DNA from: an uncultured Spartobacteria bacterium
Lineage (GTDB): Bacteria; Verrucomicrobiota; Verrucomicrobiia; Chthoniobacterales; Chthoniobacteraceae
NCBI GenBank assembly: GCA_903901425.1
Contig: CAIURC010000220.1
Span: 1-41,360 of the forward strand
Direction of reading: 5' to 3'
Length of the DNA stretch: 41,360 bases
This document shows, in pieces, positions 1 through 41,360 of this stretch; the first letter of the stretch is position 1; each line of letters begins with the position of its first letter. Under the pieces are notes generated by a model. The model saw only the letters and a program-made list of their open reading frames with translations, was not told where the DNA came from and did no database searches. The position numbers and the translations under genes are program-made.

Positions 1-1671
<1,671 letters not shown>

Positions 1672-1812
1672 TCAACGCTTTTTTCAGGCCGCATCCCCCA
1701 CCGATTGGGGGTCCATGGAGCAACGCACCACAATCTGTGGTCCGCTTCCATCCCCTAAGACGGCAGATTGCGGCGGCTTCCAGCCGGGGCCACGGGTTGG
1801 CGTCGACGAAAC

Positions 1813-3408
1813 ATGGTTTTCCAGTTTCCATTCCGACCGGTGAAAGCGCTCCTCTGGATTCTACCCTGCCTAATTCTAGCCGGACTCGCCCGGGTTCAAG
1901 ACCGGGACACGGTTTTTGTCGGGAACAGCGTCTTCTTCACGGACGCGGACTGTTATTCCCGGATGAGCCGGGTTGGACTTCTGTTGGAGCAGAGTTGGAC
2001 GCCGGTCAGGCACCACGGGTTCGAGAACCATCCGGGGGGCGTCGACTCCCATGCGACGGCCCCGATGGATTATTGCATCGCGCTGGTGGGGCGGGCGCTT
2101 CAATGGGCGGGTGGACGGGAGCAGCAGCAGGCGATGGACTGTGCCGGAGCCTGGCTCGGGCCGGTTCTCGGAGTGCTGACTGCGCTTGCGCTCAGCGTGT
2201 TTGCAGTACTGGGCGGTGGCAGGGCGGCATGGACCGGGCCATGGTTTTTCGCGGTAAGCCCAGTTCTCGTCCATGGGACCGTTCTTGGGCGTCCCGACCA
2301 TCAGTCGCTGCTGGTTTTTCTGGTGGCGCTGGCTCTGGGCGCGGAATGGATGCTGGTTCGCCGGAAGGAAAGGAGTGCGAGTTGGGCCGGGCTGGGAGGA
2401 TGCGCTTTTGGGATGGCGCTGTGGGTTTCGTGGTACGAACCGTTGGTGCTGTTGGGCTTGACTGTGGTTGCGTGGCTGGTTGCGGCTCCGGTCCGGTTTT
2501 TCAGCAGGGAACGGGTCTGGTGGATGGCCGGGATCGCTGGGGTTCTGGGATGCGCCTTCATGGTGGAGGGCACGGGGTTTTTGGGGCTTGGGAGGTTGCA
2601 CGATGCCCGGCAGAGCTGGGAGTTTCTGAAACGCTGGGGCGGGACGATTGGCGAGTTGGAGGGGATCGGGATGCGGCAGGTTTTCGGGTGGTTGGGATGG
2701 TCTCTTCTTCTGGGAGCGGTGGTCTGTGCGGTTCGGATGAAAAACCGGTGGAAATGGGCCGTGGCTGGTGTGACCGGCGTTCTTCTTGGATTGACCCTCT
2801 GGCAGGCGCGGTGGGGGTATTTCCTGGCTCTGGGCTGGGCGCTGGTTCTGCCAGAGGTGTTTGCGTCCTTCAAACGGGCATGGGTGGCGGGCATGGTTTT
2901 TCTGGCGTTGCTCTGGCCGGTGGCATGGGAATGGGATGCGCGTCTGGATCCTGAGGGGGCGCTGGCCGGGCAACGCATGGAGCGGTTGCGCGAGGCATGG
3001 CTGTTACGGCAGATGGCGGAGACGATCCGGGCAGAAGGCGGTGGGGTGTTCCTTGCGCCGTGGTGGCATTCCCCCGCATTGGCTTACTGGTCTGGTGCAC
3101 CGGGGGTGGCCGGAAGTTCGCATGAGAGCATCGGTGGGATTGTGGACACCAGCCGTTTCTACCTTGCCGCCGAACACGAGGATGCCTCGGACAGGGTGTT
3201 GAAGGAGCGCGGCGTGCGCTGGGTGCTTTCGGATGATCCCGGGCGTTTGGAGGCCAGTGCCGGCACGATTTTGGGGGCACAGAAGCCGTCCCGGAGCCTG
3301 GCGCACCGGCTCATGCGCGAGTCGGGCGGGGTTTCCGGGCTGCGACTCCGGGCGCAGAACGATTTTTTCAAGCTCTTTGAAGTGGAACCGGTCAGGGTGG
3401 TGCCATGA
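1813..3408 (+). CDS. STT3/PglB-like GT-C membrane glycosyltransferase
   Basis: A protein of about 531 residues with many hydrophobic segments, probably ten or more membrane helices in the first 400 residues, and a soluble C-terminal domain. It has the layout of the STT3/PglB/AglB oligosaccharyltransferase family. A first acidic motif, TDADCYSRM (D44, D46), sits in the first periplasmic loop. A second, GRPDHQSLLVFL, matches the family's DHH-like motif. A C-terminal APWWHSPALAYW segment lies where the WWDYG peptide-binding motif is expected, but the Asp is replaced. In this family the enzyme moves a glycan from a lipid carrier to protein or another acceptor; substrate here is unknown. An in-frame ATG at 1768 is possible, but 1813 directly precedes the first hydrophobic segment. 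The stop overlaps the next start as ATGA, so the two genes are probably co-translated. Confidence 0.7.
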   Translation: MVFQFPFRPVKALLWILPCLILAGLARVQDRDTVFVGNSVFFTDADCYSRMSRVGLLLEQSWTPVRHHGFENHPGGVDSHATAPMDYCIALVGRALQWAGGREQQQAMDCAGAWLGPVLGVLTALALSVFAVLGGGRAAWTGPWFFAVSPVLVHGTVLGRPDHQSLLVFLVALALGAEWMLVRRKERSASWAGLGGCAFGMALWVSWYEPLVLLGLTVVAWLVAAPVRFFSRERVWWMAGIAGVLGCAFMVEGTGFLGLGRLHDARQSWEFLKRWGGTIGELEGIGMRQVFGWLGWSLLLGAVVCAVRMKNRWKWAVAGVTGVLLGLTLWQARWGYFLALGWALVLPEVFASFKRAWVAGMVFLALLWPVAWEWDARLDPEGALAGQRMERLREAWLLRQMAETIRAEGGGVFLAPWWHSPALAYWSGAPGVAGSSHESIGGIVDTSRFYLAAEHEDASDRVLKERGVRWVLSDDPGRLEASAGTILGAQKPSRSLAHRLMRESGGVSGLRLRAQNDFFKLFEVEPVRVVP

Positions 3409-4799
3409 ACGAAACGTATGACTTTGTGGTGATCGGGGGGGGCAGTGCCGGATACGCAGCGGCGTCGACGGCTTCGCGTTTGGGCTTGCGCGTGGCGGTG
3501 GTTGAGGGAGGTGCAGAGGTGGGCGGATTGTGCATTCTGCGGGGATGTATGCCCAGCAAAGCGCTGTTGGAGACCGCGCACCGTGCGGAAGTGATCCGGG
3601 ATGCGGCACGGTTTGGGTTGAACGCAGAGTACCGCGGGGCGGATGGTGTTGCGATTCAGGAGCGTACGAGGGGCCTGGTTCGTGAGTTTGCAGATTACCG
3701 TCGCGAGCAACTCGAGTCGGGGCGGTTTACATTCCTGAGGGCGCGTGCCCGGTTTTTGGGGGCGCATGACCTTGAATTGGAGCTTCTGGAGGGGGGTGTC
3801 CGGCGGATCTCGGGGCGGGCGATTCTTTTGGCAACGGGCTCGCGCAGGAAAGAAGTGGATGTCCCGGGTTTACGGGAATCTGGGGCGTGGGGGAGCGACG
3901 AGGTCCTTGGTTCGGCGGAAATTCCCGGGTCGGTGGTGGTGCTGGGTGGGGGGGCGGTGGCGGTGGAGTTGGCCAGTTATTACGCAGGCTTCGGTTGCCG
4001 GGTTTCTCTGGTGCAGCGAGGGCCGCGGCTGCTGGGTGCGCTGGATCCGGAGGTGGGTGCGGCTTTGGAAGAGGGGTTGAACCGGCGTGGTGTGAAGGTG
4101 TTTTGTGGGACAACACTGCGCCGGGTGGAGCGGGCAGGGGCGGGGTGCCGGGTGGTTTTTAGCCGTGGCTCAGTTGAGCATACGGTTGAGGCGGACCAGC
4201 TGGTGGAGGCTCTGGGGCGCGAACCCGCCCTAGAGGGGTTGGGGTTGGAGAACGCGGGTTTCCCAGCCGGAACCTCTCGTCTTGAGGTGGGGCCAACGCA
4301 GCAGACGGAGGTCCCGCACCTGTTTGCGGCGGGTGATGTGTGCGGGACAGCCGACGTGGTGCACGTGGCGGTCCAGCAGGGGGAACTTGCGGCGCGGAAC
4401 GCCGTTGCATGGCTGTCCGGCGCGGGGGATTTGGAAAAAATGGACCGGCGTTTGGCGTTGTACGCGGTTTTTAGCCGGCCCGAGGTGGCGAGCGTGGGTT
4501 TGACTGAAAGGGAGGCGGCTGCCCGGGGGCTCGAAGTGGACACGGCCATGCACCCGTTTGCAGACCATGGCCGTGCGATGGTGGCCGGGGAGTTGGATGG
4601 TTTTGTGAAGCTGATTGTGGACCGGCGGACCCGGGAGATTCTTGGGGCCTCGGTGGTGGGCGCGCATGCATCGGAACTGGTTCAGGAGATGGTGTTGGCG
4701 ATTCATTTCCGGGCGCGCGCAGGGGACGTGGCTGGGTTGCCGCATTACCACCCGACTTTTGGGGAGATCTGGACGTACCCGGCCGAGGCGCTGGCCTGA
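3405..4799 (+). CDS. Dihydrolipoamide dehydrogenase-like FAD/NAD disulfide oxidoreductase
   Basis: A 464-residue class I pyridine nucleotide-disulfide oxidoreductase, the family of dihydrolipoamide dehydrogenase, mercuric reductase and glutathione reductase. Visible parts: an N-terminal FAD Rossmann motif VVIGGGSAGYAA; the redox-active pair in GGLCILRGCMPSK (C43, C48); a second nucleotide-binding motif VVLGGGAVAVELASYYAGFG; the FAD-ribityl motif LFAAGDVCG; and the C-terminal HYHPTFGEIW segment with the His449-Glu454 catalytic dyad. It would pass electrons between NAD(P)H and a disulfide or lipoyl substrate. No 2-oxoacid dehydrogenase E1/E2 genes are adjacent, so it need not be the E3 subunit and may serve another thiol substrate. 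Its ATG overlaps the upstream stop by four bases, which couples it to the membrane glycosyltransferase. Confidence 0.88.
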   Translation: MNETYDFVVIGGGSAGYAAASTASRLGLRVAVVEGGAEVGGLCILRGCMPSKALLETAHRAEVIRDAARFGLNAEYRGADGVAIQERTRGLVREFADYRREQLESGRFTFLRARARFLGAHDLELELLEGGVRRISGRAILLATGSRRKEVDVPGLRESGAWGSDEVLGSAEIPGSVVVLGGGAVAVELASYYAGFGCRVSLVQRGPRLLGALDPEVGAALEEGLNRRGVKVFCGTTLRRVERAGAGCRVVFSRGSVEHTVEADQLVEALGREPALEGLGLENAGFPAGTSRLEVGPTQQTEVPHLFAAGDVCGTADVVHVAVQQGELAARNAVAWLSGAGDLEKMDRRLALYAVFSRPEVASVGLTEREAAARGLEVDTAMHPFADHGRAMVAGELDGFVKLIVDRRTREILGASVVGAHASELVQEMVLAIHFRARAGDVAGLPHYHPTFGEIWTYPAEALA

Positions 4800-4854
4800 G
4801 ACGGGCTGGTTTGGGCAGCGGAAATAAATTGGCCGGGTCCGGTGCTGGGAAGCG

Positions 4855-4882
4855 TTGACAGGTGGCAGGTGTGGGGTAAGAA
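4855..4882 (+). promoter_or_regulatory. Candidate sigma-70-type promoter for the bactofilin pair
   Basis: A perfect -35 hexamer TTGACA at 4855-4860 is followed after 16 bases by TAAGAA at 4877-4882, a poor -10 match. It lies about 115 bases before the first bactofilin start, in an intergenic stretch that is otherwise empty. Seen by eye only. Confidence 0.35.
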
Positions 4883-4998
4883 GTGGGGAGGTCGGCGGAA
4901 GTCGACTTGCCTCTGGTCGCATCAACCGCCTCCGAGGGGCGGAAACCACCAGACGGGTTTATTCCTGTCGCAAACCCCACCCACACCATCTCCAAATC

Positions 4999-5394
4999 AT
5001 GTCCGACAATCGCAACCTCCTTTCTGCAGACGTTGAAATCAAAGGTTCAATCAAGTTCACCAACGACCTGACCATTGACGGTAAGGTGGAAGGTGAGATC
5101 ACTTCCCAAGGAGTGCTGACCGTGGGTGAAAACGCGGAAATCCGGGGTGAAATCAAAACCAAATCCGCAACGGTGCACGGGAAAGTGACCGGCAACATCA
5201 CCGTTGAGGAGCGCTGCGAACTCAAAGCCCGCGCCGTTCTGCACGGGGACTTGAAGGCCTCCCGTCTGGTGATCGAGGAAGGTGCGACGTTCGTCGGAAA
5301 ATCCGAGGTGTCGCCGAACAAGATTGCCGCGATGAAGCAGCCTGGCATGCAGCCGGCGGACGCCGCCAAGACCGCGACGCCTGGAAAACCGTAA
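4999..5394 (+). CDS. Bactofilin (polymer-forming cytoskeletal protein)
   Basis: A 131-residue protein made almost entirely of one bactofilin (DUF583) domain. Short turns repeat through it (IKGSIKFTNDLTIDGKVEGE, then VTGNITVEERCELKARAVLHG), the pattern of a right-handed beta-helix that polymerises without nucleotide. Bactofilins form membrane-associated filaments or patches that position cell-wall enzymes and shape the cell. The N-terminus is short (MSDNRNLLSADVE) and the C-terminal tail is Pro/Ala/Lys-rich, typical of small bactofilins. ATG 4999 is chosen because the domain starts directly after it; the open frame runs further upstream but without family resemblance. A zinc-ribbon bactofilin follows after 36 bases on the same strand, so the two are probably co-expressed and may co-polymerise. 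Confidence 0.9.
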   Translation: MSDNRNLLSADVEIKGSIKFTNDLTIDGKVEGEITSQGVLTVGENAEIRGEIKTKSATVHGKVTGNITVEERCELKARAVLHGDLKASRLVIEEGATFVGKSEVSPNKIAAMKQPGMQPADAAKTATPGKP

Positions 5395-5430
5395 GGGAAG
5401 CGGCACCAGCCTTTTTAGCTCAGGCCCGTT

Positions 5431-6243
5431 GTGGCCAACCAAAACACGCCAAAGCAGGCTGAAAAAATCAGTGCGGATTGCCCGCACTGTGGTTTCAGCC
5501 AACTGGAGTCGGCTTACGCCAAGTCGACCTTCTGCCGGAAATGCGGAGAGCATTTCAACATCGAGAAGTTGCTTCTGAAGGAAGCGACGAGCCTCAAGGC
5601 TCCCTCGTTTTTAGACAAGCTCTCCAAACTCATCTCCGGCGAGAAGATCGTCGATGTCACGTGCTTCGGATGCGGCACCAAGCAGCAGGTCAGCTCCGAG
5701 GTCCAGTCGACCTCGTGCACTCACTGCGGGTCCTACATGGACCTCCGCGAGTTCAAGATCGCCGGACCCTTTGGGCGCAGTATCCAGACCCATGGACAGG
5801 TTGTCGTCACCCCCAAGGGAGACGTTGCCAGCTCCAGGATCGCCTGCGGTTCAGCCCTCATCGAGGGTAAGGTCAAGGGAAGCATCTTCTGCACCGGAAA
5901 CCTTCAGGTCCGGTTCCGGGGGAAGTTTCTGGGCTCGGTCGAGACCGAAAAACTGCAGGTCGAGAAGCGCAGTGACGTGGAGTTTGTGAGGCCAATCAAG
6001 GCGCGTGAGGTCGAGATCAACGGCAAGGTGACGGCTCGGATCCTGTGTGAAGGCAGGGTCACTATCGGTAAACACGGCCAATTGGATGGAACCATCCACG
6101 CCAAGTCGATTGCCGTCGAGAAGGGCGGCATTTTTACCGGCGATCTTCGGATCACGCCCGATCCTGGTGAACAGAAAGACGTTTTGGGATTCCACTCGGT
6201 GCCGCCCAACGGGAAGGAACCCGAAGGCGAAGACGAAATCTAG
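5431..6243 (+). CDS. Bactofilin-domain protein with two N-terminal zinc ribbons
   Basis: A 270-residue protein starting at GTG 5431. Two four-cysteine zinc ribbons come first: CPHC...CRKC (C17, C20, C35, C38) and CFGC...CTHC (C78, C81, C96, C99), separated by a Lys-rich linker. From about residue 110 to 245 it has bactofilin-type repeated turns (IEGKVKGSIFCTGNLQVRFR, VEINGKVTARILCEGRVTIG, LDGTIHAKSIAVEKGGIFTG). The tail is acidic (EGEDEI). Bactofilin domains polymerise; zinc ribbons usually bind nucleic acid or protein. The combination suggests a filament that recruits a partner, but this is inference. It lies 36 bases after a plain bactofilin gene and is likely in the same transcript. Normal bactofilins are 100-180 residues, so the extra length is the ribbon region. 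Confidence 0.85.
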   Translation: MANQNTPKQAEKISADCPHCGFSQLESAYAKSTFCRKCGEHFNIEKLLLKEATSLKAPSFLDKLSKLISGEKIVDVTCFGCGTKQQVSSEVQSTSCTHCGSYMDLREFKIAGPFGRSIQTHGQVVVTPKGDVASSRIACGSALIEGKVKGSIFCTGNLQVRFRGKFLGSVETEKLQVEKRSDVEFVRPIKAREVEINGKVTARILCEGRVTIGKHGQLDGTIHAKSIAVEKGGIFTGDLRITPDPGEQKDVLGFHSVPPNGKEPEGEDEI

Positions 6244-6280
6244 AAACCCAGCCTGTGGGTCACGTTCCCGGCTGCCGCCT

Positions 6281-6375
6281 CGATCCCTTCCGGGATCGCA
6301 TGATTTTTCACGAGGCAAACTGGTGGTGTCACTGCACGCCACGCACCGGCTCACGGCTGGGTTCCCTGCGGGAAC
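6281..6375 (-). repeat. Triple-palindrome intergenic repeat, copy 1
   Basis: Read on the minus strand, this stretch matches 34119-34214 along almost its whole length: a GTTCCC/GGGAAC palindrome, then CAGCCG, a GCCGGTG...GTGGCG hairpin block, a spacer rich in T/A, and a closing GATCCC/GGGATC palindrome (6281-6298 on the plus strand). In the central block this copy is more diverged (GCGTGCAGTGACACC against GCGCGAAGCGCCACC). It sits between convergent genes, the usual place for REP/BIME-like elements. No transposase or RAYT gene lies beside it. Confidence 0.75.
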
Positions 6376-6502
6376 TGGAAGGCTGTTGTATGGATTGTTT
6401 GCAGGAACTGCAGTGACCTGAGTTGTTGCCGGGAACCGATGGCGGGCCGAATTGGCTGCGTATCCAACGGTGCCTGACTTTGTTCCGGCAAGGAATGTGC
6501 GG

Positions 6503-6580
6503 AAATTCCTCCCTTCCAGAGGGGAGCGCCGCTTGTATCCGGGATGTAGCGCGAAGCGACACCCCCCCGGTCACGCGCAC
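6503..6580 (+). repeat. Degenerate relative of the triple-palindrome repeat
   Basis: The stretch reads CTCCCTTCCAGAGGGGAG, then a GCCG...CCGGG block and ATGTAGCGCGAAGCGACAC, then CCCCGG. In the same order the copy at 34119 has GGTTCCCGGAGGGAACC, GCCG..GCCGG, GTGTGGCGCGAAGCGCCAC and CACCGG. The GCGCGAAGCG core is identical. The closing GATCCC palindrome is missing. It may be a decayed copy or a different subtype. Confidence 0.4.
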
Positions 6581-6667
6581 CAAAAGGGCTCACCCCGGCA
6601 GGCGGTGACACAGACGCGGTAAGGGGCAACGGAGGGCAGACATTCGCGTCTGCTCACCGGTAATGAG

Positions 6668-7444
6668 TCACGGCTTCTTCGGTTCTGCAGGAGCAGATTC
6701 CGGTGCAGCGGGTGTTGCCGGAGCGACTGCAGGCGCGGATGGCGCTGCGGGAGTCGCCGCAGCAGGAGTGGAGGGAGCGGGAGCTGGGGTGGCAACCGGG
6801 GCTGGATCTTTTGCGGGCTCTGGAACCGAAGGCTTGAGTTTCTGGAGTTCGTCGAGGGCCTGTCTGGAGAACCTGGACTGTCCGAACTGGGAGAGCACCT
6901 GTTCAAGCAAGGGGCGGGCTTGGTCCGGTTGGTTCTTGGCTGCGTGGATTCTAGCCTGTCCGAGGAGGGCGAGCGGTATTGCGTAGCTGCCCGGGTAGGT
7001 GGCGTTGATTTTCTGGTAGGCGTTGAGCGCTTCGTCGGTTTTTCCCTGCAGTTCAAGGACCACCGCGATGCTGTTCCATGCGCCTGCCACCATTGGATGG
7101 CTGGGATGGTTGGCGGTAAACTGGCGGAGCGAAGCAAGGGCTTCATCGAGCTTGCCTTCCTTGCGCTGGGATTCGGCCAGGAGGAGAAGCGCGTTGGCGG
7201 CAACGGGCGATCCCGCAAACTCTTTGACCACGCGCTGCCAGTCTGCAGGCGACTTGGCGGCTGAGAACGCGTTGGCGGCCGATTGGCGGCTGCGGTAGGC
7301 AGCGTACTGGTAGATGGCGGATCCAACGAGCCCGGCCAGGGCCATCACCACCAGAAGCTTTACCTTGGCCTTGTGTTCAATCCAGAAGGCGAGTGGGTCA
7401 AATCCGGGTTCCGGGGTGGACGGGGTTTCAGCGGGCGTGGACAT
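6668..7444 (-). CDS. Single-pass membrane protein with tetratricopeptide repeats (YfgM-like)
   Basis: A 258-residue protein. A short cytoplasmic Pro-rich start is followed by one membrane helix at about residues 28-50 (LLVVMALAGLVGSAIYQYAA). TPR-like helical repeats run to about residue 200: WQRVVKEFAGSPVAANALLL, then GKLDEALASLRQFTANHP, then GKTDEALNAYQKINATYPGS. The tail is a low-complexity Ala/Pro/Thr stretch. The order helix-then-TPR resembles YfgM and related periplasmic TPR proteins that assist envelope protein folding, but similarity is of layout and not enough to name it. It is the last gene of the run from 10849, 45 bases after the beta-helix protein. The Ala/Pro tail at the DNA level is a GC-rich simple repeat and may vary between strains. 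Confidence 0.75.
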   Translation of the reverse strand: MSTPAETPSTPEPGFDPLAFWIEHKAKVKLLVVMALAGLVGSAIYQYAAYRSRQSAANAFSAAKSPADWQRVVKEFAGSPVAANALLLLAESQRKEGKLDEALASLRQFTANHPSHPMVAGAWNSIAVVLELQGKTDEALNAYQKINATYPGSYAIPLALLGQARIHAAKNQPDQARPLLEQVLSQFGQSRFSRQALDELQKLKPSVPEPAKDPAPVATPAPAPSTPAAATPAAPSAPAVAPATPAAPESAPAEPKKP

Positions 7445-7489
7445 AAAGGGGTGAGGCTTTCAAACGGGATGCGTGAGCGCAAGCCCGGA

Positions 7490-8167
7490 TCAGTCGCGTC
7501 GCGCGGTGACCTGGAAGGACTGGTGCGTCTTGATGAGAGAGTTGGCGGGTGCAACGCCGCGCCATTGGGAGCCCGGGTAGAGCACGGATCTTCGGCCAAT
7601 GATCGAACCGGGATTGATGACCGAGTTGCAGCCGATCTCGGCGTGGTCGCCGATGATGGCGCCGAACTTTCGGAGGCCGGTGGGGACAAAGCCTTCGGGG
7701 GTGGCCACGGTGATCTCGCGGTGGTCGAGTTTGACGTTGGAAAGGATCACGCCAGCGCCCAAGTGCGCCCGGTACCCGAGAATGGAGTCGCCCACGTAGT
7801 TGAAGTGCGGCACTTGGGCTTCGTCCAGAAGGACACAGTTTTTGAACTCGCACGAGTTTCCGAGCACACAGCCGGAGCCGATCACCACGTTCTCGCGGAT
7901 GTAACAGCCGCTCCGGATTTCGCACCCCTCACCGATCCACGCCGGCCCCTTGATCATGGCGCCCTGTTCCACGACGGTCCCAGGTCCGATGAACACGGCG
8001 CCGCTGATGAACGGTTTTCCAATCAGCCGCGCGTGGATCGCCGGCTGGAGTCGGAACTGGAGGTAGCTGCTGATCTGTCCGAGGGCATCCCAGACGTTGC
8101 CGATGTTTTCGAAAAGTGTCCGGTGCTCGGTGTGATGAAGGTCAAGGTAGTCTTCGGGAGAAAACAT
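7490..8167 (-). CDS. Left-handed beta-helix nucleotidyl/acyltransferase-like protein
   Basis: About 225 residues from ATG 8167 (MFSPEDYLDLHHTEH). The body is made of hexapeptide turns: ISGAVFIGPGTVVEQGAMIK, GPAWIGEGCEIRSGCYIREN, VVIGSGCVLGNSCEFKNCVL. This is the left-handed beta-helix fold of GlmU C-terminal domains and related acetyltransferases. An extra loop (DEAQVPHFNYVGDSILGYRA) matches the GlmU-type segment in which His and Tyr contact acetyl-CoA/sugar. The N-terminal pyrophosphorylase domain of GlmU is absent. It may be a glucosamine-1-phosphate or similar sugar acetyltransferase; the substrate is not clear. A longer frame opens at 8248 but overlaps cysS, so 8167, 30 bases after the cysS stop, is preferred. 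Confidence 0.8.
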   Translation of the reverse strand: MFSPEDYLDLHHTEHRTLFENIGNVWDALGQISSYLQFRLQPAIHARLIGKPFISGAVFIGPGTVVEQGAMIKGPAWIGEGCEIRSGCYIRENVVIGSGCVLGNSCEFKNCVLLDEAQVPHFNYVGDSILGYRAHLGAGVILSNVKLDHREITVATPEGFVPTGLRKFGAIIGDHAEIGCNSVINPGSIIGRRSVLYPGSQWRGVAPANSLIKTHQSFQVTARRD

Positions 8168-8196
8168 GGGGAGTTGGGTGGGGAGCCAGCCGTCCG

Positions 8197-9600
8197 CTAC
8201 TGGGCTGGCATGAGTTTCTGGCCATCCTTGGTATCCTTCAAGCTCCAACCCAGTGCGTGGATTTTGTCGCGGAGTTGGTCGCTGAGTGCCCAGTCCTTGG
8301 AGGCCCTCGCCTTCGCCCGTTGTTCGACCAGTGCGGCGATTTCAGCCGGGATCTCCTGGGCGTACGGTTCGAAAGCCAGCACCTGGTTGATTCGGGTCCA
8401 TGCTTGGAGCAGGGATGCGGCTTGGCCGCGGGAAAGCGCGCCGGAATCCATGGCTTTGTTGGAGTCGCGGACAAGATCAAAGAGGCAGCCCAGTGCGGCG
8501 GAAATGTTCAGGTCATCGTCCAGGAGGTCCAGGAACCGGTCGGAAGCTGCCGAGAGCGGGGTCGGTTCAGGAGCCGTGTTTCCGGCGTATTCGGTGAGGC
8601 GTGCGGTCCACTGGTCGAGACGTGCGAGGGCGGTGCGGGCGGCATCAAGGCCAGCCAGGGTGAAGTTGCACGGAAGCCGGTAGTTGACGGTGATGAGGGC
8701 GTACCGAACCTCGCGTCCGGTGTAGCCGCGGCCGGTCAGGTCCCGGAGCGTATAAAAGTTGCCAAGCGACTTCGACATCTTCTGGCCGTCCACCATGAGG
8801 TGCGCGCAGTGGAGCCAGTAGCGGACAAACGTGCGGCCAGTGCAGCATTCCGATTGCGCAATCTCGGCCTCGTGATGGGGGAAAATGTTGTCGACGCCGC
8901 CGCAGTGGATATCGAGCTCCGGGCCGAGGAGTTCTGTGGCCATGGCGCTGCATTCGATGTGCCACCCGGGCCTGCCACGGCCCCAGGGCGAGTCCCATGC
9001 CACGTCACCGTCATTTTCGTCCCATGCCTTCCAGAGGGCGAAATCGCCGACGCTTTCCTTTTCGTACTCGTCGTTCCGGATACGGCCACTGGGCCGGAGA
9101 TCCTCAAGGTTGAGGTGTGCGAGTTGGCCGTAGCGCGGGAAATGGGAGAGGCGGAAATACACCGAGCCGTCCTCGGCCTTGTAAGCGGCTCCCTGGTTCT
9201 CGAGTTGCGCGATCATTTGGATCATGCGCTGGATGTACCGGTCCTCGGTGGCCGCGGGGTAATGGAGCGCGGGCCGGATTCTGAGGGTGGCGATGTCTTC
9301 AAAAAACGCCTGTTTGTAGACTTGGGTGAAATCGGCGAGTGGGCGTCCGGCTTTTCTGGAGTCGCGGATGGTTTTGTCGTCGACGTCAGTGAGGTTCATC
9401 ACGCGGAGGACATGGTATCCCCGGGCTTCTAGGTGGCGCTGGAGCAGATCCTCAAAGAGATAGGCGCGGAAGTTGCCGATGTGGGCGTGGTTGTAGACGG
9501 TGGGACCGCAGGTGTACATGCGGACCGTGCGTCCCTCCAGATCGAGGGGGGTAAACACTTCCGCGCGGCGTGAAAGCGTATTGAAAAATTCGAGGGCCAT
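8197..9600 (-). CDS. cysS: Cysteine--tRNA ligase
   Basis: A 467-residue class I aminoacyl-tRNA synthetase that charges tRNA-Cys. Signatures: YTCGPTVYNHAHIGNFRAYL near the start (zinc ligand C31; HIGH-type motif H40-N43), VMNLTDVDDKTI, GWHIECSAMA with the second zinc Cys, GGVDNIFPHHEAEIAQSE with the zinc His, and KMSKSLGNFYTL as the KMSKS loop. The anticodon-binding C-terminal helical part ends with the usual RDKIHALGWSLKDTKDG. Length is normal. Its ATG overlaps the ispF stop by one base (TGATG), so it is translationally coupled to isoprenoid synthesis genes upstream. Confidence 0.98.
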   Translation of the reverse strand: MALEFFNTLSRRAEVFTPLDLEGRTVRMYTCGPTVYNHAHIGNFRAYLFEDLLQRHLEARGYHVLRVMNLTDVDDKTIRDSRKAGRPLADFTQVYKQAFFEDIATLRIRPALHYPAATEDRYIQRMIQMIAQLENQGAAYKAEDGSVYFRLSHFPRYGQLAHLNLEDLRPSGRIRNDEYEKESVGDFALWKAWDENDGDVAWDSPWGRGRPGWHIECSAMATELLGPELDIHCGGVDNIFPHHEAEIAQSECCTGRTFVRYWLHCAHLMVDGQKMSKSLGNFYTLRDLTGRGYTGREVRYALITVNYRLPCNFTLAGLDAARTALARLDQWTARLTEYAGNTAPEPTPLSAASDRFLDLLDDDLNISAALGCLFDLVRDSNKAMDSGALSRGQAASLLQAWTRINQVLAFEPYAQEIPAEIAALVEQRAKARASKDWALSDQLRDKIHALGWSLKDTKDGQKLMPAQ

Positions 9601-10106
9601 CAGGCGTTCGGGGATGAGGAGCTGGATTCTTCCGGGACAAAGACGCTGGCTACGGCCATGGCTGCGATCCCTTCGCGGCGGCCCAGAAAACCCATGCGTT
9701 CATTTGTGGTGGCCTTGATCCCGACCCGGGCAGGGGGAAGGCCCAGCACTTGGCTGATCCGGGTCCGCATGGGGTCCAAGTGCGGTGCGATCTTGGGCGC
9801 CTCGCTCACCAGGGTGACATCCACGTTCACAATCTTTGCGCCCTGATTTGCAAGCACCGCAACCACTCGCGAAAGGATTTCAAGGCTGCTAATCCCACGG
9901 ATGCTTTCATCGGTGTTCGGGAAATGATGGCCAATGTCGCGTTCGCCTACCGCGCCCAAAAGCGCATCTGCGACGGCATGACAGAGCACATCCGCATCAG
10001 AGTGGCCATCAAGGCCGTGCGTGTGCGGTATTTCGACTCCGCCGAGAATGAGTGGGCGGCCTTCCACGAGGCGGTGGACGTCGTAGCCGATGCCAACAAG
10101 GTTCAT
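9600..10106 (-). CDS. ispF: 2-C-methyl-D-erythritol 2,4-cyclodiphosphate synthase
   Basis: A 168-residue enzyme of the non-mevalonate isoprenoid (MEP) pathway; it cyclises CDP-ME 2-phosphate with release of CMP. It shows GIGYDVHRL with the zinc Asp9 and His11, the ILGGVEIPH strand, GLDGHSDADVLCHAVADALL, GERDIGHHFPNTD and the C-terminal KATTNERMGFLGRREGIAA. ATG 10106 is chosen because the protein then starts with the family's usual MxxVGIGYDVH; it also gives a four-base ATGA overlap with the inositol monophosphatase stop. The last residues (ESSSSSPNA) are not conserved. IspD is not next to it, although ispD and ispF are often adjacent. Confidence 0.98.
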   Translation of the reverse strand: MNLVGIGYDVHRLVEGRPLILGGVEIPHTHGLDGHSDADVLCHAVADALLGAVGERDIGHHFPNTDESIRGISSLEILSRVVAVLANQGAKIVNVDVTLVSEAPKIAPHLDPMRTRISQVLGLPPARVGIKATTNERMGFLGRREGIAAMAVASVFVPEESSSSSPNA

Positions 10107-10849
10107 GCTTCCAATTCCAGGACGCCGTTCCATGCGCGCACCGAGATTTTCTGGGGGTTATCCTCGCGGGGAACAGACTGGAAGATTCCGCCGGCGCCCT
10201 CGACGAGGAGTTTGCCTGCGGCGACGTCCCAGAGGCTCACGGCCTGTTCGATGTATGCGTCCAGACGGCCGCAGGCGACATAGGCGAGGTCGAGTGCGGC
10301 GCTCCCCATGAGGCGGCATTTCCGCGCGCGTTGAACGTAGTGCTCGAGCAGGGGCATCCCGGCGTTGATCGTGGCCTTGGTCTTGGAAAATCCGACGGAA
10401 AGAATGGCATCGCTCAGGCGGGTCCGCTGGCTGACCCGCACGGGTTTGCCATTGAGCGTCGTTGGGGAGCCCTTCTCAGCGGCCCAGAGTTCATTGCGCA
10501 TCGGATCGAGGATGACGCCGGCAACAATGTCCTCTCCGTGTTTGAGTGCGATCGAAACACAGAAATGCGGGACGCCGTAGAAGTAGTTGACGGTGCCGTC
10601 GATGGGATCGACGACCCACTGGAAAGGGCTGTCAGCGCAGCCGGCTACACCTTCCTCGCCGAGAATGGCGTGGTCTGGAAACTGGGCGAGGAGTTTCTGA
10701 GTGATGAGATCCTGACTGCGGACATCGAGTTCGAGTTTGATGTCGTGTGCTTCAAAGGCGTTGACGTCCAGTGTGCCGCCGAAATTTTGGCGGAGGAGAT
10801 CGCCGGCGGCGAGTGCGGCTTCAATTGCGGTTTGGAGAGGCGTTTTCAT
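10103..10849 (-). CDS. Inositol monophosphatase family protein (SuhB-like)
   Basis: A 248-residue Mg-dependent phosphatase of the IMPase/FBPase superfamily. The metal site is complete: GEEG (about 64-67), DPIDGTVNYFYGVP (about 81-94) and LWDVAAGKLLVEGAGG near the C-terminus, with RLMGSAALDLAYVACGRLDAY as the usual preceding segment. It hydrolyses inositol-1-phosphate or similar sugar phosphates; in several bacteria SuhB also acts on rRNA transcription, which cannot be judged here. It is the first gene of a packed run leading to ispF and cysS, overlapping ispF by four bases. A strong terminator at 10892-10932 separates it from the histone-like gene upstream, so it should have its own promoter in the roughly 40 bases before 10849. 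Confidence 0.93.
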   Translation of the reverse strand: MKTPLQTAIEAALAAGDLLRQNFGGTLDVNAFEAHDIKLELDVRSQDLITQKLLAQFPDHAILGEEGVAGCADSPFQWVVDPIDGTVNYFYGVPHFCVSIALKHGEDIVAGVILDPMRNELWAAEKGSPTTLNGKPVRVSQRTRLSDAILSVGFSKTKATINAGMPLLEHYVQRARKCRLMGSAALDLAYVACGRLDAYIEQAVSLWDVAAGKLLVEGAGGIFQSVPREDNPQKISVRAWNGVLELEA

Positions 10850-10891
10850 GGAGAATCATTTCCGGTTGGGGACGGCGGGAGGAATAGATAG

Positions 10892-10932
10892 AAAAAGGAA
10901 ATGGGAGGAGAAATGAATTTCTCCTCCCATTT
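10892..10932 (-). terminator. Rho-independent terminator of the histone-like gene
   Basis: A perfect 16-base inverted repeat, AAATGGGAGGAGAAAT (10899-10914) with its complement at 10917-10932 and a two-base centre. On the minus strand it is followed by CC and five T residues. It lies 38 bases after the stop of the histone-like gene, before the inositol monophosphatase gene on the same strand. Confidence 0.8.
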
Positions 10933-10970
10933 GAACTTTCAACGGTCAGGGGACCAGAGCCTGAATCGGA

Positions 10971-11237
10971 TCAGGCCTTCTTTGAAGCGGCCTTCTTGGC
11001 TGCAGGCTTCTTCGCAGCAGCCTTCTTCGCAGCAGCCTTCTTCGGAGCCGCAGCCTTTTTGGGTGCAGCCGCCTTCTTCGGAGCCGCAGCTTTTTTCGGT
11101 GCAGCCGCCTTCTTCGGAGCCGCAGCTTTTTTTGGTGCAGCTGCCTTTTTAGGAGCCGCGGCCTTCTTGGGCGCGGCGGCTTTTTTCGGTGCTGCCTTCT
11201 TCGGTGCTGGCTTTGCGGCAGGTTTCTTAATTGCCAT
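10971..11237 (-). CDS. Histone H1-like Lys/Ala/Pro-rich DNA-binding protein
   Basis: An 88-residue, highly basic protein with almost no residues other than Ala, Lys and Pro. After MAIKKPAAKPAPKK and AAPKK come eight exact AAAPKK units, then AAAKK, AAAKK, PAAKK and AASKK. This composition is that of eukaryotic histone H1 tails and bacterial H1-like proteins, which bind and compact DNA without a fold. The mature function is therefore probably nucleoid condensation or regulation, by family analogy. It has a good ribosome-binding site (AAGGGGGG before ATG 11237), a plausible promoter at 11322-11350 and its own perfect terminator, so it is a single-gene transcript. The repeat number is likely to vary between strains through slippage in the DNA repeat. 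Confidence 0.85.
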   Translation of the reverse strand: MAIKKPAAKPAPKKAAPKKAAAPKKAAAPKKAAAPKKAAAPKKAAAPKKAAAPKKAAAPKKAAAPKKAAAKKAAAKKPAAKKAASKKA

Positions 11238-11321
11238 TGAGTATCCCCCCTTTCGAACCGCAGGAGCGGTCTACAGAAAATTTTCGGAACGGTGACGGAA
11301 GTGGTTCCACGCTGGTCTTTT

Positions 11322-11350
11322 CTCGTAATTACAACACATCGCAACGTCAA
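11322..11350 (-). promoter_or_regulatory. Candidate promoter of the histone-like gene
   Basis: On the minus strand TTGACG (11350-11345) and TACGAG (11327-11322) are 17 bases apart, a sigma-70-like layout about 85 bases before the ATG at 11237. The -10 match is moderate. Confidence 0.4.
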
Positions 11351-11540
11351 CTCTAATTGCGCCGCGGGCCCGCGCTTCATGCTCGAAACATGTCGCACGA
11401 GACGCTGCATCCAATGACTCATGAGCCCGTAGATCCAGCATTCATGCGGGTTTCAAGACGATGCGATCCCGATGTGTGTCTCCTGCGAGGTTGCAAAAAA
11501 ATATTGCGGCTCACATTTGCGGTGTGCACGCGTGCGCGGG

Positions 11541-11576
11541 AAAAAAAGGCACGTGGCCCTCGTTTCATGCGGTGCC
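11541..11576 (-). terminator. Possible weak terminator after coaC
   Basis: On the minus strand GGCAC (11576-11572) pairs with GTGCC (11552-11548), and seven T residues follow (11547-11541). The stem is only five base pairs with a long loop, so this is tentative. Confidence 0.25.
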
Positions 11577-11619
11577 GGAAAAGGCAGGGCACGGAGGCGG
11601 CGGTCCCGGGATCGTCTGT

Positions 11620-12192
11620 TTAAGCGGATTCCGGGACGATGCCACGGTTTCCGAGTCGTTCGGAAACGCGCGCTGCGATTACCTGCGGATCGCAGAGGCG
11701 GCCTGCACCTTCGTATCCGCACGCGAGCATTCCGGAGTCCGGGCCGATGAATTCTGCGCCGCGTTCCTTGAGGATTGCCGTGTTGTGTTGTGTGGCAGGA
11801 TGCGACCACATCTTCCCGTTCATCGCGGGTGCGATGAGGAGTGGCGCGCGGCAGGCCAGAGCGATTTCGGTGAGGGGATGTGAAGCCATCCCATGGGCGA
11901 GTTCTGCGAGAATGTTGGCTGAGGCTGGCGCGATGAGCAGGAGGTCCGCGCGGTCAGCAAGCTCGATGTGCGCCGGCTTCCATTCGCTCGTCTCTGAGAA
12001 ACTGGAGAGCAACACCGGATTTCTGGAGAGGCACTGGAAGGTGAGCGGGGTGATGAACTGCTGCGCGCTCCGGGTCATGATCACGTGCACCTCGCAGGGC
12101 ATCCGGACAAGGAGGCCGACCAGTTCGGCGGCCTTGTAGGCTGCAATCGAACCGGTCACGCCGAGGAGAACGCAGGGTGGGCGGGGGCTCAC
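11620..12192 (-). CDS. coaC: Phosphopantothenoylcysteine decarboxylase, stand-alone CoaC type
   Basis: A 190-residue flavoprotein of the HFCD family; it decarboxylates 4'-phosphopantothenoylcysteine in coenzyme A synthesis. Visible motifs: the N-terminal FMN site LLGVTGSIAAYKAAELVG; the active-site His in KPAHIELADRADLLLIAPAS; the PAMNGKMWSHPATQHN signature; and the Cys-containing substrate clamp SGMLACGYEGAGR. In most bacteria this domain is fused to the CoaB synthetase; here the protein ends after the CoaC part, so CoaB must be encoded elsewhere. The start is GTG 12192, which overlaps the gmk stop as GTGA and puts the first beta strand at the N-terminus; a longer frame to 12303 would lie inside gmk. 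It is the last gene of the trpB-yicC-gmk-coaC run. Confidence 0.88.
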   Translation of the reverse strand: MSPRPPCVLLGVTGSIAAYKAAELVGLLVRMPCEVHVIMTRSAQQFITPLTFQCLSRNPVLLSSFSETSEWKPAHIELADRADLLLIAPASANILAELAHGMASHPLTEIALACRAPLLIAPAMNGKMWSHPATQHNTAILKERGAEFIGPDSGMLACGYEGAGRLCDPQVIAARVSERLGNRGIVPESA

Positions 12193-12821
12193 AGGATGCG
12201 TTGGTTGCGGGAACGCAGGCGTTCCGCCCGCATGATGGCGCGGAAGTTGGTTGCGTCCTCCTCTGGAAGACCGCTGATGATCCGGTAGGCGTAGCGAGGC
12301 CATGCCTCCATTTCCGCGGCTGCGTTCCGGAGACGGAGCGCCATTTGCTCGGGTGACTCCGTGCCGCGCTTCTGAAGCCTGTGCTGCAGCGTCGCCATGC
12401 TGTCTGGCATGAGGAACACGTCCACCAAGGCGTCCCGGATTGGCCCCTGTTCGTTCCGGATCCTTTCAGCTCCCTGGACGTCGATGTCGAGCAGCACATC
12501 AGTGCCAGCTTCAATTTTTTCAAGCACGGCACTGCGGAGGGTGCCGTACTGGTTGCCGTGCACGAGCGCGTGCTCCAAGAAATCCCCGGCGGCGAGGTGA
12601 CTTTCAAACTCCGCCCGGGTTAGGAAATGGTAGTCGCGTCCGTTCACCTCACCGGGCCTCGGCTCGCGCGTGGTGCAGGACACTGAGTACTCAAAATCCG
12701 GCTCGTTTTGGAGAAGGCGGAGCAACGTGCTTTTGCCCGCACCAGAAGGGGCAGAGAGCACAAACAGGATTCCCCTTCTTCTGGTTGTTCCTGGGTGCGG
12801 AGCGGGCGCCGTCGCGTTCAT
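12189..12821 (-). CDS. gmk: Guanylate kinase
   Basis: A 210-residue kinase that phosphorylates GMP to GDP with ATP. It has the P-loop LSAPSGAGKSTLLR, the GMP-binding SVSCTTREPRPGEVNGRDYH, the segment HGNQYGTLRSAVLEKIEAGT and the Walker B-like VLLDIDVQGAERIR. The lid follows in KRGTESPEQMALRLRNA. ATG 12821 forms a TGATG junction with the yicC stop; a GTG one codon earlier is also possible. The yicC-gmk pair is a common bacterial arrangement, and coaC follows with a GTGA overlap. Confidence 0.97.
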   Translation of the reverse strand: MNATAPAPHPGTTRRRGILFVLSAPSGAGKSTLLRLLQNEPDFEYSVSCTTREPRPGEVNGRDYHFLTRAEFESHLAAGDFLEHALVHGNQYGTLRSAVLEKIEAGTDVLLDIDVQGAERIRNEQGPIRDALVDVFLMPDSMATLQHRLQKRGTESPEQMALRLRNAAAEMEAWPRYAYRIISGLPEEDATNFRAIMRAERLRSRNQRIL

Positions 12822-13696
12822 CACTCGATGTTCTGGACCTGTTCCCGGATTTTTTCCATCTCGGCCTTGCAGGTGACCGTGAGGTGCGAGATTTCAGCGT
12901 CATTGGCCTTGGCGCCCAGCGTGTTGAATTCGCGGGCGATTTCCTGGGTGAGAAAATCGAGGGTTCGTCCCACGGGCTCCATCTTTTGGAGGAGGAGCGT
13001 GAACTGGCTGAAATGGCTGTTGAGCCGGGTGAGTTCCTCTGAAAAATCGGAGCGTTCGGCAAAAAGGACGACCTCGCGTGCGAGCCTTTCATCGTCGATT
13101 GGCAGTTCGATCCCGGCTTTCCGGATCCGGTCGATAAGATTCTCCCGGTAGCGCGTGGTTACCCCGGGCTGGAGTGCGGCGATGCGGTCTACGGCGGAGC
13201 GGACCAAGGCGAGTCTGGCGCGGAGGTCGCTGGCAAGGTGTGCGCCCTCCTTGGCGCGCATGGCAAGGAGCTGTTGGAGGGCATGGTGCAGCGCATCCCG
13301 GAGGACGGGCCAGGTTTCCTCCGGATCCAGAACGCCCTCCGGGGAGCGCAGGACGCCCGGTACGCGCAGAATCGAGTCAATGCTGAGGGTGTCGGGAAGC
13401 CCGAGTTCGTTCTGGAGCGCGCGCAGTTGGGCGCAGCACGAGCGGGCCAGATCCGTGTCGATTCCCAGCAGAGGAGGCGCGCCCTCGCCCCGTTCCACGC
13501 TGATTGCGACCTGAATCCTCCCGCGTGACAGCTGGGAAAGGATGAGTTCCCGGATTCCTGGTTCAAGGGACGCCAGTTCCCGGGGGAGGTTGACCACGAC
13601 CTCGTTCTGTTTCCGGTTGACCGAATGCAGTTCGACGGTGAGACGGCTGCCCCGGAGGACGCCTTCGCCGCGCCCATGGCCGGTCATGCTTTTCAT
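12821..13696 (-). CDS. yicC: YicC/YloC family endoribonuclease
   Basis: A 291-residue member of the YicC family, whose members act as endoribonucleases in RNA decay. The family start is clear: [20 protein letters not shown], then [20 protein letters not shown]. The C-terminal signature [20 protein letters not shown], then [20 protein letters not shown], is also complete. Length is normal. ATG 13696 overlaps the trpB stop as ATGA; the ATG three codons later is inside the conserved MTGHG. It is followed directly by gmk, as in many bacteria. Confidence 0.95.
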
Positions 13697-14901
13697 GGAC
13701 GCGGATTCTGGAGGAGGATTTCGGCGGCCTGCGCCACGTCCTTGTCGCCGCGCCCGGAGAGGTTGGCGATAAGGATCTGGTCCTTGGAGAGTGTGGGGGC
13801 GTGCTTGAGGATCCCCGCGATGGCATGGGCGGATTCGAGTGCGGGAATGATGCCCTCGGTCTGGGAGAGGCGCTGGAAAGCGTCCAGAGCGTCATCGTCG
13901 GTGGCGAAGTCGTATCCGATGCGGCCGAGGTCACGGAGATAGGCGTGTTCGGGTCCAATGGCGGCGTAGTCGAGCCCTGCGGAAACGGAATGGGTGAGCT
14001 GGATCTGCCCGTCCTCATCGGCGAGCAGATAGGTTTTTGTCCCCTGAAGAACGCCGAGTTTGCCGCCCTGGAAGCGGGCGGCATGGTCCCCGAGGCGGAT
14101 GCCGCGGCCGCCGGCTTCGATGCCGATCATGCGGACGGATTCATCGTTGAGGAAGGGCCAGAACAATCCGATGGCGTTGCTGCCGCCGCCGACACAGGCA
14201 AGGAGAAGATCGGGCAGCCTGCCTTCGATCTGGAGAATCTGGCTGCGGGCCTCGTCGCCGATGACGCGGTGAAAGTCGCGGACCATCATCGGGTACGGGT
14301 GCGAGCCGAGGGCGGATCCGAGAATGTAATGGGTATGGCGGACATGGGTGACCCAGTCGCGCATGGCTTCGTTGATGGCTTCCTTGAGTGTGGCCTGGCC
14401 TGCGGTGACCGGGACGACCTTGGCTCCGAGGAAACGCATCCGGGCGACGTTGAGGGCCTGGCGTTCCATGTCCACGGCGCCCATGTAAATCACGCATTCG
14501 AGTCCTGCGCGGGCGGCGACGGTGGCGGTGGCCACGCCGTGCTGGCCGGCGCCGGTTTCTGCGATGATGCGCGTTTTGCCCATGCGCTGTGCGAGCAGGA
14601 TCTGTCCAAGCGCGTTGTTGATCTTGTGGGCGCCGGTGTGGAGAAGGTCCTCGCGCTTGAGGTAGATCTTCGCGCCGCCGAGTTGCTGGGTGAGGCGCTC
14701 GGCGTAGTACAACGGGGTGGGCCGGCCGGCGAAGTCCTTGAGCGTCTTGGCGAGTTGGGCTTGGAAAACCGGGTCGCGTCGCGCGGCCTCGTACTCCGCG
14801 GCCAGTTCGTTGAGGGCCGTCATGAGGGTTTCAGGGACAAACATCCCGCCATAGGGACCGAAATGCCCATGTGAATCCGGCAACGCCGCAAGGTCGATCA
14901 T
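13693..14901 (-). CDS. trpB: Tryptophan synthase beta chain
   Basis: A 402-residue PLP enzyme that joins indole and serine to give tryptophan. It begins with the family's [20 protein letters not shown] and contains the PLP lysine in [40 protein letters not shown], the COMM-domain region [20 protein letters not shown], the phosphate-binding [10 protein letters not shown], and [10 protein letters not shown] near the C-terminus. ATG 14901 gives the expected length; the frame stays open for another 150 bases without family resemblance. No trpA follows. Instead the stop overlaps yicC, so trpB heads a run with RNA decay, GMP kinase and CoA genes. The bases before the start (CTCTTCCTCCT on the coding strand) are not a Shine-Dalgarno site. 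Confidence 0.97.
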
Positions 14902-15116
14902 AGGAGGAAGAGAGTACGGCGCGGTTGTGCGGGGTGCAAAGGTTTTCCCGGCGGGCGGTTTGGGTGTGAGCGGGCAGGGGAGGTGGAGGATTCCAGCGCC
15001 GGCGCACCTGCGGGGATGGGTGTTGAAAAATTCTGGAGAAATCGTGTCCAAGAACGCGCATTCAGGACTTCACTGGTTGAAACTGAACTGTCCCGCCTTT
15101 CTTCCTGACCCCCCCC

Positions 15117-16769
15117 ATGAAAACCCTACCGAGACTGCTGAACCTTCTTCTGTTTTTGAGCGCGAACGCCATGGTCCTGGCGGAACCGGTCTACGACGTG
15201 GTGGTGTACGGTGCGACTTCCGCCGGTGTGATTGCAGCCGTGCAGGCCAAAAAGCTGGGAAACAGCGTGGTGCTGGTGGGACCGGACAAGCATTTGGGCG
15301 GGCTCTCCAGTGGCGGGTTGGGATTCACAGACACCGGCAACAAGGCGGTGATTGGCGGTCTGGCCCGGGATTTTTACCACCGGATCTGGGTGGAGTATCA
15401 GAGGCCGGAGACCTGGAAGTTCCAGAGCCGCGAATCGTACGGGAACAAGGGCCAGGGGACTCCGGCGATGGACGGTGAGAACCGGACGATGTGGATTTTT
15501 GAGCCGCGAGTCGCGGAGAAGGTTTTTGAGGATTACGTGAAAGAGAACGGGATTGAGGTGTGGCGGGACGAGTGGCTGGATCGGAAGGCTGGGGTGCGCA
15601 AGGAGGGCGGTGCAGTGGTGGAAATCGGGATGCTTTCCGGAAAGCGAGTGGCGGGGAAAATGTTCATTGATGCGACGTACGAGGGGGACCTGCTTGCCGC
15701 AGCGGGTGTGTCGTACCATGTGGGAAGGGAAAGCCAGCAGGTGTACGGCGAGAAATGGAACGGGGTGCAGGTGGGGGTGCTGCATCACGGGCATCACTTT
15801 GGGAAATTGCAGATCAGCCCGTACCGGGTACCCGGTGACCCCTCCAGCGGGGTGCTTCCGCGCATCAGTACGGAGCCTCCGGGCGAGTACGGGGCAGGCG
15901 ACAAGCGGGTCCAAGCGTACTGTTACCGGTTCTGTGCCACCACGGCACTGGAAAACCGGGTGCCTTTCCCGAAGCCCGAAGGGTACGATGCAGGGCAGTA
16001 TGAGTTGTTGCTCCGGGTTTTCGCGGCAGGGTGGAACGAGACTTTCCGGAAGTTCGATCCGGTGCCGAACCACAAGACGGACACCAACAATCATGGGCCG
16101 TTCAGCTTCGACAATATCGGGATGAACTACGATTATCCGGAGGCAACCTACGAGCGGCGGCGCGAGATCTTGAGCGAGCACCGGACCTACCAGCAGGGGC
16201 TTCTGTACTTCCTGGCCAACGACCCGCGGGTACCGGCGGACATCCGGGAGAAAGCTTCGAGCTACGGGCTGCCGAAGGACGAGTTCATGGACAACGGGCA
16301 CTGGCCGCACCAGATCTATGTCCGGGAAGCGCGTCGGATGGTGGGTTTGCATGTGATGACCGAGCACGAGTTGCTCAAGACTCGGCCAACGCCAGATCCG
16401 GTGGGGATGGGGAGTTACACGATCGACTCGCACAACACCCAGCGGTACATCACGCCGGAAGGGTACGTGCAGAACGAGGGCGACATCGGGGTGCACGTCA
16501 CCCCGTACACAATTTCTTACGGGTCGCTGGTTCCCAAGAAAGGGGAGGTCCGCAACCTGTTTGCTCCGGTCTGCGTGAGCAGTTCCCACATCGCGTACGG
16601 CAGCATCCGGATGGAGCCCGTGTTCATGATTCTAGGGCAGAGCGCCGCCACCGCGGCTTCCTTGGCCATCCGCCATGGCGTTGCCGTGCAGGACGTTCCG
16701 TACGCTGAACTGCGGTCCCGGTTGCTCGCCGACGGGCAGGTGCTGGAGTATTCCGGCAAGCCTCATTGA
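15117..16769 (+). CDS. Secreted FAD-dependent oxidoreductase
   Basis: A 550-residue protein with an N-terminal signal peptide (about residues 1-22, MKTLPRLLNLLLFLSANAMV then LAEP). The FAD Rossmann motif follows at once: YDVVVYGATSAGVIAAVQAK, and then KHLGGLSSGGLGFTDTGN. The closing part includes GSIRMEPVFMILGQSAATAA, the second FAD-contact region. This is the FAD_oxidored group (PF12831-like), common in Verrucomicrobia, Planctomycetes and Bacteroidetes, often next to polysaccharide-degrading genes; substrates are mostly unknown. Export with a tightly bound FAD would normally argue for Tat, but the signal has no twin Arg. It stands alone, divergent from trpB, with a 215-base gap holding both promoters. 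No Shine-Dalgarno site is visible before ATG 15117. Confidence 0.82.
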   Translation: MKTLPRLLNLLLFLSANAMVLAEPVYDVVVYGATSAGVIAAVQAKKLGNSVVLVGPDKHLGGLSSGGLGFTDTGNKAVIGGLARDFYHRIWVEYQRPETWKFQSRESYGNKGQGTPAMDGENRTMWIFEPRVAEKVFEDYVKENGIEVWRDEWLDRKAGVRKEGGAVVEIGMLSGKRVAGKMFIDATYEGDLLAAAGVSYHVGRESQQVYGEKWNGVQVGVLHHGHHFGKLQISPYRVPGDPSSGVLPRISTEPPGEYGAGDKRVQAYCYRFCATTALENRVPFPKPEGYDAGQYELLLRVFAAGWNETFRKFDPVPNHKTDTNNHGPFSFDNIGMNYDYPEATYERRREILSEHRTYQQGLLYFLANDPRVPADIREKASSYGLPKDEFMDNGHWPHQIYVREARRMVGLHVMTEHELLKTRPTPDPVGMGSYTIDSHNTQRYITPEGYVQNEGDIGVHVTPYTISYGSLVPKKGEVRNLFAPVCVSSSHIAYGSIRMEPVFMILGQSAATAASLAIRHGVAVQDVPYAELRSRLLADGQVLEYSGKPH

Positions 16770-16778
16770 AGAGCCGGC

Positions 16779-17234
16779 TTAAACCAGCCACGGTTCCGGG
16801 AGCTGGAATGCGTCTTCCACCACCGAGATTGAGGGCTGGCGGGGATCTGTCACCACTTCCACAATGTCGAACCGGAACAGCACCGAAGGATGCTGCAGCA
16901 TCCGCAGCCAGGCCAGCGCGCCCCTCGCAATGAGGCGCTGCTTGCGCGGGTTCACTGCGGATGCGGGCCGTCCATGGAGCAGGGTCCGACGTGTCTTGAC
17001 CTCGACGAAAACCAGCACGGCCCCATGCCGGCAGACAAGGTCCACTTCACCCCCGTGCGGGGCCCGGAAGTTCCGGTAAAGAACCTTGTACCCGATTTTG
17101 CGGAGGTGGCGGGCGGCCACATCTTCCCCGAACTGGCCCAGGGTGCGGTTCTCAGGCCTGCGTGCCGTCCGCAAACGGAAAAACCGCCTGCTGCACCGGG
17201 AGAAAAGAGCGGCGATGAATGGGAGAGGGTCCAT
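16779..17234 (-). CDS. yraN: YraN/UPF0102 nuclease-like protein
   Basis: A 151-residue protein of the UPF0102 (YraN) family with a restriction-endonuclease-like fold. The signatures are LGQFGEDVAARHLRKIGYKV, YRNFRAPHGGEVDLVCRHG and VLVFVEVKTRR, giving the GEVDLV Asp and the EVK residues of the PD-(D/E)XK core. Its cellular role is not established. The N-terminal 30 residues (Arg-rich) are not conserved and overlap the 3' end of rnhB by 83 bases; translation may start later in that stretch from a non-ATG codon. The rnhB-yraN order is common in bacteria. The stop lies 9 bases from the end of the convergent oxidoreductase gene. Confidence 0.9.
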   Translation of the reverse strand: MDPLPFIAALFSRCSRRFFRLRTARRPENRTLGQFGEDVAARHLRKIGYKVLYRNFRAPHGGEVDLVCRHGAVLVFVEVKTRRTLLHGRPASAVNPRKQRLIARGALAWLRMLQHPSVLFRFDIVEVVTDPRQPSISVVEDAFQLPEPWLV

Positions 17235-17787
17235 GTACCCTCAATCGTTCCAGATGCAGGGCGGTGCCGTATCCCTTGTGACGGCTGAACTCGTAGCCGG
17301 GGTGGACGCCGTCCATTTCTTGCATCAGGCGGTCCCGGGCGACTTTGGCGAGGATGGAGGCGGCGGCGATGCTGAAGCTTTTCTGGTCGCCCCGGACTAG
17401 GGCGGTGTGGGGGCAGGGGAAATCCGGTACGGGCAGGCCGTCAATGAGCGCGTGGGCGGGTGCGGGGGAGAGTGCGAGATAAGCGCGCCGCATGGCTTCA
17501 TGGGTGGCACGGAGGATGTTGATCCGGTCGATCTCCTCCGGTTCGGCGGCTGCAATCGCCCACCGGATATCCGTCCGGGCGGTGAGTTCCTCGTAGAGTC
17601 GGTCCCGCTGGCGGGCAGTGAGTTGTTTGGAATCGCGGAGAACGGGATGCGAGAACTCTGGCGGCAGGATGACAGCCGCGGCAAGCACCGGACCTGCCAA
17701 GGGGCCGCGCCCGGCTTCGTCGATCCCCGCAACGGGATGAAATCCTTGGGCGTGGAGCAGGGACTCGTTCTGGAAGGAGCAGGACAT
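17152..17787 (-). CDS. rnhB: Ribonuclease HII
   Basis: A 211-residue enzyme that cuts RNA in RNA/DNA hybrids and removes single misincorporated ribonucleotides. Motifs: VAGIDEAGRGPLAGPVLAAA with the catalytic Asp-Glu pair, LRDSKQLTARQRDRLYEEL, ALIDGLPVPDFPCP with the third Asp, and KSFSIAAASILAKVARDRLM. HPGYEFSRHKGYGTALHLER closes the family pattern. ATG 17787 is chosen because the frame up to 17853 adds a Pro-rich stretch overlapping the rplS terminator. It lies downstream of rplS on the same strand, the usual rplS-rnhB-yraN order, with a candidate terminator between. Confidence 0.96.
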   Translation of the reverse strand: MSCSFQNESLLHAQGFHPVAGIDEAGRGPLAGPVLAAAVILPPEFSHPVLRDSKQLTARQRDRLYEELTARTDIRWAIAAAEPEEIDRINILRATHEAMRRAYLALSPAPAHALIDGLPVPDFPCPHTALVRGDQKSFSIAAASILAKVARDRLMQEMDGVHPGYEFSRHKGYGTALHLERLRVHGPSPIHRRSFLPVQQAVFPFADGTQA

Positions 17788-17812
17788 CGAACGGGGGGGG
17801 AGTGGCGGGCAG

Positions 17813-17851
17813 AAAACGCGACTGCCTCCAGGCGCGGGCCGGGAGGCAGTC
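17813..17851 (-). terminator. Terminator after rplS
   Basis: A ten-base inverted repeat, GACTGCCTCC (17820-17829) with GGAGGCAGTC (17842-17851), followed on the minus strand by GCG and four T residues. It lies 43 bases after the rplS stop and before rnhB, so it may attenuate transcription between them. Confidence 0.55.
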
Positions 17852-17894
17852 AAATCAGCGTGCCCCTCTGTGACAGGGGCCGGGTTGAGAAGTT

Positions 17895-18257
17895 TTAAGC
17901 CTTGGCGGTCAGGGCTTTTTCGCGGACGGCCATGGCCTGCTTGCCCTTGCGGGTCCGGAGGTAGTTGAGCTTGGCCCGGCGGACGCTGCCAGCGGTTTCC
18001 ACCTCAATCTTGGCGACGCGGGGCGAGTGCAGCGGGAAAACGCGTTCCACGCCTTCGCCGTAGGAAATCCGGCGGACCGTGAAGCTGGCGTTCAGGCTGG
18101 TGCCCTTGCGGCCAATGACAATTCCGGAGAAAATCTGGACCCGCTCCTTGTCCCCTTCCTTCACGACCGTGTGGACACGGACGGAATCGCCAACATTGAA
18201 TTTGGCGACGTCCTTCTTCAACTGTTCCTGCTCAATCTTCTGAATGATCTGGTTCAT
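17895..18257 (-). CDS. rplS: 50S ribosomal protein L19
   Basis: A 120-residue ribosomal protein at the 30S-50S interface. The family pattern is complete: [73 protein letters not shown] and [10 protein letters not shown] clear GAGGGAG ribosome-binding site sits eight bases before ATG 18257, one of the few strong ones in this window. The usual partners rpsP, rimM and trmD are not next to it; tadA lies divergent upstream. Confidence 0.98.
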
Positions 18258-18484
18258 AACAAAGTCTCCCTCGACGAAAGTGAAAGGGTCGGCAAGACTG
18301 CCCTAAATTCCGGGATAGGCAACTTAAAAATCCTGTTTCTCGCGGGGTATTCTTGCGGGGTAAAGCGGGAAAAGTTTCCCGGGGTCCGAACGCGTTTGTC
18401 TCTGGCTGGTTTTTGACAGGGGAATGCAGGCAGGACTCCCTTTGTTGGCATCCCGGCTCCGGAAACACACAGCCCAAACAAACG

Positions 18485-18967
18485 ATGGAAGACGGAATCG
18501 ATCTGCACAGCGACCATTTCTTTATGGGCGAGGCCCTGCGACAGGCGCGGAAGGCGTGGGAACGCGAGGAGGTCCCGGTGGGTGCTGTGGTGGTGAATGC
18601 GGGGCGGATCATTGGGCGGGCCCACAACCAGGTGGAGCTTTTGAAGGATGCAACGGCCCATGCCGAGATGCTGGCCATCACGCAGGCCGAGAGCGTTCTG
18701 GGGGACTGGCGGTTGAACGAGTGCGACTTGTACGTCACCAAGGAGCCGTGCGCCATGTGCGCCGGGGCGATCGTCCATGTCCGGTTCCGTCGGGTCATCT
18801 TCGGCTGCCGTTCTCCTAAAGACGGCGCTGCCGGGAGCGTTTTGAACCTGCTCCAGCATCCCCAGCTCAACCACCAGTGCGAGCTCAGCGCGGGAGTTCG
18901 GGAGCAGGAGTCGGTTCAGATGCTTCAAGCGTTTTTCCGGGAACGCCGCCAGGAATCTGGTGCGTGA
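18485..18967 (+). CDS. tadA: tRNA-specific adenosine deaminase
   Basis: A 160-residue zinc deaminase that converts A34 to inosine in tRNA-Arg(ACG). The catalytic zinc site is intact: HAE (H59, E61) in DATAHAEMLAIT and PCAMC (C89, C92) in TKEPCAMCAGAIVHVRFRRV. The segment FFMGEALRQARKAWEREEVP, then VGAVVV, is the usual TadA start. The end, SVQMLQAFFRERRQ, matches the C-terminal helix. ATG 18485 follows from that alignment; the frame is open further upstream without family resemblance. It is a single gene, divergent from rplS across about 227 bases and convergent with the PQQ dehydrogenase. Confidence 0.95.
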   Translation: MEDGIDLHSDHFFMGEALRQARKAWEREEVPVGAVVVNAGRIIGRAHNQVELLKDATAHAEMLAITQAESVLGDWRLNECDLYVTKEPCAMCAGAIVHVRFRRVIFGCRSPKDGAAGSVLNLLQHPQLNHQCELSAGVREQESVQMLQAFFRERRQESGA

Positions 18968-19004
18968 CCTCACGTTCAGATCCCGGTGAATTCCGTCCCA
19001 GACT

Positions 19005-21140
19005 TCAGCGGGAAACTTGGGGTAGCGCAAAAGCCACCCAGGCGTCACCAGCAGGCGTGCTGAGTTTGCCTCCGCCCGTGGCCGGCACGACCACGAACTG
19101 CCGGCCGCCCGCCTCGTACACGGTGGGCGCTGCAGTCCCGCTGAAGGGCAGTTCGTGGCTCCAAATTTCGCGGCCTGAGTCGGAATCGTAGGCGCGGATT
19201 TTCTGGTCCCTCGTCCCCGTGGCGAATACCAAGCCGGAGGCCGTGACCGTTGCGCCGCCAAAGTTTTCCTGACCCGTGACGGGCACGCCTTCCTTGGTGA
19301 GTTCGGCGTACTCCCCGAAAGGCACCGACCACACTTTTTTCCCTGTGTTTAGGTCGATGCAGTTGAGTGTGCCCCAGGGCGGGGTGCACGCAGGGTAACC
19401 CCGAGCGTCGAGGAGTTTCTTGAATCCGCCAAAGGTCCAGGAATTGGATTTTTTCGCGGAAACCGTTCCCTCGGGCCGGTCCTTGCAGAGGATGAAGTCG
19501 ATCAGGGGCCGGATCTGTTCCTCGGTGAGGAAAGGCAGTGCGGGCATTCCGTTGCGTCCGTTTTTGAGGATGGCGCGAATCTCCTCCTCGCCCATCCGGT
19601 GGCGGACGCCGCGCAGCGGCGGGGCGTGTCCGATTCCGCGGCGGTCGGCGCCGTGGCAGGCGACACAGATGGATTGGTAGACCTGTTCGCCAGCGGTGGG
19701 GGGCTTGACCGGGTCCGGGTCATCATCACGGAAACAGGTGATGGCCCACGGGATTTCATTGGAGGTGACGTAGAGCCGGCCGCGGTTGTCGGCAGCTGCC
19801 CCGGTCCATTCGGCACCCCCGTGGATATTGAACATGAGGGTGGGCCGGGCCTCGTCCAGCGAGGGGAACGGGCCGTGGTTGGCGCGCTGGAACAGGGGTA
19901 GAATGAGGTCGCGGACTCCAGGCAGCGTGGGAAGATCCTTCTCGGTGTAGGCCTGGCGTGCAAAGGGTTCGGGCAGTTCCGGCGCAGGCTGGTAGGGAGC
20001 CATGGTGTCGCCCGGCAACGCATGGGTGTCGATCCGTTGAAGCCGGAAATCGTACAGGGGCAGTCCGGTGACCCGGTCCAGAAGCAATGTGTTTCCGAGT
20101 TTCGTGACCTGCGCGACGGCATCCACCTTGCGGCCGTGGCGTTCCACCGTGACCAAGTTCGGCGGCGCCGGGATGTCCCAGTCCCAGACATCGTGGCGCA
20201 GTTCCTGGAAATGCCAGAGCCGTTTTCCGGTGAGTGCGTCCAATGCCAGAACACAGTTGGAGAACAGGTTGTCGCCCAGATGGCCCATCCCGAAATAGTT
20301 CGGCTTGGGCGACCCAGTGGCGATGTAGGCGATGCCGCGGGATTCGTCCAACGCGATGCCGCCCCAGCAGTTGGCCCCGGCCTCCCGACGGCTCCAGGTG
20401 TCGCCGCCGTACTCCCCGGCCGGAGGCCGCGTGGCGAACGTCCACAGGTTTTTCCCGGACTTGAGGTCGAACCCGTACACGTCACCGCCGTAGCCTGCGA
20501 GGACAAGGACGTTTTTGAAAACTGCCCCCACGGTGGTGGTCCCCTGTGGGACCGGCGTTTTTCCCCCGTTGCCGAAACTGGGGATGGGCTGTCCGTTTCG
20601 CGGGTCGATCGCAACGAGCCAGTTTCCGTCGCCGAAGAAGAGCCGTGGCCCCTCCTCGCCGTTCCAGTACAGGAGGCCGCGGCGTGCCGGGGAGTGTGAA
20701 GCTTTCTCCAGGATCGAGGCTGGGGAGAACCTCCAGCGTTCGATTCCGGTGGCTGCGTCGATTGCAGCGATGTGGTTGCCTGGGGTGGGGGTGTACAGAA
20801 CTCCGTCCACCACGATCGGGTTGCACTGGATGTTCCCGTTCCCGTCCTTGGCGCGGTACGTCCATGCCACCTGCAGCTGGCCGACATTGGCGGGAGTGAT
20901 CTGGGTGAGTTCAGAGAACCGGTTTGAGGTTGGGCCGCCCAGCGAACGGGGCCAGTTTGCGCCCATCCCTTTTCCCGGCCAGCCATTGGCGGGGGTGAGC
21001 GATTCCGGAGTCGCTGCTGGAATCACATGGAACGGAGGGAGTCCGTTTTGCGCCGCGGGTGGTGCCGCGCGGAGCTGTGCAGAGCCAGAAAAAAAGGAGA
21101 CCGCCAGAGCGGCCAGAGGGAGTGGAGTCCAGGAGCGCAT
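19005..21140 (-). CDS. Secreted PQQ-dependent dehydrogenase with inserted cytochrome c domain
   Basis: A 711-residue exported quinoprotein. A signal peptide (about 1-25, ending QLRAAPP) precedes an eight-bladed propeller with PQQ-type Trp-docking repeats: VGQLQVAWTYRAKDGNGNIQ, NHIAAIDAATGIERWRFSPA, DVYGFDLKSGKNLWTF, CVLALDALTGKRLWHFQELR and HDVWDWDIPAPPNLV. At residues 492-496 a CVACH heme site starts a short cytochrome c domain (to about 560). The propeller then resumes: GTLNCIDLNTGKKVWSVPFG and KIRAYDSDSGREIWSHELPF. It resembles the membrane glucose/quinate dehydrogenase group. It would oxidise an alcohol or sugar in the periplasm and pass electrons through heme. The heme domain is inside the propeller, not at the C-terminus. 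The secreted isomerase-like gene lies upstream on the same strand, with a hairpin between. Confidence 0.88.
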   Translation of the reverse strand: MRSWTPLPLAALAVSFFSGSAQLRAAPPAAQNGLPPFHVIPAATPESLTPANGWPGKGMGANWPRSLGGPTSNRFSELTQITPANVGQLQVAWTYRAKDGNGNIQCNPIVVDGVLYTPTPGNHIAAIDAATGIERWRFSPASILEKASHSPARRGLLYWNGEEGPRLFFGDGNWLVAIDPRNGQPIPSFGNGGKTPVPQGTTTVGAVFKNVLVLAGYGGDVYGFDLKSGKNLWTFATRPPAGEYGGDTWSRREAGANCWGGIALDESRGIAYIATGSPKPNYFGMGHLGDNLFSNCVLALDALTGKRLWHFQELRHDVWDWDIPAPPNLVTVERHGRKVDAVAQVTKLGNTLLLDRVTGLPLYDFRLQRIDTHALPGDTMAPYQPAPELPEPFARQAYTEKDLPTLPGVRDLILPLFQRANHGPFPSLDEARPTLMFNIHGGAEWTGAAADNRGRLYVTSNEIPWAITCFRDDDPDPVKPPTAGEQVYQSICVACHGADRRGIGHAPPLRGVRHRMGEEEIRAILKNGRNGMPALPFLTEEQIRPLIDFILCKDRPEGTVSAKKSNSWTFGGFKKLLDARGYPACTPPWGTLNCIDLNTGKKVWSVPFGEYAELTKEGVPVTGQENFGGATVTASGLVFATGTRDQKIRAYDSDSGREIWSHELPFSGTAAPTVYEAGGRQFVVVPATGGGKLSTPAGDAWVAFALPQVSR

Positions 21141-21160
21141 GGGAGGCGGGGATTGGGGAG

Positions 21161-21199
21161 ATAAGCAGCAGCGTGAGGGTATTCAAACCTCACGCTGCT
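21161..21199 (-). terminator. Hairpin between the isomerase-like gene and the PQQ dehydrogenase
   Basis: A perfect 12-base inverted repeat, AGCAGCGTGAGG (21167-21178) with CCTCACGCTGCT (21188-21199). Only scattered T residues follow on the minus strand, so it may be a weak terminator or an mRNA-stabilising hairpin between the two genes. Confidence 0.5.
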
Positions 21200-21213
21200 G
21201 GATAGTCCGAAGA

Positions 21214-22236
21214 TTACGGGGCGGCCGGTTTGGGCGCGGCTGGGGCAGACTTCCAACTGCGGTAGGTTGGGGGCGTTGGGGCTGGGTTTCCAGCGAGCTG
21301 GGTGGTGAGCCATGTCAGGCCGTCCAGATTGTCCAAGAGCCGTTCTTCGGCGTCTTCGCCGGTGTGGTTCAGAATACCGATCGGACCTTTGTAGCCGGAA
21401 TCCCGGATCATACGCAGCAGGGTGAGGTCCTCTGTACCCACGCCCAGTGGCAGGATTTTCCGGCCATGCTGGTCCCCGGCGATGTCCATGCCGTTCAGGT
21501 TGAGGCAGATCAGGTGCGGAAGCATCTTCTGGAGAAGTTGGGGGAACCGGGCAATGTGCCCATGGCCGTGATGCAGGTTGTAGACAATGCCCACGTTGGT
21601 GAACCCCTCCTTCTTGAGGGCTTCAATGATCTCGATCTGGTTTTCGGGTTCGCCGAACCAGCCGCCATGGTTGTAGAGGCCCACTTTGAGCCCCTTGGAA
21701 GCGGCCACTGTGACCACGGTCCGCAAGGAGGCTACTTCGGAGGCAACGCGCTTTCCCTGTTCCTCCGGGCTGCCCGGGTCGATCGAGCCGCCCCCCTTGA
21801 TCACCCAGAGTTGGGGTTTGATCCCGTGTTTCTCAAACAACTCGAGGTGCTTGGCGGACTGGGCGTTGAGCTTGGTTGGGTCCTGAGCGTCGGGCGTGGG
21901 CGAAAACATCCAGCCAAACACCTCGATCCCGTGTTTTTTCATGGCCACGATTTCATCCTCAAAAAACGGGACGTGTTCCGACCGGTAATCGTGGACAAAT
22001 TTTTTGAGACCGATCCGCTCAAGCATTTCGGCGCGCTGCTCGGAGGTCCGTTTGGCTTTGTCGAACGGGACAATGCACCACGCGGCGAGGTTGGATTTTT
22101 CAAACAACCCTGCAGCGGGCTGGTCTGCGGTGGATGCTGCGGGAGGCGCGGCCTGCAGAACGGGGGCGGCACAGAAAACCAGTGCGGCAGCGGTTGCAAC
22201 AGGAAACAGCAGGGAGGCAAGGGGGATGCGTTTCAT
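21214..22236 (-). CDS. Secreted sugar phosphate isomerase/epimerase-like TIM-barrel protein
   Basis: A 340-residue protein with a signal peptide (about 1-29, hydrophobic LFPVATAAALVFCAAPVLQA). The mature part has the xylose isomerase-like TIM-barrel pattern (AP_endonuc_2): FGWMFSPTPDAQDPTKLNAQ, KHGIKPQLWVIKGGG, KGLKVGLYNHGGWFGEPENQ, NVGIVYNLHHGHGHIARFPQ, and CLNLNGMDIAGDQHGRKILP. His and Glu residues in these strands could bind a metal. Secreted members of this family are frequent in Verrucomicrobia and Planctomycetes next to oxidoreductases, consistent with the neighbouring PQQ dehydrogenase; no substrate is known. The C-terminus is a short Ala/Pro tail. The pair probably acts on the same exported carbohydrate, which is inference. 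Confidence 0.78.
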   Translation of the reverse strand: MKRIPLASLLFPVATAAALVFCAAPVLQAAPPAASTADQPAAGLFEKSNLAAWCIVPFDKAKRTSEQRAEMLERIGLKKFVHDYRSEHVPFFEDEIVAMKKHGIEVFGWMFSPTPDAQDPTKLNAQSAKHLELFEKHGIKPQLWVIKGGGSIDPGSPEEQGKRVASEVASLRTVVTVAASKGLKVGLYNHGGWFGEPENQIEIIEALKKEGFTNVGIVYNLHHGHGHIARFPQLLQKMLPHLICLNLNGMDIAGDQHGRKILPLGVGTEDLTLLRMIRDSGYKGPIGILNHTGEDAEERLLDNLDGLTWLTTQLAGNPAPTPPTYRSWKSAPAAPKPAAP

Positions 22237-22322
22237 GGTGCCAACGCTACCCGAACGCTGCCCGCCGTGCTAGGCTTCGGGCGTCAATCCATGGGATAAG
22301 AACGGCGTCCTTTTCGGGACGG

Positions 22323-25300
22323 TCACCCCACCCATTCCCGGGCGTTCCAGAAGAACTGCATCCAAGGCGAGTCAGGACCCCACTCCGGGGGCGCCCAGCT
22401 CATCTGCGCGGTCCTGAATACGCGTTCGGGATGCGGCATGAGGATGGTGACCCGTCCGTCTGCGGAGGTGAACGCCGTCATTCCCAGCGGGGAACCATTC
22501 GGGTTGAACGGGTAATGTTCGGTCGGATGCCGATGGTTGTCGACGTACCGTGCCGCCACCAAGCCCGAGCCGGAGGCGCGCTGTGCCGCTTCAGGGGATG
22601 CGAATTCGGTGTACCCCTCGCCATGGGCCACAGCCACGGGAATGACTGCTCCTTCCATCCCCTTGAAAAAGATGCTCGGGCTGGGTTCGATCCGGAGGGA
22701 GACAAACCGGGCCTCAAAACGCTCCGACTGGTTCTGCACAAACCGGGGCCAGTGGTCCGTTCCAGCAATCAGAGAACGCAGGTTGCTCATCATCTGGCAG
22801 CCGTTGCAGACGCCGAGCGCGAAGGTGTCTTTGCGCGCAAAAAACTTCTCGAACTGGGCGCGCGCAACCGGGTTGAACAGGATGCTCTTGGCCCAGCCTT
22901 CGCCGGCTCCAAGCACATCGCCGTAGCTGAACCCGCCACAGGCCACCAGTCCGCGGAACCGGTCCAGCTGAACGCGGCCACTGAGGATGTCGCTCATGTG
23001 GACGTCCACCGCCTCGAACCCGGCCTTGGTAAACGCCGCAGCCATTTCGACCTCGCCGTTCACTCCCTGCTCCCGGAGCACAGCCAAGGCGGGCCGGACA
23101 GGCCAACTCTTGTGGCCGGTCAGCGCAAACGGCACCACCGGCGAAATCCCGGGATCTGACGGCTCAAGTTTCGAGCTGAGCTCCTGGTCGGCAGACGCCG
23201 GGTTGTCTCGAAGCCGGGCCATGCGGTGGGTGACATCCGACCAACTCCGACGCAGGGTCGACAACGGTTCGCTCAGAAGAACCTCCTCGCCCTGCAGAAT
23301 CCGGAACGGCGCACGCGCTTCGGTGGGGCGCCCCGCTTCGATTCCTGCAACCCCGTGCGCGTCCAAGATGTCCCGAACCGTCTCAAGGTCGGAGTTCTTG
23401 ACCTGGATCAGGGCGCCCAGTTCCTCTGCGAAAAGCGCTGGGAACGCGTCCGGTCCAATCTGGAGGTCGAGTCCGGTTTTTCCCGCGAACGCCATTTCGG
23501 CGGCACACGCCAGAAGACCGCCGTCGGAGCGGTCGTGATACGCGAGCAGCAGGTTTCGTCCGGCCAGCGTTTGAACCGCGTTCCAGAAATTGCGGAGATC
23601 CGCCGGATCATCCACGTCTGGAGGCTCCGCGCCGGTCTGGGAGAGGACCTGGGCCAGAATGGACCCTCCCAGCCGGTTCTTGCCGCCGCCCAGATCCAGC
23701 AGCAGTAGCGTTGTATCCAGGTTCCGTGCGAGCTGTGGGGTGAGCGTCCGCCGAATGTCAGAGCATGGGGCAAACGCGGAGACGATGAGCGAGACGGGAG
23801 CTGTGACTCTTTTGGCTCCGTGCTCGGACTCCCAGACCGTGCTCATGCTCATGGAATCCTTGCCCACGGGGATGGCAATGCCCAGCGCGGGGCACAGTTC
23901 CATCCCGACGGTCCGGACCGCTTCATACAGGTCCACGCCGTCCCCGGCCACGGAGGGGGCCGCCATCCAGTTGGCAGAGAGGACGACCCGGCCCAGTGCT
24001 GGAATTCGCGCGGCGGCCAGATTGGTGAGGGCCTCACCCACGGCGAGACGGGCGGATGCAGCGGCGGAATTGACCGCAACCGGGGTGCGTTCGCCGATTG
24101 AGAAGGCTTCCCCGGCAAAGGTGTCGAACCCGGCGGCTGTGACGGCGCAATCCGCCACGGGCACCTGCCACGGCCCCACCATTTGGTCGCGTGCCACCAA
24201 CCCGGTGATGGTGCGGTCGCCAATCGAAATGAGGAAACCCTTGTCGGCCACTGCGGGGTGCCGGAGCACGCGGTGCACGGCGTCTTTGAGCGACACCCCG
24301 GCCAGATTGAGGGGCGCGAGTGGCCGCGGCGCGGAGTCGGCTTTTCGGTGCATCCGCGGGGGTTTGCCCAGAAGCGTGTCGAGTGGGAGATTGATGGGGG
24401 TGTTCTTAAAGTGCTCGTCCTCGAGAACGAGGCGGCGGTCTTCGGTGGCATGTCCCACCACCGCGAACGGGCAGCGTTCGCGTTCACAGAACTGGGTGAA
24501 AAGCGGGAGTTGATCCTTCGAAACGGCAAGGACGTAGCGTTCCTGGGCTTCGTTGCACCAGATCTCGGCCGGGCTCATGCCGGGTTCGGCATTGGGAACT
24601 GCGCGGAGTTGGAATAGGCCGCCGCGTCCGGCATCGTTGACGAGTTCGGGAAGGGCATTGGAGATGCCGCCCGCGCCGACGTCGTGAATGAACAGGATCG
24701 GGTTTTTTCGGCCCATGGCCCAGCAGCGGTCGATGACCTCCTGGCAGCGGCGCTCCATCTCGGCGTTGTCGCGTTGGACCGAGGCGAAATCCAGTTCGGC
24801 GCTTCCGGTGCCGCTGGCAATCGAGCTGGCTGCACCGCCGCCGAGCCCGATGAGCATCGCGGGTCCGCCCAGAACAATCAGCGGATCACCTGGGTCCACC
24901 TTTCCTTTCTCCACGTGTTCTTCGCGGATATTGCCGAGGCCCCCAGCCAGCATGATCGGCTTGTGGTACCCCCGCAGTTCCGGGCCGTTGGCAGAGGGCA
25001 CTTCCGCCTCGTAGGTGCGGAAATAACCGGCCAGCGCCGGGCGCCCAAATTCGTTGTTAAAGGCAGCCGCGCCGAGCGGGCCATCGAGCATGATCTCCAG
25101 CGCCGACACAATCCGGCCCGGCTTGCCAAACGGTTTTTCCCAAGGCTCCACAGCGTCCGGAATCCGGAGGTTGGACACGGAAAACCCGGTCAACCCAGCC
25201 TTCGGCTTGGAGCCGCGTCCCGTGGCGCCCTCGTCGCGGATTTCGCCCCCGGACCCCGTTGCGGCGCCCGGGAAGGGCGAGATGGCAGTCGGATGGTTGT

Positions 25301-26183
25301 GGGTTTCGACCTTGCAGAGGACATGGACCGGCTCGATCTGGGACTGGTACTCGCCGGTGGCCGGGTCTGCGAAGAACCGTTTGGTCCGGCAGCCCTCAAA
25401 CACGGCGGCATTGTCCTTGTAGGCCGAAAGAATGCCTTCGCTGTGGAGTCGATGCGTGTTCCGGATCATCTGGAACAGCGAAAGGTCTTGGGGTACCCCG
25501 TCGAGTTCCCAGCTGGCGTTGAAGATTTTGTGCCGGCAATGCTCGGAGTTCGCTTGGGCGAACATCATCAGTTCAATGTCGTGCGGATCCCGGCCCAAGT
25601 TGAGAAAGCTGCGGCTCAGGTAGTTGATCTCCTCGTCCGAAAGAGCCAGGCCCAGTTCCCGGTTGGCCCGTTCCAGAGCGGAACGGCCCTCGTTGTGGAG
25701 CGGGATTTTCTGCAGGGGCTTCGGGGATTCCCGCCGGAACAGGGCATCGAACTTCTCGTAGTCGGAGAACACTGCCTGCGTCATCCGATCATGGAGCCGG
25801 GCCTCAAGCTGGGCGCGCTGGATGGTGGAGAGGAACCCGGCATCGATCTGGTAGGAAATCACCCGTTCAATCCGCTGGACGCAGTCCAACCCGCAGATCC
25901 GGGCAATGTCGGTTGCCTTTGAGGACCATGGCGAGATCGTGCCCGGTCGCGGCCCCACCACAACCTGGATCCCGGTGATCTCGGTTCCGGACCTGTTGGG
26001 CCCGTAGGTCAGGAGCTTCTCGATGATCCCGCGTTTTTCGGTGGAGATGCCGCCCGAAGTCCGCAGAAGATGCAAAAAATGGGCGTCGATGGCCTTGACC
26101 GGCAGGCCAGCTTCACGAAGCGAACGGCACAGCGCTTCGAGGCGCGTTGGGGAAAACGCCCGGGAACCGCGGAGAATTAGCAT
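22323..26183 (-). CDS. purL: Phosphoribosylformylglycinamidine synthase, long single-chain form
   Basis: A protein of about 1286 residues for the fourth step of purine synthesis: FGAR plus glutamine plus ATP gives FGAM. All parts are in one chain. The N-terminal PurS-like region begins [20 protein letters not shown]. The synthetase domains carry [58 protein letters not shown] and [20 protein letters not shown]. The C-terminal glutaminase domain has [11 protein letters not shown] with the nucleophile Cys1126, [11 protein letters not shown] and [16 protein letters not shown]. Many bacteria split this into PurS, PurL and PurQ; the long form is typical of gammaproteobacteria and some others. ATG 26183 fits the family start; a TTG at 26204 is in frame. 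A T-rich terminator lies just upstream. Confidence 0.97.
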
Positions 26184-26216
26184 GGCAGAATTTGAAGGGT
26201 GCAAGGGGCGGACCCT

Positions 26217-26253
26217 AAAAAAAAACTGCGGTTTTGGCTAGAACAGGGCGCAG
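26217..26253 (-). terminator. Candidate terminator after the Tat-exported phosphatase
   Basis: On the minus strand CTGCG (26253-26249) pairs with CGCAG (26230-26226), and nine T residues follow (26225-26217). The stem is short but the T-run is strong. It lies 40 bases after the phosphatase stop and 34 bases before the purL start. Confidence 0.5.
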
Positions 26254-26292
26254 CTTTTTGTGGGGCCGAGTGTCAGCATCCGGCGGAACGCG

Positions 26293-27303
26293 TCAGGCCG
26301 AGGGGGTTTTCCAGCGGTGGTCCGGGAGTTTTTCCATGGAATGCACCGGCTCGGCCCGCGCATTGACGTGGGTGAACCGGACCCGGTCGGGCTGGAGGAC
26401 GATGTGGGAAAAACCGTGGGTGGCACTGTCGAATGTGGCCGGGTGTTTCGGAACAAGACGCTGCCGGATTCCTGCGCCGCCCCCGCCGGAGATAAGAAAA
26501 CTGGTTTTGCGGCCGTCCAATTCGAGGTGCTGGAGGTCGTGGTCGTGGCCGGCCAGAGAGAAATGGACTCCCGATTTTTGCAGGAGCGGAGCCAGCCGCT
26601 GGACCAGTTCGGGGCTGTCGCCGTGGGAACCGTTGCTGTAGACGGGGTGATGGCCGACCACAAACGTGAACGGCGCTCGGGGCTGTTCAAGCTCGCGTTC
26701 CAGCCACGTCCACTGCACCGATTCCTCCTCCGCAGAAAGGCACGCCTTGGGCCGTTTCCCGGGTTTTGCACCGCTCAGGCTGCGCAGGTTGGTGTCCAGA
26801 AACAGAAACGTGGCCGTCTTGCCGAGGTCCATCCGGTACCACTTGGCGGGCATGTGCCACCGGGATTTTTGACGGGCTGCATACCCCAGTTGCTGGGCCG
26901 GACCGTCCACCGTGTCGTGGTAATCGTGGTTTCCCAAAACCGCCGGGCATGGGCCGGGGAACCGGGCTGCGGGGTACATTTCCTCAAAACCCGATTTCCA
27001 CCGGGCCTCGGACATGCCACCGCCGAGGGATTTGTTCGAGTAGAAGTTGTCGCCAAGCAACAGAAGCCAGTGGGGAACAATGTCCATCCGCCCCATGTAG
27101 GTCTGCATCGCGGCTGCCACCGCCGCCTGTTCCGGGGTGCCGCTCCCAAAATCACCCAGGGCCAGAAGATGAATGGCGTCCGGTGCGTCCGTCTCAACGG
27201 CGGGACTCCGCCGCAGGTTGAGGGCCAGCGCCATGCTCGAGCAGAAGGCCGTCTTGAAAAAACGGCGCCGGGAAAGTGGATCGGGAAAACGGACCGTGTT
27301 CAT
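26293..27303 (-). CDS. Tat-exported metallophosphatase (purple acid phosphatase-like)
   Basis: A 336-residue calcineurin-like phosphatase. The start has a twin-arginine signal, SRRRFFKTAF, before a hydrophobic stretch, so export is probably by Tat after metal loading. The five metal-binding blocks are in order: LLALGDFGSGTPEQ, LLLGDNFYSNKSLGGG, AVLGNHDYHDTVDG, FVVGHHPVYSNGSHGD and FSLAGHDHDLQHLELD. This set, with the Tyr after GDN and GNHD, matches the tartrate-resistant/purple acid phosphatase group, which hydrolyses phosphate esters in the periplasm. The C-terminus (PVHSMEKLPDHRW) is not recognised. It stands 78 bases after tspO on the same strand. Confidence 0.88.
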   Translation of the reverse strand: MNTVRFPDPLSRRRFFKTAFCSSMALALNLRRSPAVETDAPDAIHLLALGDFGSGTPEQAAVAAAMQTYMGRMDIVPHWLLLLGDNFYSNKSLGGGMSEARWKSGFEEMYPAARFPGPCPAVLGNHDYHDTVDGPAQQLGYAARQKSRWHMPAKWYRMDLGKTATFLFLDTNLRSLSGAKPGKRPKACLSAEEESVQWTWLERELEQPRAPFTFVVGHHPVYSNGSHGDSPELVQRLAPLLQKSGVHFSLAGHDHDLQHLELDGRKTSFLISGGGGAGIRQRLVPKHPATFDSATHGFSHIVLQPDRVRFTHVNARAEPVHSMEKLPDHRWKTPSA

Positions 27304-27381
27304 GGAGTGTCACCTCGTCCGCTACCGGTTTTCCCAAGGAAACGCGACTCGATTCCGTCTTTCGCCCCCGCAAGCAGGACG

Positions 27382-27885
27382 TCAGCGGTTGAGCAGAACG
27401 AGGGTCCAGTTCAAGGCCGCGGCAAAACTCACCCAGAGCAGGTAGGGGATCAGAAGAATCGCGGCCGGTTTATGGGCTTTCGCAAAAGCCCGCAGGGTGA
27501 GGCAGATCGCGATCCACAGGAGCACGATGTCGGCAAACGCCGCCAGCGGCTGGTGGAACCGGAAAAACAGCGGCGACCATGCCGCGTTCAACCCAAGTTG
27601 AATTCCGTAAATCCGCAACGCCGCGCCCTGAATTTTCCAGCCGCCACGCCGCCAGATCATCCACGCAGCCACCGCCATGAGGAGATAGAGCACGGTCCAG
27701 ACCGGCCCAAAAACCCAGCCAGGCGGGTTCCACGCCGGTTTGACCAGGCCCGCATACCACGCATCCGGGAGGCTCGTGGCCCCGGCTGCAGGCGCAAGGA
27801 ATGTCAGGCCAACCCAGCCCAAAAGCCCGAGCCATTCTCCCGAACCGCCACTGGCGTTTCCCGTATTCAAAGCGTCAGACGGCAT
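27382..27885 (-). CDS. TspO/MBR family membrane protein
   Basis: A 167-residue protein with five membrane helices. The family motifs are plain: DAWYAGLVKPAWNPPGWVFG, then PVWTVLYLLMAVAAW, and GLNAAWSPLFFRFHQPLAA and LLIPYLLWVSFAAALNWTLV. These Trp-rich segments line the porphyrin/cholesterol-binding pocket of TspO. Bacterial members bind or degrade porphyrins and respond to stress or oxygen, with no single established role. Nothing next to it is related to porphyrin synthesis. The gene follows alaS by 38 bases on the same strand, so it may share its transcript. Confidence 0.93.
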   Translation of the reverse strand: MPSDALNTGNASGGSGEWLGLLGWVGLTFLAPAAGATSLPDAWYAGLVKPAWNPPGWVFGPVWTVLYLLMAVAAWMIWRRGGWKIQGAALRIYGIQLGLNAAWSPLFFRFHQPLAAFADIVLLWIAICLTLRAFAKAHKPAAILLIPYLLWVSFAAALNWTLVLLNR

Positions 27886-27923
27886 CCGTCCACCGGCAGG
27901 GCATCAACCGACAGTCTTCGGCC

Positions 27924-30710
27924 TCAAAGCAGCGTGGCGGCATGCGCCAAGGCTTCCCCAATCTTACCCGGCTCTTTTCCTGCGCCCCGAGCCAGATCCG
28001 GCCGGCCCCCGCCTTTCCCACCGACAATCGGTGCAATCGCCTGGATGATTTTCCCGGCGGCAACTTTCGAGCCAAAATCCGGATGCACCGTGGCCGCCAG
28101 CGACACCTGCCCCCCGGAGGCGGTTGCAAGAACCGCCACGCCACGGAACTGGCCCTTGAGCAGTTCCGCCGCCGCCTGCAGATCTTCCCCAGAGCAGTTC
28201 GGAAGCTCGGCCGCCACAAACGGGATGCCGTTGATCTCGCGCGCCGTGGAAACCAGTTGCGCCGCTGCCTGGGCTGCCTGCTTTTTGCGGAGCGATTCCA
28301 CGGTTTTTTCCAAGTCCCGTTGCTGGAGCAGGAGGGAGTCCAAGCGTTTTTCAAGTTCGCCCAGAGGCGTCCCGAGTTTCGAGGCCAGAAGACGGAGTCG
28401 CTCCGATTCGGCGTGCGATACCCCGTAGGCGCTCATGCCCGTGACCGCTTCAATCCGGCGGACTCCGGCAGCAATCGCCGATTCGCTCAGGATCCGGAAC
28501 AGACCAATTTCGCCGGTGGCCCGCGCATGGGTGCCGGCGCAGAGCTCCATGGAATAGCCATCCAGCGCGTTCCGGGCCCCGCCGATTTGAACTACCCGGA
28601 CGGTGTCGCCGTATTTTTCGCCGAAGAACTGCATGATTTCGGGCCGGCCTTTGACTTCCGAGAACGGCACTTCCGTCCAGGAAACCGGCGCGTTTTCAAG
28701 AATCCGCTCATTAACCAGGCGTTCGATGTCCTGGATCTGGGAGGGGGAAAGGGCCTGGCTGTTGAAGTCGAACGTGAGTTTGTCCGGGCCAACAAACGAC
28801 CCCTTCTGGGAGGCATCAGCACTGACCACCTCGTGCAGCGCCCAGTGGAGGAGATGGGTCACGGTGTGATGGCGCTGGATGGCCGCCCGGCGTTCCCTGT
28901 CCACCGCCAGATGGATCCGGGTTCCCGGAACCGGAAGGTCGCCGGCCGCGTCTTTCGACAAGACATGGAGCCAGGTGTTCCCGCTTTTCTGCGTGGCCGC
29001 AATCGGCCAGGAGGAGCCCGCATCAGAAAGGAGGCCGGTGTCACCAACCTGGCCCCCCATCTCGGCGTAGCACACGCTCTGATCGAGCACGACAGCCGTC
29101 TGGTTCTTGAGCGCCACGACTTCGAGCACCCGGGCATCCGTCTGGAGCGCGTCGTATCCGAGGAACTGGGTGGGCGTGGTGGTCTCGATCTGGGAAAGCT
29201 CGATCACCTGCTTTTTCTGGGCCGCCCGGGCGCGGTCCCGCTGCTGTTGCATGAGGACTTCAAAGCCCGCCGTGTCCACGGACAGCCCTTTTTCGCGGGC
29301 CATCAGTTCGGTCAGATCCAGCGGAAATCCCTGCTCATCGTAGAGTTTGAACGCAAACGCGCCCGTGATCCGGCCCCGGGCAGTTCCAGTGGCAGCGCTG
29401 TCCCACTCGATCAGCAGGATTTTGTCATCTGCGACCGTGCCTTGCGGTTCTGAGGCGGATTTGGATTCAAACTGGGCAAGCGCATTCTCGAAAAGTGCGA
29501 TGCCCTTGTCCAAGGTCCGGTTGAAGGCTTCTTCCTCGGCGCGCAGAGTGGTTTTGACCGTGCCAATCTGAGTCCGGATTTCCGGAAACACATCGCCCAT
29601 GGTCCTGGCGAGGACATCGGCCAGTCTGTAGAAGAACGGTTCACGGAACCCGAGCGTGCGTCCGTAGCGGACGGCGCGCCGGAGGATCCGACGCAGGACG
29701 TAGTTCCGGTCCGTGTTGCCGGGAAGAATCCCGTCGGCAATCGCGAAACTCAGGGTGCGGATATGGTCGGCAATTACTCGGAAAGCGACATCTGCCCGTT
29801 CCTCAGGGGTGTCGCCCGTGGAACCCGGTTTGGGCAGGGTCGAGCCGTACTTGTGGCCGGAAAGCTTTTCGATCTCGTCGAACAGGGGCCGGAAGATGTC
29901 GGTTTCGTAGTTGGAGATCTTGGCGTTGGCGAAGTCGGTGAAGTTGCGGGTGCCCTGGATGATGGAGGCCACGCGTTCAAACCCCATGCCGGTGTCCACG
30001 TGCCGGGCCGGGAGCGGGGAGAACGATCCGTCCGGGTTGGCGTTGAACTGGATGAACACGAGGTTCCAGATCTCAATGCAGCGGGGGTCGCCGGCGTTGA
30101 CCAGACTGCCCCGGGTGTCCCCAGCCGGAGTCAGGTCCACATGGAGTTCCGAGCACGGACCGCACGGGCCGGTGTCGCCCATCATCCAGAAATTGTCCTT
30201 CTTGTTCCCGTTGACGATGTGCACGGCGGGATCCAACCCGACTGCCCGGAATTTTTCCGCCCAGAAATCCCAGGCCTCCTGGTCAAACGCGCTGGGGTCG
30301 CCCTTGGAATGGTCCGGGTTGTAGACCGTGGCGTAGACGCGGTTGGCCGGAAACTTCCAGCGGTTGACCACCAGTTCCCATGCCCACGCAATGGCTTCTT
30401 TTTTGAAGTAATCGCCAAAAGACCAGTTCCCCAGCATCTCGAAAAAGGTGTGGTGGTAGGTGTCCAGTCCCACGTCATCGAGGTCGTTGTGTTTCCCGCC
30501 GGCCCGGATGCATTTCTGTGTGTCTGCCGCCCGGCCCGGGCTGTAGGGACACTGAATCTGCCCAAGGAAGATGGGCACAAACTGGTTCATGCCCGCGTTG
30601 GTAAACAGCAGGTTGGGGGAGTCCGGCATCAGGCTGGAGGACGACACCACGCTGTGTTGCTGGGAACGGAAGAACTCAAGGAAAGACTGGCGGATTTCGG
30701 CGCTGTTCAT
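27924..30710 (-). CDS. alaS: Alanine--tRNA ligase
   Basis: A 928-residue class II synthetase that charges tRNA-Ala and edits mischarged Ser/Gly. Catalytic domain: MNSAEIRQSFLEFFRSQQHS, FTNAGMNQFVPIFLG, TQKCIRAGGKHNDLDDVG, HHTFFEMLGNWSFGDYFKKE and GMGFERVASIIQG. The editing domain holds the zinc ligands in QRHHTVTHLLHWALHEV and ELCAGTHARATGEIG. The C-Ala domain closes with VGGKGGGRPDLARGAGK. The open frame runs on to 31091, but the family start places translation at ATG 30710. It is divergent from xth across 130 bases. Slightly longer than common bacterial AlaS, through small insertions. Confidence 0.98.
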   Translation of the reverse strand: MNSAEIRQSFLEFFRSQQHSVVSSSSLMPDSPNLLFTNAGMNQFVPIFLGQIQCPYSPGRAADTQKCIRAGGKHNDLDDVGLDTYHHTFFEMLGNWSFGDYFKKEAIAWAWELVVNRWKFPANRVYATVYNPDHSKGDPSAFDQEAWDFWAEKFRAVGLDPAVHIVNGNKKDNFWMMGDTGPCGPCSELHVDLTPAGDTRGSLVNAGDPRCIEIWNLVFIQFNANPDGSFSPLPARHVDTGMGFERVASIIQGTRNFTDFANAKISNYETDIFRPLFDEIEKLSGHKYGSTLPKPGSTGDTPEERADVAFRVIADHIRTLSFAIADGILPGNTDRNYVLRRILRRAVRYGRTLGFREPFFYRLADVLARTMGDVFPEIRTQIGTVKTTLRAEEEAFNRTLDKGIALFENALAQFESKSASEPQGTVADDKILLIEWDSAATGTARGRITGAFAFKLYDEQGFPLDLTELMAREKGLSVDTAGFEVLMQQQRDRARAAQKKQVIELSQIETTTPTQFLGYDALQTDARVLEVVALKNQTAVVLDQSVCYAEMGGQVGDTGLLSDAGSSWPIAATQKSGNTWLHVLSKDAAGDLPVPGTRIHLAVDRERRAAIQRHHTVTHLLHWALHEVVSADASQKGSFVGPDKLTFDFNSQALSPSQIQDIERLVNERILENAPVSWTEVPFSEVKGRPEIMQFFGEKYGDTVRVVQIGGARNALDGYSMELCAGTHARATGEIGLFRILSESAIAAGVRRIEAVTGMSAYGVSHAESERLRLLASKLGTPLGELEKRLDSLLLQQRDLEKTVESLRKKQAAQAAAQLVSTAREINGIPFVAAELPNCSGEDLQAAAELLKGQFRGVAVLATASGGQVSLAATVHPDFGSKVAAGKIIQAIAPIVGGKGGGRPDLARGAGKEPGKIGEALAHAATLL

Positions 30711-30840
30711 GGGACGTGGCTGGCTTCTGGAAAAAACGGGGAAATTAGCGGGCAACCGCCAAAGGTAAAGCACCGGGAACGGACCAAACCCGGCCGGGTC
30801 AGGGGATTTTTCTGGTCCTTGCCCAAACCAACGGTTCCCA

Positions 30841-31602
30841 ATGGCGGGAATGAAACTGGTATCCTGGAACGTGAACGGGTTGCGCGCCGTGTTGCGGAAA
30901 AACTTTCTGACCTTTCTGGAGGCGGAGAATCCGGACATCCTCTGTTTGCAGGAAACCAAGGCTCTTCCCGGGGAGGTGGAACCGGTCTGGCCGCAGGAGT
31001 ACCGGGCGTTCTGGAATCCAGCGGAGCGCAAGGGGTACTCAGGGACCATGGTGCTGACCCGGCTGGAACCGGTCCGGGCCTGGAACGGCATTGGCGCTCC
31101 CGAGCACGACTCCGAGGGGCGGGTATTGACGCTCGATTTTGGGGATTACTTTCTGGTGAACATCTATGTGCCGAACTCCAAGCGGGACTTGAGCCGACTG
31201 GGGTACCGCCAGGAATGGGACCGTGCGTTGCTGGGGTATTTGAAGGGGTTGGAGGCGGAAAAACCGGTGGTCTGGTGCGGGGATTTGAACGTGGCCCACA
31301 CCGAACTCGATCTTGCCCGGCCCAAACAAAACACCAAGACCCACGGGTTCACGGCAGAGGAACGGGCAGGCTTTGACGGGTTTGTCGGCGCGGGATTTGT
31401 GGACACCTTCCGGGAGTTCGAACAGGGCGGTGGCCATTACACTTGGTGGAGCCAGATGGGCGGTGCGCGCGCCCGAAACATCGGGTGGCGGATCGATTAC
31501 TTTCTGGTTTCCCAATCCCTGCGCGGCCGGCTCCGGGGAGCGTTCATCCGGCCCGAGATCACGGGTTCGGACCATTGCCCCGTCGGAATCCACATTGAGT
31601 AG
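30841..31602 (+). CDS. xth: Exodeoxyribonuclease III (AP endonuclease)
   Basis: A 253-residue Mg-dependent nuclease of the EEP family that cuts DNA at abasic sites and degrades 3' ends. The catalytic set is complete: LVSWNVNGLRAVLRKNF, ILCLQETKALPGEVE with the metal Glu, NIYVPNSKRDLSRLGYRQEW, VWCGDLNVAHTELDLARPK, RIDYFLVSQSL and GSDHCPVGIHIE with the Asp-His pair. The ATG at 30841 or the one at 30850 could be used. It is a single gene, divergent from alaS. Confidence 0.96.
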   Translation: MAGMKLVSWNVNGLRAVLRKNFLTFLEAENPDILCLQETKALPGEVEPVWPQEYRAFWNPAERKGYSGTMVLTRLEPVRAWNGIGAPEHDSEGRVLTLDFGDYFLVNIYVPNSKRDLSRLGYRQEWDRALLGYLKGLEAEKPVVWCGDLNVAHTELDLARPKQNTKTHGFTAEERAGFDGFVGAGFVDTFREFEQGGGHYTWWSQMGGARARNIGWRIDYFLVSQSLRGRLRGAFIRPEITGSDHCPVGIHIE

Positions 31603-31710
31603 GGCAACACAAAAGGGTGAAACCGCCGGAGTTGCCGGACTTCGCAGGACCCGCTAAGACACCCAGCGGCCCCCGGTTCAATGCCGCCCCCGGGAGCCGT
31701 CCTCCCAGAA

Positions 31711-34104
31711 ATGCGCTTTTCTTCAACAAGTCCGGTTTTGCTGCTGCCCATCCTTGCCGGGTTTTTCCTGTCGGCATCCGTCGTTTTTGGGAAACCACAG
31801 AAGCCTGGCGCTTCAGACCGCTACCAGAAAGAGATCCAACCGATTCTGGAGGAGTACTGCTACGACTGCCACGGCGAGGGCCGGAAAAAAGGCGGGCTGT
31901 CCCTCGACGGCGATGGCGCGTTCTCCGACACCAAACACTGGTACGCCATTTGGAAAAACCTCCAGACCCAGATGATGCCGCCTTCCGAAAAGGCTCAGCC
32001 CAGCCCGGAAAAACGGACGGCATTGCTGCGCTGGATCGAAAAAGAGGTCTTCCGGCTCGATGCCGCCAACCCCGATCCGGGCAGGGTCACCATCCGGCGC
32101 TTGAACCGGGAGGAATACAAGAACTCGGTTCTGGACCTCCTTGGCGTTCAGTTTGACACCGCAGAGGCTTTTCCCCCCGACGACACCGGGTACGGATTCG
32201 ATACCGTGGGCGATGTGCTCGCGGTTTCGCCCCTCCTGCTGGAGCGGTACCTGCAGGCTGCAACCGAGGTGGCCCGCAAGGCCGCCGTCGAAAGCGGGCC
32301 CCGGATCCCCTCCACCGTGGTCACCCCATGGGAATGGGTTTCCCCAGACGGCAAAAAACGGCCGGTGAGCAGCGCCCAGGTGCCCTTTGCCGATACCGCA
32401 CGCTCGGTCCGCTATTTTCCTGCGCCTCCAGCCAAGGGGCGGTACCGGGTCACCGCCTCGTTCCGGGTCACCGGAAGCGCGGAAGCCACCGACAACACCG
32501 TCCGCGTGGTGATGCGACTGGGCAAAGGCGCAGAAGGGGGGAAGGGCGACCCGGAAGTGGCCGCCGGAAAGCTCGGGTGGGAGTTCAAAAAGGAACTGGT
32601 GGTGGAATCCGAGGTCGAGGTCGAGCCAGGCGGCCAGCGCTGCCTCTCGGTCGAACTGACTCCGGACCAAGCGCCCCGGGAGGGCCAGCGCGTCCTCAGC
32701 GCGCAATTGATGCTGGTCACTCTGACCGGGCCGCTGGACGGAAGCCACATGGAATACGGGCCGAGTTACCGCCGGGTGTTTCTGGACGGCCCGCCCCCGG
32801 AAGGTGCCGCCGAAAAAAGCGCTTACCGTCGCAAAATTCTGGAGCACCTTGCGTATCGTGCCTACCGGCGTCCCGTGGATGCGCGGGCCGTGGACCGGTT
32901 GGTCAAGGTGGCTGAAGCCGGTGAAAAAGAGGCGGGCGGCCGGTTCGACGAAGGCATCGCGCGGGGCTTGGTGGCGATTCTGGGGTCGCCGCGGTTCCTG
33001 TTCCGGGCAGAAATCCAGCCCGAACCCAACAACCCCGGCAAGGTCGTTCCGGTGGACGAGTACGCGCTGGCTTCCCGGCTTTCGTACTTTCTGTGGAGTT
33101 CGTTGCCGGACGGCGAGTTGTTGAAGGAGGCAGCGGCCGGCACGTTGCGGAAAAACTTGAGGAAACAGGTGGGCCGGATGCTGGCCGACGCCCGGGTGTC
33201 CCGCTTTGTGGACAATTTTGTGGGCCAATGGCTCCAGAGCCGCGATGTCCTTGGGGCCAACATCGAGTTGTACCCGATTTTCGGGGAAAAACCGCCGGAC
33301 TTCGGCCAGATCCGCGCCGCCATGAAGGAGGAGACCGAGGAACTCTTCGCCCATGTTCTCCGGGAAAAACTGCCCCTGGTCGAACTGCTCACCGCCCGGT
33401 ACGCGTTCCTGAATGAAAAACTCGCCAAGTTTTACGGGATCGACGGGGTGCAGGGTGCCCAGATCCGCCGGGTCGACCTGCCCGAGGGGAGTCCGCGTCT
33501 GGGTGGCATCCTGACCCAGGGCACCACGCTTCTGGTCACCTCCAACCCCACCCGGACCTCGCCGGTCAAACGCGGTTTGTTCATCCTCGACAACCTGCTC
33601 GGATCCCCGCCGCCTCCTCCGCCGGCCAATGTTCCCCAGCTCGAGGCAGTGAAAAAGCGTGGCTCAAAACTCACCATGCGCGAGGCCATGGAATTGCACC
33701 GCAAGGAACCGCTCTGCGCCTCCTGTCATGCCCGCATGGATCCGCTCGGGTTGGCGTTGGAAAACTTCACCCCCGCCGGGAATTACCGGGACAAGGACGG
33801 CGACAAACCCGTTGAGACCGCCGGAAAACTCATCACCGGCGAGTCTTTCGGGACGCCCACCGAACTGGCACGCGTCATCGCAACCGCCCGGAGTGAGGAC
33901 TTTTACCGGTGCGTAGCCGAGAAACTTCTGACCTACGCCCTAGGCCGAGGCATGGAGTACTATGACACCGTCACGGTGGCTGGCATTGTCGAGCAGTTCA
34001 AAAAAGAGCAGGGCACGCTCCGGGCCTTGGTGGATGCGGTGGTCGAATCCGCCCCGTTCCAGAAACGGCGCGGCGACGGCACACGCCTCGCCGGCGGAAA
34101 CTGA
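31711..34104 (+). CDS. Secreted DUF1587/DUF1592/DUF1588/DUF1585 cytochrome-like protein
   Basis: A protein of about 797 residues with a signal peptide (MRFSSTSPVLLLPILAGFFL). An ATG ten codons earlier (31681) is in frame but would spoil the signal. A planctomycete-type cytochrome c motif CYDCH is at residues 50-54. The usual module chain follows: RLNREEYKNSVLDLLGV (DUF1587), RAYRRPVDARAVDRLVKVAE (DUF1595), YALASRLSYFLWSSLPDGEL (DUF1592), RLGGILTQGTTLLVTSNPTR, then TSPVKRGLFILDNLLG (DUF1588), a second CASCH heme motif at 669-673, and RCVAEKLLTYALGRGMEYYD (DUF1585). Family members are large periplasmic proteins of Planctomycetes and Verrucomicrobia with unproven function, normally followed by a DUF1552 partner gene. 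No such partner is present here; a palindromic repeat follows. Confidence 0.9.
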   Translation: MRFSSTSPVLLLPILAGFFLSASVVFGKPQKPGASDRYQKEIQPILEEYCYDCHGEGRKKGGLSLDGDGAFSDTKHWYAIWKNLQTQMMPPSEKAQPSPEKRTALLRWIEKEVFRLDAANPDPGRVTIRRLNREEYKNSVLDLLGVQFDTAEAFPPDDTGYGFDTVGDVLAVSPLLLERYLQAATEVARKAAVESGPRIPSTVVTPWEWVSPDGKKRPVSSAQVPFADTARSVRYFPAPPAKGRYRVTASFRVTGSAEATDNTVRVVMRLGKGAEGGKGDPEVAAGKLGWEFKKELVVESEVEVEPGGQRCLSVELTPDQAPREGQRVLSAQLMLVTLTGPLDGSHMEYGPSYRRVFLDGPPPEGAAEKSAYRRKILEHLAYRAYRRPVDARAVDRLVKVAEAGEKEAGGRFDEGIARGLVAILGSPRFLFRAEIQPEPNNPGKVVPVDEYALASRLSYFLWSSLPDGELLKEAAAGTLRKNLRKQVGRMLADARVSRFVDNFVGQWLQSRDVLGANIELYPIFGEKPPDFGQIRAAMKEETEELFAHVLREKLPLVELLTARYAFLNEKLAKFYGIDGVQGAQIRRVDLPEGSPRLGGILTQGTTLLVTSNPTRTSPVKRGLFILDNLLGSPPPPPPANVPQLEAVKKRGSKLTMREAMELHRKEPLCASCHARMDPLGLALENFTPAGNYRDKDGDKPVETAGKLITGESFGTPTELARVIATARSEDFYRCVAEKLLTYALGRGMEYYDTVTVAGIVEQFKKEQGTLRALVDAVVESAPFQKRRGDGTRLAGGN

Positions 34105-34525
34105 ACGCGTCTGGCTTTCCGGTTCCCGGAGGGAACCCAGCCGTTAGCCGGTGTGTGGCGCGAAGCGCCACCACCGGAAAGCGTTTTTCAAAAGGCACGA
34201 TCCCGGAGGGATCGAAGAGGCCGCCCTCAAAACGGGAGCAAAGATCGGCGGGTTTTTCCCCCCACCGCCGCCCACCGTTTACCAAACCCCCGCATCTGTT
34301 GGCGCCCGCCCAATCGTTTTCTTGCGTACCAACCGGGGGCCGCGTCCCAGGTCCGACTGCCGGCGGCGTTCCCTTTAAAGACGGGAAGATTCTGGGCCCG
34401 CAATGGCTCTGTTCCAAAACCGCGGCCTTGCCAACCGGGTCTTCCGTGTGTCCTTTTCTCGTGTCCAGATCCGGACCGAACGCCCCGCTCCATCCCGACC
34501 GCCATTCTCACCGCCCCTCATTCTC
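34105..34525. other. Intergenic stretch before the glycosyltransferase cluster
   Basis: No supported gene. It starts with the palindromic repeat copy 2 (34119-34214). The remainder, up to the start at 34526, is GC-rich with C-runs, is open in one frame by chance, and would hold the promoter of the glycosyltransferase genes; I cannot point to a convincing -35/-10 pair. Confidence 0.5.
34119..34214 (+). repeat. Triple-palindrome intergenic repeat, copy 2
   Basis: Three hairpins in a row: GGTTCCCGGAGGGAACC (34121-34137), a central GGTGTGTGGCGCGAAGCGCC hairpin block with GAA loop extending to CACCACCGG (34149-34177), and CGATCCCGGAGGGATCG (34198-34214), with a T-rich spacer between the second and third. 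Copy 1 at 6281-6375 has the same order on the opposite strand. This copy is the better preserved one. Confidence 0.8.
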
Positions 34526-37500
34526 ATGCCCAAAGTAGGACCAGATCTCGAAAAACTCGTGCTGGAAGGGGTTCAGCTCCAGGGCGCCGGACGTGTGGAC
34601 GAAGCCCGAAAGGCGTTTGATCAAGCGCTCAAGCTCGATTCCAAACACGCTGTTGCTCTCTATTCACTCGCCGCCATTCATCTCAACTTGGGCAACGCCT
34701 CCAAGGGACTCGACTTCGCCAAACGCTGCGTCCGAAGCGCCCCCGCAGCCGGCCTGTCCTGGTTCATTCAAGGAATGGCGTTGAAGGTCACTGGCCGGCT
34801 CTCCGAGGCGGAGGAAAGTTTCGCCCGGGCCCTCGCGATTGATCCCAACCACGTCGAGGCCCTTATGGAAACCGGGGTCCTGCTCATGGCCCGGAACGAA
34901 CCTGCCCGCGCGCTCTCCCAGTTCGAACGGGTGCTCGCGCTCCAACCCGGACACGCCTTAGCCGCCAAACACCGCGACACCCTGAAGTCCGGGCTCCCTG
35001 CTGCCAGCGAGCCCCCCATGGACCGCGTCCTGCGCGGACTCCAGCTCCAGGGCGAAGGCCGGGTCCAAGAGGCCCAGGCGGTGTTCCGCGAGATCGTGGC
35101 CACGCACCCGCGCCATTTCATCTCCCTGTATTCGCTTGCAGCCATGTCCCTGAACGAGGGCCGGGCGCAGGACGGTTTGGAGTACGCGCAACGCTGTCTC
35201 GATGCCGAGCCGGGGCACGCCTTTGCATGGTACATCTGCGGCTGCGCCTACAAGGCGCTCCGGCAGTTTCCAGAGTCGCTCACTCACCTCGACCGCGCAC
35301 TCCAGATCCAGCCCAACTACAAGGAGGCCTACTTCGAACGCGGCATCCTGTTCGGCGAACTCAAGGATTACTACCAGTCCCTGGCCATGTTCGAGAAAGT
35401 CATCGAGCTGGATCCTGTCCACAGGTTGGGCCTGCTCAACGCCGCCACCTCCCTCACCATCGTCAAACGGAACGCCGACGGCGCGGCGATGTTCGAACGC
35501 CTCCTCGCCGTCGATCCCGAACACGATTACGCCCTTTCCCAACTCAACCACGCCCGGCTCCACGGCTGCGACTGGCGCGATTTCCATGCCAATCGCGCCA
35601 CCATCATCGAACGCGTCCGGCAGGGGAAACGGGCTGCCAAATCGCTCTCGTTCCTCGCCATCTCCGACTCGCCCGAGGACCAGTGGATCTGCGCAAAAAC
35701 GTTCACCGCACAGGCTTATCCATCCCAGAAAACCCATTTCTGGAACGGCGAAAAATACCGGCACGCTCGGATCCGGATCGGCTACGTTTCTCCGGATCTC
35801 CGCGAACATCCCGTGGGCCACCTCATGGCCGGCGTGTTTGAGTGCCACGACAAAAGCCGGTACGAACTCCACGCGTTCTCCCTCGGAGTCGATGACCGCG
35901 GCGTTCTCCGCAGCCGGTTCATGGCGGCCTGCGACCAGTTCCATGATGTCCGCGGACGCAGTTCCCGCGAGATCGCCCAGTTGATCCGGGAATCCGAGAT
36001 CGACCTCGTCGTCGATCTCGCCGGTCCCACCATGGACGCACAGCCCGACATCTTTGCGTTCCGGCCCGCTCCCATCCAGGTCATGTACCTCGGGTACCCC
36101 GGCACCAGCGGCGCGGATTACTTCGATTACCTGCTCGCCGACGAAACGGTGGTGCCCGACGAAAGCCGGAAATTTTACTCGGAGGAAGTCATCGCGCTTC
36201 CCGGGTGTTACCTGCCCACCGACGCCACCGTGAAAGTCGCCGAACGGACACCGACCCGGTCCGAAATGCTGCTTCCGGAACAGGGGTTCGTGTTCTGTTC
36301 TTTCAACCACGATTACAAGATCAACCCCGACGTTTTTGATGTCTGGATGCGGATTTTGAAACGCGTGGAGGGCAGTGTCCTGTGGTTGATGAAACTCAAC
36401 GAGGCCGCTGAAAACAACCTCCGCAAAGAGGCCGAGGCCCGCGGGGTTTCCGCCAGCCGCCTCATCTTTGCCACTCGGGTTCCCGCTGTGGAGGATCATC
36501 TGGCGCGGTACCGCCTTGCCGGCCTGTTCCTCGACACCACCCCCTATAACGCGCACACCACCGCCACCGACGCCATGCGGGCCGGACTCCCCGTCCTCAC
36601 CGTGGAGGGCAAAAGTTTCCAGAGCCGCGTCGCCACCAGCATCCTGCGGACCGTTGGCATGCCGCAACTGGCGGTTCCCAGTCTTGCCGAGTACGAGGAC
36701 CTCGCCGTCGCACTCGCCCATGATCCCATCCGGCTCGCTGCGCTCAAACAGGAGCTGCAGGAAAAACTCAAAACCTCCTCGCTGCTCGATACCCCGCTCA
36801 TCACCCGCCGGATCGAGGCCGCATTCGAACAGATGCTGGCACGGGGCGGGAAAAAAGTGGCGGATCCAGCTCCCGTGGATCTTCCTTCGGCTCCGTCGAT
36901 TCCCGGGAGGGTCGAACGCGCAACCGACCCCGTGCCGGTGGCGGTTGCCCCTCCGCAACCCCGGATCGAAATCGGCCGCGGGCCGCGCAAGATTCTCGTG
37001 GCGGGTTGCGCACGGGATTGCGGTAAACATTTGCCGCGGATTTTTGAAAACCTGCGTGCACTGGCACCGGCAGTGGGCGAACTCGCGTTGCTGTTTGCCG
37101 AGAACGATTCCCGGGACGACACCGTGGCGGTGCTCCAGGCGCAGGCTTCCCAGTGGCCGGCTTTTCAGGTGGTGCCGCTGGGCGCCGTTGAAACGAGGCT
37201 GCCTCAGCGGACCGTCCGTATCGCCCATGCCCGGAACGTCCTGCTCGAGTGGGCCAGACAATGGCGCGGAGTCGAGCAGTACCAGTACGTGATGCTCATG
37301 GACCTGGACGATGTGGCCGTCCGCCCCCTGGACACGCGGGCCCTCCTGCAGACTCTGGATTTCCTCGATGCCTCAGACCGCGCCGTGGCGGGGTTCGCCA
37401 ACCAACTCGGCCTCTACTACGACATGTGGGCGTTGCGTCATCCGCACCATTGTCCCGTCGATATTTGGGAAGCGGCTCTGGATCACCAAAACGCGCACGG

Positions 37501-37843
37501 TTGCTCCAACGAGGCTGCTTTCGAGGCCGTGGTCCGGCCCCGGATGTTTCGGATCGATCCCGCCATGGCGCCGCTCCCGGTCGAGTCGGCGTTTGGCGGG
37601 CTCGGCCTGTACAAGATGGGCGCTTACCTTGCCGCCCCGAATCCCTACCTAGGCAGCCGGGTGAAAGTCGTTTCCAAAGGCGCGGCAAGGTCCGTTGCGA
37701 ACATCCAGACCTGCGAGCATGTCCATTTCCATGCCGGTCTCAGGGCGAAGGGCGGCGAACTCTACGTGTTTCCGGGCCTCGTCAACGGCGACATGACCGG
37801 TTACGGATTCAATCCGGGCACCATGGCGAGCCTGATCTTCTAG
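34526..37843 (+). CDS. TPR / OGT-type (GT41) / third glycosyltransferase-like domain fusion
   Basis: A 1105-residue protein. Residues about 1-390 are tetratricopeptide repeats, such as GRVDEARKAFDQALKLDSKH and FPESLTHLDRALQIQPNYKE. Residues about 415-775 are an O-GlcNAc-transferase/SPINDLY domain. It has RIRIGYVSPDLREHPVGHLM with the catalytic-region His, APIQVMYLGYPGTSGADYFD, FCSFNHDYKINPDVFDVWMR with the UDP-contact Lys, and LDTTPYNAHTTATDAMRAGL. A Pro-rich linker follows. Residues about 820-1105 are a further domain: KILVAGCARDCGKHLPRIFE, LLFAENDSRDDTVAVLQ, and YVMLMDLDDVAVRPLD with a DxDD metal-type site; then GLYYDMWALRHPHHCPVDIW. This looks like a nucleotide-sugar transferase, distantly like Cap59/CMT1 proteins. 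The GT41 part would add a sugar to protein Ser/Thr; the last domain could extend it. ATG 34526 begins the first TPR. The next gene starts 11 bases on. Confidence 0.85.
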   Translation: MPKVGPDLEKLVLEGVQLQGAGRVDEARKAFDQALKLDSKHAVALYSLAAIHLNLGNASKGLDFAKRCVRSAPAAGLSWFIQGMALKVTGRLSEAEESFARALAIDPNHVEALMETGVLLMARNEPARALSQFERVLALQPGHALAAKHRDTLKSGLPAASEPPMDRVLRGLQLQGEGRVQEAQAVFREIVATHPRHFISLYSLAAMSLNEGRAQDGLEYAQRCLDAEPGHAFAWYICGCAYKALRQFPESLTHLDRALQIQPNYKEAYFERGILFGELKDYYQSLAMFEKVIELDPVHRLGLLNAATSLTIVKRNADGAAMFERLLAVDPEHDYALSQLNHARLHGCDWRDFHANRATIIERVRQGKRAAKSLSFLAISDSPEDQWICAKTFTAQAYPSQKTHFWNGEKYRHARIRIGYVSPDLREHPVGHLMAGVFECHDKSRYELHAFSLGVDDRGVLRSRFMAACDQFHDVRGRSSREIAQLIRESEIDLVVDLAGPTMDAQPDIFAFRPAPIQVMYLGYPGTSGADYFDYLLADETVVPDESRKFYSEEVIALPGCYLPTDATVKVAERTPTRSEMLLPEQGFVFCSFNHDYKINPDVFDVWMRILKRVEGSVLWLMKLNEAAENNLRKEAEARGVSASRLIFATRVPAVEDHLARYRLAGLFLDTTPYNAHTTATDAMRAGLPVLTVEGKSFQSRVATSILRTVGMPQLAVPSLAEYEDLAVALAHDPIRLAALKQELQEKLKTSSLLDTPLITRRIEAAFEQMLARGGKKVADPAPVDLPSAPSIPGRVERATDPVPVAVAPPQPRIEIGRGPRKILVAGCARDCGKHLPRIFENLRALAPAVGELALLFAENDSRDDTVAVLQAQASQWPAFQVVPLGAVETRLPQRTVRIAHARNVLLEWARQWRGVEQYQYVMLMDLDDVAVRPLDTRALLQTLDFLDASDRAVAGFANQLGLYYDMWALRHPHHCPVDIWEAALDHQNAHGCSNEAAFEAVVRPRMFRIDPAMAPLPVESAFGGLGLYKMGAYLAAPNPYLGSRVKVVSKGAARSVANIQTCEHVHFHAGLRAKGGELYVFPGLVNGDMTGYGFNPGTMASLIF

Positions 37844-37854
37844 CCGCCCCAAAA

Positions 37855-38796
37855 ATGGAACAGTTCACCAGTCTCGTTTCCAGCCGCGGCATCCTGAAAT
37901 CTTGTGCCCTGCACAACCGCCAGCCGGTTTCGAGCAGTCCCCTGGTGGACGCCAGTCTGATCCAGGCCACGCCTGGGGTTCCCAGTGTGTATGTCTGCAC
38001 CGACGCACTCGCCGTGTTTGCGCTGGAAACGCTCCCCCGGATCGAACAGCCGTTCGTGCTCGTTACCGGCGATAGTGACCGTCCCGTGGATGAGCGGCTC
38101 CTCCGCGATCCCCACGTGGAACGGATTCTGGGCAGCTCCCTGCTGCGGGGGTGGTTCGCGCAGAACCTCTGCGCGGATTTTCCGGGGCTGCATCCGCTCC
38201 CCATCGGACTCGATTATCACACCATGACGGAACGGACCGGTTTCTGGGGGCTCGGGACAATTTCACCGATGGCTCAGGAGCACCAACTCTTCGGGATCCT
38301 TGCCGGGGCGCGCTCGTTTGAAAAGCGGTATGTGGCGGCGTACTGCAACTGGCATTTCCAGATCGACCGTGGCGACCGGCGGGAATGCATGGACGGAGTG
38401 GAAAAAGCAGCCTGTTTTTTCGAGCCGAACCCTGTCCCGCGCAAGACCACGTGGGAACGCCAGGCCGAGATGATGTTTGTGCTGAGTCCGAGCGGAGGCG
38501 GCATGGATTGTCACCGGACTTGGGAAGCGCTGGCCCTCGGGTGCGTGCCCGTGGTCCGGGACGGCCCGCTGCGCCGGGTTCTGGAGGGGTTGCCCTGCAT
38601 CTTTGTGAACGACTGGCGCGAAGTGACCCGGAAATTTCTGCTCGAACAGGCGCAGGTTTTTGCCGGTGGGAAGTACGATTTCAGCGGGCTGTTCCGCGAA
38701 ACCTGGATGCGCCGGATCCGCGGGGAGGGGGAGAGTTCAGGAATGCAATCGAATTTGTGCGAGCACAGGCAACACTTGACCGGGAATATTTCTTGA
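37855..38796 (+). CDS. Exostosin-like (GT47-type) glycosyltransferase
   Basis: A 313-residue protein. The recognisable part is the C-terminal half: FFEPNPVPRKTTWERQAEMM, FVLSPSGGGMDCHRTWEALA, LGCVPVVRDGPLRRVLEGLP and CIFVNDWREVTRKFLLEQAQ. This pattern of SP-G-G-DCHR-WE-L-G-P-V and W-V is that of the exostosin domain (GT47), also found in bacterial capsule and surface-glycan clusters. The N-terminal half (VYVCTDALAVFALETLPRIE) has no clear motif. It likely transfers a sugar to a growing glycan in the cytoplasm. ATG 37855 starts 11 bases after the three-domain protein, so the two are probably one transcript. The last 15-20 residues (GMQSNLCEHRQHLTGNIS) fall where base composition changes and are not family-like. 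Confidence 0.72.
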   Translation: MEQFTSLVSSRGILKSCALHNRQPVSSSPLVDASLIQATPGVPSVYVCTDALAVFALETLPRIEQPFVLVTGDSDRPVDERLLRDPHVERILGSSLLRGWFAQNLCADFPGLHPLPIGLDYHTMTERTGFWGLGTISPMAQEHQLFGILAGARSFEKRYVAAYCNWHFQIDRGDRRECMDGVEKAACFFEPNPVPRKTTWERQAEMMFVLSPSGGGMDCHRTWEALALGCVPVVRDGPLRRVLEGLPCIFVNDWREVTRKFLLEQAQVFAGGKYDFSGLFRETWMRRIRGEGESSGMQSNLCEHRQHLTGNIS

Positions 38797-39218
38797 TGCC
38801 GAATAGCTCCCATGCTCGGCCCACAAAGTGCTAGCCGCGATGGCAGGTTTATTGTACTAGATGAAAAGCAAAAAATTTGTCCCTTAAGATGCCGTTGTTG
38901 GTGAACCATGCCGCCGTGTGTGGCTTGTTCAGCCGTCAGGCATCCGACTGTGTGAAGGGGGGCGCGGCGGGAGCATCAAACACGGGCGCTATTGGACCTT
39001 TAGTCACTACCAGGTGAGACAGTTCTAGTGCCCGTCAACACGCGGTCTTTAAATCCAAAAACACCCCAAGAAAACCAAGGTTAATGTAGGCGGAATCCTT
39101 GTGTTCAAAAGCTAGCAATTTTATTGGTCTTCGATTACGGTATTGCGTACAATCATGTTCTTGTTGTAGTGCGAATTGGTTTAAATTAATTAAGGTTCAC
39201 TCTCGTAAGGGACGTATT
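38797..39218. other. A+T-richer intergenic stretch at a composition boundary
   Basis: No supported gene, tRNA or repeat found. The base composition changes here from strongly G+C-rich to nearly balanced. The region carries many stop codons in all frames. It may be a recombination junction at the left edge of imported sequence. Confidence 0.5.
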
Positions 39219-39875
39219 ATGAAAGCTTATCTAATTCACAAGCGCGGTTATACTGAACGGTTTGGACAGATCATTGCAAACCTTTACAACACAATTTCTT
39301 TGAGTCGAGTTGAAATCGTTTTCGCTGAGGCCAGTTCTCTTGTTTTTCCAGAGACTGACGAGCACTTGATTCATGAGTGGATGCGGACATACATCAAATC
39401 TGAAGTGCCGTTGTTTGGGAGGATCACGGCGCCTGAGCAGTCTCTATTTCACAAGCATTATGTCGCATTTTCTGATATAGCGGAATCTGGAAATCCGGGA
39501 CTTGTGTTTGAGGACGATGCGCAGTTTCATCCGGCTGATTTGGACCGATTTATTAGCCAGATCAGTCAGATTCCTCCAGGTTGGGATTTCGTATATTTTG
39601 GTACAGGTTGTGGGCTTCGTGCTAGCGGGAATGGGTTTATCAGACGGACGGAGGATTTAAAGGGAAAGTGCACTGACAGCATGCTGGTCAGTCCTGAGGC
39701 AGCCTCCCGAATCGTGCGTGATTGGAATAAGGGTGGCGTCTTTTTGCCTGTCGACTGGGATTTGAATGTCCGATTGAATAAGTTCGAGATGAATGTATAC
39801 TGGTTTGAACCAGCATTTGTTGTTCAGGGAAGCCAGAATGGGAGGTTTTCCTCTGAGATTCGTACTTCACAGTGA
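39219..39875 (+). CDS. Glycosyltransferase family 25-like protein
   Basis: A 218-residue protein resembling the GT25 (LPS/LOS glycosyltransferase) family. It begins MKAYLIHKRGYTERFGQIIA, contains EQSLFHKHYVAFSDIAES, the acidic motif GLVFEDDAQFHPADLDRFIS (the EDD nucleotide-sugar/metal site), DFVYFGTGCG, CTDSMLVSPEAASRIV and FLPVDWDLNVRLNK (matching the usual PVDW-x-x-N block), and ends YWFEPAFVVQGSQNGRFSSE. GT25 enzymes transfer galactose or similar sugars to LPS or to protein. An AAGGGA ribosome-binding site lies seven bases before ATG 39219, unlike the SD-poor genes around. Codon use is A/T-richer than in the genes before 38750, which suggests recent transfer. The frame is open to 39099 without relatedness. 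Confidence 0.75.
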   Translation: MKAYLIHKRGYTERFGQIIANLYNTISLSRVEIVFAEASSLVFPETDEHLIHEWMRTYIKSEVPLFGRITAPEQSLFHKHYVAFSDIAESGNPGLVFEDDAQFHPADLDRFISQISQIPPGWDFVYFGTGCGLRASGNGFIRRTEDLKGKCTDSMLVSPEAASRIVRDWNKGGVFLPVDWDLNVRLNKFEMNVYWFEPAFVVQGSQNGRFSSEIRTSQ

Positions 39876-40015
39876 ATTTTGTGGTCCGGTTCGGTCGGGT
39901 CATCATCGGAACCATCTTGCTCTTGAGGTAGTTGAATGCTCTGTGTGCTTTACAATGTGGGCCTTGCTCTTGTTGATGAAGCGCTTTGAATAAGGGGAAG
40001 TGTTGTAAAAAAAAT

Positions 40016-40600
40016 ATGAAGAACATTTTTTTAGACTGCGGAACTCATCTTTGCGAAGGAATCATAAAATTTTACAACGCAGGAATTATCAACGACTCAT
40101 TTGAAATCCACGCATTTGAGGCGAATCCTGCATGCATGATTGGACAGCGAGTGAAAAAAATCCCGCTCAATATCTACCCGCATGAGGCTGCAGTTTGGGT
40201 TGATGACGGTTTTGTAGCTTTCAACCAAGAGAACCATTTAAAATCAGGAACGGGATCGCCTTCAGACGGGTATTCTCATGTGGATGGATGGGGAAGTTCT
40301 GTGGCAGGTATTGGGTTTGAACATTTGGGGTACGATTCAAATGTAATCACTCCAAGTATTAATTTTAGCCGTTTTTTAAACGAACTTCCGCATGATGCAA
40401 ACATTGTTTGTAAAATGGACATCGAGGGTAGCGAATTTAGGGTGCTGCGACATTTGATAAAGGAGGGCAGTATCCGGAGGCTCAGCAGCATTTACGTCGA
40501 GTTTCATTCACGTTTTATGCCGGCGGAAACCAGCGCAACCGAAAAAGATCTTGTCGATGCGATTTCAAGTCTAGGTGTTAAGGTCTTCACTTGGTTCTGA
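40016..40600 (+). CDS. FkbM family methyltransferase
   Basis: A 194-residue SAM-dependent methyltransferase of the FkbM type. It has the SAM-binding strand and loop IFLDCGTHLCEGIIKFY, the acidic second motif FEIHAFEANPACM, NIYPHEAAVWVDDGFVAFNQ as the third strand region, SRFLNELPHDANIVCKMDIE with the KMDIEGSE motif, and SSIYVEFHSRFMP near the end. FkbM proteins O-methylate sugars or polyketides; in glycan clusters they usually cap or decorate a sugar. It is shorter than typical FkbM proteins (about 230-280), lacking some of the C-terminal part, and the stop is 10 bases before the presumed ISL3 end, so the stop is native or nearly so. The start ATG 40016 follows an AAGGGGAAG site some 15 bases upstream; TTG 39986 is an alternative. 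Codon use is A/T-rich like the GT25 gene. Confidence 0.8.
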   Translation: MKNIFLDCGTHLCEGIIKFYNAGIINDSFEIHAFEANPACMIGQRVKKIPLNIYPHEAAVWVDDGFVAFNQENHLKSGTGSPSDGYSHVDGWGSSVAGIGFEHLGYDSNVITPSINFSRFLNELPHDANIVCKMDIEGSEFRVLRHLIKEGSIRRLSSIYVEFHSRFMPAETSATEKDLVDAISSLGVKVFTWF

Positions 40601-40610
40601 GAATGTCCAA

Positions 40611-41226
40611 GGGCTCTTTGCGGATTTTGGTGGGTTGGAAAGGTGGGACATTGGCAAAAACCGGGGTGGACGAATCCGATCGAGCCCTCTTCGAGTGCTC
40701 ACGTGAAGAGGCTGTTAAAGGACCCCGCCTAGGAGTTGATCCAGGTGGACTTGAGCACCCTAAAGATGAATCTGGATTTTGGGGTGGAGTGGGGGATTGC
40801 CGGGGCGATTTGTGCAGAGTGTGGCAAAAAGTGTACTCGCCATGATCTGGCTCCGGAGCGCCGGTGGCGGCATCTGGACGCCATGGGATTCGAGACCCAG
40901 ATTGTATCGCGCACTCCGAGAGCGAATTGCGGAGAGCACGGGATTCACCAGATGAAGGTGCCTTGGGCGGGTAAACACAGCCGGTTCACCCTGGCCTTTG
41001 AGGCGTTGGCGATCAAAGTGCTGCAGGCTTGTCGGAGCGTCAAAGCGGCCTGCGAGCTGCTGAAGATCAACTGGGATGCTGCGCAGGAGATTATGAAGCG
41101 TGCGGTCAAGCGCGGCGAAGAGTGCCGCGTTTTGGATCAACTCAAAGCGGTGGGTCTGGATGAGAAGAGCTTCCACCGGGGGCAGAGTTATGTGTCGGTG
41201 ATGGTGGATCTTGAGCGGGGAGCACC
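40611..41226 (+). mobile_element. ISL3-type insertion sequence, left part only
   Basis: A likely left end beginning GGCTCTTTGCGGATTTTGG (from about 40612), a style seen at ISL3 family ends, followed by a transposase gene that stops at about 41226. The right half is not in the window. The right end and any 8-base target duplication cannot be seen. Confidence 0.5.
40703..41226 (+). pseudogene. ISL3-family transposase, interrupted
   Basis: The first part of an ISL3 transposase. It shows the N-terminal zinc-finger CAECGKKCTRHD, then RRWRHLDAMGFETQIVSRTP, RANCGEHGIHQMKVPWAGKH and SRFTLAFEALAIKVLQACRS with the helix-turn-helix, and the start of the catalytic domain in LKAVGLDEKSFHRGQSYVSV and MVDLERG with the first Asp. 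After LERGA the similarity ends at about 41226 and the frame meets TAA at 41228-41230, so the DDE domain is broken. A GTG at 40703 gives MKRLLKDPA, then an in-frame TAG at 40730, and then ELIQVDLSTLKMNLDF; ISL3 proteins often have Trp at that position. The stop could be a TGG-to-TAG change, or translation could begin at TTG 40736. Both features point to an inactive gene. Confidence 0.75.
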
Positions 41227-41360
41227 GTAACCATATGGGCAACCCCATCTGGCGGTCGGTCTGGGAGGGTTAGAGAGTGCGGGGATGAAATTCCATTCCA
41301 GTCGGAGGAAGCGGCGGAGCGAGGTCGAGATTCGGGAACTGCTCGAGCGCTATCACCGGA
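41227..41360 (+). mobile_element. Left end of an IS66-type element (continues past the window)
   Basis: A sequence starting GTAACCATATGGGCAACCCC exactly where the ISL3 transposase loses its frame. IS66-family ends begin with GTAA, and the reading frame inside, from ATG 41285, resembles the small IS66 accessory protein. The right end is outside the window, so the insertion cannot be confirmed by a target duplication here. Confidence 0.5.
41285..41360 (+). CDS. IS66 accessory protein TnpA-like, N-terminal fragment at window edge
   Basis: Only 25 codons are visible: MKFHSSRRKRRSEVEIRELL, then ERYHR. A basic start followed by a helix of the type EIRELLERYH is how IS66 TnpA-like and other small helix-turn-helix IS proteins begin. 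The frame stays open at the right edge. Too short for a certain family call; the surrounding GTAA end supports IS66. Confidence 0.45.
   Translation, partial: MKFHSSRRKRRSEVEIRELLERYHR

Follow-up and report, generated by a model that had tools for sequence, protein, structure and literature searches.

The window (a 41,360-nucleotide stretch of contig CAIURC010000220.1 from an uncultured Spartobacteria bacterium, assembly GCA_903901425.1) encodes, in a single gene, a TPR arm, a GT41 domain of the OGT/SPINDLY type and a C-terminal domain predicted to be a GT-A glycosyltransferase. GT41 proteins related to this one are linked to genes for giant Thr/Ser-rich proteins with the Pfam repeat ALTTAQ. 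The domains, the GT-A fold, the catalytic positions, the variation of the C-terminal module, the unfused neighboring genes of another lineage and the ALTTAQ linkage are read from sequence or from predicted models. We propose, at close to even chances, that the protein is a two-step cytoplasmic protein O-glycosyltransferase, with an ALTTAQ protein, modified prior to type I export, as its likeliest substrate. Coordinates are collected in Table 1.

Table 1. Features of the fusion gene and of the gene that follows it, in window coordinates.
Feature	Position	Strand	Basis or remark
TPR-GT41-(GT-A) fusion gene	34526..37843	+	1105 aa, earlier start 34403 possible
TPR arm, two blocks and connector, aa 1-411	34526..35758	+	Pfam TPR matches; predicted helical repeats
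GT41 catalytic domain, aa 412-757; H428, K598, Y674, H677, T678, D682	35759..36796	+	PF13844; alignment with XcOGT, hOGT
Pro/Ala-rich linker, aa 758-819	36797..36982	+	similarity to same-genus orthologue stops within linker
C-terminal GT-A glycosyltransferase domain (predicted), aa 820-1105	36983..37840	+	predicted fold, family alignment
MDLDD, invariant DxD (D926, D928), probable metal/nucleotide-sugar site	37298..37312	+	conservation in 6/6 members
YYDMWALR, family signature block	37415..37438	+	family alignment
RXYLT1_C/exostosin-like glycosyltransferase gene	37855..38796	+	RXYLT1_C 27.9 bits, cut-off 27

The gene is a single open frame with its stop at 37841-37843; an alternative in-frame ATG upstream would add 41 residues. 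Whether the last domain is genuinely joined to the GT41 domain was one concern attached to the earlier note, made from the letters of the DNA. No stop or frame break was seen at the join in frame 34526-37843, codon usage is alike across the parts of the gene, with GC3 of 0.77, 0.78 and 0.76 for the three, and a long linker, at pLDDT below 50 over aa 774-817 in the full-length model, precedes the last domain; nothing here points to a false join. The same model gives helical repeats at high pLDDT at about aa 10-140 and 170-275. Nothing is claimed from its GT41 part, which has low confidence because it is covered by two sequences only.

The Glyco_transf_41 model (PF13844) scores 283 bits against a Pfam cut-off of 25, Pfam TPR matches are numerous, and the best solved-structure relatives of the window protein are human OGT, XcOGT and SPINDLY (2.2e-78 by phmmer versus XcOGT). 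The OGT blocks named in the earlier note are all present, with REHPVGH at aa 426, DYKINP at 596 and HTTATD at 677. Alignment puts the catalytic Lys at K598, the position of SPY K665, and the HTT block at H677-T678-T679; we take the human counterpart of K598 to be K842. H428 and K598 are kept in 23/23 sequences, drawn from the window protein's GT41 group, the ALTTAQ-linked set and locus L016 described below. By its sequence, then, the domain is intact, and the arm of about 410 TPR and connector residues ahead of it agrees with what the note had described. The note had also called the three-part order unusual. Because TPRs followed by GT41 are known in bacteria (XcOGT, FlmG), that description fits the C-terminal addition and not the order of the first two parts.

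The C-terminal 286 residues gave a predicted model with pLDDT 84.3 and pTM 0.86, for which Foldseek, at E <= 0.001, returned 193 matches, of which the 50 listed are glycosyltransferases or proteins containing such a domain. In a structural ranking, yeast Mnn9 came first (Z 16.9, rmsd 3.9, 227 residues), tied within one Z unit with PcManGT (16.5), COLGALT1 (16.4) and LH3 (16.3). Since the region models as GT-A, we regard it as a sugar-transferase domain, as the note had supposed for the roughly 285 residues past GT41; within the protein it comes third among the domains, but it is the second glycosyltransferase and not a third. Both Asp residues of D926-L-D928, within MDLDD (aa 925), are invariant in 6/6 members of the C-terminal family, as is a DSxDxT motif, and MDLDD is probably the metal/nucleotide-sugar site. 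The signature block YYDMWALR begins at aa 964.

Membership in GT69 (Cap59/CMT1-like), one identity raised for this domain, is rejected, since the domain scores 24.5 bits (E 2.4e-5) in one scan and 24.2 bits in another against CAP59_mtransfer (PF11735), under the Pfam cut-off of 28.8; GT62 is kept as a candidate. We take the PF11735 CAP59/CMT1 mannosyltransferases to be GT69 and Mnn9 to be GT62; the known members of both families are, to our knowledge, fungal. The domain resembles them in its weak profile similarity and in the top structural rank of Mnn9, but it differs in scoring below the cut-off and in that the rank of Mnn9 is tied with other families. A sequence-only search of PDB was uninformative, its best match being an oxidoreductase at E 1.5, and relatives were found neither by a single-sequence scan of the genome_contigs set nor by an alignment scan of viral contigs or tblastn of phages. 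At a loose cut-off, PF11735 found fragmentary sub-cut-off matches in 6 of 288 genomes of the phylum; 17 further genomes with weak partial A2-profile matches (E 7.6e-5 or worse) had an ordinary GT2-type look and were not counted as relatives.

In Proteobacteria, close relatives of the C-terminal domain are encoded by genes of their own. The nearest, 40% identical (L016, gene 5992-6855), lies no more than 12 bp from a separate TPR-GT41 gene (6867-8939). In a comparison of 76 GT41 proteins, L054 and the window protein match the product of that TPR-GT41 gene best. The window protein therefore fuses genes that are adjacent elsewhere. L054, from the same genus, is 76% identical in its GT41 core, and past the linker has no detectable similarity to the C-terminal domain; what it carries there matches no Pfam model and no PDB sequence, and a DVD motif seen by eye hints at a possible transferase. 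Same-family orthologues L055, L083 and L084 have no C-terminal extension, and the related GT41s L086, L087, L056, L088 and L107 carry a GT4 domain. Comparison of these sequences indicates that the C-terminal module differs between close relatives on one type of GT41. The exact order of TPR, GT41 and window-type GT-A was found in the window protein only, and the 12 ALTTAQ-linked GT41s run 4 to 114 residues past the GT41 match, none with a long fused domain. The side-by-side genes of L016, together with the GT4 or other domains that relatives carry at this point of fusion, favor the functional coupling of the two transferases that the note had envisaged. Its picture of a self-contained O-glycosylation machine is doubtful, because a third transferase-like gene, resembling RXYLT1 and probably co-transcribed, begins 11 bp after the stop of the fusion gene. 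That gene has two short partial matches only in the 39 other genomes of the family.

The ALTTAQ connection was prompted by one orthologue, that of genome G340, whose locus reads repeat-ABC-HlyD-GT41. The window protein's GT41 group is present in 9 of 40 family genomes, a count that uses the group of ten GT41s in a first tree (support 94/79) and in which G344 is scored positive via L107, a gene truncated at its 5' end that was assigned from its GT4 extension rather than by a tree; a partial GT41 match in the family (G359:C564) stands outside the analysis. ALTTAQ repeats occur in 9/9 of these genomes versus 4/31 others, and in all five genomes when the five orthologues alone are considered (p 0.002). 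Without G340, co-occurrence is 8/8 against a background of 12/39 genomes (p 8e-6).

Related GT41s lie about 5 kb or less from giant Thr/Ser-rich ALTTAQ genes in three Verrucomicrobiota loci, with a separation of about 20 bp in G365 and under 90 bp in G143. A plasmid search found the repeat on 58 records. Twelve plasmid loci were chosen for taxonomic spread from 30 of these records, their neighbors then unseen; GT41 occurs within about 5 kb of ALTTAQ in nine of the twelve and is missing from three, versus 0/9 control stretches (arbitrary 30-kb stretches, nine in all, from the nine positive records). On plasmid pA of Cereibacter sphaeroides 2.4.1, the ALTTAQ gene adjoins a gene annotated as an O-linked acetylglucosamine transferase. 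No ALTTAQ match is listed for the window's own contig (C220), and hence none near the fusion gene; ALTTAQ genes of the window genome lie on contigs C16, C174 and C82, broken by contig ends. Among the other four orthologues, only that of G340 sits in an ALTTAQ locus. Two other features were weighed as possible substrate or context, namely TonB-like genes (recognized by eye) next to the orthologues of G334 and G349 and a giant Ig/cadherin protein next to that of G304; they were set aside as not common to all orthologues.

In a larger tree, the 12 ALTTAQ-linked GT41s and the 10 members of the window group share one side of a 99/99 branch, with 57 other GT41s opposite. The grouping itself is supported at 81/73; the 10 window-group members form no separate clade and are split among the ALTTAQ-linked sequences, and their side of the 99/99 branch also takes in five divergent tandem sequences. 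Fragments shorter than 250 or 300 residues are left out of the trees.

From these results we infer an activity, an order of steps, a use of sugars and a substrate for the window organism. The TPR arm would bind the substrate protein, the GT41 domain would attach a first sugar to its Ser/Thr residues, and the flexibly tethered GT-A domain would act on the same protein, adding either the next sugar or a different, second one. The likeliest substrate would be the giant Thr/Ser-rich ALTTAQ protein encoded elsewhere in the genome, glycosylated before it leaves through its type I (ABC-HlyD) secretion system, and a further sugar may come from the RXYLT1-like enzyme. A broader proposal, which we put forward more tentatively, is that ALTTAQ giant exoproteins form a dedicated class of O-glycoproteins, coated in the cytoplasm by TPR-GT41 enzymes and exported by type I secretion. 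In one Verrucomicrobiota family, a plug-in C-terminal transferase would be exchanged between close relatives, so that swapping one gene would change the outer sugar across the entire coat.

Flagellin is a different candidate substrate, which we consider unlikely. The protein would then resemble Caulobacter FlmG, described in PMC7591256 as a flagellin O-glycosyltransferase with a TPR and a GT-B domain: the TPRs would bind flagellin, GT41 would start the glycan and the second domain would lengthen it. Caulobacter vibrioides, the same species as the C. crescentus of that paper, has FlmG and also matched the ALTTAQ model PF20080 in the control set. The window genome has two flagellin-domain matches, on other contigs, and one GT41 was found in it. 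Across the family, GT41 and flagellin tend to occur together (counts 16/4/3/17, p 8.8e-5), flagellin being present in 9/9 window-group genomes versus 10/31 others, and the 13 ALTTAQ-positive family genomes are all flagellin-positive. The ALTTAQ-GT41 pair adjoins FliF and another flagellar gene in G365 and a flagellar cluster in Rhodovastum, and one ALTTAQ gene of G349 adjoins a flagellin gene; these neighborhoods make flagellin slightly likelier, and the two ALTTAQ proposals slightly less so. However, 0/5 orthologue-bearing contigs have a flagellin match, and eight of ten tandem two-GT41 genes, from other branches in the family, lie on flagellin contigs, so that flagellin in those genomes appears to be served by separate enzymes. 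Within the 19 flagellin-positive genomes, moreover, ALTTAQ tracks the window group (9/9 versus 4/10, p 0.011).

Less probable again is tethering for co-production, in which GT41 would modify a protein and the GT-A domain would make a separate glycan, such as a surface polysaccharide. Such a role would suit stand-alone relatives on Neorhizobium plasmids, which lie amid methyltransferase- and glycosyltransferase-like genes with no GT41 in the stretch read, and the further transferase gene next in the window; the unfused pair in L016 speaks for joint action instead, as do the glycosyltransferase domains, of at least two kinds, that related GT41s carry in fusion. We think it improbable that the protein is a regulatory modifier, placing single sugars on cytoplasmic proteins in the manner of OGT/SPINDLY, with a non-catalytic binding module at its C-terminus. 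Its similarity to OGT/SPINDLY would fit, as would Y674, a Tyr at the position of SPY Y744 (PMC9715652), but the invariant DxD and DSxDxT of the C-terminal family make decay unlikely, and related GT41s are linked to exported repeat proteins. That an assembly error or frameshift fused two adjoining genes, as an assembly in 224 contigs and a fusion found nowhere else might suggest, is highly improbable given the uniform GC3 and codon usage, the natural look of the linker and a same-genus orthologue joined to a different domain at the same linker.

As a rule, one enzyme begins a protein O-glycan and others lengthen it. If the proposed two-step activity is real, a natural chain that unites substrate-binding TPRs with a GT41 that initiates and a second transferase that can be exchanged would be a compact tool for producing defined glycoproteins, and a model for glycan diversity through domain swapping. 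The ALTTAQ link, if true, would assign a role to this Pfam repeat, found on dozens of plasmid records, and would open the targets of many bacterial TPR-GT41 enzymes to direct tests in Rhizobium, Cereibacter and Pseudomonas strains that can be cultured. Among the open-licence papers listed, none describes, by title and start of abstract, such a fusion or the glycosylation of ALTTAQ; two papers with the letters LTTAQ, among the 15 matches listed of 1,898, were unrelated by title.

In XcOGT, FlmG-like enzymes and OGT/SPINDLY, as in the window protein, a TPR arm leads into a GT41 domain that keeps the catalytic Lys and the HTT block. XcOGT, OGT and SPINDLY are not known to carry a second transferase domain. 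FlmG differs in being described as a TPR domain and one glycosyltransferase domain (PMC7591256). HMW1C is a cytoplasmic GT41 that acts on an exported adhesin, as we propose for the window protein, and forms both protein-sugar and sugar-sugar bonds (PMC3983070). It has no second transferase, targets Asn and carries an AAD domain in place of TPRs, whereas the window protein has a separate GT-A domain and an expected Ser/Thr target. The Gram-positive Fap1/SRRP system (Gtf12, Gtf3, dGT1) comes close in another respect: according to PMC5207161, a serine-rich, repeat-rich adhesin is glycosylated stepwise in the cell before dedicated export, and dGT1 holds two transferases in one chain. There, however, dGT1 performs steps 3 and 4 while another enzyme initiates, and export is by accessory Sec, in place of the type I route proposed here for the ALTTAQ protein.

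A single open frame of 1105 codons occupies window positions 34526-37843 on the forward strand; an alternative in-frame ATG at 34403 offers a possible start 41 residues earlier. An earlier note had read this frame as one chain with TPRs, an OGT/SPINDLY domain and a further transferase domain, a reading that the unbroken frame, the Pfam GT41 match and a predicted GT-A model bear out.

Parts of the fusion protein and ORFs near the end of the window
Feature	Position	Within	Remark
TPR arm and connector	aa 1-411	window protein	
GT41 domain	aa 412-757	window protein	
Linker	aa 758-819	window protein	
C-terminal domain	aa 820-1105	window protein	
Weak GT25-like ORF	39219-39872	window	
FkbM methyltransferase	40016-40597	window	
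Transposase-like ORF	40736-41227	window	by eye; GC back to 59%

Across 38800-41360, GC content falls to 47%, 46% and 43% and codon usage is divergent; because of these features and the GT25-like, FkbM and transposase-like ORFs, this stretch probably represents acquired glycan genes.

The GT41 domain scores 283 bits against a Pfam cut-off of 25, and its closest solved structures are human OGT, XcOGT and SPINDLY. The key OGT blocks named in the earlier note are indeed kept, as alignments with solved relatives retain H428, K598 and H677-T678-T679. We take H428 and K598 to be the counterparts of human OGT H498 and K842. K598 also aligns with K665 of SPINDLY (SPY), mutation of which abolished activity (PMC9715652). 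Position 674 is Tyr, as in SPY (Y744) and XcOGT (Y463), where human OGT has Cys917. Because the SPY tyrosine is regarded there as a hindrance to UDP-GlcNAc (PMC9715652), the first sugar may be other than GlcNAc; this is only a hint, since Tyr or Phe occupies the position in 60 of the 62 other GT41s read. No second GT41 was found in the window's genome (96% complete). The predicted GT41 domain is very probably active as a protein O-glycosyltransferase.

The C-terminal residues had been proposed to form another sugar transferase, to be compared with Cap59/CMT1-like (GT69), GT2 and GT-A folds. The GT-A fold was recovered; by itself the domain stayed below the Pfam cut-off, its one match being to CAP59_mtransfer (24.5 bits where 28.8 is required), a model matched by four of the six members of its family. 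Homologues occur on two Neorhizobium plasmids and in five named genomes; six of them stand alone as ORFs 269-288 residues long, and in the seventh (L018) the match falls in the later portion of a 439-residue frame with an uncertain start. The blocks DSxDxT, DxD, ANQ, YYDxWALR, SAFGG and CEH are invariant in a six-member alignment. An AlphaFold model (pLDDT 84.3, pTM 0.86) returned 193 Foldseek matches at E <= 0.001, those listed being glycosyltransferases or proteins that contain such a domain, and VIA-align put Mnn9 at the top (Z 16.9, rmsd 3.9, 227 residues), tied with PcManGT, COLGALT1 and LH3. Because of the invariant DxD, the model and the structural matches, the domain is, by prediction, a GT-A glycosyltransferase that keeps its metal motif, in agreement with the proposal. 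It is very probably an active transferase. No strong match to it was found in other genomes among 288 sampled from the phylum.

The order TPR-GT41-(this GT-A) was seen once, in the window protein; some of the GT41 relatives read carry other extensions. GT41 was matched at E <= 1e-10 in 20 of 40 genomes of the window's family, and 63 GT41 ORFs were read, with the partial match G359:C564 left out. Four of the 63 belong to different families within the order; three run off their stretch at the 5' side and two at the 3' side. More than 100 residues follow the GT41 core in seven of them (0 to 80 in the other 56): the window protein, its orthologue L054, and L056, L086, L087, L088 and L107, in which a GT4 (Glycos_transf_1) domain follows. 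One of these, L087:2905-6864, is a TPR-GT41-GT4 protein of 1320 aa with an extra C-terminal region of about 290 residues lacking a Pfam match.

L054, the nearest relative, from the same genus, has the same TPR-GT41 body (GT41 core 76% identical); similarity ends at about residue 787 by translated DNA or 808 by protein comparison (43% over 53 residues), and its C-terminal domain showed neither similarity to that of the window protein nor a Pfam model match. The remaining orthologues, L055, L083 and L084 (cores 64-67% identical), end 17 residues past the core. All five form one clade (support 100/100), which adjoined the GT4-bearing group in a first tree (97/91); with plasmid GT41s added, that group joins some of those instead. 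At E 1e-10, no other genes common to the window and orthologue neighbourhoods were found (13 window genes against five stretches). L054 is flanked, at 1-4968 and 8689-11313, by a giant Ig/cadherin/LVIVD-repeat gene and by nucleotide-sugar dehydratase-like and DegT aminotransferase genes.

At locus L016 of an uncultured proteobacterium, the gene most similar to the C-terminal domain (40% identity) ends at 6855, convergent with a stand-alone TPR-GT41 gene at 6867-8939; within a set of 76 compared GT41 proteins, the product of the latter matches L054 and the window protein best. No GT41 was found at the other six loci of C-terminal-domain relatives (8-13 kb read). Since the window's natural fusion unites genes that adjoin elsewhere, gene arrangement gives good evidence that the GT41 and C-terminal domains share one pathway, and we consider it fairly likely that both act on one glycan or protein.

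A candidate for that protein came from G340, where the end of a Thr/Ser-rich repeat gene (Pfam PF20080, ALTTAQ_rpt) is followed by an ABC exporter gene, an HlyD gene and then the orthologue L083. The repeat-ABC order recurs in G304, G349 and G334, and contig C16 of the window's own genome carries a 731-codon ALTTAQ fragment with 27 repeats, with genes for an ABC exporter and HlyD after it. ALTTAQ was matched in 13 of 40 family genomes, the window's included: nine of nine with a GT41 of the window's group versus four of 31 others (p 2.6e-6; 8e-6 without G340, left out because the idea arose there), and five of five with an orthologue (p 0.002), p-values that are too small because the genomes are related. 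Genomes with only other GT41s had ALTTAQ in three of 11 cases. Within the window's genus, G000 and G304 have both group GT41 and ALTTAQ, and G337 and G338 neither; G365 has both and its four congeners neither; in a third genus six genomes have both, four ALTTAQ only and two neither. In G365, an ALTTAQ gene of 3791 codons lies about 20 bp from the start of group member L085. The window genome's ALTTAQ genes lie on other contigs than the GT41 gene, cut at contig ends; among the four remaining orthologues, that of G340 alone lies within an ALTTAQ locus. One ALTTAQ frame (L149-L150, G341:C77) is more than 6,600 codons long; a simple pattern counts 269 copies of the motif in it, and Thr plus Ser make up 29%.

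The association extends beyond the family. Among 288 sampled genomes of the phylum, PF20080 occurred in the window's genome and in G143 only; in G143, from another family, a GT41 lies less than 90 bp from the ALTTAQ gene. PF20080 matched 58 plasmid records, and for 12 loci chosen for taxonomic spread the fetched stretch held a GT41 in nine, at about 5 kb or less (under 1 kb in seven), and none in L168, L169 and L174. In nine control stretches of 30 kb elsewhere on the nine positive plasmids, no GT41 was found. Annotated plasmid GT41 genes are named O-linked (N-)acetylglucosamine transferase, TPR protein or glycosyl transferase, and type I secretion genes occur at four of seven annotated loci (L165, L171, L172, L173). 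All 12 ALTTAQ-linked GT41 rows share with the window group's 10 one side of a 99/99 branch, opposite 57 other rows; five divergent tandem rows are on that side too, and support for the group of 22 as such is only 81/73. Because none of the 12 linked rows (plasmids and G143) carries a long fused domain, with 4 to 114 residues after the GT41 match, the window fusion is, by this comparison, a local elaboration of a wider ALTTAQ-GT41 system.

Flagellin is a possible alternative substrate of the window enzyme. It is matched in 13 of 13 ALTTAQ-positive family genomes; the ALTTAQ-GT41 pair of G365 (L147:6-5821) is bordered by genes for FliF and another flagellar basal-body protein, on a Rhodovastum plasmid (L164) such a pair lies near or bordering a flagellar gene cluster, and in G349 an ALTTAQ gene adjoins a flagellin gene. 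However, flagellin was matched on none of the five orthologue contigs, and eight of ten tandem two-GT41 genes of the family, from other branches (L060, L093, L099, L115, L116, L117, L119 and L120; L109 and L113 being the exceptions) are on contigs carrying flagellin genes and are therefore themselves likely flagellin glycosyltransferases. G350 has 18 GT41 matches (L094, L105, L108 and others) and no flagellin or ALTTAQ match found, so further GT41 substrates must exist.

On balance we lean slightly toward the ALTTAQ protein as substrate of the window enzyme. The TPR arm would hold the exoprotein in the cytoplasm while the GT41 domain begins a glycan on Thr/Ser and the tethered GT-A domain attaches the next sugar; an RXYLT1-like enzyme, encoded 11 bp downstream of the fusion gene, may carry the glycan further, and the exoprotein would then exit through its own ABC-HlyD exporter.

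The literature searched yielded no report of ALTTAQ as an O-glycosylation substrate class. In the available parts of the respective sources, the GT41 enzyme HMW1C modifies an exported adhesin and forms both kinds of bond unaided (PMC3983070), dGT1 of the Fap1 pathway combines a pair of transferases that perform steps 3 and 4 (PMC5207161), and FlmG is a TPR enzyme acting on flagellin (PMC7591256). None is described there as an initiating TPR-GT41 joined to a separate transferase, the arrangement predicted for the window protein.
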